64,000 bases of DNA. Source: Tatumella citrea (GTDB lineage: Bacteria; Pseudomonadota; Gammaproteobacteria; Enterobacterales; Enterobacteriaceae). Every line of letters begins with the position of its first letter. The first letter of the stretch is position 1. Positions 1 through 64,000 of this stretch are shown one piece after another. The notes beneath the pieces are model-generated. The model was not told the DNA's origin and searched no databases. It was given only the letters and a program-made list of their open reading frames with translations. A program made the translations under genes and the position numbers. The DNA lies in the NCBI RefSeq assembly GCF_002163585.1, contig NZ_CP015579.1:496001-560000 (forward strand). The letters are read 5' to 3'.

Positions 1-87
1 GAAATGCCGGTGGGTTTACTGACCAGCCTGATTGGTGCACCCTGGTTTTTCTGGCTGATTATCCGTCGTCAGCAGGGGGAGGAATAA
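1..87 (+). CDS. hmuU: Heme ABC transporter permease, C-terminal end (partial)
   Basis: The first 28 codons of the window are open and end in TAA at 85-87. The residues show a hydrophobic segment (LIGAPWFFWLII) followed by a charged tail (RRQQGEE), the usual end of a FecCD-family inner-membrane permease. The stop codon overlaps the start codon of the next gene (TAATG), so the two are translationally coupled. The identity as hmuU rests mainly on the neighbour, which is a HmuV-type ATPase; the rest of the gene lies outside the window. Confidence 0.75.
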   Translation, partial: EMPVGLLTSLIGAPWFFWLIIRRQQGEE

Positions 88-863
88 TGTCTGAACTTAA
101 AGCGGTTGAAATCAGCCTGCAACGGGGTCAGCGCCTGCTGTTGAGCGGGATTTCTCTGCAACTGTCACCGGGAGAAATGGTTGCTCTGATAGGACCAAAT
201 GGTGCCGGAAAATCAACCCTGATGCGAGTACTCAGTGGTTATATAGCTCCGGATAGTGGTGAGTGCCGGTTGCAGGGTAAAGCACTCAGCGAGTGGGACG
301 GGCGGCTCCTGGCTCAACAACGGGCGGTAATGCGTCAGCAAAGCTCCCTGACTTTTTCGCTGACCGCCCGGCAGGTAATCAGTCTGGGCAGGGCGGCCTG
401 GAGCCGCCATCGTCAGGATGAAATCGTTAGTGAGGTCGCGGGTCTGACGGGTTGTGATGAGCTGCTGGACCGCAGTTACCTGCAACTCTCCGGTGGGGAG
501 CAGCAGCGGGTTCAACTGGCACGGGTACTGGCACAACTCTGGCAGGATGGCGAACCGCAAGGCTGTCTGTTTCTTGATGAACCCACTTCCGCACTGGATC
601 TCTACCATCAGCAACATATCCTCAGGCTGTTACATCGTCTGACCCGTCAGGGAAAACTAATGGTGTGCAGTGTGCTGCATGATCTTAACCAGGCATCATT
701 ATGGGCCGACCGGCTGCTCCTGTTGCATCAGGGCAAGCTGGTTGCAGAAGGTACACCGCAGCAGGTACTGGAAAGTGAACTACTGCAACGCTGGTATAAA
801 GCGGAACTCAGTGTGAACACTGATACTCCTCATCAACGGCCGCAGGTGATGTTACTGCCCTAA
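87..863 (+). CDS. hmuV: Heme ABC transporter ATP-binding protein HmuV
   Basis: A 258-residue ABC ATPase that would energise heme import through the HmuU permease on the cytoplasmic face of the inner membrane. Walker A GPNGAGKST lies near residues 37-45, the ABC signature LSGGEQQR near 136-143 and Walker B CLFLDEPTSALD near 160-171. Length and the closing part (AEGTPQQVL, then SVNTDTPHQRPQVMLLP) fit the HmuV/BhuV branch rather than siderophore ATPases. It starts inside the stop of the preceding permease gene and is followed directly by a strong hairpin, so it is the last gene of the heme operon. No Fur box can be judged because the operon start is outside the window. Confidence 0.9.
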   Translation: MSELKAVEISLQRGQRLLLSGISLQLSPGEMVALIGPNGAGKSTLMRVLSGYIAPDSGECRLQGKALSEWDGRLLAQQRAVMRQQSSLTFSLTARQVISLGRAAWSRHRQDEIVSEVAGLTGCDELLDRSYLQLSGGEQQRVQLARVLAQLWQDGEPQGCLFLDEPTSALDLYHQQHILRLLHRLTRQGKLMVCSVLHDLNQASLWADRLLLLHQGKLVAEGTPQQVLESELLQRWYKAELSVNTDTPHQRPQVMLLP

Positions 864-901
864 AAAAAACAGGCGCCGGGAAGGGCGCCTGTGAGTTTTA
901 T
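862..901. terminator. Bidirectional intrinsic terminator between hmuV and ppk2
   Basis: A perfect 9-bp stem (ACAGGCGCC / GGCGCCTGT, 869-877 and 884-892) has an A-run on its left (862-869) and a T-rich stretch on its right. It can stop hmuV transcription on the plus strand and ppk2 transcription on the minus strand, for which the A-run becomes the U-tract. Confidence 0.8.
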
Positions 902-911
902 CGTCAGCCTG

Positions 912-1829
912 TCAGTATTTATCCGGCACAATCATATGCTGTGGAACCGGGCTGCGGATGTAATCTTTCTTATGCTCACGAGGTGGCAACACGACTACCG
1001 GATGGTCCTGTTCCTCGTAAGGTATCTGCGACAGCAGGTGACTGATACAGTTGAGCCTTGCACGTTTCTTATCGACACCCTGCACAATCCACCACGGTGC
1101 TTCCGCAAAATGGGTCCGTCCCAGCATATCTTCCTTGGCTTCGGTGTAGTTTTCCCATAAGCGACGGCTTTCCAGGTCCATCGGGCTGAGCTTCCACTGT
1201 TTCAGCGGATCGTGGATTCGGCTCAGGAAGCGCAGTTCCTGCTCTTCGTCGGTAATCGAAAACCAGTATTTAATGATTTTGATACCGCTGCGAACCAGCA
1301 TTTTTTCAAATTCCGGAACACTACGGTAAAACTCTTCCAGTTCTTCAGGGCTACAGAATCCCATTACCCTTTCTACCCCGGCGCGGTTATACCAGCTGCG
1401 GTCAAACAGGACCATTTCTCCGGCCGCCGGCAGGTGCGAGATATAGCGCTGAAAATACCACTGCGTCTTTTCGCGATCGCTTGGTGCCGGCAGTGCAGCA
1501 ACGCGGCAGGTGCGTGGGTTCAGGCGCTGGGCGATACGCTTAATCACCCCGCCTTTACCCGCAGCATCCCGGCCTTCAAAAATTATTACCACGCGGTAAC
1601 CCGTACGGGTTACCCAGTTCTGTAACTTAACCAGTTCGCCCTGCAGATGCAGCAGTTCGCGGAAGTAGCGACGGCGCCAGTTTTTTTCATCTACTGTTTC
1701 AGGGGTTTGTTTATCCAGCCGCAGATCATCGAGCTCCATTTCCAGCTCTTCATCGTAGCTGTCATAAAACTCCTGCAGTAACCGGGCATTAAACTCCGGC
1801 ATTGAGCTGTGGTTATCATGTAACGACAT
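912..1829 (-). CDS. ppk2: Polyphosphate kinase 2 (PPK2 family)
   Basis: A 305-residue cytosolic P-loop kinase of the PPK2 family, which transfers phosphate between polyphosphate and nucleotides, usually making GTP or ATP from the diphosphate. The Walker A motif GRDAAGKGG is near residues 85-93 and the Walker B-like DRSWYNRAG near 141-149, followed by the lid region; one-domain length fits class I enzymes. The first 60 residues are acidic. It lies 13 bp downstream of the phosphate transporter gene on the same strand, so phosphate entry and polyphosphate use are probably co-expressed. Class assignment is from length and motifs only; nucleotide preference cannot be read from the sequence. Confidence 0.88.
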   Translation of the reverse strand: MSLHDNHSSMPEFNARLLQEFYDSYDEELEMELDDLRLDKQTPETVDEKNWRRRYFRELLHLQGELVKLQNWVTRTGYRVVIIFEGRDAAGKGGVIKRIAQRLNPRTCRVAALPAPSDREKTQWYFQRYISHLPAAGEMVLFDRSWYNRAGVERVMGFCSPEELEEFYRSVPEFEKMLVRSGIKIIKYWFSITDEEQELRFLSRIHDPLKQWKLSPMDLESRRLWENYTEAKEDMLGRTHFAEAPWWIVQGVDKKRARLNCISHLLSQIPYEEQDHPVVVLPPREHKKDYIRSPVPQHMIVPDKY

Positions 1830-1842
1830 AATAGTGTCCTGA

Positions 1843-3450
1843 TCAGAAATGTGAGAACAGTGTAAACAGTAAGGCAGACAGCAGGATGGAGACCGGCAGG
1901 GTCAGAATCCAGGCCATGATCATATTGCGCAGGGTCGATTTCTGCAGGCCGCCACCACTGGCTGCCATTGTTCCTGCAACCCCGGAAGATAAAACATGAG
2001 TGGTGGATACCGGTAAACCGAACACATCTGCAGCACCAATGGTTGCCATGGCGACCAGTTCGGCGCTGGCACCCTGTGCATAGTTAAGATGCGTTTTACC
2101 AATTCGCTCACCGACAGTAACCACGATACGTTTCCAACCCACCATGGAGCCTAAGCCCAGTGCCAGAGCGACCACAATCTTCACCCACATCGGGATGAAG
2201 CGGGTTGAACGGTCCAGTTCGGCTTTCATTGCCTTCAGGTTGGGTTGGGTATCAGCAGGCACTACCAGGCTGGTGGATTTCATGCTGCCAATGGCTTCCG
2301 ATGCCAGATACATATCATTACGGATGTTCGGGACCAGATGTGCGGGGATCTTATCCATCGCACCGTATTGCTGCAGCTGGTGGCTGATATCGGTCAGCAC
2401 CACACCCAGTGCCGGTAATGTTCCGGCATCAGCGGAGGGCTGACGGATAAACTGCTGCAACCGGTTACGGGCCAGTGCTGTTGTCTCCGGCTGAACCGGC
2501 TGCAGTTGCAGTAACTGGTGACCAGTGACCTCAGCCAGTGCTGCAACCCGCGGAACTTCGCTGTCTGGCATAGAGCGGTTCAGCGAGTAGGCGATCGGCA
2601 TGGTACCTACCAGGATCAACATGATCAGACCCATTCCTTTCTGCCCGTCGTTGGAACCGTGGGCAAAAGAGACACCGGAACAGGTGAGGATCAGCAGGCT
2701 GCGGATCCATAATGGCGGACGTGAGTCGGCTTTCGGAGCCTGATACAGCTGACGGTCACGGATGGTACTTTTCATTACCCGCAACAGAATTGCCGACAGA
2801 ACAAATCCAAGTATTGGCGACAGCAGTAATGCTGAGAATACGCTGGTTACCTGTCCCCAGTTCACACCGCTCAACCCGTTCTGCCCGGCCTGGATGGCGT
2901 AAGCAACGCCCACACCGATGATCGAACCGATCATTGTGTGAGATGACGAGGAAGGCAGACCAAAATACCATGTGCCAAGGTTCCAGATAATGGCTGAGAA
3001 CAGCAGGGCAAAGATCATGGCAAAACCGTGCCCTGAACTGGCCTGCAGGATCAAATCCACCGGCAGCAGCGAGATAATCCCGAAAGCTACCATGCCGCTG
3101 GACAGCAGAACGCCGCAAAAGTTACAGAAGCCTGACCAGACCACCGCAATATTCGGGGTCATAGAGCGGGTATAAATAACGGTGGCTACCGCATTCGCGG
3201 TATCGTGGAATCCGTTAACAAATTCAAATCCCAGCGCAATAACCAGAGCCAGTCCGAGTAAGGTAAATGAGAGGTAGCTGGTGAAATGGTCTCCGGACAG
3301 AGAGACATCCTGAAAAACGTTAAGGCCGGCAAAGACCAGGCCCGCAAGTGCCAGTACTCCGACAATAATTGCCGGGCGCTTACCCTGGCGATGCTGCTGG
3401 ACCGGGGAGCTAACATCCCGGTTGCCCAGCGGGAGGCTGTTTTGGCTCAT
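1843..3450 (-). CDS. pitA: Low-affinity inorganic phosphate transporter, Pit family
   Basis: A 535-residue multi-spanning inner-membrane protein of the PHO4/Pit family, which imports metal-phosphate complexes with protons. The two inverted-repeat signatures are visible: GFHDTANAVATV near residues 80-91 and GSNDGQKGMG near 265-274, plus the second-half motif ADVFGLPVSTTH near 474-485. About ten hydrophobic segments flank a hydrophilic central loop (residues 290-420). The length is somewhat greater than E. coli PitA (about 499). It precedes ppk2 on the same strand with a 13-bp gap. Whether it is the pitA or pitB ortholog cannot be decided without alignment. Confidence 0.9.
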   Translation of the reverse strand: MSQNSLPLGNRDVSSPVQQHRQGKRPAIIVGVLALAGLVFAGLNVFQDVSLSGDHFTSYLSFTLLGLALVIALGFEFVNGFHDTANAVATVIYTRSMTPNIAVVWSGFCNFCGVLLSSGMVAFGIISLLPVDLILQASSGHGFAMIFALLFSAIIWNLGTWYFGLPSSSSHTMIGSIIGVGVAYAIQAGQNGLSGVNWGQVTSVFSALLLSPILGFVLSAILLRVMKSTIRDRQLYQAPKADSRPPLWIRSLLILTCSGVSFAHGSNDGQKGMGLIMLILVGTMPIAYSLNRSMPDSEVPRVAALAEVTGHQLLQLQPVQPETTALARNRLQQFIRQPSADAGTLPALGVVLTDISHQLQQYGAMDKIPAHLVPNIRNDMYLASEAIGSMKSTSLVVPADTQPNLKAMKAELDRSTRFIPMWVKIVVALALGLGSMVGWKRIVVTVGERIGKTHLNYAQGASAELVAMATIGAADVFGLPVSTTHVLSSGVAGTMAASGGGLQKSTLRNMIMAWILTLPVSILLSALLFTLFSHF

Positions 3451-3544
3451 AGTAATCTCACAGTGTATTCATCGTAGTTGATGACCGCTGTATAAATAGC
3501 GGCACTTTATGACAGTCAGATGAATGCGCCTGTAAATCTGGCTT

Positions 3545-3726
3545 CCCGGGGAGAAAATAGCTCTTTTTGTGGTGTTAATATGACTGAAATATTTCACTCA
3601 TATGATCGTTACTTATTACCCTGAACAGCAGAGAACTGACTATGGTGCAGAGTGCCTTTCCCCGCCCGACTGATTTTTCGGAGGAAGTTTCCGGGCTGAT
3701 GTATGGCTATTATTTTTCTGCCGGTG
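3545..3726. repeat. Direct repeat, copy A (duplicated zntB promoter and 5' end)
   Basis: These 182 bp recur at 5037-5218 with only three substitutions by eye (around 3603, 3627 and 3636). The match begins abruptly at CCCGGGG and ends abruptly in the codon after the shared SAG residues of the zntB reading frame. The two copies are in the same orientation, 1,492 bp apart, and bracket the hipBA-like module. Confidence 0.93.
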
Positions 3727-3746
3727 ACGAATCAGAGTTGAAATGA
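3642..3746 (+). pseudogene. Truncated 5' fragment of zntB left of the hipBA module
   Basis: The ATG at 3642 opens a 34-codon frame identical for its first 28 residues to the N-terminus of the intact zntB at 5134. It then runs into unrelated sequence (DESELK) and stops at 3744-3746. It is a decapitated copy, the upstream half of the duplication described for 3545-3726. It carries its own copy of the zntB leader, so a short peptide may be made, but nothing suggests a function. Confidence 0.85.
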
Positions 3747-3812
3747 TTGCTGTTGTGAACGAGCCTGAAGCGCTCTGTGGATACAGCGTTGCATGAGATT
3801 GCGGAAGATGTA

Positions 3813-4674
3813 TTAATCGAGGGTAAAAGTATTCAGTAACGTTACCCTGCGGCGGATATACGCTGATATATCGCTTTTATGCTGATTGCGCATGTAGCTG
3901 GATTCAATGATTGAAAGTATTCTGTCTCGCTGGACAGTCACGCTGGTAATATATTTTTCGGCCAGCCGCGGTTTAATCCCCATTCCCTCCGCCAGTTCAA
4001 TAAAGTCATACCCGGTATACTCTCCCAGGTATGAATCCAGGCCCCGGGCAATTCCCTGATTACGTTCCTCGGGTTCAAGCAATGGCAGTGCCAGTACTTC
4101 GGTGAAAGATGACGGGTAAGGCACCACGCTGACGAAATCATAAACCGGTGCAATGCTTACTCTGCCTTGCGGGCTATACAGAAGTCCGATATTTCTCAGA
4201 TGAAAATCATTATTACCAAACAGATACGCACACAGGATACGCAAAAAGATATCCCGCTTACCGGCCAGCGATGAATCTACATACCCGGCGACAAATTTAG
4301 CGGCACGCTCATAACTTACCGTGTGCTCAGACTGTTCATTAAGACCATATTTATCAGGCACTGCCATCGCACCATCCAGTTGTTCCTGATGTATTTTCCG
4401 GTCATCTCCGCGGTCATAGCGCTTTATGATAAAGGTCAGTTCCGCGGGCTGGCTGGGGCCTTCCGTTGCAAAAGGGATGAGCCCAAACAGGGGCCAGCCC
4501 TTTAAAGAACGGGTGCAATTGTACTGAGAAATCAGGTTGGCTGGTCACCGGCAGGCTGAGTGATAACGGATGCCCCTGGTAATCAGGAAGGTAAGAAAAG
4601 GTATAACCTTCATCGGTCTGAAGCAGTTCCCCAACTGGCTCTCCGTATAAAAGCACACTCAGATTTCTATACAT
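3813..4674 (-). pseudogene. HipA-like toxin kinase, broken by an internal deletion and frameshift
   Basis: Two pieces of one HipA-family gene are seen. The N-terminal piece (4674 down to about 4490) begins MYRNLSVLLYGEPVGEL and reaches FFKGLAP, the HipA subdomain-1 pattern, then leaves frame and stops at 4414. The C-terminal piece is open in another frame from about 4480 (FIIKRYDRG) to 3813 and keeps the catalytic-loop motif GNNDFHLRN and the metal-binding YDFVS. HipA kinases are about 430 residues; the stretch that should hold the nucleotide-binding N-lobe (about 130-150 residues) is missing at the joint. An active kinase is therefore unlikely. The C-terminal part could still be made as a 184-residue product from the ATG at 4367. 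The start codon overlaps the antitoxin gene by 16 bp, the normal hipBA arrangement. Confidence 0.85.
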
Positions 4675-4892
4675 AATTCGCCACCGACTTCCCTGATCAG
4701 CGCCTGAATAGTGGATAATTTAGCGTCGTAAGGGCGCTTAATCAGACGTTTAAATGTCGCCAGCGATACATCAATTTGCAGAGCCATATCTTCATAGGTC
4801 ACCGAAGATTCTTTCATCTTCTTTTTTAGCAAATCACTCAGTTCCTGCTCGGTCGGCAATTTGATCAACGGATTTCTGGTTTGGCCTGACAT
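4659..4892 (-). CDS. HipB-like HTH antitoxin/repressor
   Basis: A 77-residue protein starting MSGQTRNPLIKLPTEQELSD with a helix-turn-helix region (DMALQIDVSLATFKRLIKRP, about residues 37-56). I chose the ATG at 4892 because GGTGGAG lies four bases upstream; the frame stays open further upstream (to 5018), but that extension runs through the operator region and looks untranslated. It precedes and overlaps the hipA-like gene, the order of hipBA operons. The known role of HipB proteins is to bind the toxin and repress the operon. Here the toxin is broken, so the protein may survive only as a DNA-binding repressor of its own promoter. Confidence 0.8.
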   Translation of the reverse strand: MSGQTRNPLIKLPTEQELSDLLKKKMKESSVTYEDMALQIDVSLATFKRLIKRPYDAKLSTIQALIREVGGELCIEI

Positions 4893-4902
4893 ATCTCCAC
4901 CG

Positions 4903-4979
4903 GTGTCATATTTGATACTTTTGGTTACTTTTAGCACAGTAAAAGATATGGTGCATCTGAAAAGTATCAGATATGACAC
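4903..4979. promoter_or_regulatory. Paired operator palindromes of the hipB-like repressor
   Basis: Two 20-bp arms, 4903-4922 and 4960-4979, are inverted copies with one mismatch. Each contains a 16-bp quasi-palindrome (GTGTCATATTTGATAC at 4903-4918; GTATCAGATATGACAC at 4964-4979). They flank the promoter interval directly upstream of the antitoxin start. This is the geometry expected for two repressor dimers on one toxin-antitoxin promoter. Assignment to the neighbouring HTH protein is inference. Confidence 0.75.
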
Positions 4980-5036
4980 TTTGTTCGTATATTCTGAAGT
5001 CAGTTCACAGAGATTCACCGGGCTTTATCTCCACTG

Positions 5037-5218
5037 CCCGGGGAGAAAATAGCTCTTTTTGTGGTGTTAATATGACTGAAATATTTCACTCATACGATCG
5101 TTACTTATTACCCTGAACAACAGAGAAATGACTATGGTGCAGAGTGCCTTTCCCCGCCCGACTGATTTTTCGGAGGAAGTTTCCGGGCTGATGTATGGCT
5201 ATTATTTTTCTGCCGGTG
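5037..5218. repeat. Direct repeat, copy B (functional zntB promoter and 5' end)
   Basis: Partner of 3545-3726 (offset 1,492 bp, three differences). This copy continues without a break into the complete transporter gene. Homologous recombination between the copies would remove the hipBA module and restore one intact gene. Confidence 0.93.
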
Positions 5219-6150
5219 CAGCACCGCAACGCAAATCGGCAGAGGCATTGGTCACACTGGCACAGCAACCTTCCACCGAACAGGGGTTTATCTGGTTGCA
5301 TATTAACCTTAATCACGCTGCCGCAGGGCGCTGGCTGCGTCAACATTTCTTACCTGATGATGATTTTCTTGATGAGATAAATGCCACTTCCTCACGTACC
5401 CGAATTGCTCTGCAGGGTGATGCAATGTTTACGGTATTAAACGATGTGCGGCTGGAGCACCAGGGCAGCCAGATCGATAATGCCACCCTCTGGACCTGGT
5501 GCCGCCGTGGAATTCTGATCACCGCCCGTTACAAGCCGGTAAGCATGATCGAAAAAATGGTGGCAACTCTGCCGGAGCTGGCCTTTACCCGTGCCGAAGA
5601 GATGCTGTTCTGGTTGCTGGAGATTCAGGAAAACTGCCTGGAGTCGATCATTCGCAAGGCCAGTTATGACGTTTACCAGATTGAGGAACGACTGTTTAAC
5701 AGCGCGATGCGGCATAACCGGACCATACTGAGTAAAATCCGCCGTAGTCTGTTGCGGGTACAAAGCCTGCTGGCTCCGGAACCGGCGGCTCTGTTTCGGT
5801 TGCTGAATCGCCCGCCGGAATGGCTGGCTGAACAACAAACCCGTGAGCTGCGTGAATTCAGTGAAGAATTTAGCGTAGGGCTGAATGACCTGGGTAACCT
5901 GATGGAGAGGATTCGTCTGTTGCAGGAGGAAGCCGGGGCGCAACTGATGGAACAGAACAACCGTACACTTTATTTACTGACAATAATTACGGTGCTGGCG
6001 CTGCCGATTAATATTGTTGCCGGGCTATTTGGAATGAATGTCGGGGGTATCCCGCTGGCCAGTGATCATCACGGTTTTTTCCATCTGGTGGGACTGGTGA
6101 TCCTGTTTACCCTGCTGGCCTGCTTATGGGTATATAAACGAAGTCGTTGA
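5134..6150 (+). CDS. zntB: CorA/ZntB-family metal transporter
   Basis: A 338-residue protein of the CorA superfamily, which forms pentameric divalent-cation channels or transporters in the inner membrane. The long helical cytosolic domain fills residues 1-275; two membrane helices follow, with the superfamily GMN motif (FGMNVGG) at the end of the first. The extended GGIP after GMN is like the ZntB branch (zinc) rather than CorA (magnesium), so the symbol is given on family grounds. An ATG lies two codons upstream at 5128, but in the duplicated 5' copy that codon is CTG while the ATG matching 5134 is kept, so 5134 is the better start. The gene has been re-supplied with its 5' end by the duplication upstream. 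Confidence 0.8.
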   Translation: MVQSAFPRPTDFSEEVSGLMYGYYFSAGAAPQRKSAEALVTLAQQPSTEQGFIWLHINLNHAAAGRWLRQHFLPDDDFLDEINATSSRTRIALQGDAMFTVLNDVRLEHQGSQIDNATLWTWCRRGILITARYKPVSMIEKMVATLPELAFTRAEEMLFWLLEIQENCLESIIRKASYDVYQIEERLFNSAMRHNRTILSKIRRSLLRVQSLLAPEPAALFRLLNRPPEWLAEQQTRELREFSEEFSVGLNDLGNLMERIRLLQEEAGAQLMEQNNRTLYLLTIITVLALPINIVAGLFGMNVGGIPLASDHHGFFHLVGLVILFTLLACLWVYKRSR

Positions 6151-6190
6151 GGGCGGCACCTGCAGTTGCTGCACCGCCACTGGCTGTCAG

Positions 6191-6349
6191 TTATTCATCA
6201 AAGCAGAGTTCGGGAGCACTGCCCTGATCATCATACTCTTCGCGATCACGGGCCGCCCTGCGTTCCGGGCTCTGAATTTCGTCGGACAGGTAGCGTTGGC
6301 CGGAAGCCAGGATATCTTCAATTTGTACCGCGTAAGTTGATGTCATCAT
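6191..6349 (-). CDS. Small acidic hypothetical protein, 52 residues
   Basis: A short frame on the minus strand begins MMTSTYAVQIEDILASGQRY and ends with ELCFDE. GAGG (complement at 6354-6357) lies four bases before the first ATG and seven before the second, a good ribosome-binding site. The product is acidic, rich in Glu/Asp/Arg, and has no membrane segment or signal peptide. It is convergent with zntB and divergent from the oxidoreductase gene. I do not recognise it. Start, spacing and composition favour a real gene, but conservation was not testable. Confidence 0.5.
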   Translation of the reverse strand: MMTSTYAVQIEDILASGQRYLSDEIQSPERRAARDREEYDDQGSAPELCFDE

Positions 6350-6521
6350 GAAACCTCGTGGTGGCTGAATATCGAATTATCAGGGTCAGCATGACAGCCG
6401 CAGATGACAATTCTGTGATCACTCTCGCGGGCAGTATCCGGGTGGCCTGAGAACCGGCGACTTAACGAAGGATTGCCGCTATGCTGAGAGACATTCACAG
6501 GTTATTGCAGGAGAAAAAGCG

Positions 6522-7505
6522 ATGTTACGTTTAGCCGTAGTAGGAACGAACTGGATCACGGATAGCTTTGTCACCGCCGCGCTGGATAGCGGGTTGTATC
6601 AGTTGACTGCCGTTTACTCTCGTCAACCGGAACAGGCAGCCTCGTTTGCTGAAAAATATGGCAAACCAGCATTGTTTACCGATCTGCAGCAGCTGGCCGA
6701 AAGCTCGCAGGTCGATACGGTTTATATTGCCAGCCCGAATTCACTGCATTGCCAACAGAGCTGTCTGTTTATGCAGCATGGAAAGCATGTTATCTGCGAA
6801 AAACCTTTTGCTTCTCATGTTCACGAAGCAGAGCAGATGATCGACTGTGCCAGACAGCATCAGGTCGTACTGTTTGAAGCGTTTAAAACCGCGACATTGC
6901 CTAATTTCCGGGTGGTGCGTGAGTCGCTGCCGGAGCTGGGTACCCTGCGCAAGGCCCTGCTGCATTATTGTCAGTACTCATCACGTTACGGGCGTTATCT
7001 GGCCGGAGAGAATCCGAATACTTTCAACCCGGCATTTTCCAACGGTTCGGTGATGGATATCGGCTTTTACCCGCTGGCCAGTGCCGTGGCATTGTGGGGA
7101 GAGCCACAGAGGGTGATTGCAGAAGCCAGCCTGTTGGATAGCGGGGTGGATGCACACGGTACAGTGGTACTGAATTACGGCGATTTTGATGTCACAATTC
7201 TGCATTCAAAAGTCAGCGATTCGGTATTGGGCAGCGAAATCCAGGGAGAGCAGGGGGCTCTGGTTATCGATAAATTGTCGACCTGCGACGGAGTGACTCT
7301 GCATCTGCGTGGAGCGAAGCCAAAGGCTTTAAGTGTGCCGCAGTACGACAATACCATGCGCTATGAAGCTGAATTGTTTGCCCGGCTGGTGGCTGACCGG
7401 ATAGTGGACCATCCGGCCTTGCAGGTTAGCCTTATCACCTCAAGGTTACTGACTGAAATCCGCCGCCAGACCGGTGTTCGTTTCCCTGCTGACAAGACAG
7501 ATTAA
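6522..7505 (+). CDS. Gfo/Idh/MocA-family NAD(P)-dependent oxidoreductase
   Basis: A 327-residue cytosolic dehydrogenase. The N-terminal Rossmann fold runs from LRLAVVGTNWIT, then IASPNSLHCQQ and the family signature CEKPFA near residue 90, which carries the conserved lysine. The C-terminal half is the alpha/beta substrate domain with the typical GSVMDIGFYPLA segment. Length fits sugar or cyclitol dehydrogenases of this family, but the substrate cannot be inferred. AGGAG lies nine bases before the start. It stands alone, convergent with the CysB-like gene, with a GC-rich hairpin between them. Confidence 0.85.
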   Translation: MLRLAVVGTNWITDSFVTAALDSGLYQLTAVYSRQPEQAASFAEKYGKPALFTDLQQLAESSQVDTVYIASPNSLHCQQSCLFMQHGKHVICEKPFASHVHEAEQMIDCARQHQVVLFEAFKTATLPNFRVVRESLPELGTLRKALLHYCQYSSRYGRYLAGENPNTFNPAFSNGSVMDIGFYPLASAVALWGEPQRVIAEASLLDSGVDAHGTVVLNYGDFDVTILHSKVSDSVLGSEIQGEQGALVIDKLSTCDGVTLHLRGAKPKALSVPQYDNTMRYEAELFARLVADRIVDHPALQVSLITSRLLTEIRRQTGVRFPADKTD

Positions 7506-7518
7506 GCCAGAAAGAAAA

Positions 7519-7543
7519 GGGGGGCCGCCATCGCGGCAGCCCT
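7519..7543. terminator. GC-rich hairpin between convergent genes
   Basis: The sequence GGGGCCGC CATC GCGGCAGCCC folds into a stem (GCCGC/GCGGC core at 7524-7537 with flanking G/C pairs). It lies between the stop of the oxidoreductase and the stop of the convergent regulator. There is an A-rich stretch to its left that would serve as U-tract for the minus-strand transcript. Confidence 0.5.
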
Positions 7544-8508
7544 CAGATTTCGAAATTGTAGGCTACCTCACTGGCTGCTGTGCTGTTTTGCGCATTGGCT
7601 TTTAGCTCATCAACAGACAGATTCGGGTTACACAGCATCATAAACTGCCACAGATAATCGCGCTGTAACTGACCCCGTTTGACGGCCAGCCAGACGGTAC
7701 TGGCTGAGAAAAGATGGCGAACATCCAGTGAACTGACTCCTTCATCCTCTTCAGTCACTGCCGTTTCTGCCAGAATCCCGATGCCCATTCCCAGTTTGAC
7801 GTAGGTCTTAACCACATCCGAGTCCTGAGCGCTAAGTACAATATCAGTTTTTAGCGAGGCACTTTCAAAAGCCTGGTCGATAGCTGAACGCCCGGTCATC
7901 CCGCTGCGATAAGTAATTAACGGCCATGCCGCCAGATGTTCAAGAGTGACATCGGTCAGATCAGCCAACGGATGCTGACGGGGAACCAGTACTTTATGAT
8001 TCCACTTAAACCAGGGAAATGCGCGTAATGATTCGCTGTTTGACAGCACTTCCGAAGCTATTCCAAGGTCAGCCGTCCCGGCACTAACCATGGCGCGAAT
8101 CTCTTCCGGGGTGCCCTGATTCAACACCAGACGGATATTAGGATACAGCTCACGAAACAGTTTGATCTTATCCGGCAGTGAATAGCAGGCCTGAGTGTGG
8201 GTGGTGGCAATAGTCAGCACGCCATCCTGCTGACCAGTGAAAAGTTCGCCTAAACGCCGTGCTTTGCCGGCATCATCGAGAATGCGGCGGGCAATGGTCA
8301 GCATCTCTTTGCCAGGCCCGGTCAGACCCAGCATTCGCTTACCATGACGGATAAACAGTTCCACCCCCAGTTCTTCTTCCAGTTCACGGATGTGCCGGCT
8401 GATCCCTGACTGCGAGGTATATAAGGTTTTGGCTACCTCGGTGAGGTTAAACTGGCACCGGGATGCCTCCCTGATAATTCTTAGCTGCTGGAAGTTCATG
8501 TTATTCAC
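7543..8508 (-). CDS. CysB/Cbl-like LysR-family transcriptional regulator
   Basis: A 321-residue LysR regulator. The N-terminal winged HTH reads MNFQQLRIIREASRCQFNLT with SQSGISRHIRELEEELGVEL; the effector domain shows segments close to CysB: IATTHTQACYSLP, the FKWNHKVLV stretch, ITYRSGMTGRS, and the DSDVVKTYVKLGMGIGI block. CysB and Cbl control sulfur assimilation in response to N-acetylserine or adenosine phosphosulfate. This is not expected to be the housekeeping cysB, which sits elsewhere in enterobacteria. It is divergent from the transport/monooxygenase operon at 8815, which is its likely target. The sulfur link is inferred from family membership. Confidence 0.88.
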   Translation of the reverse strand: MNNMNFQQLRIIREASRCQFNLTEVAKTLYTSQSGISRHIRELEEELGVELFIRHGKRMLGLTGPGKEMLTIARRILDDAGKARRLGELFTGQQDGVLTIATTHTQACYSLPDKIKLFRELYPNIRLVLNQGTPEEIRAMVSAGTADLGIASEVLSNSESLRAFPWFKWNHKVLVPRQHPLADLTDVTLEHLAAWPLITYRSGMTGRSAIDQAFESASLKTDIVLSAQDSDVVKTYVKLGMGIGILAETAVTEEDEGVSSLDVRHLFSASTVWLAVKRGQLQRDYLWQFMMLCNPNLSVDELKANAQNSTAASEVAYNFEI

Positions 8509-8814
8509 TTTTCTGAAAGAGTTACCCCAATAAAATAAAAAAAATCCCCTGACGGGGTAAATAATTAAAACTTTTCAGATATACCGGAACGGTATATGCG
8601 CGGGAATTCACGCTCATAAGAGCAGCCCGGGCCGGTTGTTGAGTAAATTCCTCCACGCAGTGGCATAAAACAGCAATAATTTCCTGGTTTTTATGCTCAG
8701 GGAGGAGGTTAGTTTATTTTCATCCAAGCTTTGCCATTTTTGTTATTTCAACTCTCAATTCCACGGCTCTTATTATGAAATCCGGGCTGGTTTTTATAAT
8801 TAAAGAGGCAGTGA
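8509..8814. promoter_or_regulatory. Divergent control region between the CysB-like gene and the transport operon
   Basis: This 306-bp gap must hold both promoters. A perfect palindrome with 8-bp arms (ATATACCG / CGGTATAT, three-base loop) lies at 8579-8597, and a short CCCC-TGAC-GGGG hairpin just beyond the regulator start. GAGG stands seven bases before the ATG at 8815. I could not fix the -10 and -35 elements with confidence. The palindrome is a candidate regulator site; LysR proteins usually bind T-N11-A type dyads, which this is not exactly. Confidence 0.45.
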
Positions 8815-10446
8815 ATGAAAGGGTGGCGTTTAACGAGCTTTAAAAAACATTTGCTGGTCACACTGATGGTGGCTGCACTACCGGCATGGGCTGCAGATCA
8901 GCCTCATCAGGGGGGCACATTAATTTATCTGGAACAGCAGGCACATACCAACCTCTATCCGCCGGCCGGTGGGTTCTACCCGAACGGGGGAGTCCTGAAT
9001 CAGATAACCGATAAGCTCACCTGGCAAAACCCCAAAACACTGGCGATTGAACCCTGGATTGCTCAAAGCTGGAGCAGCAATCCACAAAAGACTGAGTGGA
9101 CGTTTAAACTGCGCCCGGGAGTGACCTTCTCTGACGGCACACCACTGGACGCTGAAGCTGTAGCTAAAAACTTCGATACTTATGGCCTGGGAAATAAACA
9201 GAAGCATTTCCCGGTCTCTGAAGTGATTAATAATTATGACCACAGCGAAGTGATCGATCCGCTGACGGTTAAATTCTATTTTAAACAGCCATCACCAGGA
9301 TTTTTACAGGGGACCTCGACGATTGGTTCCGGACTGGTGTCGCTCTCGACTCTGAATAAAAGTTTTGACCAGTTAGGCGATGCGCGAAATATTATTGGTT
9401 CCGGTCCGTTTGTAGTGAAATCGGAAACTCTCGGTCATGAACTGGATTTGGTCGCGCGTAAAGATTACCACTGGGGACCGGTGAATGACCCGCACCAGGG
9501 GCGTGCTTATCTGGATGGCATTCAGTTCCTTGTGACTCCTGAAGATGGTGTCCGTATCGGCGCATTGCTGGCCGGTCAGGCAGATTTTATTCGCCAGATT
9601 CAGGCCTATGACGAAAAACGCGTGGCGGCGCAGCATCTGACGATTTATGCCGAACCCACCCGGGGGGTGAATGACAGCCTGAGTTTCCGTCCGGATAATC
9701 CGCTGGTTTCTGACGTTCGTGTGCGCAAAGCATTACTGATAGCAACTAACCGCCAGCAAATTGTCGATACCCTGTTCTCGCCTAATTATCCGGTAGCCAC
9801 CTCGGTAATTGCCTCCACCGCCTTAGGCTATGTGCCGCTACAAAATCTGCTGACTTACGATCCGCAACAGGCGAAGAAATTGCTGGATCAAGCGGGCTGG
9901 ATCACCGGCAGCAACGGAATTCGCCAGAAAAATGGTGTACCGCTGTCACTGAGTGTCTATGTATCCCTGCCACAGCCGCAAAACCAGCAGGTACTGCAAC
10001 TGATTGCCCGTCAGTGGCGTGAGATCGGTGTGATCCTCAATGTCCGTCCGGCCGATGCCGGGACTTCCGCGCTGAATAATCTTGATCCTCTGAAAGCTCC
10101 ACTGGCGGTGGCAGAGGTTGGCAGGGCCGATCCGGATGTGATCAAAAGTGATTTTTATCCAACCAACCGTGATCTGCTGCTGCAAAAAGGTGGACTCAGC
10201 AATAAAGTCAAAAGCTTCCGCGATGACAAGCTGAATGACCTGCTGCTGAAAATCTCTCAGGAAACCGATAACGCACAACGCCTGAAACTGACCGGCGATG
10301 TGCAGCGCTACCTGCTGGAACAGGCGTATGTGATCCCGATTTTCGAAGAACCGCAGGTCTTCGCCGGCGCGCAGTGGCTGAAAGGGGTGAGTTTTGAAGC
10401 CGTTGGCCGGCCATCGTTCTACGATGCCTGGTTAGATAAGAAATAA
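8815..10446 (+). CDS. ABC transporter substrate-binding protein, family 5
   Basis: A 543-residue periplasmic binding protein of the dipeptide/nickel (family 5) type. A Sec signal peptide (residues 1-26, ending PAWAADQ) precedes the mature domain; the family pattern ITDKLTWQNPKTLAIEPWIA and TFKLRPGVTFSDGTP is clear. It resembles, from memory, a subfamily found in Klebsiella and rhizobia next to luciferase-like monooxygenases and AhpD-like proteins (KPN_01854-type), which matches the neighbours here. First gene of a six-gene operon running to 16024. The ligand is unknown; the CysB-like regulator alongside suggests an organosulfur compound. Confidence 0.85.
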   Translation: MKGWRLTSFKKHLLVTLMVAALPAWAADQPHQGGTLIYLEQQAHTNLYPPAGGFYPNGGVLNQITDKLTWQNPKTLAIEPWIAQSWSSNPQKTEWTFKLRPGVTFSDGTPLDAEAVAKNFDTYGLGNKQKHFPVSEVINNYDHSEVIDPLTVKFYFKQPSPGFLQGTSTIGSGLVSLSTLNKSFDQLGDARNIIGSGPFVVKSETLGHELDLVARKDYHWGPVNDPHQGRAYLDGIQFLVTPEDGVRIGALLAGQADFIRQIQAYDEKRVAAQHLTIYAEPTRGVNDSLSFRPDNPLVSDVRVRKALLIATNRQQIVDTLFSPNYPVATSVIASTALGYVPLQNLLTYDPQQAKKLLDQAGWITGSNGIRQKNGVPLSLSVYVSLPQPQNQQVLQLIARQWREIGVILNVRPADAGTSALNNLDPLKAPLAVAEVGRADPDVIKSDFYPTNRDLLLQKGGLSNKVKSFRDDKLNDLLLKISQETDNAQRLKLTGDVQRYLLEQAYVIPIFEEPQVFAGAQWLKGVSFEAVGRPSFYDAWLDKK

Positions 10447-10460
10447 GCGGAGGCGTAATT

Positions 10461-11405
10461 ATGGGGCGTTATGTGCTGCAACGGGTACTGCAGGGGATTC
10501 TGGTGTTGTGGGCAGCCTGGACACTGTCTTTTGTGCTGTTGCAGCTGTTGCCCGGCGACGCCATTATGATTAAGTTTCTTGACCCTTCGCTGGGACTGAG
10601 CGCCGACCAGATTGAGCAGATGCGTAAGCTATACGGTGACGGGGTCCCGGCCTGGCAGCAATATTTTTCTGCTCTGACCGCAGTACTGCACGGCAACCTG
10701 GGCTATTCGGTGCAGCTCGGGGTACCGGTGACCGATGTGCTGGCAACCAACTTTCCACAGACGCTGAAACTGGTGATCCCCGGCTTTATTCTGGCGCTGA
10801 TTATCGGTCCCGGGATCGCCATTCTCGCATGGCTGCCCGGGCTGCACTGGCTGCGTAACAGTCTGTATTCACTGCCTTCGCTGCTGGTTTCGTTGCCGGT
10901 ATTCTGGCTCGGGATTGTCCTGATTCAGATCTTTTCATTCCGGCTGCACTGGGTTTCGGTGATCAACCCCTCACCGGTCGGCGGGATGATCCTGCCGGTG
11001 ATCACTCTGGCGGTACCGATTGCGGCTCCTCTGGCACAAATATTTATGCGCAGCATTGATCAGGTCCGGACTCAGCCATTTGTCGCAGCGGCGCGTTCGC
11101 GCGGTGTCAGCCAGTTACGGGTACTGTTCCGCCATGTATTGCGTAATGCCAGCCTGCCATTGCTGACGGTTGCCGGTCTGTTGCTGGGGGAACTGATCGC
11201 CGGCGCACTGGTAACCGAAACGGTATTTGGCCTGAACGGATTGGGACAGGTGACCTGGCAGGCAGTGAACAATCAGGATGACAATGTGTTGCAGGCAGTG
11301 GTGGTGATTTCAGCACTGTCCTACGTAGTAATTAATCTGCTGGCGGATCTGCTGACCCCGTTACTGGACCCGCGTCTTAACATTACCTCGCAGGGGAAAG
11401 TATGA
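10461..11405 (+). CDS. ABC transporter permease, DppB/OppB type
   Basis: A 314-residue inner-membrane permease with the DppB arrangement: an N-terminal anchor helix (VLQRVLQGILVLWAAWTLSF), the LLPGDA motif, and a transmembrane core with the EAA-like loop (FVAAARSRGVSQLRVLFRHV) that contacts the ATPase. GGAG stands ten bases before the ATG. Its last codons overlap the next permease gene by four bases (ATGA). It should pair with the product of 11402-12256 to form the channel for the binding protein encoded just upstream. Confidence 0.9.
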   Translation: MGRYVLQRVLQGILVLWAAWTLSFVLLQLLPGDAIMIKFLDPSLGLSADQIEQMRKLYGDGVPAWQQYFSALTAVLHGNLGYSVQLGVPVTDVLATNFPQTLKLVIPGFILALIIGPGIAILAWLPGLHWLRNSLYSLPSLLVSLPVFWLGIVLIQIFSFRLHWVSVINPSPVGGMILPVITLAVPIAAPLAQIFMRSIDQVRTQPFVAAARSRGVSQLRVLFRHVLRNASLPLLTVAGLLLGELIAGALVTETVFGLNGLGQVTWQAVNNQDDNVLQAVVVISALSYVVINLLADLLTPLLDPRLNITSQGKV

Positions 11406-12256
11406 CAGCTATCGACAGCCTGCGTGTTCAACGCAAAAATCAACCACACAAGGTCCGGCGTTTACGCATCACACCCGGTCTGTGGCTGGCATGGGCAGTC
11501 ATCGTCCTGGCGGTAGTGGCTGCCCTGTTTCCACAACTGTTTGCCCATTACGACCCTTACAGCGGGGTTGCCGGTACGCAGCTGACCCCTCCGGACAGCA
11601 GGCACTGGCTGGGCACCGATCAACTGGGACGTGATCTGCTCAGCCGGATTATCTATGGCACCCGCTGGTCATTATCGGCTGCGGTTGCCGCGGTAGCTGT
11701 CGGGCTGGTGGTGGGTGCCGCTGCCGGAATGCTGGCTGCCTTCAGCCGTCTGTCGGTGGAAAATCTGGTCATGCGGCTGGTCGATGTGCTGTTGTCCATT
11801 CCGGCGCTGCTGTTATCACTGAGCATTATTATTCTGCTGGGTATGGGGACCTTTCATGCGGCACTGGCAGTCGGTTGTGCCTCGGTCGCCAATTTTGCCC
11901 GGTTGTCACGGGCGGAAGTATTACGTATCCGTCGTCAGGATTATATCGAAGCTGCGTTTGGCAGTGGCGGGCGTTTTCCGACAGTGTTCCTGCGCCATGT
12001 GTTGCCGAATGCTCTGCCGACATTACTGGCATTCTCTGCCCTGCAATTTGGCCAGGCGATCCTGGCATTATCTACCCTGAGTTTTCTGGGGTTTGGCAGC
12101 CCGCCTCCGGTACCTGAATGGGGGCTGATGATCGCCGAAGGGCGTAACTATCTGGCGACTGCCTGGTGGCTGTCGGTATTCCCCGGAGGGGTGGTGATCG
12201 CCGTAGTTCTGGCGGCTAACCGCATCAGCCACTATTTATCAGGAGATAGTCTATGA
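11402..12256 (+). CDS. ABC transporter permease, DppC/OppC type
   Basis: A 284-residue second permease subunit. It shows the DppC hallmarks: HWLGTDQLGRDLLSRIIYG after the first helix, an EAA loop (YIEAAFGSGGRFPTVFLRHV) and the end block LSFLGFGSPPPVPEWGLMI. Both ends overlap neighbouring genes by four bases, which implies coupled translation of the transporter subunits. The N-terminal 25 residues are strongly basic (QRKNQPHKVRRLR). Confidence 0.9.
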   Translation: MTAIDSLRVQRKNQPHKVRRLRITPGLWLAWAVIVLAVVAALFPQLFAHYDPYSGVAGTQLTPPDSRHWLGTDQLGRDLLSRIIYGTRWSLSAAVAAVAVGLVVGAAAGMLAAFSRLSVENLVMRLVDVLLSIPALLLSLSIIILLGMGTFHAALAVGCASVANFARLSRAEVLRIRRQDYIEAAFGSGGRFPTVFLRHVLPNALPTLLAFSALQFGQAILALSTLSFLGFGSPPPVPEWGLMIAEGRNYLATAWWLSVFPGGVVIAVVLAANRISHYLSGDSL

Positions 12257-13881
12257 CAACGCAGACCGTGCCGGTTTTACAGCTGGACGCGCTGACGCTG
12301 GCTTATCATTCCGATGACCAGTGGCGTGAAACGGTGCATCAGGTGAGTTTCAGTCTGAATGCCGGCGAAATGCTGGCGGTGGTAGGGGAATCCGGTTCCG
12401 GGAAAACCACCACTGCCCAGGCCGTGATGGGGCTGTTGCCAGAGAATGGTCGGCGCAGCAGTGGCCGGATCCTGTTTAACGGGGAAGATATCAGCCAGTG
12501 GTCATCCCGCCGGCTGGACAGCCTGCGGGGTGCTCAGATTTCTCTGGTCCCCCAGGACCCGGGTAATTCACTGAATCCGCTGAAAACCCTCGGTGAACAG
12601 GTCGGAGAAGTGCTGCTACTGAAAGGTCCCCGGCTCTCCCGTGCACAACGCCGCACACAGGTAACTGAGCTGTTTCGTCGGGTCGGACTGAGCCATCCGG
12701 AACAACGCATTTTCCAGTATCCACACCAGCTGTCCGGCGGGATGAAACAGCGGGTTTTGATTGCCATCGCAATTGCCATGAAACCGGCACTGATCATTGC
12801 TGATGAGCCGACCAGTGCCCTGGATGTTACTGTGCAGAAGCTGATTATGAACCTGATTGATGAGCTGCGGCATGAATACGGTACTGCGGTACTGTTTGTC
12901 ACTCATTCACTGGCGCTGGCCAGTGAGCATGCTGACCGGCTGGTGGTTTTTCGCGAAGGTCGCCTGCTGGAACAGGGGCCGACGGAGCAGGTGATTCGCC
13001 ATCCGCAGCATGCTTATACACAACAGTTGCTGGCCAGTGTGCGGGAAAATTATGCCCCGGCCGGGACATTGCCGGTTACCGTGGCCGACAGTTCACCGGT
13101 GATCCGCATCTCTTCGGTCGCAAAACAGTTTTCTCTGAGCCGTAAACAGCAGATGCAGGCATTACAGGATATTTCGCTGACAGTATCCCGTGGGACCACC
13201 CACGCGCTGGTCGGCGAATCCGGGTCCGGTAAAACTACTCTGGCGCGGATTCTGTTGGGTTTTGAACAGGCGGATGCCGGTGATATCGAAATAAGTGGTC
13301 AGAGTACTCCCGGCCTGTCACGTGAAGGCTGGCGGCAGTTACGGCAGAAAATTCAGTTTGTTTATCAGAATCCTTTTTCGTCACTGGATCCGCATCAGAC
13401 CTTATTCACCATCATCGAAGAGCCATTACTGAATTTCACCTCGCTGACCCGTGCACAGCGTCAGCAGCGGGTAGAAGAGGTGGCGGGCCAGGTGGCCCTG
13501 GATCCGGCCCTGTTATTGCGGCGAGCGCAGCAATTATCCGGCGGACAGCGGCAACGGGTAGCGATCGCCAGGGCGCTGATCCTGCGGCCGGAGATCCTGG
13601 TGCTGGATGAAGCGACTTCGGCACTGGATGTGACAGTGCAGTCACAAATACTGGCGTTACTCAGTGAATTACAGAAAAAACTCTCACTGACTTATCTGTT
13701 TATTACCCACGATTTACAGGTAGTGCGGCGTATTGCCCATCATGTCTCAGTATTGCGTGGTGGCAGGCTGATCGAACAAGGCGAGACGGCGCAGCTGTTT
13801 GCCGCTCCGCAAGACGATTATACCCGTCAACTTATCAACGCGATCCCGGCATTCAACCCGTCAGTGGAGACCGTAGTATGA
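12253..13881 (+). CDS. Double ABC ATPase (DppD-DppF-type fusion)
   Basis: A 542-residue protein with two complete nucleotide-binding domains. Domain 1 has Walker A GESGSGKTT near residues 45-53, signature LSGGMKQR and Walker B LIIADEPTSALD; domain 2 repeats these as GESGSGKTT near 316-324, LSGGQRQR and LVLDEATSALD. One protein thus replaces the separate DppD and DppF subunits and would energise the two permeases encoded upstream. Overlaps of four bases at both ends. Nothing in the motifs suggests loss of ATPase function. Confidence 0.92.
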   Translation: MTTQTVPVLQLDALTLAYHSDDQWRETVHQVSFSLNAGEMLAVVGESGSGKTTTAQAVMGLLPENGRRSSGRILFNGEDISQWSSRRLDSLRGAQISLVPQDPGNSLNPLKTLGEQVGEVLLLKGPRLSRAQRRTQVTELFRRVGLSHPEQRIFQYPHQLSGGMKQRVLIAIAIAMKPALIIADEPTSALDVTVQKLIMNLIDELRHEYGTAVLFVTHSLALASEHADRLVVFREGRLLEQGPTEQVIRHPQHAYTQQLLASVRENYAPAGTLPVTVADSSPVIRISSVAKQFSLSRKQQMQALQDISLTVSRGTTHALVGESGSGKTTLARILLGFEQADAGDIEISGQSTPGLSREGWRQLRQKIQFVYQNPFSSLDPHQTLFTIIEEPLLNFTSLTRAQRQQRVEEVAGQVALDPALLLRRAQQLSGGQRQRVAIARALILRPEILVLDEATSALDVTVQSQILALLSELQKKLSLTYLFITHDLQVVRRIAHHVSVLRGGRLIEQGETAQLFAAPQDDYTRQLINAIPAFNPSVETVV

Positions 13882-14903
13882 GCGAAAAACGGATAGGATT
13901 TTTCACCCGATTGCTGGATAAAGCTCCGGCGGCAGAGCGCTACCGTCTGGCGACGGAGCAGATCCGCCACGCAGAGGCGCTCGGTTTTGACAGTGCCTGG
14001 GTGGCCCAGCACCATTTCCATGAACAGGAAGGGGGCTTACCTTCGCCGCTGTTGTTTCTGGCCCACGTCGGCGCGGTGACCCGTAATATTCGTTTAGGTA
14101 CCGCGATTATCACTTTGCCGATGGAGAATGCGATTCGGGTGGCCGAGGATGCCGCCGTGCTGGATCTGCTGACCGGCGGACGTCTGGAACTGGGGTTAGG
14201 TTCCGGAGGTACACCGACGTCATTTGAACCCTTCGGGCTGAGCTTTGAGCAGCGGGGGGAGGTCTTTGCCGGCAATCTGGGCACTCTGCAACAGGCATGG
14301 CAGGGGCAGGCACTGGCGGATACCGCGAATCAGCTCTATCCGGCAGCGCCGGGCCTTACAGATAAAATCTGGATCGCCACGTTTTCGGTGGCCGGGGCAG
14401 AAAAAGCCGCTAAAGCCGGTCACGGTCTGATGCTGTCACGCACTCAGCCGAGACCGGCAGGCCAGCCAGAATTGCCGTTGGATGCGCTGCAAAATCCGAT
14501 TATTGATGCTTACCTGGCAGCACTGCCGTCCGGGGTCGCACCACGGATACTGGCATCCCGGACCGCTTTTGTCGCGACCGACCGCCAGTACGCCCGTAAA
14601 GTGGCGTTGCCGGGTCTGACCGCCCAGGCCGCCGCTTATCGCCAGTCCGGCCACCGGTTACGGGGCGAGACTCTGGACGATTTTATGGGCCAGTTTGATG
14701 CCCATATCGGCGATCCGCCGGATGTGCTCTCTTCCCTGTTACAGGACAGCTGCCTGCCCCGGGTCACGGATATCTCCTTCCAGGTGCATTCTGTGGAACC
14801 CGAACATGCCGATGTACTCCGGTCGCTGGAGCTGCTGTCCCGCTATATCGCCCCTGTGTTGCGCAAGCATGCGCCAAAGACATTGTCAGAGAGGAACGTA
14901 TGA
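13878..14903 (+). CDS. Luciferase-like (LLM) FMN-dependent monooxygenase
   Basis: A 341-residue TIM-barrel oxidoreductase of the bacterial luciferase family, which oxidises substrates with reduced FMN and oxygen. Seen are the early GFDSAWVAQHHFHEQEGG block, RLGTAIITLPMENAIRVAED, and the LLTGGRLELGLGSGG flavin-phosphate loop. Relatives desulfonate alkanesulfonates (SsuD) or oxidise other carbon-sulfur and carbon-nitrogen compounds. It is embedded in the transport operon by four-base overlaps on both sides. No flavin reductase is encoded in this operon, so FMNH2 must come from elsewhere; two flavin reductases lie at 52.7-54.2 kb. Confidence 0.87.
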   Translation: MSEKRIGFFTRLLDKAPAAERYRLATEQIRHAEALGFDSAWVAQHHFHEQEGGLPSPLLFLAHVGAVTRNIRLGTAIITLPMENAIRVAEDAAVLDLLTGGRLELGLGSGGTPTSFEPFGLSFEQRGEVFAGNLGTLQQAWQGQALADTANQLYPAAPGLTDKIWIATFSVAGAEKAAKAGHGLMLSRTQPRPAGQPELPLDALQNPIIDAYLAALPSGVAPRILASRTAFVATDRQYARKVALPGLTAQAAAYRQSGHRLRGETLDDFMGQFDAHIGDPPDVLSSLLQDSCLPRVTDISFQVHSVEPEHADVLRSLELLSRYIAPVLRKHAPKTLSERNV

Positions 14904-16024
14904 GTGAAATTCACGATCTGGTTCAGCAGTTATCAGCCATTACCGCCGGCACTGAACTGGCCGAAAGCCGGCAGATCCGCAGTGCAGCCACCGAACATAC
15001 TCAGGGCAGTTATCAGGCGTTGTTTAACGCCGGCAGTGATGACTTCCCGTTATCTCTGCGTAGCGTGGTGGCTGCCAGCGTTGCTGGCTGGCACCATGCG
15101 GATGCTTTGCAACAGTATTACTCATCGCTAAGTCATCCGCTGGAATCTTCACCACGGCTGGAGGCCGCACTGGCCTTCGCGCACCGTCTGACATTTGAAC
15201 CGGTTGCCGCCAGTCCGGATGATTTGCAGAAACTACAGCAGGCGGGCTGGGATACTGACAGTATTATTACTCTGGCGCAGCTGATTGCGTTTGTCAGTTT
15301 CCAGAGCCGGTTAATCCACGGTTTTTCACTGCTGGCGGCACCACTGCAGGATGATACAGGGGTAGCACAGGCGCCGGTCACCGCAGGCCGCTGGCATACT
15401 CATCCACAGACCCGCCAACATCGTCCGGCACCGGTGGCCTTTACCCAGAAAAGTCTGGGCTGGGAGTCCTGGCTGGTGGCGAAACCTTTCGCTGAATTCA
15501 GCCCTGAACAGCAGGAGACGCTAACCCGTTTCGGGCATCAGGATTCCGAATATTTCCGCTTACTGGGCCGTAACCTGCCGGTACTGGAACAACGTACACT
15601 GACCGATAAAGGTATTTTCTACACCAGTGGCGGTTTAGCTCGTGCTGAACGTGAGCTGGCTGCGGCAGTCACCAGCAAGGTGAACGGCTGCATTTATTGC
15701 GCCTCGGTGCATGCCCGAAAAGCGACGCAGTTGTCGAAGCAGCGGGATGATGTGGCATTGTTGCTACAGGTGCAGCCGGGAGATCCGTTATCGGCAGGTC
15801 AGAATGAACGCTGGGAAGCAGAGATTGAGGCCGTGGCTGCACTCTCGGTGACGCCACCGCTGTTGACTGCTGCACATCTGCAACGTCTGCGCAGTCTGTC
15901 TCTTTCTACGCTGGAAATCACCGATCTGCTTCAGTCGGCGGCTTTCTTCGCCTGGGCAAACCGGCTGATGCTGACTCTGGGGGAGCCATTTATTCCTGAG
16001 GAAACGGCGGAAGCGGCGGCCTGA
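14900..16024 (+). CDS. Two-module CMD/AhpD-like peroxidase-type protein
   Basis: A 374-residue protein that looks like two carboxymuconolactone-decarboxylase-type helical modules joined. The N-terminal half (about 1-170) has no cysteine pair. The C-terminal half (about 190-360) carries the AhpD-type active-site pattern CIYCASVHARKA (CxxCxxxH) near residues 257-268. AhpD proteins reduce hydroperoxides or regenerate peroxiredoxins. In some bacteria, as I recall, the two modules are separate adjacent genes (Avi_7170 and Avi_7169 types). Last gene of the operon, overlapping the monooxygenase gene by four bases and followed by a strong hairpin. A role in handling a peroxide or reactive product of the monooxygenase is inference. 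Confidence 0.8.
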   Translation: MSEIHDLVQQLSAITAGTELAESRQIRSAATEHTQGSYQALFNAGSDDFPLSLRSVVAASVAGWHHADALQQYYSSLSHPLESSPRLEAALAFAHRLTFEPVAASPDDLQKLQQAGWDTDSIITLAQLIAFVSFQSRLIHGFSLLAAPLQDDTGVAQAPVTAGRWHTHPQTRQHRPAPVAFTQKSLGWESWLVAKPFAEFSPEQQETLTRFGHQDSEYFRLLGRNLPVLEQRTLTDKGIFYTSGGLARAERELAAAVTSKVNGCIYCASVHARKATQLSKQRDDVALLLQVQPGDPLSAGQNERWEAEIEAVAALSVTPPLLTAAHLQRLRSLSLSTLEITDLLQSAAFFAWANRLMLTLGEPFIPEETAEAAA

Positions 16025-16033
16025 CCAACGTAG

Positions 16034-16055
16034 CGGGGAGGCTTCCGCCTCCCCG
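16034..16055. terminator. Perfect hairpin between convergent genes
   Basis: A 9-bp perfect stem CGGGGAGGC / GCCTCCCCG with loop TTCC, ten bases after the stop of the CMD gene and ten before the stop of the convergent hydrolase gene. No long T-run follows, so it may terminate weakly on each side or just protect 3' ends. Confidence 0.6.
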
Positions 16056-16064
16056 TGTTGCAGA

Positions 16065-17375
16065 TTAGTGCAGTTGTGCAGCAATCGCACTGAACATCAG
16101 CGAGGCTTCGAGTGGCTGGGCGGCAAAATCTGGTTCCGCCTGTGGCCAGGTTGACCACTGAACAATCACCAGTTTCTCCGCCGGATTAACCATAATGATC
16201 TGGCCATAGATACCCAGCGCCCACAGTGAACCTTTCAGAGACTCCGCAGCCGTTGGACGGACAGCCGTTGCATTGGCTGGTACGGCGTTATTCCACCACT
16301 GATAACCATAAATACCGTCAGGATGGCCGGCTGACACCGAATTGCTGGCATGAGTCCAGTCTGCTGCCTGTTGCAGCCAGTGGGGTGGCAGAATCTGCTG
16401 CCCGTCCGGCAGGCGTCCGCCGTTCATGACAAATTCACCGAAACGGCCCCAGTCTTCCAGCGTGGCATTAAAACCATGTGCGCCGACATCATGCTGGCCT
16501 GGCTGATAGGAGTGCCAGACACCATCCTGAGCCATGCCGTATGGTTGCCAGAGGGTTTGCTGCAGATAGCTGGCCAGTGGCATACCGGTAGCACGCTCCA
16601 GAATATCACCCAACAGCCAGGCGCCACCGGAAGAGTATGACCATGTGCTGCCCGGCGCATGGGCGCGTTTTAATCCGGTGACGATATTACGTACGCACTG
16701 ATAAGTGCCTGGTTTTGCCTCGCACTGCGTCAGATGAGAGAAATCAGAAGATGGCTGGGTGTAATCTTCGTTCCATGCCACGCCGGAGGTATGGGTGATC
16801 AGCTGTTTAAGTGTCACCCCGTCCCAGGCAGTGCCTGCTAACTCCGGTTCATAGCGGGTAATCTGGTCGTTTAACGAGTGGATTTTGCCCTGCTGTAATG
16901 CAATGCCGATCAGGGTTGAGACCACCGATTTGCCGACCGAGCGGGAGGTCCACAGGGTGGTATCGGTATTGCCCTGACCCAGATATTTATAGGCAATTTT
17001 GCCGTCTTTCAGCACCAGCATAGCGCTGACATTTTCCCGTTGCAGATATTCCGGCAGTGAATAACTTTTGCCACCGACCTGATAGCTGACGGAATGCAGC
17101 TGACGTGCCGAACGTTGCAGCGGGGTGGCCTTACCGTGGCGGAAAATATCCCCCGGATAAATCCGGTAATCGTTACGAAAACCAATGACCCGGCTGGCCT
17201 GATCCCAACTGAGCATTTTTTTGGCATCCGGCAGTTTTGCATCGAACGGCTGCGGGCAGACGCTGAGCGCTACACCGCCGCAGGAGACTGCGCTGTTCGC
17301 GCTGGCCGTCGGTAATGTAGTCACAGTAATACCCAGAGCTAAGGCCAGCATGGCCGGTTTGAATAATGCCTGCAT
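16065..17375 (-). CDS. Secreted serine hydrolase, beta-lactamase class C family
   Basis: A 436-residue protein with an N-terminal signal peptide (ALALGITVTTLPTASA, cleavage near residue 26). The beta-lactamase/transpeptidase fold motifs are visible: SxxK as SVGK at residues 146-149, the HTSG segment near 195-198, and the tyrosine motif as YSS near 247-249 in place of YxN. That pattern, and length, resemble the 6-aminohexanoate-dimer hydrolase/esterase branch rather than true AmpC enzymes, so no antibiotic resistance is implied. AGGA precedes the start. It is divergent from a LysR-family gene 115 bp away, which may control it. The substrate is unknown. Confidence 0.85.
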   Translation of the reverse strand: MQALFKPAMLALALGITVTTLPTASANSAVSCGGVALSVCPQPFDAKLPDAKKMLSWDQASRVIGFRNDYRIYPGDIFRHGKATPLQRSARQLHSVSYQVGGKSYSLPEYLQRENVSAMLVLKDGKIAYKYLGQGNTDTTLWTSRSVGKSVVSTLIGIALQQGKIHSLNDQITRYEPELAGTAWDGVTLKQLITHTSGVAWNEDYTQPSSDFSHLTQCEAKPGTYQCVRNIVTGLKRAHAPGSTWSYSSGGAWLLGDILERATGMPLASYLQQTLWQPYGMAQDGVWHSYQPGQHDVGAHGFNATLEDWGRFGEFVMNGGRLPDGQQILPPHWLQQAADWTHASNSVSAGHPDGIYGYQWWNNAVPANATAVRPTAAESLKGSLWALGIYGQIIMVNPAEKLVIVQWSTWPQAEPDFAAQPLEASLMFSAIAAQLH

Positions 17376-17490
17376 TTTTTTTCCTTAAGTTAAGCGGCTG
17401 TGGGGCGAGTATAGGGTGGTAAACCGGCTTGAAAAAATCACGAAATGGGGGAGAATCCCCCTAAATGAGTCAATGAGAAACGGAGATTCG

Positions 17491-18429
17491 ATGGCAGCAT
17501 TAGACTATTCATTTTCACAGATTGAAGCCTTTGCCTGTATTGCCGAACAGGGAAGCTTGTCGAAAGCGGCATTGTTCCTGGGTAAAGACCGGACGACCCT
17601 GCGTGATTTACTCGATTACCTGGAAGATGCACTGGGCTACCGGTTATTTATCCGTGAAGGCCGCAAACTGATTCTTACTCCGCAGGGGCAACAATTGCAC
17701 CGCCAGGCACATCTGTTACTGCGTCAGGCGCGGGCTTTTGAAAGCTATGCACACTCGTTGCGTGTCCCTCAGCAGCAGGAACTTGTGATGGTTTATGATC
17801 CGTTTATCCCTGCCGGACTGACAGCGGCGATCACTACATTGATGTCTGAACAGGGGATTCGTTTCAGTGCCTGGAGTGGCTCACGTTTGCAGGCTGAGGC
17901 AGCATTAAGCGAGGGGAGTGCTCATCTGGCACTCTGCCAGTCCGGTGACCGGGCGCTGGGTACACAGATGGAGTGGTGTGCCCTGGGGTCGGTGGAACTG
18001 GATTTTTATGCCTCCCGCCGTTTACTGCAGGATCGTCAACAGCCTCTTACTTTGCTGGACTTGTCGGTGGTGCCGCAACTGGTGATGCACCGTAGCCAGG
18101 AAGAACAGACAGCCCGCCGGTTGCAGATATCCGGCCAGACTTTATATGCTAATGAACGGGCAACGCTTCGCAATATGCTGGAAAATGGCCAGGGCTGGGG
18201 CTTTTTTCCGGTCCACTTCGGGGCGGAACACTGGCACAAAGTGGACCGGCTGGATAGCGAAGTGGGGCACCAGGGACTGAATCTGACGATGGTCGCTCTG
18301 TGGTTGCCAGGCGCCGCCAGGCAGCCGTTGTTACAGCAACTGCTGCAGCGCTTGCCACAGCTTTGGCGTGAATCGACCACTGAAGTGACAGCCGCTGACC
18401 ACAAGTCATCTGGTTTGCCGGACTGTTAA
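17491..18429 (+). CDS. LysR-family transcriptional regulator
   Basis: A 312-residue regulator. The HTH occupies residues 5-60 (FSQIEAFACIAEQGSLSKAA, then LRDLLDYLEDALGYRLF). I prefer the ATG at 17491, which has GGAG five bases upstream; the frame also has an earlier start at 17416, but that would place it in the divergent promoter region. The recognition helix reads GKDRTTLRDLL, where most relatives have the SQPAVSRQI type, so the DNA site is likely unusual. Divergent from the serine hydrolase gene, the natural candidate target. Confidence 0.85.
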   Translation: MAALDYSFSQIEAFACIAEQGSLSKAALFLGKDRTTLRDLLDYLEDALGYRLFIREGRKLILTPQGQQLHRQAHLLLRQARAFESYAHSLRVPQQQELVMVYDPFIPAGLTAAITTLMSEQGIRFSAWSGSRLQAEAALSEGSAHLALCQSGDRALGTQMEWCALGSVELDFYASRRLLQDRQQPLTLLDLSVVPQLVMHRSQEEQTARRLQISGQTLYANERATLRNMLENGQGWGFFPVHFGAEHWHKVDRLDSEVGHQGLNLTMVALWLPGAARQPLLQQLLQRLPQLWRESTTEVTAADHKSSGLPDC

Positions 18430-18487
18430 ACCGACAGATGAGCGCTTATTATCAGCCACTGGTTTTTATCCCTGACGGGAGAACACG

Positions 18488-19042
18488 ATGATTCAGGGAG
18501 TAAAGCGGCTGGCAGGGATGTTCTGTTGCCTGCCACTGCCGGCGTTTGCCGGGTTGTATCATATTAATCCGCAGCTCAGTCATCTGGTATTGCACTGGCA
18601 GATGATTGGCGTCAGGGAATATCACGCCCGGTTATCTGAGATTCACGGCGATGTCAGCTTTGATAAGCAGCAGGATTCGCAGATTCATCTGCAGGCCAGC
18701 CTGCCCATTGCCAGCCTTGATGCCCATAACTGGTTGCTGACCCGCGCGCTAAAAAGTGCCTCATTTTTTAATCAGCCGGTTTATCCGGATGCCATCTTCA
18801 GCAGCAGCCGGATGGTGGCGCTGGGCAATGGCCGTTACCGGGTATTCGGCAGCCTGCAAATCAAAAATATCCGCAAACCGCTGGTGCTGTATGCACAGCA
18901 GAGTGATATCTCAGCACAACGTATTCGTCTGTCGGCGCAGACCACTATTTCACGACAGTCCTTCGGGATGGGACAATACCCGGCACTGGTCAGTGATCCA
19001 ATTCGGGTCGATATCGTGTTGTACGCTGACAGTGCGCAGTAG
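18488..19042 (+). CDS. YceI-family periplasmic protein
   Basis: A 184-residue protein with a signal peptide ending FAG near residue 22. The mature part shows the YceI lipocalin-like pattern: YHINPQLSHLVLHWQ at the start, then GDVSFDKQQDSQIHLQASLP, FNQPVYPDAIFSS and TTISRQSFGM. YceI proteins bind long isoprenoids or amphiphiles in a beta-barrel. It lies 58 bp after the LysR gene on the same strand and may be co-transcribed with it. Confidence 0.82.
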   Translation: MIQGVKRLAGMFCCLPLPAFAGLYHINPQLSHLVLHWQMIGVREYHARLSEIHGDVSFDKQQDSQIHLQASLPIASLDAHNWLLTRALKSASFFNQPVYPDAIFSSSRMVALGNGRYRVFGSLQIKNIRKPLVLYAQQSDISAQRIRLSAQTTISRQSFGMGQYPALVSDPIRVDIVLYADSAQ

Positions 19043-19048
19043 GTAGCG

Positions 19049-19078
19049 GGTCACCTGCGCCACACTGGGCAGGTGACC
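19049..19078. terminator. Hairpin between convergent yceI-like and gsiD genes
   Basis: A perfect 10-bp stem GGTCACCTGC / GCAGGTGACC (19049-19058 and 19069-19078) with a 10-base loop lies between the two stop codons. There is no strong T-run on either side. Confidence 0.55.
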
Positions 19079-19094
19079 GCCATTGCAGCCAGGA

Positions 19095-20003
19095 TTATTG
19101 TCCGCGCAGTTTCGGGTCCAGCGCATCGCGCAGCCCGTCACCTAACAGGTTAAAGGCCAGTACCGTCAGGAAAATAGCCAGGCAGGGGAACAGTGCTACA
19201 TGGGGTGCCATTACCATATCGGCTCTGGCTTCATTCAGCATGGCGCCCCATTCCGGTGTGGGTGGCTGAGCGCCAAGGCCAATAAATGACAGGCTGGCAG
19301 CCGAGATAATTGAAATCCCGATACGCATAGTAAAATAGACAACTATTGACGACAGGGTGCCTGGCAGAATATGTCGCAGCAGGATATGGCTGTCAGAGGC
19401 GCCAATACTGCGGGCCGCCTCGATAAATGTCTGGCGTTTCAGTACCAGAGTATTGCCGCGCACCAGCCGTGCAAATGCAGGTACACTGAATACCGCTACC
19501 GCCAGGATCACATTCGACATGCCGCTGCCCATAATGGCCACGATAGCAATCGCCAGCAGAATGCCGGGAAAAGCAAACAACACATCACAGATGCGCATAA
19601 TGATCCGGTCAGTCCAGCCTTCGTAGTAACCGGCAATCAACCCCAGCAGGGTGCCAATCACCGAACCGATTGCCACCGAAAATACCCCGGCCAACAGTGA
19701 AATGCGGGTACCTACCAGTACACGGCTGAAAATATCGCGTCCCAGCGCATCTACCCCGAACCAGTGCACCAGTGTCGGCCCCTGATCCAGCCGGTCATAA
19801 TCAAAGAAATTTTCTGCATCATACGGGCTGATCCATGGCGCAATAATCGCCACGATCAACAGCAGCAAAATAAAGATTGCCGCGCCCATTGCCACTGGCT
19901 GTTGCTGAAAACGTAGCCGGAACTCCAGCCACGGGGTACGGGGCTGATGTTCTTTCAGCATCGGCATCGCTTTCAGTGCTGCCTCACGTCGCCAGTTCTT
20001 CAT
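19095..20003 (-). CDS. gsiD: Glutathione ABC transporter permease GsiD
   Basis: A 302-residue DppC-type permease. It follows E. coli GsiD almost block for block: NWRRxA near the start, [47 protein letters not shown], and the closing [14 protein letters not shown] with [16 protein letters not shown]. With GsiC it forms the channel for glutathione import. Last gene of iaaA-gsiABCD; nine bases separate it from gsiC. Confidence 0.95.
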
Positions 20004-20012
20004 TGCTCTTCC

Positions 20013-20933
20013 TCAGCGGTAGCGAATTGCCGGGTTAATTGCCGCATACAGCAGATCAACCAGCAGATTTATCAGGATAAATTCAAACGAAAACAGCAGC
20101 ACTTCAGCCTGGATCACCGGGTAGTCGCGCATCGAAACCGAGTCGATCAGCAAACGGCCAAGGCCCGGCCAGTTAAATACCACTTCCACCACAATCGACC
20201 CGCCCAGCAGAAAACCAAACTGCAGGCCCATCATGGTAACTACCGGAATCATGGCATTACGCAGACCGTGTTTGAAAATCACGCTGAATTCAGATGCTCC
20301 TTTGGCACGCGCGGTACGCATATAATCTTCCCGCATCACCTCGATAAATGAAGAGCGGGTAAACCGGGCCATCACGGCGGCCACAGCAGCACCGAGGGTC
20401 AGTGAGGGCAAAACATAGTGCTGCCAGCTGCCGGCACCCACTGTCGGTAACCAGCCAAGCTGAACGGAAAAAATTTGCATCAGCAGCATGCCAAGCGCAA
20501 ATGCGGGGAAAGAGATGCCGGAAACTGCCAGCAGCATGCCCAGTTTATCCGGCCAACGGTTACGCCAGACAGCTGACACCACACCAATCACTAAGCCAAA
20601 CACACTGGCCCACACCATGCTGGTAATCGTCAGTAGCAGGGTCGCCATAAAACGCTGAGCAATTTCCTGACTGACCGGGCGTTTAGAAACCATTGACTGG
20701 CCAAAATCACCATGCAGTAGCTGAACGATATAGCGCCAGAACTGTTCAGGCAGCGGTAAATCCAGCCCGAGCTGATGACGCACCATCGCGACCACGGTTT
20801 CATCGGCATTGGCCCCGGCCTGCAAACGAGCCGGATCGCCCGGCAGCAGGTGGACAAACATAAACACCAGCACTGCCACAATTATCAGTGTGGGAATCAT
20901 TCCCAGCAGGCGTTTGATAAAGTAATTAAGCAT
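20013..20933 (-). CDS. gsiC: Glutathione ABC transporter permease GsiC
   Basis: A 306-residue DppB-type permease: N-terminal helix [43 protein letters not shown] and an EAA loop ([20 protein letters not shown]). Sequence and order identify it as the GsiC subunit of the glutathione importer. A stable hairpin (20953-20972) separates it from gsiB. Confidence 0.95.
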
Positions 20934-20952
20934 TCACGGTCCTGATGGCTAA

Positions 20953-20972
20953 GGCTGGCGTTGCCGCCAGCC
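20953..20972. promoter_or_regulatory. Intra-operon hairpin after gsiB
   Basis: A perfect 8-bp stem GGCTGGCG / CGCCAGCC with loop TTGC sits in the 46-bp gap after the gsiB stop. Such stems after a binding-protein gene often protect the upstream mRNA from 3' exonucleases, giving more binding protein than permease. That role is inferred from position. Confidence 0.5.
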
Positions 20973-20979
20973 GGGTCAT

Positions 20980-22518
20980 TTACTTCAGATCCGCATCGTC
21001 AAAGTTAAACGAGGTATCCGGCATAATGTAGAAACCGGTCAGATCTTTGCTATTGGCCGAAACCAGTTTTTCTACCACCAGTGGGATCCACGGCTGATCT
21101 TTCCAGATACGATCCTGGGCATCTTTATAGAGCGCAGTTTTTTGCGTGTCGTCGGTGGTTTTCAGCGCATCTGCAAGATCTTTGTCAACCTGCGGATTGC
21201 TGTAGAAGGCGGTATTAAAGATGGCTGGTGGCCATGAGGAAGTGGCGAACAGCGGTGTCAGTGCCCAGTCTGCTTCACCGGTAGAGGCTGACCAGCCGGT
21301 ATAGAACATTCTGACGCCGCTCTCTTTCTGGCCTTTATCTTCGACCTGAGCCGCACGCTGTCCGGCATCCATCGCGGTTACCTGAGCTTTTACTCCCACC
21401 TGAGCCAGCTGCTGCTGAACAAACTGCAGTACCTTCTGGGCTGTGGTGTAGTTATGTGATGACCAGAGCACAGTCTGGAATCCGTTCGGATAACCGGCTT
21501 CTTTCAGTAATTCACGGGCTTTGGCCGGATCGTAGACCGGTGCCGGGAAAGTCTGGGCATAGGCAATTGCCGGAGGAACGATGCCGGTAGCCGGAGTGGC
21601 ATAACCAGAGAAGGCCACTTTCACCAGTGCTTCACGGTTAATGGCATAGTTCAGTGCTTCACGAACCTTCGGATTATCGAACGGTTTCTGTGTCACGTTG
21701 AGACTGATATAGCGCTGCATGATAGACGGCCAGGTCACCACATCCAGTTTGCTGTCTTTTTTCAGCAACGGTGCCTGCTCATATGGAATCGGGAAAGCGA
21801 CAGTGGCTTCACCGGTTTGCAGCATTGCGGCACGGGTATTATTGTCTACCACCGGACGCCATGTGATTTCATCCAGTTTCGGATAGCCTTTTTTCCAGTA
21901 GCCGTCCCATTTTTTCACTTTCATATCGTCAGTCTGGTTCCAGCTGACAAACTGATACGGCCCGGTGCCGACCGGATGGAAACCGATATCTTTACCGTAT
22001 TTTTTCAGCGCTGCCGGAGAGATCATCACCGCCGACGGGTGCGCCAGGTTGTTAATAAAGGCAGAGAACGGCTGCTTCAGCACAACTTTAACGGTCAGCG
22101 GGTCTACCACATCAGTGTGCGCGATATATTTAAACAGGTTATAGCGCTTCAGGTGGCTGTCCGGGTTGCTGGCGCGGTCAAGGTTCACTTTTACCGCTTC
22201 GGCATTAAAGTCTGTACCGTCCTGGAACTTCACGTTCGGGCGTAGTTTAAAGGTATAGGTCAGGCCGTCTTTACTGACGGTGTAGCTCTCGGCCAGCACA
22301 TTTTCCAGCTTCATATCTTTATCGAAGCCAAATAATCCCTGGTAAAACGACTTGGCGACACTCTGCGACAGGGTGTCGTTGGCATCGTACGGGTCCATGG
22401 TGGTGAAGTTAGACAATACGGCAACCACAATGTCTTTGGCGGCAAAAGCAGGTAAAGAGACGGCACTGCTGCCGACAAGGCCGGCGGCAATCAGCCATTG
22501 AGCTGTTTTCTGGTTCAT
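20980..22518 (-). CDS. gsiB: Glutathione-binding periplasmic protein GsiB
   Basis: A 512-residue family-5 binding protein with a signal peptide ending PAFAAKD. The mature protein has the expected [40 protein letters not shown] and [13 protein letters not shown] segments, as in E. coli GsiB. It delivers glutathione to GsiCD. AGGAG and AGGA sequences lie before the ATG. Confidence 0.94.
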
Positions 22519-22593
22519 GGTCCTGTTCTCCTGTCGTTATTCTTATGCCAGGCGGCCTGTACCGCACAGAGGGCAGTGTGTAAAAGTTAAAAC

Positions 22594-24453
22594 TCAGTGA
22601 GTATGATGGCCGCTGTCGGCCACAAAATGGTGTTCAGATACCGGGATCAGCGTCACCCGTTTAGGTGATTCTCCCCGCCGGTAAATGGCATTCGGCACTT
22701 CTTCGGCTGCGGTGCTGTACAGATGGCGCGGAGCATCCGGGTCGGCCACCGGCACGGCGGCCATCAGCTTACGGGTATAAGGATGGCGAGGATTTTCAAA
22801 TACTTCCTGGCGCGGGCCGATTTCGACAATCTGCCCCAGATACATCACTGCCACCCGGTGGCTGATACGCTCTACCACCGCCATGTCATGTGAAATAAAC
22901 AGGAAGGCGATCCCAAATTCTTGTTGCAGATCCATCATCAGATTAATGATCTTCGCCTGAACTGACACATCCAGCGCCGAGACAGATTCATCGGCGATCA
23001 CCACTTTCGGATTAAGGGCCAGCGCCCTTGCAATACAGATGCGCTGCCGTTGTCCGCCGGAGAACTCATGCGGATAGCGGCTGGCATGTTCTGCCAGCAG
23101 GCCAACTTTCTCCAGCAACTCAGCGGCGCGCCGGGCTGCATCGGCACGGTTCATAACGTTATGTACCAGCAGCGGTTCCATGATCGAAAAACCGACTGTC
23201 TGGCGGGGATCCAGAGAAGCGTAAGGGTCCTGGAAGATAAACTGGATATCACGGCGCAGATGCGCCAGTGCTGATCCGGACAATGTATCGATACGCTGTC
23301 CGTTAAAAGTGATCGATCCCCCCTGACTTTCCACCAGTCTCAGCAGTGAACGGCCGGTGGTGGATTTACCACAACCGGATTCGCCGACCAGAGCCAGGGT
23401 TTCCCCGGCATATAAATCGAAACTGACATGTTCCACCGCGTGAACCTGACGCTCTACCCGGTTCAGCCAGCCGCCACGGATATCAAAGCGGGTAACCAGA
23501 TCGCGGACCTGCAATACCGGAGGAGCATCGCGTTTTACGGTATCCGGCTGACTGCTGGCAGCTGCCACCACGTCCCCCGGCAAAGAAAATTTGGCTGGCA
23601 GAGGCTGGCCGTGCATCGCTCCCAGAGTAGGGACTGCTGCCAGTAACGCACGGGTATATTCCTGTTGTGGATCCTGGAACAGCTGGCGCAACGGGGCGGT
23701 TTCCACCTGCTTGCCCTGATGCATAACGGTAACGCGGTCGGCCATTTCCGCCACCACTCCCATATCGTGGGTGATAAAAATCACCCCCATATGCATATCT
23801 TTTTGCAGTTCGCGGATCAGATTCAGGATCTGCGCCTGTACAGTGACATCCAGTGCGGTGGTGGGTTCATCGGCAATCAGCAGCGCCGGGCGACAACTCA
23901 GTGCCATAGCAATCATCACCCGCTGGCGCATGCCACCGGACAGCTGGTGGGGATAGCGGGTCATGGTATCGGCGGCTGCCGGTATCCGTACCCGTTCCAG
24001 TAATTCGCGGGCCTCTTTCCATGCCTGGCTGGCGCTTTTTCCCTGATGCAGACGTAACGATTCGGCAATCTGCTCGCCGACTGGAAACACCGGGTTCAGA
24101 GAAGTCATTGGTTCCTGAAAGATCATGGCGATATCAGCGCCACGGATCGTCCGTAGCTGTTGTTGATCGGCATTGCCCAGATCAAACAGTGATCCGTCCC
24201 TGCGTCTCAACCAGCGATCACCGGTGACTTCGCCCCCTGCCTGCTGGATCAATCCCATCAACGCCAGTGAAGTCACCGACTTTCCGGAGCCGGACTCACC
24301 CACCAGTGCCAGGGTTTCTCCATGGCTGACAGACAGCGACAACTGCTCTACGGCCTGAAATATCTGGTTGTCACGGCGAAAAGAGACCGCAAGGTTTTCC
24401 GCCAGCAGCACCCGGTCAGGGTCATGGAGCATTGTCGTATGTATATCAGTCAT
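22594..24453 (-). CDS. gsiA: Glutathione ABC transporter ATP-binding protein GsiA
   Basis: A 619-residue double ATPase. Walker A motifs GESGSGKS (near residue 53) and GESGCGKS (near 356), two signatures ([16 protein letters not shown]) and two Walker B segments ([24 protein letters not shown]) show two complete domains. It energises GsiBCD. It starts ten bases after the end of iaaA, consistent with one transcript. Confidence 0.95.
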
Positions 24454-24462
24454 GGCAGCTCC

Positions 24463-25446
24463 TCAGAGTGCGGGCGGATTACGATAAATAGCGACCTGCG
24501 GCGGTTCATCACCTTGTGCCGAGGCGCGGTACATCCCTTCGCTGTTAAACGGCAGGGCGATATTGCCGGCGGCATCGATAGCAATCAGACCGCCTTCGCC
24601 GTTCAGTTCAGCAATGGTTTGCATCAGATGCTCACAGGCAGCGTCCAGTGATCGGCCGGCATAATTGATTTGTGCCGAAACGTCATATCCGGCCTGCGCC
24701 AGAATAAATACCTCACCGGTTCCGGTGCAGGAAACTGCCACCTGCTTATCAGCATAGCAGCCTGCGCCGGGCAGGGGGGTATCGCCGACACGACCCACCC
24801 GTTTATTGGTCAGGCCACCGGTGGATGTGGCCGAGGCCAGATTGCCGTCAGCATCCAGCGCAACAGCGCCCACTGTGCCGAATTTGCTTTTTGGATCAAT
24901 AGGATCACCTGAGGCTACGGCGGAGGCTCCGTCATGATCGCGCAGAATACTGTCATTTTGTAATGCCTGTTGCAGCTGGGCAAAACGTTCGGGGGTAGAG
25001 AAAAAGTCAGGGCTGACCTGTTCGAGCCCTTGTTCGGCGGCGAACGCATCGGCACCCTGGCCAGCCAGAATCACATGAGGACTGTGTTCCAGCACAGCAC
25101 GTGCCGCCAACACCGGATTTCGCACCTGGCTGACAGCTGCGACCGCGCCGGCCTGGCGGGTACGACCATCCATCACACAGGCATCCAGCTCATGGGTGGC
25201 TTTGTGGGTAAAGACTGATCCTTTACCGGCATTAAATAACGGGCACTCTTCCAGCAACCGTACTGCTTCGGTCACGGCATCCAGTGCGCTGCCGCCTGCC
25301 GTCAGAATCTGTTGCCCGGCACTGACGATATCCAGCAGGGCCTGGCGGTAGAGTTGTTCTTTTTCCGGGCTGAGTGCGCTGCGGGTAATTGTCCCTGCGC
25401 CGCCATGAATTGCTATCGCGGTTTTCAAACGTTGCTGTCCTGTCAT
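24463..25446 (-). CDS. iaaA: Isoaspartyl peptidase / L-asparaginase
   Basis: A 327-residue Ntn hydrolase that removes N-terminal beta-aspartyl residues and has weak asparaginase activity. The autocleavage site is the FG-TVGAVALD junction, which makes Thr191 the nucleophile of the small subunit (Thr179 in E. coli). The IHGGAGTI start and the ATSTGGLTNKRVGRVGDTPL segment are diagnostic. First gene of iaaA-gsiABCD, as in E. coli. The upstream 220 bp is AT-rich and must carry the operon promoter; I see no clear operator. Confidence 0.94.
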   Translation of the reverse strand: MTGQQRLKTAIAIHGGAGTITRSALSPEKEQLYRQALLDIVSAGQQILTAGGSALDAVTEAVRLLEECPLFNAGKGSVFTHKATHELDACVMDGRTRQAGAVAAVSQVRNPVLAARAVLEHSPHVILAGQGADAFAAEQGLEQVSPDFFSTPERFAQLQQALQNDSILRDHDGASAVASGDPIDPKSKFGTVGAVALDADGNLASATSTGGLTNKRVGRVGDTPLPGAGCYADKQVAVSCTGTGEVFILAQAGYDVSAQINYAGRSLDAACEHLMQTIAELNGEGGLIAIDAAGNIALPFNSEGMYRASAQGDEPPQVAIYRNPPAL

Positions 25447-25620
25447 AGAGAATATAATAAGTTATAGTTATTTATGATTTTTTATACTTTTTGACTATAA
25501 AAACTGCAGCCCGGCTTGTAAAGCCTGCTCTGTGTTCGGGCTAATACCCTTTTGTTATGAAAAGTAAAAAAAAAAGCTAACAAAACCTGATGGGTGCGGG
25601 GGAAATGGCTGAGGGGAGAG

Positions 25621-25642
25621 CAGGCCCGGTGCTGCGGGCCTG
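25621..25642. terminator. Hairpin downstream of the budC-like gene
   Basis: A perfect 8-bp stem CAGGCCCG / CGGGCCTG with loop GTGCTG lies 24 bases past the stop of the minus-strand reductase gene. The T-run expected after it is poor, so termination is a guess. Confidence 0.4.
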
Positions 25643-25665
25643 TGTCTGACCGGAAAATTTACGGC

Positions 25666-26451
25666 TTAGCGGTACACTATCCCGCCATCGGTAAGGATAG
25701 CCTGACCGGTAATATAGTCGGAATCATCGCTGGCAAGGAAGGAGACCAGTGCTGCCACGTCGTCCGGAGTTTGTGCCCGACCGAGTGCGATACCCTCAAC
25801 ATATTTTTTATAAGTTTCACCGACCGGAGCGCCGGTAATTTCAGAGAAACGCTGATCAATTTCGACCCACATATCTGTGCCGACAATTCCCGGGCAGTAA
25901 GCGTTTACTGTAATTCCGGCGCTGGCGTACTCTTTAGCCGCGGCCTGAGTCAGGGCGCGTACTGCAAATTTAGTGGCGGAATAGACTCCCAGCAGTGCAA
26001 AACCATCGTGTCCGGCAATCGACGAGGCATTTATAATTTTGCCTTTCTGTTTACGCTGCTTAAATTTGGCGGCTGCAGCCTGAATACCCCAGGTAACCCC
26101 GCCAATATTAATCCGCAAAATCCGGTCGAGATCTTCCGGCTGTACATCGGCAATCGCTTTTACCTGCGCAATCCCGGCATTATTGATAATGACGTCAAAA
26201 CCGCCGAGTGCCTGTTCGGCGTGATCGACCGCGGCGTACACCTGGTCACGCTGGCTGACATCGGCGCTAAATACGGTGGTTTTTACCCCTTTCGCTGCCA
26301 CTTCCTGCTGAACTGCCGCCAGTTTATCGGCGTTCAGATCGACCAGAGCCAGATTAACCCCTTCCTCCGCCAGACGCAGGGCAATACCACGACCAATTCC
26401 CTGAGCTGCACCAGTCACTAATGCTGTCTTACCTTTCAGTCCACGAGCCAT
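25666..26451 (-). CDS. budC: Diacetyl/acetoin reductase, BudC-like SDR
   Basis: A 261-residue short-chain dehydrogenase. The cofactor loop [12 protein letters not shown] is near residues 14-25, NNAGIA near 90, the catalytic set is Ser (ASSIAG), Tyr and Lys (YSATKFA). The end matches acetoin reductases: [35 protein letters not shown]. BudC enzymes interconvert diacetyl, acetoin and 2,3-butanediol with NADH. No budA/budB is near, so it may act on other vicinal diketones or sugars; hence the moderate confidence in the symbol. Confidence 0.72.
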
Positions 26452-26774
26452 ATCGTCCTCTCATTACGTATCAGGATGTGAGTAACATATTAGATCTGCT
26501 GATTGATATAAGCTTGATGCGAATCAACCTTTCGACTGTGCAGAAAGGCCTTGCTAAAGGAAAGTATTTTTTGTCTGTTTTTTGATCACTGCATTTCTTT
26601 TTATTTCATTTGGTTAATCTAAAAATCGCAACCGCTTGCCGGAAATCATTTATCTCAGTTAACCGGAGGTTTGTAGCAGGGGATAATTTTGTATTAGCAG
26701 GGATTAATCGTTTCATGCTCCGGCCGGGGCCAGAGCACAGGGGGAAAAAAGGAAAAAAATGCCAGCCTGAACGG
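26452..26774. other. Intergenic region between budC-like gene and ybeM
   Basis: This 323-bp stretch must contain the budC promoter. At its right edge a small AGCC-GTTCA-GGCT hairpin on the minus strand (about 26765-26780, overlapping the ybeM stop) is followed by a run of seven T, a possible terminator for ybeM. I see no gene, repeat or convincing operator in the rest. Confidence 0.4.
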
Positions 26775-27569
26775 CTAGTCGGCGCTGAGTTGCGGGGTGG
26801 AAAAACGACGATTTTCCAGCACCGGAACGATCTGTCTGGCATAACTTAATCGTTGTGGATCGATATCGGCAAACAGGAGTCCCGGGGCTTCTCCGGCACT
26901 GGCAATGATGACTCCTAACGGATCAGCCACCAGGCTGTTACCGATATTTTTGGGGCCACATTCACCCACCGCGACCATATAACAGGTATTTTCCAGTGCC
27001 CGGGTGGTGGTCAGCAGTTCCCAGTGCCGTTCCTTCAGCGGCCCGCGCAGCCAGGCGGATGGCAGGACCAGCACATCGGCTCCGTCCAGTGCCAGACGGC
27101 GTGCCAGTTCCGGAAAACGCACGTCATAACAGATCATCAGGCCGACCTGCAAACCGGCGACCTCAATCAGTGGCGGCACCTGCTGACCGGCATCGACCCT
27201 CGCTGACTCCTGCACCGCAAAGGCATCGTACAGATGCAGTTTCTGGTAGCGCGCGACAATGTCCCCGTGACGCAAGGCAAACAGGGTATTTACCGCTCGG
27301 TGGTCGGCGGCAGGCACATGCTGGGTAAAAATGGTCGTGAGATGACTACCACGGCTGGCAGCCAGCAGGCTTTGCAGAAACGGGCCGTCTTCCGGCTGAG
27401 CTGCATCAATAACATAACCCGGCTGAGTATTATCTCTGGCAAGAATTGCTTCCGGCATCACCAGCAAATCGGCCCCGGCGGCAGAGGCCTGCTGCATCAG
27501 TGTCTGACAAACTGTGGCATTTTCCTGCCAGTCACGGCTGACGGCAAACTGCCCGAGTGCAACTTTCAT
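26775..27569 (-). CDS. ybeM: Deaminated glutathione amidase (YbeM/Nit1)
   Basis: A 264-residue nitrilase-superfamily amidase. The triad is Glu40 (VMPEAIL), Lys110 (YQKLHLYDAF) and Cys147 (MICYDVRFPE). It follows E. coli YbeM closely, for example LHLYDAFAVQESARVDAG and AWLRGPLKERHWELL. Known role of the family: hydrolysis of deaminated glutathione, a side product of aminotransferases, to alpha-ketoglutarate and Cys-Gly. It is notable that it lies close to the glutathione importer genes. Confidence 0.88.
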   Translation of the reverse strand: MKVALGQFAVSRDWQENATVCQTLMQQASAAGADLLVMPEAILARDNTQPGYVIDAAQPEDGPFLQSLLAASRGSHLTTIFTQHVPAADHRAVNTLFALRHGDIVARYQKLHLYDAFAVQESARVDAGQQVPPLIEVAGLQVGLMICYDVRFPELARRLALDGADVLVLPSAWLRGPLKERHWELLTTTRALENTCYMVAVGECGPKNIGNSLVADPLGVIIASAGEAPGLLFADIDPQRLSYARQIVPVLENRRFSTPQLSAD

Positions 27570-27648
27570 AACCCTGTCCTGTATCGCGCGAATTTATTTT
27601 ATCATAGAGAAATCCGCATAACGGAGCCATAGCCGGGTGGCAGGGAAT

Positions 27649-28767
27649 TTAACCCTGCATCCAGTCAGCGATGATCCCGGCGTACAGCGTTTCGGCCTGC
27701 GCCAGTTTTTCCAGTTCACAATATTCGTCGGTCTGGTGAGCCATCGACGGTTCTCCGGGCCCCAGGATCAGACAGGGAGGATGATTCAGTGCCGGTAATA
27801 GCAGTGAGGCATCGGTGAAATAGGGCACAATCCGGGGTTCCGGTGGCTGGTCATGATATGGCCGGGACAGTTCGCAGACCTTCTGCACCCAGGGCCACTC
27901 TGCATCACTCAGTACCGCAGGCAGATCGACCAGTGAAGTCATTAGTACGCTATCTCCCAGATAATCGTGCAGGCGCTGGCAGATATCGGCATGTTGCAGA
28001 TTGGGGGCAGTACGAATATCGACGTCAAAACTGGTGCTGTCCGGCACTGAATTAATATTTAGCCCGCCACTGATTCGCCCGACATTGAGCGTTGGCTTAC
28101 GCATCAGCGGATGATCAGGGCCCACCTGAAAGTGCTGAATTTTTTGCAGTGCATCCGCAGCCAGATAGATGGCATTGATGCCCAGCTCCGGCATTGCGCC
28201 GTGGGCGGTTTTACCACGGGTTTCACAACGCAGCCATAATGCACCTTTATGCCCCAGAACCGGATAGTTCGCTGTTGGTTCGCCGACGATCAGCGCACCA
28301 ACTTCCGGTAAAGTTACCTGCTCCATCAGTGCTCTGGCACCATCACAGCCGGTTTCTTCACCGCCGGTCAGCAGTAACACTACCCCGGAGCCGGCTGAGA
28401 TAGCCTCGCGCTGACCAAGACAGGCATGGATAAAGGCCGCAACGGCAGCTTTCATATCACTGGAGCCGCGTCCGTAAACCCGTCCGTCGCAGACATCCGC
28501 ACCAAACGGGTCATACAGCCACTCACTGTTGCCCAGCGGAACGGTATCCAGATGGCCGGTAAAAGCGAGTGGTGCTCTGGGCCCATGCCCCGGCAGGCTG
28601 GCTATCAGGTTAAACCGCTTTTCACCGAACGGGTACAGTGTGACCTGAAACCCCTGTTGCTCCAGCCAGTCTGCCAGAAAAGTCATACAGGCTTGTTCGT
28701 CGCCCGGCGGGTTTATAGTGTTAAATCCTAACAGCTGGCGGGTTAGTTGCAGGGCAGGGCTGTCCAT
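27649..28767 (-). CDS. M20-family metallohydrolase (ArgE/DapE type)
   Basis: A 372-residue di-zinc peptidase/deacylase. Metal ligands appear at His72 and Asp74 (TGHLDTVP), Asp104 (GSSDMKAA), the catalytic Glu136/Glu137 pair (TGGEETG) and a late His (SMAHQTDEY). Between them is the dimerisation domain starting after KGALWLRCETRGKTAHGA. It belongs to the ArgE/DapE-like group with broad N-acyl amino acid or peptide substrates; it is neither clearly argE nor dapE. It shares strand with ybeM and deoR, with a 33-bp gap after deoR. Confidence 0.82.
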   Translation of the reverse strand: MDSPALQLTRQLLGFNTINPPGDEQACMTFLADWLEQQGFQVTLYPFGEKRFNLIASLPGHGPRAPLAFTGHLDTVPLGNSEWLYDPFGADVCDGRVYGRGSSDMKAAVAAFIHACLGQREAISAGSGVVLLLTGGEETGCDGARALMEQVTLPEVGALIVGEPTANYPVLGHKGALWLRCETRGKTAHGAMPELGINAIYLAADALQKIQHFQVGPDHPLMRKPTLNVGRISGGLNINSVPDSTSFDVDIRTAPNLQHADICQRLHDYLGDSVLMTSLVDLPAVLSDAEWPWVQKVCELSRPYHDQPPEPRIVPYFTDASLLLPALNHPPCLILGPGEPSMAHQTDEYCELEKLAQAETLYAGIIADWMQG

Positions 28768-28799
28768 CCGGATCTCCTAAAAATATCCGCCGTAGCGGG

Positions 28800-29567
28800 T
28801 CAGGGGGGAGTGATTACGTTAACACCGAACTCAGCCAGTTGTCGTGCCAGTTCTGCCGGTAAAGGACGGTCTGTAATCAGAGCTTCAAACGCTTCTATAC
28901 CCGCGACCCGGGCAGGCAGCACTTTGCCAAATTTGCTGCTGTCCATCACCAGCACTTTACGGCGGGCACGCTGTAATGCACGGTGTTTCATTGGCAATTC
29001 ATTAACATTAAAACAGGTTGCCCCTTGCTGCTCATCCAGCCCGGCCGCAGAGATAAATGCTAATGTCGGGCAAAAATCTTCCAGCATCTGATGCAGCCCC
29101 ACCGGGGTGAAAATCGCATTATCAGGATGAAACTCTCCGCCACTCAGGATAACGCGACAGGCTGGTTTTTCCTGTAAGGCCAGAAAGGTATTCATTGATG
29201 CACAAAGCGCAGTGAACGGCAGTGCTGCATCAATCGCAGAGACAATCCGCGCGGTAGTGGTGCCGCAGTCAAAAAATACCGTATCGTCCTTGCCAACCAA
29301 CGAGGCTGCCAGCAACGCTATTTGCTGTTTTTGCTCTGTATGCTGGTTTTGCTGGTCCGAAATAAAGTAGCGTTCCGGTTCCTGGCGGGTCGCGCTGACA
29401 ATATAACCGCCCAGCAGCAACAGCTGTTGCGGATAATGACTGAGATCGCGGCGAATCGTCATCCCCGAAACCCCCAGCAATTCTGCAGCATTATTCAGAT
29501 GGATGCGTTCCGAAACTCTGATTTCCTGCAACAGGATTTGTATGCGTTCTTCGCGTTTTGTTTCCAT
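28800..29567 (-). CDS. deoR: Deoxyribose operon repressor DeoR
   Basis: A 255-residue DeoR-family repressor. The N-terminal HTH reads METKREERIQILLQEI and AAELLGVSGMTIRRDL; the sugar-phosphate-binding domain has FFDCGTTTARIVSAID, the INTFLALQEKP-like block, and VLVMDSSKFGKVLPAR. The agreement with E. coli DeoR extends along the protein, including LGGYIV and GATCFNVNELPMKH. Known role: repression of nucleoside catabolism genes (deo), lifted by deoxyribose-5-phosphate. It has a target operon elsewhere. Confidence 0.9.
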   Translation of the reverse strand: METKREERIQILLQEIRVSERIHLNNAAELLGVSGMTIRRDLSHYPQQLLLLGGYIVSATRQEPERYFISDQQNQHTEQKQQIALLAASLVGKDDTVFFDCGTTTARIVSAIDAALPFTALCASMNTFLALQEKPACRVILSGGEFHPDNAIFTPVGLHQMLEDFCPTLAFISAAGLDEQQGATCFNVNELPMKHRALQRARRKVLVMDSSKFGKVLPARVAGIEAFEALITDRPLPAELARQLAEFGVNVITPP

Positions 29568-29701
29568 AACTCTGTCAGTCCTGATGATCAGCGGTAGTAA
29601 GGTTAATCAAACATTATCTTTCAGGATTATGCGCAGGTTACGGCGGGGAGTACAAATGGTACTGGTCGGGAGAAAATTTTTGATTATCAGGCAGGAAGGT
29701 G

Positions 29702-29727
29702 ATCCTGCCGGCAAACTTCGGCAGGAT
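29702..29727. terminator. Hairpin downstream of psiE
   Basis: A perfect 9-bp stem ATCCTGCCG / CGGCAGGAT with an 8-base loop lies just past the psiE stop. The following minus-strand bases (ATCACCTTCC) are only weakly T-rich, so it may be an inefficient terminator. Confidence 0.45.
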
Positions 29728-29739
29728 AAGCAAGGTCTG

Positions 29740-30132
29740 TCAGGTCTCTTCGTCTTCGGCTTTCTTGTACGGGAACTTAATATGGCCGTAGCGGACAATC
29801 AGTACTGCCACGCCAAGTAGCACAATAGCCAGTGAGTACCAGACAATATCCTGCGGGCGAATATCACTGGGTTCGGTCATCAGATGGCGCGCAATGCCGA
29901 CCATCGCAATATACAGCGGCATACGTACCGGCAACTGACCCATTTTCCAGTAGGTTTCTGTCATGGAAATAAATTCCAGATACATAAACAGCAGTAAAAT
30001 ATCGCTGACCGTAATATGCCTGTCGATCACCATGCTCACCACATGACTGAGTGAGGCAAAGATAGTCGACAGCAGGATAATCACTAACCCGCCTTTTTCT
30101 ACCATCGAATGGATACTTCCGGGGAACTTCAT
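29740..30132 (-). CDS. psiE: Phosphate-starvation-inducible protein PsiE
   Basis: A 130-residue inner-membrane protein with about four hydrophobic segments (GGLVIILLSTIFASL, ILLLFMYLEFISM, LYIAMVGIARHL, LAIVLLGVAVLIV). These and the charged end (KFPYKKAEDEET) match PsiE. I take the ATG at 30132, seven bases after GGAG; the frame also opens with TTG at 30147 but lacks a site there. Known in E. coli as phosphate-starvation inducible; molecular function is not established. No clear Pho box was identified upstream. Confidence 0.88.
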   Translation of the reverse strand: MKFPGSIHSMVEKGGLVIILLSTIFASLSHVVSMVIDRHITVSDILLLFMYLEFISMTETYWKMGQLPVRMPLYIAMVGIARHLMTEPSDIRPQDIVWYSLAIVLLGVAVLIVRYGHIKFPYKKAEDEET

Positions 30133-30390
30133 CTTCAATCTCCGCAATTAAAACTGGCATTTATAGCGCCACAGCAGATTGATTTTATAAAAATTTATTC
30201 TCTCAGGGGAAAAATTACTGCTACCAGCTATTGCAGGGCAGACTGCCCCTGTGACTAACCGGCTGTCGGCCATCACAGCGCCTGCATGGACTTGCCAGCT
30301 AAAGTTGCGGTGATTGCTGTAAAAAACAGCAACTAAACCCCGAATGCTGGATAAGCAGCCACAGATACCTTATAATCCCCGCCACTCAAA

Positions 30391-30466
30391 GGCCCCTTAG
30401 CTCAGTGGTTAGAGCAGGCGACTCATAATCGCTTGGTCCCCCGTTCAAACCGGGGAGGGGCCACCA
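30391..30466 (+). tRNA. ileX: tRNA-Ile2 (CAU anticodon, ileX type)
   Basis: A complete 76-nt cloverleaf with encoded CCA: acceptor GGCCCCT/AGGGGCC, D-arm TTAGCTCAGTGGTTAGAGCA, anticodon stem GCGA/TCGC around loop CTCATAA, T-loop GTTCAAA. The CAT anticodon would read as Met, but the body matches the E. coli minor isoleucine tRNA ileX, whose C34 is converted to lysidine so that it reads AUA. Promoter-like TATAAT stands 18 bases upstream (30371-30376). An accessory region begins immediately downstream, so the gene may have been an integration site. Confidence 0.95.
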
Positions 30467-30476
30467 GAATTATCAG

Positions 30477-30513
30477 GGACTTAGCTTAGAAATAAGCTGG
30501 GTCCTTTTGTTTT
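30477..30513 (+). terminator. Intrinsic terminator of ileX
   Basis: A 12-bp stem (GGACTTAGCTTA / TAAGCTGGGTCC, two G-U pairs) with a GAAA tetraloop is followed by TTTTGTTTT. It begins 11 bases after the tRNA CCA end. Confidence 0.85.
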
Positions 30514-30647
30514 CTGGCTTACAGCTAATGGAGTGGATGATGTAATTGCCCAATCCCTGGCTTTGGGACGCCATCATTGCTTCTATTGGCCATTCAACAC
30601 ACTATCTGGCTCGCTTAACCACTAAGAGCTGCCCATAAATTCAAAAT

Positions 30648-30833
30648 CTATTCATTATGAGTTGCCTGTATTACCTTAATAATATGGTCCCCCAGTTGGC
30701 GGGTATTTTTCTCGGCTCCAGCACTATTTAGCAGGCTTACATTCAGCTCAGCGGCTATTTGACGAAGAATAGGTTTAACAATAGATACTTGTTCTCCGTC
30801 ATCAAGGACAGCAATCGTACTGTTTTCATACTG
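30648..30833 (-). pseudogene. C-terminal extension of the DUF6998 gene, cut off by an in-frame stop
   Basis: Directly after the TAA that ends the gene at 30834, the same frame continues for 61 codons (QYENSTIAVLDDGEQVSIVK to ATHNE) before a TAG. It has no ATG, GTG or TTG start of its own. The segment NSAGAEKNTRQLGDHII resembles the closing module I recall from relatives of this family, so this looks like the natural C-terminus separated by a nonsense mutation, or a read-through extension (TAA followed by CAG). Confidence 0.6.
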
Positions 30834-31322
30834 TTAAGTTACAGTATATTTTCCAAACCGAACTTCATTGATTACTTCCATCTCGTCCAAAGGTCGAATT
30901 CCACGGCCTGGTGCTCTTTCCCGGGTGTAAAAACTATACAGGTTCCCCTTATCTCGCATCTGTGGAATCACTGCTTCAAGAAGATCATCCACCAGAATGT
31001 CAATTTCAAGGGCATTAATGTTTATTCTTAAAATCACAATGCGGTAAACAAATTGCAAAGTTGATTTATTAAAACTGACATGGCTGCTGGTGGTGATTGT
31101 TTTAACTGAAATTCTTTCACCTCCGGCGCTAATTACGTCATATCCTCTTTGGTTGTTTTCGGGTGCCATCTGCCCGTAGGTAAACATGGCGGTATAAAGT
31201 TCACCTATACGGCCAGTTAAGTGCGTTAGCTCCTGAGCCGCGACTCCCCATGACAGTTCCTGCTGAAGCCATTCGAGATTTTTGCCGAGAGACTGGATAA
31301 TTTGAAACTGAGTTAAGGCCAT
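30834..31322 (-). CDS. DUF6998-like protein, probably truncated at the C-terminus
   Basis: A 162-residue protein with the pattern LTGRIGELYTAMFTYGQMA and NQRGYDVISAGGERISVKT, which I recognise as the DUF6998 type found beside restriction and defence genes. The E41, D62 and K74 positions recall a PD-(D/E)XK nuclease core, but the acidic residue expected two before the lysine is Ser72, so the nuclease idea is weak. AAGGA lies seven bases before the ATG. It sits on the same strand as the giant helicase gene, with a 318-bp gap, in the ileX island. The frame continues past its stop. Confidence 0.6.
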   Translation of the reverse strand: MALTQFQIIQSLGKNLEWLQQELSWGVAAQELTHLTGRIGELYTAMFTYGQMAPENNQRGYDVISAGGERISVKTITTSSHVSFNKSTLQFVYRIVILRININALEIDILVDDLLEAVIPQMRDKGNLYSFYTRERAPGRGIRPLDEMEVINEVRFGKYTVT

Positions 31323-31640
31323 AAGAACATCCTTGATAAGTCAAAATGCTTAAAACAACGCATAGAAAATGCCCTGTATTCTAAAATCACTTCTGGGGGC
31401 TATATATGAACGTTAACCAGCTGTTTATCACGAATGCGAGCCGTAGTATTGGTGATAAAAATTATTAAGATAAATATCTTATGAGTTGATGGTAAATGTT
31501 GATATAGACCGGATAAACCTGAGTAAACTTTTAGTCAGAGGCTGTGCAAGATCACTGTTGAACGCTGATAACATGCCAACTCAGGATTAGTGCAGTGGTT
31601 AGCTGTAGGCCAGAGTTCCCCCTGGCCCCCCATAACGTTA
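31323..31640. other. Gap between helicase and DUF6998 genes, with a tRNA-like remnant
   Basis: No gene is seen in this 318-bp stretch. At about 31583-31634 the bases GGATTAGTGCAGTGGTTAG and, after 13 bases, GTTCCCCCTGGCCCCCCA recall the D-arm and the T-arm/acceptor end of a tRNA with the anticodon arm missing. This could be a decayed attachment-site duplicate of ileX or chance. The rest is AT-rich and would hold the DUF6998 promoter. Confidence 0.3.
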
Positions 31641-34600
31641 TTAAAAATCCACCATCACAGTATGCCCGTCAATAATTTCGAGAACCGTATCAAGGAACAT
31701 TCTGGATTCTTGCGGTTCCGTGGCATCTCGTAAGTATTTAGGAATGCGTTCAACAAATTCGGATTTAGAAAGAGGCTGGTGCTCGACCAGAGCTTCAATC
31801 ATTGATTGTCTCAATAAACGATGCTCTGAGGAAACATCAGGAAACTCAGCTGCAATTATTTCCTGAGCAAACCGTTCCAGACGAGAATGCAAAGACTCGG
31901 AAATATCGTTATAACCGGTAATACCCTTGGCTTTATCACTTTTATCATCAACCAATACATCAGAGAACTGCTCTTCAACTATGACTGATGCAGCCGTAAT
32001 TGGTGTTTTGAGTTGATTCAACTCCCGGATAATAGGTCCAAGAACTTCATCGGGATTACTGAACCAGTCTGTTGACCATATACGGGAAATTTTCCAACCT
32101 AAGCGTTCCAAAACCTCTTGTCGCAAACGGTCACGGTCACGGGCTGATTTGGCTGAATGATAGGTTGCGCCATCACACTCAATCCCCATCAGATAACGAC
32201 CAGGTTTACCCGGATCCCGCACGGCAATATCAATAAAGAAGCCTGCAACCCCTACCTGAGGCTCGCAGTCAAAACCAGCTATTTTCAAGGCTTCAATAAC
32301 TGAGATCTCGAAATCACTATCCGGGGCCTTGCCTGTAGAAATACCCACGCCATCCATGTTGCCCTTTTCAGCAAAATGCAGGAAACCGCGTAAAGCTTTA
32401 ACACCTCGTTTGGTACTCTCTGCGACCTGAATATCATCAGCATGCATTGAGCTGAATACGTGCATGCGTTTACGGGAACGCGTGAAAAGCACATTTAAGC
32501 GGCGCCAGCCCACATCAGAGTTGATAGGTCCAAAGCGTTGAAATACGCGTCCACCTGCCTCTCCAGGCCCATAGGTAAAGGAGATGAATATAACGTCTCG
32601 CTCATCACCCTGAACATTCTCCAGGTTTTTAATAAACAGCGGGTCGGCATGAGTTCTGAGCTTGCCAATCGCCACTTCCATTTGTGGATTCTCACGACAA
32701 AGTTCATCAACCGCCCGCTCTATTTGGTCACGCTGTTTGGAGTTCATTGCCACGACACCCAATGACTGCTGCGGATACTTTTCCGCATGCTGAGCCACGG
32801 CTAAAGCGATAACCCGGGCTTCTTCTATATTGTGCTGATTAACAAAACGGCCATTCTTTACATAGGAAAATTTGATCCCATACTCCTCTGATTGGGCATT
32901 GGGAGAAGGGAAGACTACCAGGTCGCTGTCATAAAAATTACGATTAGAATAAGCAATCAAATCTTCATGCTGAGAACGGTAGTGCCAACGCAGACGGCGC
33001 ATCGGGAACAAGGGCAATGAGGCATCGAGAATACTGTCCGTCAGGCTAACCGCGGCCGTATCTTCATCTTCGTCATCATCAGAATCAGCCCGGTCGAAGA
33101 AACTGGTTGGTGGTAACTGTTTGGGGTCGCCCACCACCACGATTTGTTTACCCCGCGCAATCACACCCAGAGCATCTTCAGGTTTGACCTGGGAGGCTTC
33201 ATCCATGACGACCAGATCAAACTCAATTTCTCCGGGCTGAAGATAATTAGCTGCCGACATTGGCCCCATCATAAAGCAGGGTTTGAGCTGGATTAATGCT
33301 CTCCCGGCGCGATTAATGAGCTGGCGGATAGGAATATGGCGCATTTTTTTGCCGAGTTCATTTTTAATCAGCGCAAGCTCAGTATATTCTGACTTTTTCC
33401 CGCCTGAACTTCCCTGCGGTATCTGGTTACGGGCAATAGTTGAAGCGATTCTCTGACGCTGTAATGACTTCAGTTTCTTGTCGTATATTCGGAAGGTTTG
33501 TTGAGAAACAGACCGTTGGTTACCGGAAATACGTACCAGATGTGGATGTGCAGCCACCACCTCACGAGCTAACTGATCGTAAATCGTCATCATCAAGCCA
33601 GTTTCGACCTGCTCAATCGGTAACATTCGGCTAAACACGGCATTTTGAATACTTTGCAGACCCTGTTCGCTTATTCCCTTAGCAACACGGTTAAAGTTGA
33701 GCCAGCCATTAAGCCAACGGGGTTTGGCAATAGCCTCATCATTACGAGCAATCAGGTCGCCTAAACTATCGTTGCAGCGGAACTGCCACTGCTCAATATC
33801 TAGCTGAGTCTCAGCGACAAACTGTTCCCGTTGAGACAGGTGATTTTTCCACAGTGTGTTAAAGCGGCTTAAGTCTTCATAGAGACCGTTCAACTGTTTT
33901 TTTTCCTCAAGGCTTTTGATAACGCCAATCAGATCTTCAGATTTAATCGCCTGCTGTATCGCATCGTCAAACGCCAAAGTGCCTAGTATTACCGAGAGTG
34001 CATAATCGTTTTTCTTTTGAAAACCAAAATATAACTGCTCCTGTGGATCAAATAATTCCTCAGGCAAAGATTTAGCTTTAAGTTGAGTTTGCACCTGCTG
34101 CAATTCATGTAGCAAAACTGCTTTATCTTTGGCATCCCGTAATGACATAGCCTCATGCCTGAACCATTGTTGCAGTGGTGACAATGCGCCAACAAGCTTC
34201 TCCCGGGTAACCTTTAATCCAGTGTTATCGCCCACCATAGCCATGTCGGCATCTTTTAAGGCTTCGATATTGGGTAGCAGCAGATAAAGTTCGGATAATT
34301 TGCTAATGCTGGCATTGATATTATCCGCTACTCCCTGGAGCCTGAGTTGATGGATACCTTTTATCAATTGGCTATCCAGAGTCAGCAAAGCGCTGCCTAA
34401 AGCCACATTGGGACCAAAACCGACTCCCCATGTTGATCTGACATTTTTGTACCACTTTCTTAGCTTCTGCAGATTATCGAGCGGTGTATCGATGCCTTGA
34501 TAGCAATCTCCTAACTCACGACTGAAATTAGCTTGTTCTAACGCCAGACTACCGGCCATATACTGACGCAATTGGGGTAAATGCTGGAAAAGCGTTTTCC

Positions 34601-37331
34601 AGGGAACATTTACCCCCTGAGATAAATTCAATAATGATTGTTTAGCCTGCCGCCATGAGCCACTCAACCAACTAAACATACCCGAACGTGCAAGCTCTGA
34701 CTCAATATTTTTCAGTTCTTCTTCATCAGGTAAGGAATTGAGTTTAAAGTGAACCTTTAATGCTTCGCGAGTACTGAGCAATGGGGTGATATGCCCTGCC
34801 AGTTTGTCTAAAACTCCGTCAATTTCATCATCATCAAATCGCTCATGACGATGCTTAAGCAGCTCTGGCGAAATTTCACCGGCTAGTTCGATCAGCTCAA
34901 CAATATGTTTAAACCCCTGGAGGTCAGAATTCATTTTTGAGGACATAACTGCGGGCAGTGAAACCATTAAGTCTGAAAGCTGCGTCCAGTGATGCTCGAA
35001 AGCCGAATTCAATTGCTCAATAGAGAGAATTAATCTGGCGACGTCACCCAGTGAATTATTTTCAGGGATGCCAAACGCTTTATGAATATCTGCAAATTCA
35101 GGGATTACTACAGAACCTTCCAGGGCTTTCAGTTTATCCGCGACCAGATAATTAACCATTTCTTCATAGGCTGACTGAACAACCTCAAAATCTTGTAGCC
35201 ACGTCTTTAACTGGTACTTATTTTCTTCATCCAGTCGTTTGAATGCACTGAAATTAAGTGATTCTGACAACACAGGAAGAAGAGCAGAGTCATCCACCAA
35301 TTGCTGCTGCAAGGTGAGAGTCGTTAGCTGTTCCTTAGATAATGCATATTTTTCAAGAAAATCATTCAGGCAGTTTTGCCACGTTGTTAAAGCAGCTTGC
35401 CACTGCTGCAAACCAGCAACGATCCTGTTGCTGTCAAATAACTGAATTTCAAGATTATTGACCCCATACCATGGGTGGTCAGAAAGCTGCGCATGTTCCC
35501 CAACCTGAGCACGAAATTCACTAACTACCTTAACAAATGAATCGACCTGATCCTTTAGTCTCAGTTGAGCAATATGGTCAAGCTTTTGCCCTGAGAGCCC
35601 TTCAATATGCAAGTCCTGCGGTTCGATATTGAGCATTCGACGATAACGCGCAGCCCCGGTCAAAATTTTATGAATAGTGATACCTGTGCTTTCCCAGGGC
35701 TGATTAATTTCGCGGGCATAAGTATTTAAATCATTTTTTAGCTCTTCATAACGCGCAATCTCCGCATCAATATTGGCAGGCGCAGTATTCAGGGAACTGT
35801 TATTGATACGCTTCTGAATTTCGTCTAACACTTTGCGTTTATGGGATTTATGACTATGCAGCTCCAGGCAAAAGTCTCCCAAACCCGCTTTGTCTAAGCG
35901 TGTTTTAACCACTTCCAGTGCGGCAAGCTTTTCAGCGACAAACAGGACTTTTTTTCCGTTTAAAATGGCGGCTGAGATTAGATTAGTTATGGTTTGTGAC
36001 TTACCGGTACCCGGAGGACCTTCAATCACAAGATTTTTACCCATAACCGCATCAACTAACGCACTGTGTTGAGAGCTATCGGCATCGTCAATCAGCGGGA
36101 ACTGCTTATGGATTTGGTCAATCTCATCAATCATGTATTCAGTTGAGACGCCCGATGTTCCTTCTTCTCCCGACTGTGAAGTGAAAAGACGTTTTATCAC
36201 TTCATGATGAGCAATATTTTTTTCGCCAGAAGGCCAGCGTGCAGGATCAAGGTCGATATACATCAGCATTTTGCTGAAATTAAGTAAGCTTAAAGCACCA
36301 TAACGACGAACTGACCAGCGAGGTTTATTTTTCCCAATCATGGCCTGAACCTGTTGGAAATAAGCTTCAGGAAGCATACTTTCATCAAGTGCTGGCAGAG
36401 CGAGACCAAAATCACTCTGTAATTTTTCTCTGAGTGACAAATTAGGCAGAATATCTTCACCGGTATAGCTCAGATGGTAGCGATAAAGTCCCGCTTCCGG
36501 GTCTAATTTCCCTCTTTCAAGAGTTACCGGAATGGTAAACAGCGGCGCATATCTTGCCTTGTTGGAGTCATCAGATTCATACCACTCCAGAAATCCCAGA
36601 GCCAGATAGAGGATACCTGCTCCGGTTTCCTCAATAGCGGTTTGCGCTTTACCATGAATTGAACGCAATAAGGCTTCCAACTCTGCAGGAAAGTGTAGTG
36701 TTTGGATCTCATTATCTGTCAAATAAGTCTGGACACTGGACGATTTTAGCGGCTTTCCGGCCTTAGTTTCTCTTTCAAAATCACCGAGATCTTTATACCC
36801 AAGCTTTTGAATCAACACATCAAGTTTTTCTGCAGGTAAACCTAAATCTGGTTTGGTCTTGCGAATACCCGACAGTTGACCATTGTTGTCTTTGAGATAC
36901 TGCTCAATAGCATTTCTGGCTTTCGTTATCAGTAGATACTCATCGTCAGAGACATTAGGCAGAGCCTCAGTAAACAGTTCAAAATCAGTTTTGAAACCCA
37001 GCCTACCGGCCCAGGATTTAGCATCTGGTCCTGGCTTAAGGCTGACTTCTGACTGTTGATCATCTTTGCCCAGATAACCCTGTTCCTGAAGCTGAGCTTT
37101 CGTCGGATCAGGCACTGGCGCAAACTGCATCACCTGATCGCCTGCCAGGGTCTGATAAAGCTGGTCTGGTAATTCGTTGATAATACGCAGCGAAGAGTGT
37201 TTTTTATCGATCGGAAAATTAAGCAATCTGTTGCGCGCGGTGAGATCTAATAGCTTACGACGCATATCCTCAAGTGATTTGAGAACATAAGCTTCTGAAG
37301 CATCCGTTGTGCTATGAAGAGGTTCAGACAT
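31641..37331 (-). CDS. Giant DUF4011 / SF1 helicase / PD-(D/E)XK nuclease protein, likely phage defence
   Basis: A 1,896-residue cytosolic protein. The N-terminus has the DUF4011 signature (RRKLLDLTARNRLLNFP, near residues 25-41). Numbering from the first ATG of the frame, Walker A GPPGTGKS is near 439-446 and Walker B DEASQ near 1378-1382, with GDPKQLPPT soon after and the late helicase motifs (TRSRKRMHVFSS), which is the Upf1/COG1112 superfamily-1 pattern. Between them lies an 850-residue helical insert. A Vsr/MTES_1575-like nuclease follows: D1702 (FIDIAV), E1719 and D1721 (GIECDGATYH). A helical C-terminal part, DUF3320-like, closes it. I start at the second ATG (37331), six bases after AAGGA. 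Context (tRNA island, hsdR stub) supports a defence role; no experiment is known to me for this exact architecture. Confidence 0.85.
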   Translation of the reverse strand: MSEPLHSTTDASEAYVLKSLEDMRRKLLDLTARNRLLNFPIDKKHSSLRIINELPDQLYQTLAGDQVMQFAPVPDPTKAQLQEQGYLGKDDQQSEVSLKPGPDAKSWAGRLGFKTDFELFTEALPNVSDDEYLLITKARNAIEQYLKDNNGQLSGIRKTKPDLGLPAEKLDVLIQKLGYKDLGDFERETKAGKPLKSSSVQTYLTDNEIQTLHFPAELEALLRSIHGKAQTAIEETGAGILYLALGFLEWYESDDSNKARYAPLFTIPVTLERGKLDPEAGLYRYHLSYTGEDILPNLSLREKLQSDFGLALPALDESMLPEAYFQQVQAMIGKNKPRWSVRRYGALSLLNFSKMLMYIDLDPARWPSGEKNIAHHEVIKRLFTSQSGEEGTSGVSTEYMIDEIDQIHKQFPLIDDADSSQHSALVDAVMGKNLVIEGPPGTGKSQTITNLISAAILNGKKVLFVAEKLAALEVVKTRLDKAGLGDFCLELHSHKSHKRKVLDEIQKRINNSSLNTAPANIDAEIARYEELKNDLNTYAREINQPWESTGITIHKILTGAARYRRMLNIEPQDLHIEGLSGQKLDHIAQLRLKDQVDSFVKVVSEFRAQVGEHAQLSDHPWYGVNNLEIQLFDSNRIVAGLQQWQAALTTWQNCLNDFLEKYALSKEQLTTLTLQQQLVDDSALLPVLSESLNFSAFKRLDEENKYQLKTWLQDFEVVQSAYEEMVNYLVADKLKALEGSVVIPEFADIHKAFGIPENNSLGDVARLILSIEQLNSAFEHHWTQLSDLMVSLPAVMSSKMNSDLQGFKHIVELIELAGEISPELLKHRHERFDDDEIDGVLDKLAGHITPLLSTREALKVHFKLNSLPDEEELKNIESELARSGMFSWLSGSWRQAKQSLLNLSQGVNVPWKTLFQHLPQLRQYMAGSLALEQANFSRELGDCYQGIDTPLDNLQKLRKWYKNVRSTWGVGFGPNVALGSALLTLDSQLIKGIHQLRLQGVADNINASISKLSELYLLLPNIEALKDADMAMVGDNTGLKVTREKLVGALSPLQQWFRHEAMSLRDAKDKAVLLHELQQVQTQLKAKSLPEELFDPQEQLYFGFQKKNDYALSVILGTLAFDDAIQQAIKSEDLIGVIKSLEEKKQLNGLYEDLSRFNTLWKNHLSQREQFVAETQLDIEQWQFRCNDSLGDLIARNDEAIAKPRWLNGWLNFNRVAKGISEQGLQSIQNAVFSRMLPIEQVETGLMMTIYDQLAREVVAAHPHLVRISGNQRSVSQQTFRIYDKKLKSLQRQRIASTIARNQIPQGSSGGKKSEYTELALIKNELGKKMRHIPIRQLINRAGRALIQLKPCFMMGPMSAANYLQPGEIEFDLVVMDEASQVKPEDALGVIARGKQIVVVGDPKQLPPTSFFDRADSDDDEDEDTAAVSLTDSILDASLPLFPMRRLRWHYRSQHEDLIAYSNRNFYDSDLVVFPSPNAQSEEYGIKFSYVKNGRFVNQHNIEEARVIALAVAQHAEKYPQQSLGVVAMNSKQRDQIERAVDELCRENPQMEVAIGKLRTHADPLFIKNLENVQGDERDVIFISFTYGPGEAGGRVFQRFGPINSDVGWRRLNVLFTRSRKRMHVFSSMHADDIQVAESTKRGVKALRGFLHFAEKGNMDGVGISTGKAPDSDFEISVIEALKIAGFDCEPQVGVAGFFIDIAVRDPGKPGRYLMGIECDGATYHSAKSARDRDRLRQEVLERLGWKISRIWSTDWFSNPDEVLGPIIRELNQLKTPITAASVIVEEQFSDVLVDDKSDKAKGITGYNDISESLHSRLERFAQEIIAAEFPDVSSEHRLLRQSMIEALVEHQPLSKSEFVERIPKYLRDATEPQESRMFLDTVLEIIDGHTVMVDF

Positions 37332-37334
37332 CAT

Positions 37335-37652
37335 GTGTCCTTAATAATTAATGATTTCACTGCGTAATTAATTATGGTTTATCGGCCCTTATTAACGCAG
37401 ACCCGCAGCTACATTCATAAAAATGATGAATTGGAATCATACCCTTCGTTTTACATATGGCAATATTGCCAGGGTGTTTTGGTTTTTATGCGGCCAGAAG
37501 GGGGGATTATCGTTATAAACGTGTGTTATTGGCATCAGGCACAAGTATAAATTTCTGAACAGAGACAAAAAACCATTAACAATCGTTAACGCATCACTTG
37601 TTTTGTGTAAAAATCAGCTAAATTCCATTCCCTTTGGTGAGCGCCGGACGCT
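37335..37652. promoter_or_regulatory. Divergent region between the helicase gene and the hsdR stub
   Basis: These 318 bp separate two divergent starts. The helicase leader (AAGGACAC before its ATGs) is at the left edge. The remainder is AT-rich and carries no frame of note. I could not assign promoters reliably. Confidence 0.35.
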
Positions 37653-37775
37653 ATGGCTGACTTGAATAAAAGCAATCTGACCGAAACCGACATCATTACC
37701 AAATTTATCTTTCCGGCTATCAAAGATGCAGGCTGGGGTGTCATGACTCAGATCTTCCAGGAGGTGAAACTACGC
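37653..37775 (+). pseudogene. hsdR: 5' stub of a type I restriction endonuclease subunit R gene
   Basis: The frame from ATG 37653 encodes [20 protein letters not shown] and continues [16 protein letters not shown], the standard N-terminus of HsdR proteins. Homology ends at the CGC codon 37773-37775, where an IS3-family remnant begins; the frame then runs 11 foreign codons to a stop at 37808. Only about 41 of roughly 800-1,100 codons remain, with no hsdM or hsdS in the window. It marks a lost type I restriction system. Confidence 0.8.
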
Positions 37776-38100
37776 TTTATCACTGGTTTTAAAGCTTTTT
37801 TTCGATAACGTCTTTAAGGGCACGACATTCCAGACTCAGATCAGCGAACATCTGTTTAAGACGCCGGTTCTCGTCTTCCAGATCTTTGATTTTGCGGATA
37901 TCAGAAGCTTCCATTCCGCCATATTTTGCTTTCCGGTTGTCATAGTTGGCTTCTGAAATTGCGGCCTCGCGGCAGACATCCTTCACCGTTCGGCCGGCTT
38001 CAACAGACTTCAGAACGGCGATAATCTGGTGTTCAGAAAACCGGGCCTTACGCATAGTGATCTCCTTCAGGGAACCTATTCAGTATGTCCGAAGATCTCT
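37776..38100 (-). mobile_element. Remnant of an IS3-family insertion sequence
   Basis: The region holds a complete orfA-type gene but no orfB: the sequence 3' of orfA is cut after 13 bases by the junction with hsdR. Outer limits are approximate; I could not identify terminal inverted repeats or a target duplication. The element probably inserted in hsdR and then suffered a deletion that removed orfB and most of hsdR. Confidence 0.7.
37789..38055 (-). CDS. IS3-family transposase OrfA (non-functional element)
   Basis: An 88-residue OrfA protein: an HTH ([20 protein letters not shown]) and a leucine-zipper-like end ([18 protein letters not shown]). The usually conserved TFYNWKAKYGG stretch reads [11 protein letters not shown], so the aromatic Trp is lost, a sign of decay. 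GGAG is seven bases upstream of the ATG. Without orfB no active transposase can form by frameshifting. Confidence 0.85.
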
Positions 38101-38222
38101 AAAAGTGAATGGTTCTTTTTGCAGGGATACTTACAGTAGCATCGCCTACTAACAGCTTTTGACTCCTCAGTATGCCTGCAGAGGCTGCGGGCGGGTCACT
38201 CGCAGCAAAAGGTAGGTTATGA

Positions 38223-38975
38223 TTAATTCAGTGGTCCAAAGATACTGGTCAGTTGGTCTTTATCCGGCATACCAATAACCTGCTGTAACTCATTATTATC
38301 ATTCATGTAGTAGATGGCCGGAGTGCCGTTGGCGCCTAGTTGATCCATCAGCTGTTGGTTAAATTGCAGTTGTCCTGCAATCCCCGGGGGAGTGGCTGTG
38401 AGCGGGGGTGGTGTTTTCTTACCGCCAGACAGTTCATAGTCATGCCAGGCACTGGCAGGATTACTGCTACTGAGAATGCCTGAAGCTACCTGGCCACTTT
38501 TGGGGTTAAGAATCGCAACCAGCAGGGTATTCAGCTGTATTTTACCGGCGCTAATCCACGGCTGAGCAGCTGCCCAAAATTCCTTACAGTACGGGCAGTA
38601 GGGATCGGCGAACACAAAGATCTGTCTTGCTGCCGATGACTTACCTTCGGTGATCGGATGGGCGTTCTTCATTGCCTGCCAAAATTTTCTGCCCTGAGGT
38701 GCATACAACTCTTTGGTGAACAGCTGCTGGCTTAAATTATTGCCCTTGTCGTCATACAGGAAACCGGAGATTGCATGCTTACCGTCGGGTGCCATAAAAA
38801 TGGTGATCCCTGTCCCCTGATATTCTCCCAGCCACACCGGCATCCCGCCTGGCATTTTGACCTGTCTGATGATTTTAATACCCTGTTTTTCGAAGGCTTT
38901 CACCGCCGCTGGAATATTGTCATCAGCCATGGCGTAGCAGCAGAACAGGCTAAGAATAAACACTAATACTTTCAT
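38223..38975 (-). CDS. dsbG: Periplasmic thiol:disulfide interchange protein DsbG
   Basis: A 250-residue protein with a signal peptide ending AMADD near residue 18. The N-terminal dimerisation domain precedes a thioredoxin fold with the active site CPYC (FADPYCPYCKEFW, near residue 125). The closing TPAIYYMNDNNELQQVIGMP fits DsbG rather than DsbC. Known role: keeps single cysteines of periplasmic proteins reduced, fed by DsbD. It marks the return to core genome after the island. Confidence 0.92.
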   Translation of the reverse strand: MKVLVFILSLFCCYAMADDNIPAAVKAFEKQGIKIIRQVKMPGGMPVWLGEYQGTGITIFMAPDGKHAISGFLYDDKGNNLSQQLFTKELYAPQGRKFWQAMKNAHPITEGKSSAARQIFVFADPYCPYCKEFWAAAQPWISAGKIQLNTLLVAILNPKSGQVASGILSSSNPASAWHDYELSGGKKTPPPLTATPPGIAGQLQFNQQLMDQLGANGTPAIYYMNDNNELQQVIGMPDKDQLTSIFGPLN

Positions 38976-39364
38976 CCGTTTTCCTTAAAACAGGCTGTGT
39001 ATCGGCCAGTTGTTCAGCGAATGCGCTGTCATTCGTCAATCCGGCATCGCTGTGCTTGTTACATTCCCGTAGCTTGCGCAATTATCTTCAGATAATCCAT
39101 CTTTGTCTGAATAACATTCCACAGTCTCGTCAGCGATGCTCCCTGAACTGCAGTTTTACTGTGACGATCTGACGGATAACGGGTTGCTGTTTGATATTGC
39201 TGCCCCGGTAATGGCAGTTATTTCAGGTAAGGAATTGGCGTTAGTAACTGAATAGAGGTTCAGCGGAGCAGCTCCACCCGGCAAACTCGACGCCACTGCG
39301 GGGCAACAGACAACAAATCACCCGCACAAAGCAGGTGATTTGTTTTCAGGGCAGGGGAAACAAA
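38976..39364. other. Intergenic region upstream of dsbG with operon terminator
   Basis: The 389-bp gap carries the dsbG promoter at its left. A perfect 10-bp stem ACAAATCACC / GGTGATTTGT (39313-39322, 39334-39343; 11-base loop) lies 22 bases past the sgbE stop. It is flanked by A/T on both sides and likely ends the yia/sgb operon. A 39-codon frame at 39136-39255 has no recognisable content. Confidence 0.55.
39313..39343 (-). terminator. Terminator of the yia/sgb operon
   Basis: Perfect 10-bp inverted repeat just past the last gene of the operon, with GTTTT on its right side and TTGTTG on the minus-strand exit side. Confidence 0.65.
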
Positions 39365-40060
39365 TTACTGACCATAATATGAATTTTTGCCGTGTTTGCG
39401 CAGATAGTGTTTATCCAGCAACTCCTGCTGCATATCACCCAGTTGTGCATTCAATTGCTGAGAGAACAGGCCCATATAGGCACACTCTTCAAGGACTACG
39501 GCATTATGGACGGCATCTGCCGCGTCCGCTCCCCAGGCAAACGGGCCATGTGAGTGGACCAGAACGGCGGGGACTTCCATTGGGTCCAGTTGTTGCTGTT
39601 CAAAGGTTTCAATAATCACCTGACCGGTCAGATACTCATATTCGCTACGAATTTCTTCCGGGGTCATCAGTCGGGTGCAGGGAATGCTGCCATAAAAGTA
39701 ATCTGCATGAGTAGTCCCCCAGGCTGGCAGGCTACGGCCGGCCTGAGACCAGATGGTGGCGTGGCGGGAATGTGTATGTACAATACCGCCGATGGTATGA
39801 AAATGCCGGTACAGTGCCAGGTGTGTCGGTGTGTCAGACGACGGTTTTTTGCTGCCTTCAACGACTTTACCGGTTTCCAGGCTGACCACCACCATATCCT
39901 GTGCTGCCATGGTTGTATATTCCACACCGGAAGGCTTGATCACTAACAGCCCGCGCTCTCTGTCGACTCCGCTGACATTACCCCAGGTGAAGGTCACCAG
40001 TTTATGGGCAGGCAGATCGAGATTAGCGGCAAGTACCTGCTCTTTGAGTTGTTCTAACAT
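39365..40060 (-). CDS. sgbE: L-ribulose-5-phosphate 4-epimerase
   Basis: A 231-residue class II aldolase-fold enzyme that converts L-ribulose-5-phosphate to D-xylulose-5-phosphate. The zinc site is visible as His95 and His97 (VHTHSRHAT) with the later HGPFAWG histidine; [11 protein letters not shown] and [10 protein letters not shown] bind the phosphate. AraD, UlaF and SgbE are close relatives; operon context favours SgbE (YiaS). Its start overlaps the upstream sgbU gene by seven bases. Confidence 0.9.
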
Positions 40061-40914
40061 TGCAAACCTCCTTCAGTCATACGCTGTTCCAGCCACTGAC
40101 GGGCCTGAATAATTTCTAATACCGGCTCCTGAGCTTTCTCAGTCCACATTTCTATCAGAAATGCGCCACGGTAATTAAGCTGCTGTAATGTACTGAATAC
40201 TTTAGTGAAATCGACGCAACCTTCACCAAAAGGCACATCACGGAACTGACCAGGGCTGCTGGCGGTGACCGGGTAGGTGTCTTTCAGATGGATAGCGGCA
40301 ATCTTATCCATCCCCAGGGAAAGTTCTGCGGGTACATCATTGCCCCAGGCACTGAGATTGCCTACATCCGGGTAAACACTGAACCAGGGAGAGGCCATCA
40401 GTGATTCCCAGCTTTTCCACTTGGTTATAGAGTTCATAAACTCGGTATCCATAATTTCCACTGCCAGCATCACCTGACTGGCGGCAGCAATTTCCACCGC
40501 CCATGACAGCCCTTCGGCGAAATAATCTGTAGTGGCCTGATTACGGGGTTCGTAATAAACATCGTATCCGGCAATCTGGATAGTTCTGATCCCAAGGTCG
40601 CTGGCGAGCTCGATTGCCTTTTGCATAATGGCGCGGGCCTGCTGGCGAATTTCAGGGTCATGGCTACCAAACGGAAAACGGCGGTGGGCAGAGAGGCACA
40701 TCGAAGGAATACGAATTCCGGTTTTAATCATTTCCCTGACCAGATCGATTCTCTGTTGTTTGGTCCAGTCCAGTCGGGCCAGACGTTCATCGGTTTCATC
40801 TACTGACATCTCGATAAAATCAAAACCGCAGCTTTTTGCCAGCACCAGTCGTTCCGGCCAGCTCAGTGTTTTAGGCAGGGCTTTTTCATAAATACCTAAC
40901 GGATGGCGGCGCAT
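40054..40914 (-). CDS. sgbU: L-xylulose/L-ribulose-5-phosphate 3-epimerase
   Basis: A 286-residue TIM-barrel epimerase of the UlaE/SgbU type, converting L-xylulose-5-phosphate to L-ribulose-5-phosphate. It begins [14 protein letters not shown], as in these enzymes, and contains [32 protein letters not shown] and the metal-binding HLKDTYPV region. I place the start at 40914, where the upstream stop overlaps it as TAATG and GGGGAG lies nearby, not at the earlier in-frame start (40929). Confidence 0.9.
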
Positions 40915-41570
40915 TATTTCTCTCCCCACAGGGCGGTGATTTGGTGCTGAAACTGCCTGGCGACAGCCGTAGGCTCGGCGGCTTCCGATAAGGCGCGGCC
41001 GGCAATAAAGGCTTTAACGTTGATATCACGAAATAACGGCAGATCTTCGGGGGTCAGGCCGCCGGTCACCGACAGTGCAAGACCGATATCTGACAGCTGT
41101 TTCATTTTGGCCAGGTCGGCGTCACCCCATTGCTGGCCACTCGCCTGGGCATCACGGCCGCGATGATAAATAGCTTGCCGGACCCCGGCGCGGTGCCACT
41201 GTCGGGCATCATCCAGAGTCCACTGGCCAAACAGTTCAATCTGAATTTCTCCTCCCAATTCACTGGCCGTCTGATGGCCTTTGGCAATTGTTGCCAGCGG
41301 CGCGGCACAGATGATGGTCATCCAGTTAGCTCCGGCGTTCAGAGCCTGCCTGACCAGGGTTTCTCCCGCATCAGCTACTTTCCAGTCGGCGACGATCAGC
41401 TGCTCCGGGCAATGTTGTCTTAGTGCTTTTACTGCAGTTAATCCTTCACAGAGACAGAGGATGGTTCCGGCCTCGATAATATCCACTTCGGAATGCAGCA
41501 GGGCGACGTCCTGCAGCGCGGCATTGAGTCCGGTATGATCTAAAGCGAGCTGTAGCAGCGGGCGGCTCAT
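40914..41570 (-). CDS. sgbH: 3-keto-L-gulonate-6-phosphate decarboxylase
   Basis: A 218-residue member of the orotidine-phosphate decarboxylase superfamily, giving L-xylulose-5-phosphate and carbon dioxide from 3-keto-L-gulonate-6-phosphate. The diagnostic DxKxxD motif is present as ADWKVADAG, with QLALDHT at the start and VTGGLTPEDLPLF near the phosphate site. Overlaps both neighbours (ATGA with lyxK, TAATG with sgbU). Confidence 0.91.
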   Translation of the reverse strand: MSRPLLQLALDHTGLNAALQDVALLHSEVDIIEAGTILCLCEGLTAVKALRQHCPEQLIVADWKVADAGETLVRQALNAGANWMTIICAAPLATIAKGHQTASELGGEIQIELFGQWTLDDARQWHRAGVRQAIYHRGRDAQASGQQWGDADLAKMKQLSDIGLALSVTGGLTPEDLPLFRDINVKAFIAGRALSEAAEPTAVARQFQHQITALWGEK

Positions 41571-43072
41571 AAATTCTGCTCCTTAATGCGGTTGTGATAA
41601 CCCTGTAAGACCTGAGTGAGTAGCTGATAACGTTGATATTTTTTGTGATATTTCTCCTGCAGATCACGATTAGGTTTAACCTGCCGCAGGTCTGGCTGAA
41701 TATGCTGTTGGGCCGTTGCCACATCGAGAAAATGCCCGGTACTGACCATGGCAATAATGGCGGCACCGAAGCAGCCCGTTTCTTCAACTCTCGGTAATTC
41801 GAGTGGCATACCTGACACATCAGCGAGTATCTGCATCCAGATCGGAGAACGGGTCGGTCCGCCAGTGACACGTAAGATTTTCGCTTGTGGGAAGCGTTCA
41901 GCCATGCGACTGATATGGGTCATATGACTAAATACCACCCCTTCAAATACCGCCTGTAACAGATGGGCTTTAGTGTGGTGAGCCCGGAGACCGTAAAAGC
42001 CAGCGGCTATATCCGGTCCGGCATTGCTGCCATATAAGAACGGCAGAAAAAACAGTTCACTGTCTGCGGCAGGTAGTGAGGCCACCAGAGTATTCATCTG
42101 GTCGAAATCACTGATATTCAGTTGATCTTTAACCCATTCAAGATTTGCGGAAGAGGTGGGGCTGGCTTCATGGACAATGTACTGGCCAGGTTCAACATAG
42201 TGGCCATAGACATAGTTATGTTGTTCGTGGTCGCGCAGTTCATGGGCAATTCCGGTTGTGACTGCCCAGGTACCCATCACGGCATTCAGGGCACTTTCGT
42301 CCCGGATTCCTGCACAAATTGCGACTGAGGCCACATCGAATAAACCACCTGAGACAGGCGTACCGACAGCTAATCCTGTGACTTTGGCGGCAGTTTCGCT
42401 CACATAACCACAGATATCTGCGGAACCGACAATGGGTGGCAGGCAGCCATCCATTTCACTGATACCGGTCAGACGGGTGAGTTGCGGATCATAAGTTCCC
42501 GTGCGCATGTTATAGAGATTAGATTCAGAGATATTGCTGAGTTCTGCACCTTTCTCCCCTGTCAGTTTCCAGCGGAGAAAGTCATGTGCCATCATCACAC
42601 AGCCGATGTTCTGATAACGCTGTGGCTGATGTTGTTTAATCCAGCGCAGCAGTGATACCGGATGCCCGGTCCACAATGCCTGGCGGGTTAACGGATAGAG
42701 TTGCTGTGCAATTCCCTGCTGTTGCCATTCAGCCACCACTTCGGCAGCCCGCCGGTCTGAAGAGAGAATACCGTTACCCAGCGGCTGATTTTCTCTGTCC
42801 AGCAAAAACAGTCCCTTACCCTGGGCGGACAGGCCAATGCCCGCAATGTGCTGAGCAGCGGAAGGGTACCTGTCCAGTAACCGGGATATGGTGGTGGCGC
42901 AACGCTGCCATAATTCGTGCATATCCCGCTCGGCGTAACCAGAAGACGGAGTCAGTGTTACCAGTGGCTGCCGTTCTATCCCCACTTCACGAGCATTCTG
43001 ATCATAAAGGCCTGACTTAATATAGGTGCCGCCACAATCAATGCTTAACCAGTAACGAGGAGTGCTGCTCAT
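41567..43072 (-). CDS. lyxK: L-xylulose kinase LyxK (FGGY family)
   Basis: A 501-residue carbohydrate kinase. The N-terminal phosphate loop is DCGGTYIKSGLYD; GISAQG-like LSAQGKGLFLLD, NAVMGTWAVTTG and VTGGPTRSPIWMQILADVSG match E. coli LyxK in order. In this operon it probably phosphorylates 3-keto-L-gulonate or L-xylulose. It overlaps sgbH downstream and the MFS gene upstream by four bases. Confidence 0.93.
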   Translation of the reverse strand: MSSTPRYWLSIDCGGTYIKSGLYDQNAREVGIERQPLVTLTPSSGYAERDMHELWQRCATTISRLLDRYPSAAQHIAGIGLSAQGKGLFLLDRENQPLGNGILSSDRRAAEVVAEWQQQGIAQQLYPLTRQALWTGHPVSLLRWIKQHQPQRYQNIGCVMMAHDFLRWKLTGEKGAELSNISESNLYNMRTGTYDPQLTRLTGISEMDGCLPPIVGSADICGYVSETAAKVTGLAVGTPVSGGLFDVASVAICAGIRDESALNAVMGTWAVTTGIAHELRDHEQHNYVYGHYVEPGQYIVHEASPTSSANLEWVKDQLNISDFDQMNTLVASLPAADSELFFLPFLYGSNAGPDIAAGFYGLRAHHTKAHLLQAVFEGVVFSHMTHISRMAERFPQAKILRVTGGPTRSPIWMQILADVSGMPLELPRVEETGCFGAAIIAMVSTGHFLDVATAQQHIQPDLRQVKPNRDLQEKYHKKYQRYQLLTQVLQGYHNRIKEQNL

Positions 43073-44409
43073 AATACCCTCCCGGCATGTCCGGGCAGCG
43101 GTTCAATCTTTGCATCTTCAGCGGCGATTTCGCTGGCTGACATATCGCAGCGGCGTGGCAGGCAAAATGCCAGAGCTCCGGCAATCGCCAGCGAAATTGC
43201 CAGGAAATAGACACCGGCCGCCTGGCTATAAAAAGTAATAAAGATGCCGACCAGATAGGGGCCACAAAAACCGCCAAGATTACCTAAGGCATTAATTACC
43301 CCACGGGCACTGCCTGCGACCTCGGCACTAAACAACCGGGCCGGAATTGCCCAAAACACCCCAGCAGCTGACTGCAGGAAAAAACCACAGCCAATCAGTG
43401 CGCTGTAAGAAATCCATAAATGGCCCTGGCTGATTACTGACAATGCCATGCATAACGCGAATCCGAACAAGGGCAGAATGACATAACGGCGCCGTTTGCC
43501 ACTCTTATCCGATAACCGGGAAAACAGGAACATACCGGCCATGGCGGCGACATAAGGCAGAATTGCCAGTAAACCGACCAGGGACATGCTGCTATGCGCC
43601 ATATCTTTTAAAATGGTCGGCAGCCACAATGTGTAGCCATAGATTCCGGCCTGATAGAAAAAATTAAGTGCAATCAGCAGCCATAAAGTTCTGTTTTCCA
43701 GCACTGACGACAGAGTGACTTTACGCAAAGGGGGTTGGTGAGCTATCTGCTCTTCCCGCAAGGTTTTGAGCAGATAATCTTTTTCGGCCCGGGAGATCCA
43801 GCGTGCTTCGGCGGGGCGGTCAGAAATAGTCAGTGCCCACAGCAGCAGTACCGCCAGAGAAAGTAAACCTTCAATATAAAACAGCCAGCGCCAGTCCAGA
43901 GAAGAGATTAACCAGCCTGCCAGCGGGGCGGAGATTATTCCGGCGATGGGTACAAACATAATCACGATTGAGTTGGCTCTGCCGCGTTCACGATCTGGAA
44001 ACCAGTTACTGATGATAGTGAGAACAACAGGCAACATACCCCCTTCTGATACCCCCAGAAGAAAGCGTAAAAACAGCAACTGATACTGGTTAGTAACCAT
44101 GCCGGTCAGAACTGAAATTACTGCCCAGGCCACCAGTGACCAGCCAATAAATTTCTTACCACTACCGTGTACGGCTATTTTTCCACCGGGAACCTGTAAG
44201 AACAGATAACCTATAAAAAATATTCCGCCGGCCAATCCGGCCATACTGGCAGAGACGGATAAATCTTTATCCATTCCTCCAGGCATGGCAAAAGCAATAT
44301 TGACCCGGTCCATATAAGAAATAATGCAGGTGATAATTATTGGCGAGATAATTCTCAGCCACCGTTGTTTAGGTATAGCAATACCTTTGGCTGCCTGATG
44401 AGTATTCAT
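43069..44409 (-). CDS. MFS transporter of the yia operon (YiaX2-like)
   Basis: A 446-residue, 12-helix transporter of the anion:cation symporter (ACS) type, with SYMDRVNIAFA in helix 1, LQVPGGKIA in helix 2 and the NWFPDRERGRANS loop. In E. coli this operon position holds the TRAP genes yiaMNO. In Klebsiella it holds an MFS gene, yiaX2, reported to take part in ascorbate use, and this looks like the same arrangement. It is separated from yiaL by 108 bp. Substrate is inferred as a keto-gulonate or ascorbate-derived sugar acid. Confidence 0.83.
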   Translation of the reverse strand: MNTHQAAKGIAIPKQRWLRIISPIIITCIISYMDRVNIAFAMPGGMDKDLSVSASMAGLAGGIFFIGYLFLQVPGGKIAVHGSGKKFIGWSLVAWAVISVLTGMVTNQYQLLFLRFLLGVSEGGMLPVVLTIISNWFPDRERGRANSIVIMFVPIAGIISAPLAGWLISSLDWRWLFYIEGLLSLAVLLLWALTISDRPAEARWISRAEKDYLLKTLREEQIAHQPPLRKVTLSSVLENRTLWLLIALNFFYQAGIYGYTLWLPTILKDMAHSSMSLVGLLAILPYVAAMAGMFLFSRLSDKSGKRRRYVILPLFGFALCMALSVISQGHLWISYSALIGCGFFLQSAAGVFWAIPARLFSAEVAGSARGVINALGNLGGFCGPYLVGIFITFYSQAAGVYFLAISLAIAGALAFCLPRRCDMSASEIAAEDAKIEPLPGHAGRVL

Positions 44410-44517
44410 AGTTACCTGCTGTTTTTGGTTAACAGAGTTTATGTGCGTTTATTGATTGCGTATTATTTCAAATGCACTCCAGGTTTATTTCCGCTGAATA
44501 AAATTATCGGTATTAAA

Positions 44518-44982
44518 TTAAAGCTGTGAGATATCTATTTTTACCACCACCTTTCTGATCGCAAGCGGCTCTCTGATAGCGCAGGCTGGGCGGTGGATAT
44601 CCTCCGGGAAGAATATGGCGAAACTGCCAGGTTCCATGGTCAGGAAGGATTCATTTTCCACCGGAGAATAAAAAACAATATCTTTATATCCGGGTGGAGT
44701 CGGTAGTGTTTTATTTTTACCGGAATTAATAGTTACACCAATTTTTTCGCAACCACTGGCAAGAAACTGAATATCCAGATAACGATAATGAGACTCTGGT
44801 TTATTTTCTTCGATAGGTGCAGTCGTTAAATCCAGTACCTGAGCAAACATATTCTCGCCATCAATTTCAATTCTACCAGCCGGGAGAAAGGTAAAATCAG
44901 TACCGCGTAAAAAGTCCAGCCCTTTCATAATAACGTCCGGAAACCGGCAGGTCAGGGGACGGGAGATATGTCCGAAGATCAT
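44518..44982 (-). CDS. yiaL: YiaL/YhcH/YjgK-family cupin-like protein
   Basis: A 154-residue beta-barrel protein starting [18 protein letters not shown]. The family blocks are [35 protein letters not shown] and [11 protein letters not shown], which gives likely metal-binding Glu/Asp/His residues. I use the ATG at 44982, which overlaps the yiaK stop by four bases; the frame opens earlier at 45018. Function in sugar-acid catabolism is not settled; anomerase or isomerase activity has been suggested for relatives. Confidence 0.87.
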
Positions 44983-45992
44983 AATTGTGTCTCCGTCAGT
45001 TGCTGTATTTTTTGCCACACCTTGTCATCCACTTCGATACCCTGAGCACGATGTTTTGCAATAATACTCCGATATTCATGACCAGGCAGGCGAATGGCAA
45101 CTCCGGCATCTGCGCGTTCTGCATCTACAATAAACTGTTTGATACGTTCCAGTTTTGCTTCGCGGGTAGGCAGGTCAATCAGTTTATCTGGCTGTATGGC
45201 GAGGAAAATTTGAGAAACACCGTATTCATCGCTGTTATCCTGAGTAACTTCGGCGACGGAGGCACCATCAGCCAGCAGGGTTGCCATCATATCCAGCACA
45301 ATCGACAGCCCGGAACCCTTCCAGTAGCCCATTGGCAATATCCGACGATTTTTTTCTATCACTGCCGGATCACGGGTCAGTTGTCCGTCATCATCAAAAC
45401 CACCATCCACCGGTAGCTGTTGTCCGACTAAGCGGGTGACTTCCAGTTTTCCGTAAGAAAACATCGACATTGACATATCGATCATAGTTACGGGATCGTC
45501 AGGGATAGCAATAATCAGTGGGTTGGTGCCAATTCTGCACTCTGTCGATCCCCAGGGTGGCATGACGGCAATCGAATTGGTCCAGCAGATACCGATATAA
45601 CCGGCCTCTGCTGCCTGTCGTCCATAACTTCCGCCACACATCCAGTGATTGGCATTACGTACTGCGATTAAGCCAATGCCAAAGTCATTGGCCAGTGCCA
45701 TAGCGCGATCCATCATCAATTTTGCGGTGAGGTTACCGATAGCCCTGCCGGCATCCCACTGTTCAATAGCCCCTAACTGCGCGACCGGTTTAGCCTCAGC
45801 ATTCACCAGTACGTCACCGTTATCTATTTGCTGAATAAAGCGGGGAAAACGATTAATGCCATGAGAAAAAACACCGGCTTCAGTGGTTTGCGCAAACATG
45901 GTTGCGCAGTCGCTGGCGCGTTGTGGGGTGACACCCCGGGTCAGCAGAATCTTTTCAAAAACCGTTTTCAACTGTAGGAAGGTTACGTTCAT
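44979..45992 (-). CDS. dlgD: 2,3-diketo-L-gulonate reductase
   Basis: A 337-residue NAD(P)H-dependent reductase of the malate/L-sulfolactate dehydrogenase-like family (YiaK). It reduces 2,3-diketo-L-gulonate to 3-keto-L-gulonate, the entry step of the operon. Seen are [16 protein letters not shown], the [17 protein letters not shown] nucleotide site and [16 protein letters not shown]. The start at 45992 is chosen from AGGTGG five bases upstream; the open frame begins 11 codons earlier. First gene of the operon, divergent from yiaJ. Confidence 0.93.
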
Positions 45993-46008
45993 GTTCCACC
46001 TTTTATTT

Positions 46009-46034
46009 TTGAAACGCCATTTCAATATTTGAAA
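46009..46034. promoter_or_regulatory. Candidate YiaJ operator upstream of dlgD
   Basis: A perfect inverted repeat TTGAAA-CGCCA-TTTCAA (46009-46025) is followed four bases later by another TTGAAA half-site. It lies 17 bases before the dlgD start, where a repressor would block transcription or elongation. IclR proteins bind such short dyads. A near copy, TGAAACATGATTTCA, lies at 49475. Confidence 0.6.
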
Positions 46035-46208
46035 CTATGATCCAAATATATAGATCCACACTAGCTAAGTCAAAATCACAATGGATATAAAAAATGTTAT
46101 TAATCATGTGGTTATTTTTTTTGTGACTAATTCGTGAACCACAGCACACTTTGGGTTACCATCCTTTTGGTTTGATTTCAATTCACAGTTAACAGGGAAA
46201 AATCTGAC

Positions 46209-46997
46209 ATGAATGACGAGAAAGAGCGGCCTGCCGGTAGCCAGAGTTTGTTCAGAGGAATTCAGTTACTGGAGATCCTCAGCAATTACCCGAATGGTTG
46301 CCCTCTGGCACATCTCTCTGAGCTGTCTCAACTGAATAAAAGTACCGTGCACCGTCTGTTGCAGGGGCTGCAATCCTGCGGTTATGTAAAACCTGCACCG
46401 GCTGCCGGAAGTTACCGGCTGACCACCAGGATGATTGCTATTGGACAGAAAGCACTTTCCTCACTGAACATCATTCATGTCGCCGCACCACATCTTGAAA
46501 AACTGAACCTGGAGACAGGGGAAACGGTTAACTTCTCTACCCGGGAAGATGACCATGCCATCATGATTTATAAGCTTGAGCCGACTACCGGAATGCTGAG
46601 AACCCGTGCCTATATTGGCCAGCACATGCAATTGTATTGTTCGGCCATGGGCAAGCTGTATCTGGCCTTTGGTCAGGATGGGTACATTGATGAGTACTGG
46701 CAGGCAAATCAGCAGAATATCCTGCAGTTAACCCGCAATACGGTAACTGACCTGGGAGTCATGAAGCAGGAGCTGGCCGGGATTCGGGAACTGAAAACGG
46801 CTAAAGATCGTGAAGAAAATGAACTGGGAGTTTCCTGCCTGGCGGTGCCGGTGTTTGATATTCAGGGCCGGGTACCGTTTGCAGTATCGATTTCATTATC
46901 CACCTCCCGCCTGGCACAGATCGGTGAAGAGCCGCTGTGGAATGCACTGAAAGAGTGTTCTGCGGCGATTTCTGACGAACTGGGTTATGAGGGCTAA
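46209..46997 (+). CDS. yiaJ: IclR-family repressor YiaJ
   Basis: A 262-residue regulator with an N-terminal winged HTH (FRGIQLLEILSNYPNGCPLA and NKSTVHRLLQGLQSCGYV) and a GAF-like effector domain (METGETVNFSTREDDHAI-type block, MGKLYLAFG, ELGVSCLAVPVFD). Long identical runs with E. coli YiaJ identify it. It represses the divergent yiaK-sgbE operon; in Klebsiella ascorbate-6-phosphate was reported as inducer. Confidence 0.94.
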   Translation: MNDEKERPAGSQSLFRGIQLLEILSNYPNGCPLAHLSELSQLNKSTVHRLLQGLQSCGYVKPAPAAGSYRLTTRMIAIGQKALSSLNIIHVAAPHLEKLNLETGETVNFSTREDDHAIMIYKLEPTTGMLRTRAYIGQHMQLYCSAMGKLYLAFGQDGYIDEYWQANQQNILQLTRNTVTDLGVMKQELAGIRELKTAKDREENELGVSCLAVPVFDIQGRVPFAVSISLSTSRLAQIGEEPLWNALKECSAAISDELGYEG

Positions 46998-46998
46998 C

Positions 46999-47022
46999 GC
47001 TTCCCCGTTGAAGCAGGGAAGC
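46999..47022. terminator. Hairpin between convergent yiaJ and lactonase genes
   Basis: A 7-bp stem GCTTCCC / GGGAAGC with a 10-base loop directly follows the yiaJ stop and precedes the convergent stop at 47029. No clear T-run follows. Confidence 0.5.
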
Positions 47023-47028
47023 AACAGA

Positions 47029-47898
47029 TCAGGCACACCCGCGGGTAGCCAGGCCGATATGGTAAAGTGAAGTGGTGGCCGTGATGAACAACTCATTATT
47101 ATCCGGCCCGCCAAATGTGCAGTTGGAGACCCGCTCAGGAACCTCTATTTTCCCTGCGGTCTCGCCTTGTGGCGTAAACACGATAATGCCGTCTTCACAG
47201 CTGCAATAAATATTCCCGCTGTTATCGACACAAAAACCGTCCGGAATTCCGGGGCTGACTTCAGCAAACGTTTCTCCGGCACTGACCTGGTGACCATTAA
47301 CCTGATAACGACGCAGTTCGCGGCGGCCTTGTTGGGGGAAATCAATCACGGACATGTCCGCCACATACAGATACTTTTCGTCTGGTGAAAAGGCTAATCC
47401 GTTAGGGCGTTGAGCATCGCTGACTGCAATAGTGACCTGTGAAGTTTGCGGGTCAAAACAATAGACATAACAACCAATGACCTGACTTTCTGCATGATAA
47501 CCTTCTTCATCGCTGGTTATTCCATAAGGCGGGTCAGTGAACCAGATAGTGCCGTCTGACTTAACAACGACATCATTTGGCGAATTAAAACGTCTGCCTT
47601 CAATTTTATCGACCAGCAGTGTGACTGTGCCGTCGGTTTCTGTCCGGCTGATACCGCGACGCCCATGCTCACAGGTAATAATCCGCCCTTGCTGGTCACA
47701 CGCATTACCGTTGGCATAATTGGAGTGTGCCCGCCATACCCCGCAATTGCCGTTACGCTGCCAGTAAAACATGCGGTTACCTTTCACATCACTGAAAATA
47801 ACGGCATCACGACGGGCGTCCCATACCGGACCTTCTGCCCACAGTGCCGGAGAACAAAGTCGCTGCAACTGACTGTCAGCGTTCAGAATTTTATTCAT
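47029..47898 (-). CDS. SMP-30/gluconolactonase-family lactonase
   Basis: A 289-residue six-bladed beta-propeller hydrolase. The calcium-site glutamate lies in LWAEGPVWDARRD, followed by SPNDVVVKSDGTIWFTDPPYG, RPNGLAFSPDEKYLYVAD and GIPDGFCVDNSGNIYCS. Such enzymes open sugar-acid lactones. It overlaps the GPH symporter gene by four bases, so transport and lactone hydrolysis are coupled. With the ascorbate-type operon beside it, a sugar lactone is a reasonable guess. Confidence 0.87.
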   Translation of the reverse strand: MNKILNADSQLQRLCSPALWAEGPVWDARRDAVIFSDVKGNRMFYWQRNGNCGVWRAHSNYANGNACDQQGRIITCEHGRRGISRTETDGTVTLLVDKIEGRRFNSPNDVVVKSDGTIWFTDPPYGITSDEEGYHAESQVIGCYVYCFDPQTSQVTIAVSDAQRPNGLAFSPDEKYLYVADMSVIDFPQQGRRELRRYQVNGHQVSAGETFAEVSPGIPDGFCVDNSGNIYCSCEDGIIVFTPQGETAGKIEVPERVSNCTFGGPDNNELFITATTSLYHIGLATRGCA

Positions 47899-49313
47899 GC
47901 TGATTTCTCTGTGAGATGTTTAACCCGTTGTTCCTGCACAATGTAATCGGTCAGTTCTGTATAATTTTCTCTGCGTTTGTCCAGTTCGGCAGAAATCTGT
48001 TGCATCAGGATTCTGTCGACTTTCAGCAGCTTTACGCAGACGGCGGTTAACAGATAACCAAAGGCCGGGACGATAAAGAACATCATTTTAATGGTGGTCA
48101 GGGCACCGGCGGTTTGTACTGCCTGTGAGCCATGATAGCCATTCCATGCCAGTACCGAACTGACCAGTGCTCCGGATATTGCCAGACCAATTTTAAGTGC
48201 CAGGAAATTACAGGAGTAATTGATACCGGTCAGACGCTTACCGGTTTTCCATTCACCATAGTCATCGACATCTGACATCAGCGACCAGTTAACCGGTTGG
48301 GCTATCTGGTGGATGATATTCAGGATGAAATAACAAACGGTTAAGCTAATCTTATATTCAGGGCTGACGAAATAGAGTGCGGCAGACCAGAAAAATAACA
48401 CCAGGCTGATCCAAAAGAAGATTTTTAGCTTACAAAATCGATCACTTAATGGTTTGGCAAGTGCGCTGCCGATGATCATTCCTACCACGCCGACACTCAT
48501 AAACAGGGTACTGAAACTGCTGTCGGCTTTCATAATGTAGGTCAGGAAATAGAGAGTTGCGGCCATCCGGATAAAGCCTGGCAGCACGTTAACAAAAGTC
48601 ACCAGCAGCAGCCTCAGCCATTGATCATTCTTCAAAATATCTTTGATGTCCTGCCAGAAGGAGTCATTGTTCTTCGGGATGACCGGAACCACACGTTCCC
48701 TGACCAGGCTGAAACACAGAATAAACAGTATCAGTCCAATCCCGGTCAGTATTGCCACTCCACGCTGATAACCCACTGCCTGATTGCCGTGCCCCAGCAA
48801 CTGGACCAGCGGGAGCAGCGACAAGGTCAGCACCAGTGTTGCCACACCGACTCCCATAAAACGGAATGACTGGCAGGAGACCCGGTCCTGATCGTTATAA
48901 CTGATGACGCTGCCTAAAGAGCAATAAGGGATATTAATAAATGAGTAGGTAACCGACATCAGCAGATAGGTAGCAAAGGCATAGATGACTTTACCGGTAT
49001 AACCAAAATCCGGGACAGTAAACATTAATATACAGAACACCACATAGGGGAATGAGAAAAACAGAATATAAGGTCTGAATTTTCCCCAGCGGCTGCGGGT
49101 CCGGTCTGCAATCATACCAATGAGTGGATCAGAGATTGCTTCAATCACCCTGACTCCCAGCCAGATTGCTGCTACCGAGGCCGCGGTCAGGCCATAAACA
49201 TCGGTGTAATAATAATTAAGGAACAGGAATACGGCGCCCCCGACAATATTACAGCCGGCATCTCCCATGCCATAACCTATTTTTTCCCAAATTTTTACAC
49301 GCTGATTTTTCAT
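47895..49313 (-). CDS. GPH-family sugar:cation symporter
   Basis: A 472-residue, 12-helix transporter of the glycoside-pentoside-hexuronide family (MelB fold). Typical features are GYGMGDAGCNIVGG at the start, EAISDPLIGMIADRTRSRWG (the conserved acid and RSRWGKFRP loop), and WSLMSDVDDYGEWKTGKR in the second half. It would import a sugar or sugar lactone with sodium or protons. First gene of a two-gene operon with the lactonase. Confidence 0.88.
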   Translation of the reverse strand: MKNQRVKIWEKIGYGMGDAGCNIVGGAVFLFLNYYYTDVYGLTAASVAAIWLGVRVIEAISDPLIGMIADRTRSRWGKFRPYILFFSFPYVVFCILMFTVPDFGYTGKVIYAFATYLLMSVTYSFINIPYCSLGSVISYNDQDRVSCQSFRFMGVGVATLVLTLSLLPLVQLLGHGNQAVGYQRGVAILTGIGLILFILCFSLVRERVVPVIPKNNDSFWQDIKDILKNDQWLRLLLVTFVNVLPGFIRMAATLYFLTYIMKADSSFSTLFMSVGVVGMIIGSALAKPLSDRFCKLKIFFWISLVLFFWSAALYFVSPEYKISLTVCYFILNIIHQIAQPVNWSLMSDVDDYGEWKTGKRLTGINYSCNFLALKIGLAISGALVSSVLAWNGYHGSQAVQTAGALTTIKMMFFIVPAFGYLLTAVCVKLLKVDRILMQQISAELDKRRENYTELTDYIVQEQRVKHLTEKSA

Positions 49314-49864
49314 TTGACTGTCCTTGGTTCAGGCTATCGAAGGTGCAGAAAATCGTTACGACGTTTCCTCACCTGCAACCGGTGATATCCTGTATCGGAA
49401 ATGGCTGCTATGAACGTAAAGCCGCCTGGGAGAAACGTTGTGCTATGCAGAACTTTGCTGTTAATTTCACTATGTGAAACATGATTTCAAATATATGAAT
49501 AAGCCACAGGGAAGTCAATTTTTTGAATTTATAAAAATATTTATTATTCAGGTAGTTATAAAAATAAATCAACTTCGTGAAGCTGATCTCATTTTACAGC
49601 GAGGATCAGGTGAGTACGCCGAAGGGGATAAAAAATTGCTGTTGGAAAACTGCAGGCTCAGGATATTTCGCAGTAATGCTGGCCGGGCTGCCAGTAGTAA
49701 TGAATAGCGTTGCAAGGAATTTACCGACGTGGCTATGGGGATGGCCCACCGGAGAATGTATTTTCCGGCGGGCAGCAGGCAACACCAGCCTGTCTGACAG
49801 ACATAATATCAATCAGTGGTTCACCGTTTCCACGGATAAGTGGAATTAACAGACAGGCATTAGT
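49314..49864. promoter_or_regulatory. 551-bp region with YiaJ-like operator upstream of the GPH operon
   Basis: Two overlapping dyads lie at 49465-49490: a perfect TTTCAC-TAT-GTGAAA (49465-49479) and TGAAACATGATTTCA (49475-49489). The latter has the same TGAAAC-NNN-ATTTCA form as the site before dlgD (46010-46024), so YiaJ may also control this operon. No gene in the rest of the gap is convincing; a 77-codon plus-strand frame there has no ribosome-binding site or recognisable content. Confidence 0.5.
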
Positions 49865-50359
49865 TTATTTAGACGGTGTATCCTTAGCATTCACATAAGT
49901 CGTACCGCTGGGTCCGTAGCGGGTAATGGCTAAAATTACCGGCTCGTCTTTTGTTTCACCAAAGTGATTTGCCAGGGCCGGTTCAGTATAAATACCTCCT
50001 TGCGGTAACATTTTTAATTTTGATTCATCAAATTTGTCACCGAAACCAATATACCATTTACCTGATAGCACGGTGGCGAATCCGTTATCCGGATGACTCA
50101 GTGCCTGAATTTTTTTATGCGGGGCAATATATAATAATACGGTATATAAACCGGCCTTAGACGGATCGCCATACAGAACTTTGGCATATTCGCCTTTTAT
50201 CTGTGCAACACCAGTTGTATTTGATGCAGCGCTGGTAATATTAATTTGCTGTGGGGTTGCCGTCATTAATGGCATTTTATCCTGAGCCAGCGCGGTGACT
50301 GAAGACGAAGCCAGTACAATTAAGGCAGATGAATTTAAAATAAATTTTGAGATGTTCAT
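49865..50359 (-). CDS. Secreted cupin-domain protein
   Basis: A 164-residue protein with a signal peptide ending ALAQD near residue 26. The mature part is a single cupin barrel: IAPHKKIQALSHPDNGFATV, LSGKWYIGFG, and a second part with the LPQGGIYTEPALANHF histidine. The first cupin motif keeps His but not the usual H-x-H pair. Periplasmic location is predicted. Divergent from a LysR regulator 160 bp away. Ligand unknown. Confidence 0.75.
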   Translation of the reverse strand: MNISKFILNSSALIVLASSSVTALAQDKMPLMTATPQQINITSAASNTTGVAQIKGEYAKVLYGDPSKAGLYTVLLYIAPHKKIQALSHPDNGFATVLSGKWYIGFGDKFDESKLKMLPQGGIYTEPALANHFGETKDEPVILAITRYGPSGTTYVNAKDTPSK

Positions 50360-50518
50360 AATTACACCTGTTTATTCACAACTGTGGATGAAATACCCGG
50401 AACCGGATATATCGGCTCTGCAGACTTATTGTCTTCGGGAGGTTTTCATTATCGGCATAATGCTTCTATGATGATACGGGGGAAATTCATAACAACATCT
50501 TCGGGAAAGCAGAACGAG

Positions 50519-51430
50519 ATGATTAGGGCAACCATTGATCAATTGCTGATATTCGTAACTATCGCCGAATACGGAAGCCTGGCAGCGGCGGCGCGTGCGT
50601 TGCACAAAGCCCCTTCGGCGGTCACGTTTTCTATTCAGTCGCTGGAAGATCTGCTGGGGGTTACCCTGATCGATCGCAGTGGTTATCGTGCGGTTCTGAG
50701 CCAGGAGGCCAGAGAGCTGCTGCCGCGTGCCGAGCGACTGTTACGTGATCTGACGTTGCTGCAACAAAAGGCGCGTTCATTGTCTGCAGGGCTGGAGACT
50801 GAAATCGGCTTCTGTATTGATTCCATGTATCCGGTAGAGCGTATTTCAGGAACGCTGCAACGCTTTGCGGAAAAATATCTCGGAGTGAATCTGAATATTA
50901 TGGTCTCAACCAGCGCCAGGGCAGAGAAAATGATCCGCTCCGGAGAAGCTGCCGCGGGGTTGCTGGTGGATTTTACTTCCGCGGTTGAAGATGTTTTGTT
51001 GGTACCCGTTGAGCCAGTCAGATTAGTCGCGGTTTGTGCTCCACAGCACCCACTGGCACAGATGAACGGTCTGCTCAGTGCTGATGATGTGCGCGATTAT
51101 CGTCAGATAGTACTGAGTGATGGAGAAAGGGAATTTGAGGATTGGGGGCACCGTGGAGTGACTTCTTTAGATCTCTGGCGGGTGACCAATCTGCATACCA
51201 AAAAAGCCTTGCTGCTGGCAGGGTTGGGGTGGGGGAGCCTGCCGTTGCACATGGCCGAACAGGAAATCAGTGATGGCCGTTTATACCGCCTGGGGTTGGC
51301 TGAATGGGGGATCCGTTCCGGATCACCGGAATTGCCTGCGGTGCTGGCGCGTAAAAAAGACATCATTCCGGGAGAGGCAACCCAATGTTTACTGGAGCTG
51401 ATCACTGGTCTTCAGGTGACAATACCCTGA
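50519..51430 (+). CDS. LysR-family transcriptional regulator
   Basis: A 303-residue regulator. HTH at residues 4-60: IDQLLIFVTIAEYGSLAAAA and APSAVTFSIQSLEDLLGVTL. The frame is open from 50384, but homology starts at the ATG at 50519, preceded by only a weak GAG site, which also leaves a normal 160-bp divergent promoter region to the cupin gene. The effector domain carries GFCIDSMYPVERI and GLGWGSLPLHM segments as in many LysR proteins controlling oxidoreductases. Targets may be the cupin or the epimerase/FMN reductase pair. Confidence 0.82.
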   Translation: MIRATIDQLLIFVTIAEYGSLAAAARALHKAPSAVTFSIQSLEDLLGVTLIDRSGYRAVLSQEARELLPRAERLLRDLTLLQQKARSLSAGLETEIGFCIDSMYPVERISGTLQRFAEKYLGVNLNIMVSTSARAEKMIRSGEAAAGLLVDFTSAVEDVLLVPVEPVRLVAVCAPQHPLAQMNGLLSADDVRDYRQIVLSDGEREFEDWGHRGVTSLDLWRVTNLHTKKALLLAGLGWGSLPLHMAEQEISDGRLYRLGLAEWGIRSGSPELPAVLARKKDIIPGEATQCLLELITGLQVTIP

Positions 51431-51731
51431 GGTACTTTGCCGCGCGACCACCTGACACCTCTCACTATTTTATATAATCAGGCCGGAAGAGTTACAGTTA
51501 AAATATCTGCCACCGTTCTGTAATTTTAATAACATTTACCAGAGCAGGGTTATTTTATCAGGGATGAATTTATCGGGAAGATAATCTGGCATGTTGGTCA
51601 GGATTCTCTGAAAAAACGAAATAATAATATGTGCTATTTATTTTTCTGCACTGCGGGTAGCACCTTTTGTCTATTACTCATTTTTCTGATGATTCTACTG
51701 TTGCAGATCTACATCATCACGAGATTTTACT
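51431..51731. other. Intergenic region upstream of the epimerase gene
   Basis: A 301-bp AT-rich stretch that must carry the promoter of the 51732 gene. I see no copy of the GntR-type palindrome, no strong hairpin and no gene. Confidence 0.4.
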
Positions 51732-52643
51732 ATGCAGGGATCAAACCATGTACTGATTACCGGTATTACCGGTTATATCGGCGGGAGTGTTGCGCTGGCG
51801 TTCAGAGAGGCTGGTTATATCGTCTCCGGGACTTATCGCAAAGAGGAAGATAAACAGCGTATCAGTGCGGCAGGTATGACTCCGGTATTTTGTGATCTGA
51901 GTGCAGAAAACCTGCAATCCCTGACGGAGGCTATGCGCCGTAACGATATTATTATTCACGCGGCGGAATGCGACAGTATTTCACTGGCTGCCTTGTTAAT
52001 CAGAGAGATGAAAGGCAGTGGTAAAACTCTGATTTATACGTCGGGTGCGGGGTATCTGGCGAATCACCGCCGTCATGCGGCGGTACAACAGGTATTTCAG
52101 GAAGATATTCCGGTACGGGCCACTGGTGTGTTCCCTGATCGTGTACGGATTAATACAGCGCTGTTACGGGCAGGTGCATTTGGGATACGCAGTATGGTGA
52201 TGGTACCCGCTATGGTTTATGGCGAAGGACGTTTTATTAACTGTCAAAGCAAACAACTTCCGGCGTTGACGCTTGCTGCCGAAGAGCTGAGCTGCGGGGT
52301 GTATATTGGTGATGGCTTAAACAGCTGGAGCAATGTGCATGTCGATGATCTGGCTGCTTTATATCTGCTGGCGGCAGAAAAAGCAGCTAACGGTACGCTC
52401 TGGTATGTAGAAAACGGCTGTTGTTCGTTTCGCCAGATCGGTGAGGCCCTGCATCAGCGGCTGGGATTTGCCGGCCATGCCACCTCAATGCCACTTCAGG
52501 CAGCAACTGCACATTGGGGATCGCTGATGGCTAAAATTGCGCTAAGCTCAGATTGCAGAATTTCCGGGGACAAAGCCCGGAAAATGCTGGGATGGGAGCC
52601 TCGCTACCACGACATGACGGCTTATATCGCGGAACAACCGTAA
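51732..52643 (+). CDS. NAD(P)-dependent epimerase/dehydratase-like (extended/atypical SDR)
   Basis: A 303-residue Rossmann protein. The cofactor loop is TGITGYIGGSVALAF near residues 9-23. A GAGYL and FPDRVRINTALLRAGAFG stretch replaces the classic YxxxK region, so the normal Tyr-Lys catalytic pair is not evident and it may act as a binding protein or atypical reductase. VHVDDLAALYLLAAEKA is characteristic of the family. It starts about 20 bp ahead of the FMN reductase gene, probably in one transcript. Confidence 0.78.
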   Translation: MQGSNHVLITGITGYIGGSVALAFREAGYIVSGTYRKEEDKQRISAAGMTPVFCDLSAENLQSLTEAMRRNDIIIHAAECDSISLAALLIREMKGSGKTLIYTSGAGYLANHRRHAAVQQVFQEDIPVRATGVFPDRVRINTALLRAGAFGIRSMVMVPAMVYGEGRFINCQSKQLPALTLAAEELSCGVYIGDGLNSWSNVHVDDLAALYLLAAEKAANGTLWYVENGCCSFRQIGEALHQRLGFAGHATSMPLQAATAHWGSLMAKIALSSDCRISGDKARKMLGWEPRYHDMTAYIAEQP

Positions 52644-52662
52644 ATCACTCAGGAACATGATA

Positions 52663-53211
52663 ATGGAAAAGAAATTACATTTTGTCACCTTGACCGGCAG
52701 CCTGCGTGGCGCCTCATTTAATGCCGTTATTGCCCGTACTCTGCCGGAACTGGCGCCGGAAAATGTGACAATCTCTGCCCTGGGCTCACCGGGCGATTTT
52801 CCGCATTATAATGCCGATGTTCAGCAGGAAGGTTTTCCTGCCGCAGTGGTGGCAATGGCCGAGGCGATACAGCAGGCCGACGGTTTGATTATTGTGACGC
52901 CGGAATATAACTACTCCGTGCCCGGAGTGTTGAAGAATGCACTGGACTGGTTGTCCCGTTATAGCCCGCAACCGCTGGCCGGCAAACCAGTGTTAATCGA
53001 AACTGCCTCGCCGGGAGCGATTGGTGGTGCACGCGCGCAATACCATCTGCGACAGATTCTGGTGTTCTTTGATGCTCAGGTACTGAATAAACCAGAAGCG
53101 ATGATCGGCAAAGTGACAGATAAAGTAACTAATGGTGTACTAAGCGATCAGGATACCCGCGATTTCCTGACGCGTCAGTTGGCGGCGTTTACGCAGTTTA
53201 GCCAGAAGTAA
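52663..53211 (+). CDS. NADPH-dependent FMN reductase (ChrR/YieF-like)
   Basis: A 182-residue flavodoxin-fold reductase. The FMN phosphate loop is GSLRGASFNAVIART and the flavin ring loop TPEYNYSVPGVLKNALDWLS, both textbook for the family. I start at 52663 (AGGA eight bases upstream) rather than the ATG two codons earlier. It could supply reduced FMN to a luciferase-like monooxygenase, or reduce quinones and metals as YieF does. Confidence 0.87.
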   Translation: MEKKLHFVTLTGSLRGASFNAVIARTLPELAPENVTISALGSPGDFPHYNADVQQEGFPAAVVAMAEAIQQADGLIIVTPEYNYSVPGVLKNALDWLSRYSPQPLAGKPVLIETASPGAIGGARAQYHLRQILVFFDAQVLNKPEAMIGKVTDKVTNGVLSDQDTRDFLTRQLAAFTQFSQK

Positions 53212-53221
53212 TCAGAGACTG

Positions 53222-53250
53222 AGTGTGGCAGATCATTTCCCTGTCACACT
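53222..53250. terminator. Hairpin after the FMN reductase gene
   Basis: A 10-bp stem AGTGTGGCAG / CTGTCACACT with one G-U pair and a 9-base loop lies 11 bases past the stop. The bases after it are not T-rich. Confidence 0.4.
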
Positions 53251-53702
53251 TGGCTACCAGCAAACGATTGTCTGACTATTACCATCTCTGCTTTAAGTGG
53301 TTAATATCAGCTCTACACCTTTATAATTTCGGCTTCCGTCCGGTTAAACCCTGATTCCTGTCACTTCCTCCCAACCCGTATTCAGCCCCGGCGCCTAATG
53401 CCAGTCCCTGCCCGTTATCTGCACTGCATTGCCCCTGAAAAGAGCCCCGTAATCCTGATATTGAACAATACCAGCAATACTTCCGTAGCAAATCTCTGAA
53501 CTGAATAATTTAACTCCATGATTTTAATGTTTTTTATTGAATCATCAGTATTTCGTATGTGTGTAAAATGAACGATTGTTGACAATTTTTTGTTGCTGAT
53601 GAATGATGTCTCTACTTTGAAATTGTTGACAATCTACCATTTGTTGATGATTTTAATTTAGTAATCAACTGATATTAATGCTTTTTTATCTGGAGGTTTG
53701 CT
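53251..53702 (+). promoter_or_regulatory. Promoter region of the monooxygenase operon with two GntR-type operators
   Basis: Two identical palindromes ATTGTTGACAAT lie at 53575-53586 and 53622-53633, 47 bp centre to centre. Each fits the FadR-family consensus TNGTNNACNA and contains a TTGACA that can serve as -35 element, so binding would compete with RNA polymerase. GGAGG precedes the GTG start at 53703. The remaining 300 bp to the left show no gene. Confidence 0.7.
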
Positions 53703-54209
53703 GTGGAAGTGAGTGTTAAAGATGATTTCAGGCATTGTATGCGCCGGCTGGCATCCACGGTATGTGTGATTACCTGCCAGTATCAGGGAGTTCGCTACGG
53801 AATCACTGCCACAGCTGTGACTTCTCTGTGTTTTGATCCGGTCTCTGTTCTGGCGTGTATTAACACGAATTCAAGCCTGTTGCAGCCACTGCTGTCGGCA
53901 AAAAAATACTGCATTAATTTGCTGAGCCAGCAGCACGCCCCGATATCACAGCGCTTTAGTTCACCGGCAGATGCCCACCAACGTTTCACTCTTGGCGCCT
54001 GGCAGGAAGATGAAGAGGGCATTCCTTATCTTGCTGATGCCCAGGCCAACCTGTTTTGTTCAATGGACCAGACATTGCCCTATGCAACACATCAGGTGGT
54101 GATTGGCAGGGTCAGCCAGTGTCTGTTCAGCGACACCGTTTCACCACTGCTTTATCAGAATGGCGCGTATGCCATTGCAGCCCCGCTGCCTGAACATTTT
54201 GTGAGTTAA
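53703..54209 (+). CDS. Flavin reductase-domain protein (HpaC-like)
   Basis: A 168-residue FMN-binding split-barrel reductase. It starts with GTG, six bases after GGAGG. The core reads MRRLASTVCVITCQYQGVRY, GITATAVTSLCFDPVSVLAC, and SAKKYCINLLSQQHAPISQRF, the pattern of two-component monooxygenase reductases such as HpaC and RutF. It lies 23 bp before the luciferase-like monooxygenase gene and very likely supplies it with reduced flavin. First gene of an eight-gene operon. Confidence 0.87.
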   Translation: MEVSVKDDFRHCMRRLASTVCVITCQYQGVRYGITATAVTSLCFDPVSVLACINTNSSLLQPLLSAKKYCINLLSQQHAPISQRFSSPADAHQRFTLGAWQEDEEGIPYLADAQANLFCSMDQTLPYATHQVVIGRVSQCLFSDTVSPLLYQNGAYAIAAPLPEHFVS

Positions 54210-54232
54210 TCTAATTTTTACCGGAGAATACA

Positions 54233-55306
54233 ATGCAACTCGGATTATTTAGCCTGATGACCCTGCGTGACCACCCGGAAGGGGTGAAAGGGGTAATGCG
54301 CGATACTCAAACGATGGTTCAGACCGCCGAAGAAGTAGGATTTGATATTGCCTGGTTCGCCGAGCACCACTTTGCGAACTATTCCAGCAGCCCTTCACCG
54401 TTGCTGATGGCAGCAAATGCTGCTGGCTGGACCTCTAAAATTAAACTGGCTCCCGGGGTACTGGTACTGCCGCTCTATCATCCGCTTCGTCTGGCTCAGG
54501 AAATTGCGGCGGTTGATGCCATGACCGATGGTCGGCTGGTGGTCGGGATCGGTACTGGCTATCAGCAGTATGAATTTGACCGTTATAACGTGGCTCTGGA
54601 TAAAAAGGTCGAAATCTTCCTGGAATACTGGGACGTGATTGAGAAAGCGCTGACGGAAGGAGAAGTGGAATATCAGGGCGAATTTTTATCCATCCCGAAA
54701 ACGACTTTTGCAATACAGTCTTATCAGAAACCGTTGCCACAGCTGTTTGTGACCTCTTCTCATCCTAAATTACTGAGCCGGTTTAAAAAGTTTCAGGCTG
54801 TGCCTTTTATTGCTGCCAGTACCCTGGGATCGCCTGTATTGTATAAAATGGCCGATACCCTGAATCAGGGATGGGAGAGCATTGGGGAAAATCCTGTCAC
54901 CAAACCTCTGGCGATTATGCAATATGTGCATGTGACTGACAGCTACAAAGATACCCGCGAAGCGGCGGAGCGCGCGCGTTACGTCGGTCGGATGGCCCAT
55001 CACCTTCGCAAAGCCGAATTACCGCTGGATGAAAATGGATATATTCGTAACGAAGGTTTTGATGGCGAATATTCGCTTGACCAGTTTGCCAATAATATGG
55101 TGGTCGGGGATGCTCACCTGGTGGCAGAGAAGATGATTGCGGATATTAAACGTCTGAATCCGGCGAATTATACCTGTAACTTCCAGTTTGGTTGTATGCC
55201 ATTAGAGAAAGCCAGGAAATCATTATATAAATTTAGCAAGGAAGTGATTCCTCTTATTGAAAAGGAACTTGGTCCGATAGCTGATATTGGATGCCAGCTG
55301 AAGTGA
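54233..55306 (+). CDS. Luciferase-like FMN-dependent monooxygenase
   Basis: A 357-residue LLM-class enzyme. Diagnostic parts are EEVGFDIAWFAEHHF, KLAPGVLVLPLYHPLRLAQE, and DGRLVVGIGTGYQQYEFDRY. It would insert oxygen into the substrate imported by the neighbouring ABC transporters, using flavin from the gene before it. GGAG is seven bases before the ATG. The family contains RutA-like, SsuD-like and NTA-type enzymes; I cannot place it more finely. It differs clearly from the LLM protein at 13878. Confidence 0.87.
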   Translation: MQLGLFSLMTLRDHPEGVKGVMRDTQTMVQTAEEVGFDIAWFAEHHFANYSSSPSPLLMAANAAGWTSKIKLAPGVLVLPLYHPLRLAQEIAAVDAMTDGRLVVGIGTGYQQYEFDRYNVALDKKVEIFLEYWDVIEKALTEGEVEYQGEFLSIPKTTFAIQSYQKPLPQLFVTSSHPKLLSRFKKFQAVPFIAASTLGSPVLYKMADTLNQGWESIGENPVTKPLAIMQYVHVTDSYKDTREAAERARYVGRMAHHLRKAELPLDENGYIRNEGFDGEYSLDQFANNMVVGDAHLVAEKMIADIKRLNPANYTCNFQFGCMPLEKARKSLYKFSKEVIPLIEKELGPIADIGCQLK

Positions 55307-55387
55307 ATTAATACCCATTGATTAGAAAATAAAGTGTCCGGAGTTTATTAAATAAGATAAAGGTATTTAAACCATCGCGGGGTGATT

Positions 55388-56215
55388 ATGTTTAAAAAAA
55401 GTATTTTACCAGCAGCTTTAATTCTGTTTTCGGGCGTAGTGACTATGCATTCAGCGATGGCTGAATCCACTCTGGACACTGTGATTAAGAATAAACAATT
55501 ACGTTGTGCGGTGGTATTAGATTCACCACCGTCCGGGTATATGACGCCGGATAATAAACCGGATGGTTATGACGTCGCCTATTGTGATGATATGGCGAAA
55601 TCTTTGGGTGTGAAGCCGGTTATTGTTCAGACTCCGGCCTCAGACCGTATTCCGGCATTAGTTTCCAAACGGGTTGATATCGTGGTGGGGTCCACCACGG
55701 TCACGCCTGAAAGGGCAATGACCGTTGCTTTTACACAGCCGTATGTGAACTACACCATAACCGTAATGACCCGTAAAGGTACCGGAATTACCAGTTACGA
55801 ACAGCTTAAAGGCAAGAAACTTGGGGCTGTTGTCGGCTCTACCTTCGAGCAACTGTTTACTAAAGAGTTACAGGGGCGTTGGAAAAATACCGGAACCACA
55901 TACACCGGTTTTGCCAGTGATAATGAAACTTTTATGGCGCTGCAACAGGGGAAAATTGATGCCATTCTACAGGCCTCGTCTGTCTACAACACCCTGGCAA
56001 AAAGCGGGCAGTTTCCGACCTTTGTAGCCGCCGGTCTGGCACCGTTAAGTGATATGGATGGGCTGGCAGTGAGACGTGGTGATCCGGATTTCCTCAACTG
56101 GGCGAAGGTGTTTGTCTGGCATCAGGTAGTCAGCGGTCGCTACGCTGAACTTTACAGAAAATATATGGGTGACGGCCCGATTCCTCCTCTTAATGTTCCG
56201 GGCGTGGATTTTTAA
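55388..56215 (+). CDS. ABC transporter substrate-binding protein, family 3 (polar amino acid type)
   Basis: A 275-residue periplasmic binding protein with a signal peptide ending AMAES. The family-3 pattern is clear: VIKNKQLRCAVVLDSPPSGY, GYDVAYCDDMAKSLGVKP, DRIPALVSKRVDIVVGSTTV, TPERAMTVAFTQPY. Aromatic and charged ligand-pocket positions suggest a small amino-acid-like or amine ligand. The start is the ATG at 55388 with GGGGTG upstream. It opens the transport section of the operon. Confidence 0.88.
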   Translation: MFKKSILPAALILFSGVVTMHSAMAESTLDTVIKNKQLRCAVVLDSPPSGYMTPDNKPDGYDVAYCDDMAKSLGVKPVIVQTPASDRIPALVSKRVDIVVGSTTVTPERAMTVAFTQPYVNYTITVMTRKGTGITSYEQLKGKKLGAVVGSTFEQLFTKELQGRWKNTGTTYTGFASDNETFMALQQGKIDAILQASSVYNTLAKSGQFPTFVAAGLAPLSDMDGLAVRRGDPDFLNWAKVFVWHQVVSGRYAELYRKYMGDGPIPPLNVPGVDF

Positions 56216-56254
56216 TCAGCGCGTTGTGATCCTCTGACTTATTAGGTATCGCTG

Positions 56255-56917
56255 ATGCAGGATTATCAATTCTACTGGTCAATCGTGTTTAACGCATGGC
56301 CAGAATTATTATCGGGTGCCTGGGTCACGCTGCAGATTACAGTTTTATCTGTATTAGCAGGCATGGCTATTGCCATGCCTATCTCTGTCGCGCGGCAATC
56401 AGGTAAAGGTTTTTATTATACGCTGGCTGGTGGCTGGATAGAGTTATCCAGAAATACACCGGTACTATTTCAGCTTTACCTGGTTTATTTCGGCCTGGGT
56501 GCTATCGGAATTAATATATCGAGTTATTTAGCCGTACTGTTTGCGATCGCATTTAATAATGCAGGGTATCTGGCGGAAATATTTCGTGGTGGATTAAATT
56601 CTGTTCCTAAGCAACAAATGGCGACAGCCAGATCTCTGGGGATGAATAAATTTCAGGCGTTCCGGCATGTTATTTTTCCTCAGGTATTTAAGCTGATATT
56701 TCCGTCATTCGTCACCCAGGCCGTCTGGGCCATGCTGAATACCTCTTTAGGAATGCTGGTTGGTCTGCGGGAACTGTCGGGGGCGACGCAATATGCGCAG
56801 TCAGTCTCTTACCGGACTTTTGAGTTCTTTATTGTCACTGCCGGAATTTATTACGTGATTGCCAAAATTATTCAGTTTGGCGCACTGGCAACATTCCGTC
56901 TGATGTATCGGAGGTAA
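56255..56917 (+). CDS. Amino-acid-type ABC transporter permease
   Basis: A 220-residue HisM/GlnP-type permease with about five helices: LLSGAWVTLQITVLSVLAGM at the start, RNTPVLFQLYLVYFGLG, and the EAA loop MATARSLGMNKFQAFRHVIF. It pairs with the next permease, three bases downstream. Confidence 0.9.
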   Translation: MQDYQFYWSIVFNAWPELLSGAWVTLQITVLSVLAGMAIAMPISVARQSGKGFYYTLAGGWIELSRNTPVLFQLYLVYFGLGAIGINISSYLAVLFAIAFNNAGYLAEIFRGGLNSVPKQQMATARSLGMNKFQAFRHVIFPQVFKLIFPSFVTQAVWAMLNTSLGMLVGLRELSGATQYAQSVSYRTFEFFIVTAGIYYVIAKIIQFGALATFRLMYRR

Positions 56918-56919
56918 CA

Positions 56920-57576
56920 ATGCAATTTGTTCTCGGTTATCAGGGACTGCAATGGTCAGACAGCCGTTATTTGCTGGATGGGGCATTAAATACCCTGGCT
57001 ATGGCAGCGACTTCCGGAATTGCAGGAACATTACTGGGAATCCCTCTGGGATGGGCCCGGGCTTCATCGATAACGTTTCAGATTATCAGTGCGCCGGTGA
57101 TCGATATTTTTCGTAGTGTTCCGATGATTATCACTCTGATTGTTCTGAACAGCTTTTTCTCACTGATCGGTATGCCATTGTCGCCTTATCTGTTGGGTAG
57201 CCTGGCACTCGGTGTCTGGATGGCTTCGGTAACTTCTGAGGTGGCTCGTGCAGGGTTAAGTGCTGTGCCACCGACCTTCCGACGCGGGGCTCGTTCTCTC
57301 GGGATGAACTACTGGCAGGAGCTTTATCACATCTCGCTGCCACTGATGTTCCGTTATGGCCTGAGTGCGTGGATTGGTTTGTTACTCAGCCTGATTAAAG
57401 ACAGTGCTCTGGCCGGAGTTGTTGGTTACATGGAATTTATGCATGCCACCCAGACGTTAATCACCCGGACTCATGAGACCTGGGTACTTCTGATGGGAAC
57501 CGGGCTGTTCTATTTCATTATCTGTTATCCGGTTTCACGGTATAGCCGTTATCTGGAAAAAAAGGTGGCGATATGA
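56920..57576 (+). CDS. Amino-acid-type ABC transporter permease, second subunit
   Basis: A 218-residue permease of the same family: LDGALNTLAMAATSGIAGTL, FRSVPMIITLIVLNSFFSL, EAA loop (FRRGARSLGMNYWQELYHI). The end overlaps the ATPase start by four bases. Confidence 0.9.
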   Translation: MQFVLGYQGLQWSDSRYLLDGALNTLAMAATSGIAGTLLGIPLGWARASSITFQIISAPVIDIFRSVPMIITLIVLNSFFSLIGMPLSPYLLGSLALGVWMASVTSEVARAGLSAVPPTFRRGARSLGMNYWQELYHISLPLMFRYGLSAWIGLLLSLIKDSALAGVVGYMEFMHATQTLITRTHETWVLLMGTGLFYFIICYPVSRYSRYLEKKVAI

Positions 57577-58313
57577 TTGAAATTAAAGGGGTTAAAAAAA
57601 CATTTGGCAACGTTAACGTGCTGAAAGGTATTGATTTAAGCATCGATAAAGGAGAGCTGGTTTGTCTGATTGGCGCCAGTGGATCAGGAAAATCGACCCT
57701 GCTGCAGTGTATTAACGGGCTGGAGGCTATTCAACAAGGCGACATCGTTGTTGATGGCATCAGTGTTCATGCGGCAGATACCAATATCAATCACCTGCGC
57801 CGAAAACTGGGGATTGTTTTTCAGCAATACAATGCGTTTCCCCATCTGAATGCTATCGAAAACGTTGCTCTGGCGCTGCGGGTGGTAGCAAAGAGAGGCC
57901 GTAAAGAGGCGTTACATCTGGCGCAAAGACACCTTGAACATGTAGGCCTGGGCGAAAAGGCGAAGATGATGCCTTCCCATCTTTCCGGTGGTCAGTTACA
58001 GCGTCTGGCGATTGCCAGGGCTTTGGCAATGGAACCGCAATATATGTTGTTTGATGAGGTGACTTCAGCGCTGGACCCGGAACTGGTGGGTGAAGTGCTG
58101 GAAACCATGCGCCTGCTGAAATCCGAAGGCATGACCATGATTGTTGTAACCCACGATATTAATTTTGTTCGCGAATCTGCTGACCGTGTTGCCTTCCTGC
58201 ATCAGGGACTGGTCTGTGAAATTGGCAGTGCAGAGCAGGTGATTGATCACCCGCAGCAGGAACAAACACGTAAGTTTATGCGGCGGGAAATGCGTACCGG
58301 CCAGGCTGCCTGA
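57573..58313 (+). CDS. Amino-acid-type ABC transporter ATPase
   Basis: A 246-residue GlnQ/HisP-like ATPase: Walker A GASGSGKST near 33-41, signature LSGGQLQR, Walker B MLFDEVTSALDPELVGEVL. It completes the importer encoded by 55388-57576. Confidence 0.93.
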   Translation: MIEIKGVKKTFGNVNVLKGIDLSIDKGELVCLIGASGSGKSTLLQCINGLEAIQQGDIVVDGISVHAADTNINHLRRKLGIVFQQYNAFPHLNAIENVALALRVVAKRGRKEALHLAQRHLEHVGLGEKAKMMPSHLSGGQLQRLAIARALAMEPQYMLFDEVTSALDPELVGEVLETMRLLKSEGMTMIVVTHDINFVRESADRVAFLHQGLVCEIGSAEQVIDHPQQEQTRKFMRREMRTGQAA

Positions 58314-58350
58314 ATCCTGTTTATGACCACAACTACGGAAAACAATAACC

Positions 58351-59112
58351 ATGATGATGTTTAAACTTGAGGGTAAAACTGCACTGATTACCGGTGCGGC
58401 AAGCGGTATCGGTTTAGAGGCTGCAAGAATGATGGCCAGAGCCGGAGCAACCGTTGCCATTAACTATTTACCGGACGACCCGCGCGGTGAACAGGCAATT
58501 AGCGATTTGCGTAGCGAAGGTCTGAAGGTGATTGCTGCTCCCGGCGATGTGTCAAAGCCGGAACAGGCGGCAGAAATGGTTGAAAAGGCGGTCAGCGAAC
58601 TGGGCCATCTGGATCTACTGGTGAACAACGCCGGTACGCCGGGAGTGACCAAACCTATCCCCGTCAAAGATCTCGATTCCGTCAGTGAAGAACTGTGGAG
58701 CACTCTGCTGAACGTTAACCTGATGAGCGTATTTCGTTGTTCCAGGGCCGCAGCTGCCAGCCTGGCAGCCAGTGGCGGGGCGATTGTTAATACCGCTTCT
58801 ATCGCCGGCTTCGGTTCCATTGCCAGTACGGTTGCTTACAGCGCGTCCAAAGCCGCAGTGATTAACCTGACCAGTAATCTGGCCCATGCTTTAGCCCCGG
58901 AAGTGCGGGTAAATGCGGTGGCTCCGGGCTCAGTAGAAAGTTCCTGGGCTATCGAATGGTCAGAAGAACGTCGTCAATCCACGATTGCCGCCACTCCTTT
59001 GCAACGCTGGTGCACCCCGAATGATGTTGCAGAACTTATCGTCTATCTGGGTTTTGCCGGCAGCATGATCACGGGACAAACCGTGATTATTGATGGTGGC
59101 ATCTCTCTCTGA
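58351..59112 (+). CDS. Short-chain dehydrogenase/reductase
   Basis: A 253-residue classical SDR. TGAASGIG near 13-20, NNAG near 90-93, Ser (NTASIAGFGS), Tyr-Lys (YSASKAAVINL) and the closing GFAGSMITGQTVIIDGG. Oxidises or reduces a hydroxy/keto group with NAD(P). Three adjacent ATG codons (58351, 58354, 58357) make the exact start uncertain. Same strand and 38 bp after the ATPase, so part of the operon. Confidence 0.9.
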   Translation: MMMFKLEGKTALITGAASGIGLEAARMMARAGATVAINYLPDDPRGEQAISDLRSEGLKVIAAPGDVSKPEQAAEMVEKAVSELGHLDLLVNNAGTPGVTKPIPVKDLDSVSEELWSTLLNVNLMSVFRCSRAAAASLAASGGAIVNTASIAGFGSIASTVAYSASKAAVINLTSNLAHALAPEVRVNAVAPGSVESSWAIEWSEERRQSTIAATPLQRWCTPNDVAELIVYLGFAGSMITGQTVIIDGGISL

Positions 59113-59145
59113 ACCTCCGCCTTTTAATCCGTTAAATCAGGAAAA

Positions 59146-59574
59146 ATGATGATCGAAGAAATTATTAAAGTGAAATCCGGCAGCATCCTTGAAGATAAAG
59201 AAAGCTATTCCCGGGTATTGGTACTGGGCAAATGGATTTTTATGTCACTGACTGCCGGTCGTGATTATAAGACCCGGGCGATGCCGGATACTGCAGTTGC
59301 TCAGGCTGAGCAGGCTTTTCGTAATGTTGAAGGGGCACTGACATCGGTCGGGGCAACTCTGGCGGACGTGGTTCGTTCACGGGTGTTTATTCCGAATCAG
59401 AGTGATGTGAAAGAAGTGATGGCATTTATCGGTGAAAAATTCCGTGGAATTGATCCTGCGAGTTGCGTGACCTGTTCACCGTTAGGCGGCCCGGAATATC
59501 TGTTTGAAATTGAGATAACGGCCTGGCGTGGTGCGTCTAAACTGCCTCAGAAATACCTGAATATCTCATTATAA
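59146..59574 (+). CDS. RidA-family (YjgF/YER057c) enamine/imine deaminase
   Basis: A 142-residue RidA-fold protein. The catalytic Arg is in VVRSRVFIP near residue 86, and the end holds PLGGPEYLFEIEITAW. RidA proteins hydrolyse reactive enamines or imines to ketones, releasing ammonia; RutC in the pyrimidine pathway is a relative. Last gene of the operon, 34 bp after the SDR. AGGA suits the second ATG (59149) better than the first. It supports the view that the pathway generates a nitrogen-containing unsaturated product. Confidence 0.88.
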   Translation: MMIEEIIKVKSGSILEDKESYSRVLVLGKWIFMSLTAGRDYKTRAMPDTAVAQAEQAFRNVEGALTSVGATLADVVRSRVFIPNQSDVKEVMAFIGEKFRGIDPASCVTCSPLGGPEYLFEIEITAWRGASKLPQKYLNISL

Positions 59575-59630
59575 TTGCCTGAACTGGCAGCGGCCCCGGC
59601 AACACAGCGGGCCGCTGCTGCAATTCCGGA

Positions 59631-60329
59631 CTACTGTTCAAGCAACTGCATATAGCGTGATACTGCCTTAGCAAATTTATCCTTCCAAATCTCCAGCGCT
59701 TTATCAATATCCCTGTTTTTAATTGCGTCGAGCAGTCCGACAACATAATGCATGGCGTCAGATTCACGCTCTGTGTAGACAATCCTGGTCAGATTATTAA
59801 ATCGTTGAACTTCAACGGTAGTTTCAGAGAAGTAGCGAGCGCAGCGTTCCAGACCGCTGGCAGCTACCAGAGTTTCCTGGAACTGCAGGTCGTTAGCGAT
59901 GGTGGCTTGCTGGTTTTCCTGAGTAGCCAGTTTAAGCGCAGAGGAGGCCATTTTTTCCAGGGTCCTGAGCGTAGCCGCATCGGGCAGGTTAGGGTGAGTC
60001 TGAATCTGTTTTAGTGCCAGTTCACCCAGTGCTGAACGTATGGCATAGACTTCAAGAATACTGGAGGGGTCGAGTTTCGCAACCACGGCTCCCCGGTTCG
60101 GTCTGACCTCAACCAACCCTTCCTGGCTCAGACGACGTAACGCCTCACGCACCGGGTGTCTTGATAAATTGAGTTCATCCGTCAGGCTTTTTTCGGTCAA
60201 ACGGTCACCCGGCTGAAAAATGCCACGAACGATGGCTTCGCGAATCTGGTCAGCAGCGTGATCTGAACTGGCAATATTATTTACAGGTACCAGGCGAGCC
60301 CGGCTGACAGGGTCATTTTTGACAGGCAT
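59631..60329 (-). CDS. GntR-family regulator, FadR/FCD type
   Basis: A 232-residue regulator: winged HTH at residues 20-85 (REAIVRGIFQPGDRLTEKSL, LSRHPVREALRRLSQEGLVE, RPNRGAVVA) and a helical FCD effector domain (residues 95-230) whose FCD metal residues are consistent with ATIANDLQFQETLV and the later MHYVVGLLDAI. It is convergent with the monooxygenase operon and divergent-like from nothing; its own upstream region has an operator-like palindrome. It is the obvious controller of the operons on both sides. Confidence 0.9.
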   Translation of the reverse strand: MPVKNDPVSRARLVPVNNIASSDHAADQIREAIVRGIFQPGDRLTEKSLTDELNLSRHPVREALRRLSQEGLVEVRPNRGAVVAKLDPSSILEVYAIRSALGELALKQIQTHPNLPDAATLRTLEKMASSALKLATQENQQATIANDLQFQETLVAASGLERCARYFSETTVEVQRFNNLTRIVYTERESDAMHYVVGLLDAIKNRDIDKALEIWKDKFAKAVSRYMQLLEQ

Positions 60330-60382
60330 TGTGCTTCACCATCCATGTATTCAGGCAAAAAAAAACAGCATAGCATGGCTGC

Positions 60383-60417
60383 ATTATCTAAGGTAGAAAT
60401 AGATGATAGTCAACAAT
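60383..60417 (-). promoter_or_regulatory. Promoter and operator of the GntR gene
   Basis: ATAGTCAACAAT at 60406-60417 (ATTGTTGACTAT on the minus strand) differs by one base from the palindromes at 53575 and 53622. The minus-strand TTGACT inside it and GATAAT at 60383-60388 form a -35/-10 pair with 19-bp spacing. It suggests autoregulation. Confidence 0.6.
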
Positions 60418-60427
60418 TGGTGATTAA

Positions 60428-60453
60428 AAGACCTGAGCAACTGCTCAGGTCTT
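60428..60453 (-). terminator. Terminator of the second ABC transporter operon
   Basis: A perfect 11-bp stem AAGACCTGAGC / GCTCAGGTCTT with loop AACT lies 44 bp past the stop of the ATPase gene; on the minus strand it is followed by TTTTAATCA. Confidence 0.8.
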
Positions 60454-60496
60454 AGCAGGGCAGGTAAATCCGGCAACCGGATCTGCCCGCCAGGGA

Positions 60497-61234
60497 TTAG
60501 TGCCAGGCAACAGTTTTCACAAAATCCCGGGTTCTTTGTACCTGGGGATCACCGAAAATCTGTTCCGGAGGACCAAATTCAATAATCTTTCCCTGATCCA
60601 TCATTGCTACTTTATGCGAAACTTCGCGGACAAAGCTCATTTCGTGAGAGACCAGAATCATCGTCATGCCTTCACGGGAAAGCTGCCGGACGGTATTCAG
60701 TACCTCACCAACTAATTCCGGATCCAGCGCCGAGGTTACTTCATCGAGCAGCAATATTTTGGGTTTTAATGCCAGCGCACGGCTGATAGCAACCCGCTGT
60801 TGTTGGCCTCCTGACAGATTGGCCGGATAAGCATCGGCCTTATGTTGCATCCCGACTTTGGCCAGTAAACTCATCGCTTCTTCTTTAACCTGACTGGCGT
60901 GACGTTTTTGTACTTTTACCGGGGTAACCATCACGTTCTCCAGCACGCTCATGTTCTGGAAAAGATTGTACTGCTGGAACACAATGGCGACCTTCTCGCG
61001 AAATTCACGCACGCTCTGTGCTGAGTCATAATCCAGTTCATTATTTTCGACCCGCACCGCGCCGGCAAGAGGACGGGTCAGACCCATAATCACTCTGAGC
61101 AGGGTACTTTTTCCTGACCCGGAACCGCCGATCAGGCTGACTATCTCTCCGGGCTTAATTGTCAGGTTAATACCATCTAATACGGTGTGCTCACCGTAAG
61201 AACACTTCAGACCAACAATCTCTAACTGTGACAT
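60497..61234 (-). CDS. Amino-acid-type ABC transporter ATPase (second importer)
   Basis: A 245-residue GlnQ-like ATPase: GGSGSGKST Walker A, LSGGQQQR signature, ILLLDEVTSALDPELVGEVL Walker B. The start at 61234 has AGGAG seven bases upstream; the frame opens nine codons earlier. Last gene of the second importer operon. Confidence 0.93.
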   Translation of the reverse strand: MSQLEIVGLKCSYGEHTVLDGINLTIKPGEIVSLIGGSGSGKSTLLRVIMGLTRPLAGAVRVENNELDYDSAQSVREFREKVAIVFQQYNLFQNMSVLENVMVTPVKVQKRHASQVKEEAMSLLAKVGMQHKADAYPANLSGGQQQRVAISRALALKPKILLLDEVTSALDPELVGEVLNTVRQLSREGMTMILVSHEMSFVREVSHKVAMMDQGKIIEFGPPEQIFGDPQVQRTRDFVKTVAWH

Positions 61235-61270
61235 AACCGGGCTCCTGTAAATAGTTTGCAATGACCGATA

Positions 61271-62017
61271 TCAGGGGGGAGTGAGCGTTGACAGTGGGTT
61301 GCTCTGTGTTTCACCTGATTTACTGGTATCCCGGGCAGTTTTCCCGGCGGCCAGTCGTTGTTCCAGACGTTTACCTAACCGGCTCAGCGGGTAAGACATA
61401 ACGAAATAGATCAGCAATATCAGCCCATAGATCAGAAACGATGAATATCCGCGGCTGATAAGAATTTTGGCGGAAAACGTGAGTTCCACGACACCGAGTT
61501 GTGAGGCAAGGGCGGTATCTTTAATAAATGACACCATAAAGCTGAATGCCGGAGGGATCACAACCCGCAATGCCTGCGGTAGCATCACCAACTGAATCAG
61601 TTGACGGTGACTGAAGTTAAGGGTCTGAGCCGCTTCAATCTGAGTTTTAGGCACAGATTCGAAACCGGTACGGAAAATTTCAGCCATATAGGCACTGGCG
61701 ATCAGACAGACGGCAATCAGACCGATGAAGTAGAAGGAGAGATCGATTCCGATCCCCTGGAAAATAAAAAAGATTAAAAACAGTGTCACCAAAAATGGAA
61801 TCCGGCGCAGCAGTTCAACCAGTACGATGGTAACCACCCGCAGCGGCAGAAAAACCACGTGCCTGGTCTGGCGCAGGCAGGCAATAATAAAGCCAGCGAT
61901 TAATCCCGCGGAACACCCAATGGCTGAAAGAGTCAGGGTGTTCCATGCCGCCTTCAGGATAAATTCCAGGGTAAAGGCATTGCATAAGTTAATGATTTGC
62001 TGAGAAAGGGTGAGCAT
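61271..62017 (-). CDS. Amino-acid-type ABC transporter permease (second importer)
   Basis: A 248-residue permease: AAWNTLTLSAIGCSAGLIAG, LRRIPFLVTLFLIFFIFQG, EAA loop (IEAAQTLNFSHRQLIQLVML). Its start overlaps the stop of the other permease (TAATG at 62015-62019). The 25 C-terminal residues form a polar tail absent from the first importer. Confidence 0.9.
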   Translation of the reverse strand: MLTLSQQIINLCNAFTLEFILKAAWNTLTLSAIGCSAGLIAGFIIACLRQTRHVVFLPLRVVTIVLVELLRRIPFLVTLFLIFFIFQGIGIDLSFYFIGLIAVCLIASAYMAEIFRTGFESVPKTQIEAAQTLNFSHRQLIQLVMLPQALRVVIPPAFSFMVSFIKDTALASQLGVVELTFSAKILISRGYSSFLIYGLILLIYFVMSYPLSRLGKRLEQRLAAGKTARDTSKSGETQSNPLSTLTPP

Positions 62018-62691
62018 TAAATAAACCTCGCTCTGACACGGAAACACCAGTAACCAACACCGTACAACATCGCGCTGGCAATAAAGGTCAGGATGACGTA
62101 CATCCCGGCGGCCACCGAAAACGCCTCAATACTGCGGAAGGTGGTTGAGCTGATATCGATAACGGCGCCGGTTAATTCATTGACGCCAAACAGACCACCG
62201 ATAGAGCTACCCAGTAATATCCAGATAAAAAAGTTCGACAGTACCGGATAGATGGTTTTCGCAATATGCGGCAGGGTGACATAGCGGAAACTCTGCCATG
62301 CGGAAAGATTCAGTGTCTGTGCCGCTTCCAGCTCGGTTTTGCTGACAGAGATCAGCCCGCTGCGCATAATATCGGTCAGGTAGGCACCGGCATTCAGAGA
62401 CAGGCCGGTTAATACGGCGGTCAGGGGGGAAAGAACAATGCCAAAATCGGGCAGTCCATAAAACAACACGAAAATCTGAATTAACGATGGCGTATTGGTG
62501 AAGAAAATCACATAACCCCGGACTAATTTTTTTACCCCGGATCTTGCATGCTGCTCTGCCAGAGCACCCAACAGTCCGATGACGCACCCAATCCAGAATG
62601 AAATAAATGCGACAACAAGCGTAATGGCAGCTCCGGTAAGTAGTTCATTCCAGTGTTGCAGTACCTCACCAAACTGAAAGGTGTAATGCAT
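62017..62691 (-). CDS. Amino-acid-type ABC transporter permease, first subunit (second importer)
   Basis: A 224-residue permease: ELLTGAAITLVVAFISFWIG, FFTNTPSLIQIFVLFYGLP, EAA loop (LEAAQTLNLSAWQSFRYVTL). Follows the binding protein gene by 66 bp. Confidence 0.9.
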   Translation of the reverse strand: MHYTFQFGEVLQHWNELLTGAAITLVVAFISFWIGCVIGLLGALAEQHARSGVKKLVRGYVIFFTNTPSLIQIFVLFYGLPDFGIVLSPLTAVLTGLSLNAGAYLTDIMRSGLISVSKTELEAAQTLNLSAWQSFRYVTLPHIAKTIYPVLSNFFIWILLGSSIGGLFGVNELTGAVIDISSTTFRSIEAFSVAAGMYVILTFIASAMLYGVGYWCFRVRARFI

Positions 62692-62757
62692 AATTCTATT
62701 CTCCGAAAATTACCGTAATATCTGATTGTTCGGTTGATTAATAAGTTATTGTTTTAC

Positions 62758-63567
62758 TTAGAAGTAAGGGTTAGGGTTAATTTTCACTAACATCGGTGCT
62801 TTAAACCATTTCAGCCAGGTGTTGTTAACGAAACCACTGGTATGCATATCGTAGAGTGCAATATTCAGTACATCGCGTAACGGGGTATTGTTTTGCGCCA
62901 GTCCTACGGCATCGTAGGAGGTGTTAATGGCTTCCGGGAACACTTTCCATTTGACGTTCGGATAATTGGCAGTGAACGGCATATAGAATTCAATGTTTTC
63001 AACTAAAGCATCAGCACGCCCCTGGGCCAGCGCTCTGATGGTATCCGCCATGGTATCAACGTAGAGGATTTTGGCCTGCGGCAGGTTTTGTTTCAGGAAG
63101 TCAGCAGTCCAGACCCCACGAATCAGTACCAGCGTGTACTTAGAGTTATTCAGATCTTTCCAGCTTTTGATATTGAGCTTATCGGTGGTCAGCACGCCCA
63201 TGGATTCAGTATGTAACGGCACGGTGTAGCTGATTGATTTAGCTCGCTCGACAGTCCGGGTCAGACCACCTAACGAGATATCGATACGATCAGTGACCAG
63301 GAAAGGCACCCGTTGCGCAATTTCGGTCATGACAAAGTCGGCTTTGACGCCCAGTTCACTGGCTAATTTATTTCCGACATCAATATCGAAACCTTCCAGT
63401 TGATTGGTGGCACCAATAGAGGATTGCGGCGGAGAATTTGGTAATACACCAATCCGCAAGGTGCCGCTTTTAATTATATCATCCAGTGATCTGGCGTTAG
63501 CCGTCGGAATTACAGCTGAAACCGCTAACATACTCAGAATCATGCTACAGAAGAATTTTTTAAACAT
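62758..63567 (-). CDS. ABC transporter substrate-binding protein, family 3 (second importer)
   Basis: A 269-residue periplasmic protein with signal peptide ending PTANARS. Family-3 blocks are IIKSGTLRIGVLPNSPPQSS, GFDIDVGNKLASELGVKADF, RVPFLVTDRIDISLGGLTRT, and VERAKSISYTVPL. It resembles but is not identical to the binding protein at 55388, so the two importers may serve related ligands. First gene of the four-gene minus-strand operon, under a GntR-type operator 56 bp upstream. Confidence 0.88.
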   Translation of the reverse strand: MFKKFFCSMILSMLAVSAVIPTANARSLDDIIKSGTLRIGVLPNSPPQSSIGATNQLEGFDIDVGNKLASELGVKADFVMTEIAQRVPFLVTDRIDISLGGLTRTVERAKSISYTVPLHTESMGVLTTDKLNIKSWKDLNNSKYTLVLIRGVWTADFLKQNLPQAKILYVDTMADTIRALAQGRADALVENIEFYMPFTANYPNVKWKVFPEAINTSYDAVGLAQNNTPLRDVLNIALYDMHTSGFVNNTWLKWFKAPMLVKINPNPYF

Positions 63568-64000
63568 GGCAATATTTCTCTCTGGTCAATGACGGGAATT
63601 GTGAACTTAGAATGGATTGATGATTGTCAACAATCTGTCTTTTGTCAATCAGTAGTTTTTTTTGATATAAATCAATGTTATTTAAGTTAAATATCTTGAT
63701 TTATTGCTTGTTGTATAGCGTGGGGGTGAGCGACGGGCGTACAGTGTCTGGCTAATTCATTGATATATCCAAATTATACGGAATACTTATGTACGCATCG
63801 TTTTAATATTACGGTGAGTTTATTTGTAATTATTATTTAACTGCACTTATTTGGCGCACCATAAAAGATGTTTCTGCACCATTCAGAGGAGTTTTCTGTT
63901 ATTTGAATCATAAATTAACTATTAAATGAAATTAAATTGAGGGCGGCTATTTTTTATCAAATGGTAAAAACAGGCAGGGTAGTGGCAGATTTTTAAATCC
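63568..64000. promoter_or_regulatory. Upstream region of the second importer with GntR-type operator
   Basis: ATTGTCAACAAT at 63623-63634 is the inverted form of the palindromes before the monooxygenase operon. A weaker site TTTTGTCAATCA follows at 63640-63651. The remaining 350 bp to the window edge is AT-rich and shows no gene, hairpin or repeat I can support. Confidence 0.65.

Follow-up and report, generated by a model that had tools for sequence, protein, structure and literature searches.

Eight open reading frames on the forward strand of Tatumella citrea, all within positions 53703-59574 of the window (the whole 64,000-nucleotide stretch analysed) and separated by gaps of -4 to 75 bp, encode a flavin reductase, a luciferase-like (LLM) monooxygenase, the four components of an ABC importer, an SDR dehydrogenase and a Rid-family protein (Table 1). 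The preliminary description had recognised these eight genes, whose existence and positions are confirmed, and its picture of a self-contained unit for import, FMNH2 supply, oxygenation and dehydrogenation holds and recurs in other genomes. Adding a GntR/FCD regulator gives a set of nine genes, all of which are present in 31 of the 35 orthologous loci, so the grouping is not due to chance; this is also the co-occurrence that had been proposed as something to look for elsewhere.

Table 1. Genes and operator-like sites of the unit, in window coordinates.
Feature	Position	Strand	Evidence and occurrence
Operator-like palindrome ATTGTTGACAAT	53575..53586	.	overlaps -35-like TTGACA at 53579
Second operator-like palindrome ATTGTTGACAAT	53622..53633	.	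about 70 bp before flavin reductase
Flavin reductase (FMN reductase partner)	53703..54209	+	PF01613 Flavin_Reduct 120.8 bits; 34/35 loci
LLM-class (luciferase-like) monooxygenase	54233..55306	+	PF00296 Bac_luciferase 173.8 bits; 35/35 loci by selection
Family-3 substrate-binding protein, first importer	55382..56215	+	PF00497 SBP_bac_3 112.2 bits
ABC permease 1	56255..56917	+	BPD_transp_1 65.6 bits; TIGR01726 89.4 bits, cut-off 42.2
ABC permease 2	56920..57576	+	NCBIfam TIGR01726 43.8 bits, cut-off 42.2
ABC ATPase, GlnQ-like	57573..58313	+	NCBIfam GlnQ model 286.2 bits, below cut-off 379
SDR dehydrogenase	58351..59112	+	PF13561 adh_short_C2 180.5 bits; 34/35 loci
Rid-family protein without RidA Arg105	59146..59574	+	PF01042 Ribonuc_L-PSP 64.9 bits; alignments; tree; 32/35 loci
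GntR/FCD regulator	59631..60329	-	PF00392 73.4 bits, PF07729 39.6 bits; 35/35 loci
Weaker operator-like site ATAGTCAACAAT	60406..60417	.	77 bp before GntR; 9/10 positions
ATPase, second importer	60497..61261	-	6/35 loci, Enterobacterales and Pseudomonas
Permease, second importer	61271..62047	-	6/35 loci
Permease, second importer	62017..62691	-	6/35 loci
Family-3 binding protein, second importer	62758..63567	-	NCBIfam TIGR01096 111.3 bits, below cut-off 256.35; 6/35 loci
Operator-like palindrome	63623..63634	.	56 bp before second binding protein gene

The 35 loci were selected on the presence of the LLM gene, which is hence found in all of them; LLM and the PF01613 flavin reductase occur together in 34, and counterparts of the GlnQ-like ATPase, 69-86% identical, likewise in 34. 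Missing members include Rid in loci L013 and L016 and the flavin reductase in locus L026, and the genome of L016 encodes a Rid of 57% identity elsewhere, beside a FAD oxidase (L129). The earlier delimitation stands for the eight genes but left out four things: the regulator, the operator-like site, membership of the second importer and an outlet to L-threonate. The unit should be extended to the GntR gene, the operator-like sites and the second ABC system of polar amino acid type (60497-63567, minus strand). The LysR, epimerase and FMN_red genes directly upstream (50384-53211) had no match in any of the 35 relatives under the thresholds applied, and they are apparently not part of it.

Loci were found in scattered bacteria of plant and soil type, from five groups (Enterobacterales, Hyphomicrobiales, Acetobacterales, Pseudomonas and Burkholderiaceae). 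Among 147 genomes searched as relatives there were three matches (the genome of the window itself, another at 83% and a looser one at 48%), and 394 Rhizobiaceae-type genomes gave three, all already in the collected locus set. This sparse spread suggests a transferable trait tied to plants, deadwood or insects, habitat being judged from strain names. An open-access literature search found no description of the cluster.

A shared palindrome and the L-threonate genes

In 36 of 36 loci the palindrome ATTGTNNACAAT or a close variant of it is present no more than 350 bp ahead of the first gene, as opposed to 264 of 13889 random windows (1.9%). Three exact copies are present in the window (0.07 expected), and the whole 4.49 Mb genome holds only six exact sites, these three included. 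The promoter-like match at TTGACA 53579 (10 of 12 positions) comes from a scan that was at chance level overall (8 found, against a mean of 9.7 in shuffles). The GntR/FCD regulator is presumed to bind the palindrome. The site also precedes the second importer in the window, and both importers therefore probably belong to one regulon; in the six relatives having the second binding protein gene it is likewise found upstream of that gene, with 9 or 10 of 10 positions matching.

Further copies occur in 20 of the 27 alpha/beta-proteobacterial loci: five have one at the LtnD promoter, five at a second SDR (SDR2), six at a SMP-30 lactonase, two before the binding protein, and two between ATPase and TonB receptor. 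Since the copies precede an L-threonate dehydrogenase, a lactonase, a second SDR, the binding protein or a TonB receptor, carbon probably leaves the route as a four-carbon sugar acid. One protein of each L-threonate family was scored with NCBIfam, OtnK and OtnC from locus L017 and LtnD from locus L027, giving 605, 317 and 440 bits (cut-offs 350, 250 and 350, respectively), and the OtnI-like protein of L027 has a PF01261 TIM barrel (143.5 bits); the substrate of LtnD might be D-erythronate instead of L-threonate. OtnK lies within 10 kb of LLM in 6 of 34 genomes (0.14 expected) and is encoded above cut-off somewhere in the genome in 30 of the 34. In L017 and L018 the linked Otn genes have as neighbour a gene classed by eye as LacI-type, and they lack the palindrome; in the window's genome two OtnK copies are found elsewhere, with none of the six exact palindrome sites at them, and 17 of 34 loci showed no recurrent extra enzymes in the locus sequence examined.

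Predicted functions of the importers, the monooxygenase and the Rid protein

With a SBP_bac_3 binding protein, two HEQRo-type (TIGR01726) permeases and a GlnQ-like ATPase, the first importer has the composition of a PAAT ABC importer, in agreement with the polar amino acid type assigned earlier. Residues R111 and D193 of the binding protein, which we take to be the pair by which family-3 proteins usually bind the head group of an amino acid, are invariant in 18 of 18 aligned sequences. A fold search with the binding protein returned SocA at ranks 45 and 48, and no sugar-amino-acid ligand was singled out.

The presence of LLM and a PF01613 reductase in one cluster marks the pair, at the sequence level, as a predicted two-component FMN-dependent LLM monooxygenase. 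The nearest folds to the LLM model (pLDDT 89) are bacterial luciferases, with 3,6-diketocamphane monooxygenase, a type II Baeyer-Villiger enzyme, at rank 22, RcaE (14% identity) beside the Baeyer-Villiger enzymes at rank 23 and RutA at rank 24; an EHH stretch, whose His is presumably catalytic, aligns with luciferase alpha.

Arg105 of RidA, essential for activity according to excerpts of PMC4433059, is absent in 10 of 10 aligned Rids of the LLM clusters, and the alignments likewise show no equivalent of Arg104 of RutC, needed for activity according to excerpts of PMC8113886; Rids without Arg105 had no deaminase activity in the published tests that the excerpts of these two sources describe. 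With the Arg on which classical imino-acid hydrolysis depends replaced, the earlier proposal of enamine or imine hydrolysis is weakened as far as RidA-type activity is meant; from its context the protein likely aids hydrolysis of an imine whose parent substrate lacks an alpha-carboxylate. In the phylogeny, the 29 LLM-linked Rids included form one clade (support 100/99) among FAD-oxidase-linked Rids, with a warning that long branches of the LLM clade and of two FAD-linked rows meet. A FAD oxidase is present in all 27 non-LLM regions holding the nearest Rid relatives, 18 of which also hold an OCD protein of the 'tyramine oxidase subunit B' type, a name given by NCBI and used here as a label only; in the 26 readable FAD-linked rows the residue at the Arg105 position is Ser or Thr in 14 and Arg in 5. 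Beside Rid, the LLM/flavin-reductase pair stands in the place of the FAD oxidase, and we infer that the partner of Rid is an imine-forming enzyme within the cluster itself. Because the binding protein keeps its Arg and Asp and the Rid relatives consistently accompany a FAD oxidase, a nitrogen-containing substrate, as first suggested, gains support.

A possible catabolic route and its alternatives

We consider the chances about even that the whole is a GntR-controlled catabolic regulon of importer(s), LLM with its reductase, Rid and SDR, through which a polyol-bearing amine or N-substituted amino acid would undergo C-N cleavage and give rise to a C4 sugar acid. One or two polar-amino-acid-type importers would take up a small amine or N-substituted amino acid with a polyhydroxylated chain, and a NAD(P)H-fed flavin reductase would provide FMNH2 to the LLM monooxygenase, which would oxidise the carbon at the C-N bond to an imine or carbinolamine; Rid may then speed hydrolysis of this product, which would set free the nitrogenous portion together with an aldehyde resembling a sugar. 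The oxidation state would be adjusted by SDR enzymes, and carbon would exit as L-threonate or a closely related four-carbon sugar acid, which in several alpha-proteobacteria would be converted by LtnD, an OtnI-like protein, OtnK and OtnC to DHAP under the same operator-like site. In a more specific and tentative form, the LLM monooxygenase would have replaced the FAD oxidase as partner of Rid and would strip nitrogen from a sugar-linked amino acid or an iminosugar-like plant compound, its L-threo C4 unit reaching DHAP through the lactonase and the L-threonate enzymes, all in one GntR regulon.

The luciferase-like fold, the rank of 3,6-diketocamphane monooxygenase, the EHH alignment and the SDR in 34 of 35 loci would also suit a Baeyer-Villiger reaction, in which SDR oxidises an alcohol to a ketone, LLM inserts an adjacent oxygen and the ester yields a C4 aldehyde or acid, nitrogen being a bystander and Rid later clearing an enamine; an Amadori-type 1-amino-2-ketose, for instance, would be cut between C2 and C3 to a tetrose. 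The C4 unit would then be produced directly, which fits the L-threonate genes and the site copies, but the placement of the Rid clade among FAD-oxidase-accompanying Rids is left unexplained and a fold likeness at ~20% identity does not fix the chemistry, and we regard this reaction as rather unlikely. It is improbable that the C4-acid genes share the site only via a common habitat signal (e.g., plant ascorbate-derived threonate) and do not act downstream of LLM: OtnK is indeed near LLM in a minority of genomes and unlinked in that of the window, but the site recurs at lactonase, SDR2, LtnD and TonB receptor genes of various lineages, a pattern to be expected if these are exchangeable components of a single pathway.

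Many LLM enzymes cleave C-S or C-P bonds, and scavenging of sulfur or phosphorus, in which a SsuD/CmoJ-like LLM would attack an amino-acid-like compound and Rid remove 2-aminoacrylate, would agree with the scores of binding protein and permeases for lysine/arginine/ornithine, cystine, ectoine and glutamine models (none of which reaches its equivalog cut-off) and with PhnR_burk, a phosphonate regulator, as best model of GntR (83 of 271.5 bits), but is very improbable, as SsuD (36.7 bits) and SfnG (49.5 bits) are far below cut-off, no sulfur- or phosphonate-related gene was seen among the nine conserved ones, the regulon connects to a C4 sugar acid, and Rid lacks Arg105. A Rut-like opening of a nitrogen heterocycle or amide, with Rid deaminating the enamine product, is also most unlikely despite three common families and RutA in the fold list, for identity to E. 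coli RutA, RutF and RutC is 25% over 149 aa, 28% over 134 aa and 27% over 98 aa, the NCBIfam RutF and RutC models reach 97.5 and 20.1 bits versus cut-offs of 254.75 and 169.1, no counterpart of Arg104 is found, and none of RutB, RutD, RutE and RutG is among the genes of the window's unit. The RutA model is not among the best 25 of 32 NCBIfam matches. Identity with the Rut pathway is accordingly rejected, and Rut serves as an analogy only, as the preliminary description partly said when it noted that no RutB, RutD or RutE type gene is seen.

The regulon proposed here would thus be held together by one DNA site which, from Enterobacterales to Rhizobium, Gluconacetobacter and Caballeronia, joins a monooxygenase, two importers, the L-threonate pathway and a Rid of a type considered incapable of imine hydrolysis. 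This shared site yields a short, testable list of substrate features, and gives a handle on two questions, namely the role of Arg-less Rid proteins and where bacteria encounter four-carbon sugar acids.

Comparison with known systems

The Rut uracil pathway (E. coli rutABCDEFG) also unites LLM, flavin reductase and Rid in one operon acting on a nitrogen compound, but it has a permease in place of the ABC importer, the Rid of the cluster comes from another lineage without the Arg, and the regulator here is GntR, whereas RutR is TetR-like. SocA/santhopine (deoxyfructosyl-glutamine) and opine uptake of Agrobacterium relies on family-3 binding proteins for sugar-amino-acid conjugates, which are among our sequence and fold matches but are the closest by neither; degradation in those systems involves other enzymes. 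RcaE, the riboflavin lyase/monooxygenase of Microbacterium maritypicum, is, according to excerpts of PMC12746152, a FMN enzyme that frees ribose from the N-ribityl chain, and thus resembles the LLM enzyme in FMN dependence, fold and action on a nitrogen-bound polyol chain, but its protein chain is longer (about 448 residues) and the compound handled by the present cluster is presumably smaller and resembles an amino acid.

The OCD/Rid/FAD-oxidase triad (NF004848 OCD) has the same Rid subfamily, mostly without Arg105, with FAD oxidase and OCD where the present cluster has LLM, flavin reductase and SDR. Finally, the L-threonate pathway LtnD-OtnI-OtnK-OtnC lies outside the core unit and is unlinked to the cluster in the window's genome, but LtnD, OtnK and OtnC are found beside the cluster in some alpha-proteobacteria, where LtnD promoters carry the shared palindrome.

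Gene content, conservation and spread of the cluster

Pfam and NCBIfam models confirm the families of the eight genes, namely a flavin reductase, an LLM monooxygenase, a family-3 binding protein, two permeases, a GlnQ-like ATPase, an SDR and a Rid protein. None of the eight proteins has a ready specific name, because no equivalog cut-off is reached among the NCBIfam families listed, the general permease model TIGR01726 alone being passed. ORFs (Table) were called simply, as the longest or homology-favoured ones, and start sites and some small genes may be wrong.

Coordinates of features in the window and in compared loci (G000, the window's own genome)
Feature	Location	Strand or orientation	Remarks
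Eight ORFs	window 53703-59574	+	gaps of -4 to 75 bp
GntR/FCD regulator	window 59631-60329	convergent	directly downstream of the eight ORFs
Second polar amino acid ABC system	window 60497-63567	convergent	complete, downstream of the eight ORFs
SMP-30-type lactonase	window 47029-47898 (L011 30-899)	-	47% identical to the lactonase of the Ancylobacter cluster
Another LLM-type gene	window, about 13956		33% identity over 113 aa
OtnK copy with OtnC, separate GntR and polar ABC system	L097 3142-11520 (G000 C1:657141-665519)		25-45% matches
OCD-Rid-FAD oxidase triad	L120 7854-10779 (G000 C1:2511353-2514278)		second Rid of the subfamily
Exact site ATTGTTAACAAT	L142 (G000 C1:599421)		about 120 bp before an HbpS-like gene
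Exact site	L144 (G000 C1:1942069)		upstream of an apparent family-3 binding protein gene (by eye)
OtnK in two pieces	L042 5553-6823		Mesorhizobium loti
TonB-dependent receptor	L034 3614-6205; L035 3688-6267		inside the Gluconacetobacter cluster, preceded by the site
Different alpha-proteobacterial cluster	L059 9170-18699
Enterobacterales cluster	L069 3069-14610		LLM 47% identical

An LLM profile scan of GTDB genomes retrieves 468 relatives, the best 80 of which were examined; 34 of these were taken as orthologous (LLM identity of at least 60% together with gene content), and one further locus lies on a plasmid. The gene set thus recurs in other genomes, where the preliminary description had proposed to look for it, and its grouping of eight genes is real and even understated: all eight plus GntR are present at 31 of the 35 loci, the LLM and its neighbours having served both for choosing and for counting them. 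The incomplete loci are L013 and L016, without Rid, L026, without flavin reductase, and L037, a 3.8 kb contig. The upstream LysR, epimerase and FMN_red genes are rejected as members, being found at 0 of the 35 relatives at the thresholds used. The 46 remaining loci of the best 80, mostly at 42-53% LLM identity and with different neighbours, are excluded from the counts.

The hosts are Enterobacterales (Pantoea, Erwinia), Rhizobium, Mesorhizobium, Ancylobacter, Acidisoma, Gluconacetobacter, Pseudomonas and Caballeronia/Burkholderia. The cluster is a rare, scattered trait: matches occur in 3 of 147 genomes searched as relatives (the window's own, one at 83% and a looser one at 48%) and in 3 of 394 genomes of the Rhizobiaceae-type family, all three already in the GTDB scan, while megablast with the 5.9 kb finds no near match in E. 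coli genomes. Plasmid matches amount to three records, Rhizobium pRspNXC24a being close (75%) and the other two at 34-35%. The Rid tree places Gluconacetobacter within the Erwiniaceae, weakly supported, and Acidisoma with Ancylobacter and Mesorhizobium, at a starred support value; these positions suggest transfer.

Thirteen LLM matches were found in the window's genome. A possible sister pathway is the alpha-proteobacterial L059 cluster, in which two LLM genes accompany several SDRs, a flavin reductase and a polar amino acid ABC importer. In the L069 cluster the LLM is accompanied by an SDR, by parts of a polar amino acid ABC system and by proteins that look, by eye, like an aldehyde dehydrogenase, a flavoprotein, a Rieske protein and a glutamine synthetase.

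The operator-like palindrome and the L-threonate genes

Comparison of the promoters of the window's two operons yields the palindrome ATTGTTGACAAT. In the 64 kb window, three matches to its pattern ATTGTNNACAAT are found where 0.07 are expected: two precede the flavin reductase and one the second binding protein. GntR has a copy matching 9 of 10 positions 77 bp ahead of it. The whole 4.49 Mb genome holds six exact sites, against one for a reversed-pattern control; the three outside the window adjoin no clear pathway gene, as judged by eye. One of the exact sites (L142) precedes an HbpS-like gene followed by gluconate-dehydrogenase-like genes (named by eye), and might mark a further regulon member or be due to chance.

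All 36 loci (the window plus the 35) carry a site with 9 or 10 of 10 positions matched in the 350 bp preceding the first gene; among random 350-bp windows from the same loci the figure is 264 of 13889. This contrast is no significance test because many of the loci are related and the control ignores kinship. The first gene is the flavin reductase in 33 loci, with the best site 61-121 bp before it, and the LLM in L026, L034 and L035, with the site 201-308 bp before it. The palindrome contains the -35-like hexamer TTGACA in Enterobacterales and Pseudomonas loci; since the alpha- and beta-proteobacterial forms ATTGTAGATAAT and ATTGTAGACAAT lack it, the palindrome is more than a promoter element. 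From the co-conservation of palindrome and regulator, we infer that GntR binds it.

Around the orthologous clusters, rather than in the window's unit, recurrent neighbours include OtnK (605 bits, cut-off 350), OtnC (317, cut-off 250) and LtnD (440, cut-off 350), enzymes of L-threonate catabolism, as well as additional SDRs (one near XylB, 336 for a cut-off of 400), an SMP-30 lactonase, an aldo-keto reductase, a 3-hydroxyacyl-CoA-dehydrogenase-like protein and, in Gluconacetobacter, a TonB receptor. Apart from this receptor, one or more of these neighbours lie near 17 of the 34 genomic loci, and the other 17 have none, within the sequence examined. OtnK is found within 10 kb of the LLM in 6 of 34 genomes against 0.14 expected from copy number and genome size, an estimate that treats genomes as independent (by lineage, the six become three or four). 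It is present in 30 of the 34 LLM genomes versus 75 of 199 Rhizobiaceae, but genome size and taxon confound presence alone, which was therefore set aside in favour of position and shared site.

Second copies of the site occur at 20 of 27 alpha- and beta-proteobacterial loci. They lie at the LtnD promoter in five (shared with OtnC in L023, L027, L032 and L042; without OtnC in L036), before the second SDR in L017, L018, L024, L025 and L033, before the SMP-30 lactonase in L019-L022, L089 and L095, before the binding protein in Caballeronia (L041, L073), and between the ATPase and the TonB receptor in Gluconacetobacter (L034, L035), the genes at L095 and in the last two genera being assigned from coordinates. 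One more site, at 8109 in L089, has no clear gene. With copies placed before lactonase and L-threonate genes, the signal of the LLM operon probably extends, in these relatives, to the lactonase and to L-threonate breakdown; a published account sets out the steps of the latter to DHAP (PMC12540250). Against the four-carbon link, the Otn genes of L017 and L018 adjoin a LacI-type gene and have no site, and the two OtnK copies of the window's genome lie elsewhere, neither at an exact site. Three Otn clusters found elsewhere in such genomes (L098, L099, L102) have no site.

The split OtnK of L042 is perhaps a frameshift. Some 6 kb upstream of the unit, the window also has its own SMP-30-type lactonase; the interval contains other genes but no exact operator-like site. 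The TonB receptor of the Gluconacetobacter version hints at a scarce or large substrate.

The Rid protein and its partners

The Arg required by RidA and RutC (PMC4433059, PMC8113886) is missing from the cluster Rid in alignments. The nearest Rids outside the cluster, gathered from 398 Pseudomonadota genomes (E 1e-25) and 394 Rhizobiaceae-type genomes (E 1e-30), occupy 27 non-LLM regions, all with an FAD oxidase (including L132, undrawn and still counted) and 18 also with an OCD protein. The L120 oxidase belongs to the DAO family by Pfam, run on this protein alone, and is nearest in the PDB to L-amino acid deaminase; the remaining oxidases take their name from their similarity to it (41-67% in one map set, the other region map having been made before it served as reference). 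The L120 OCD protein is tyramine oxidase subunit B by NCBI name (718.8 bits, cut-off 362), and an AraC-type regulator and an amino acid permease lie near the triad.

At the Arg position, read by eye against an E. coli alignment, 26 readable FAD-linked rows show Arg in 5 (L123-L127, four of them adjoining hydantoinase-like genes named by eye), Ser or Thr in 14 and other residues in 7; LLM-linked Rids carry Ser, except in Pseudomonas, where the residue is His. In the tree, the 29 LLM-linked Rids drawn group as a single clade (100/99) within the FAD-linked Rids, with a program warning that long branches meet at this point (L129 and one more, with the LLM rows). From gene context, we infer that this subfamily acts on imines, that losing the Arg for carboxylate binding reflects imines devoid of an alpha-carboxylate, and that the FAD oxidase was replaced as Rid partner by LLM and reductase.

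The proposed oxygenation step and candidate substrates

Import, FMNH2 supply, oxygenation and a nitrogen compound, as first proposed, hold in outline, although the proposal is wrong if taken as Rut-like or as implying a classical RidA, and it is incomplete, as GntR, the shared site, the second importer and the four-carbon outlet belong to the pathway too. Membership of the unit in Rut is rejected on NCBIfam models and comparisons with Rut proteins. The unit consists of known families in an arrangement without description in the open-access literature searched, most subscription papers lying outside it; aimed searches of this literature surfaced a single paper, on paracetamol degradation.

Arg111 and Asp193, kept in 18 of 18 binding proteins, form a pair by which an amino-acid head group is usually bound. 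The fold search with the binding protein is uninformative on ligand specificity, giving mostly general amino-acid binders among the 50 best listed, with SocA (deoxyfructosyl-glutamine) at ranks 45 and 48. As substrate we would guess an N-substituted amino acid or a polyhydroxylated amine that includes a four-carbon part of L-threo form; plant compounds of the Amadori type or resembling iminosugars would be the first candidates.

The main rival reading assigns Baeyer-Villiger chemistry to the LLM. In its predicted model (pLDDT 89) the nearest folds are bacterial luciferases, and the 3,6-diketocamphane enzyme, a type II Baeyer-Villiger enzyme, appears further down at rank 22, next to the riboflavin lyase RcaE at 23 and RutA at 24. 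RcaE offers a precedent for the release of a sugar from a nitrogen-bound polyol chain by an FMN enzyme (PMC12746152).
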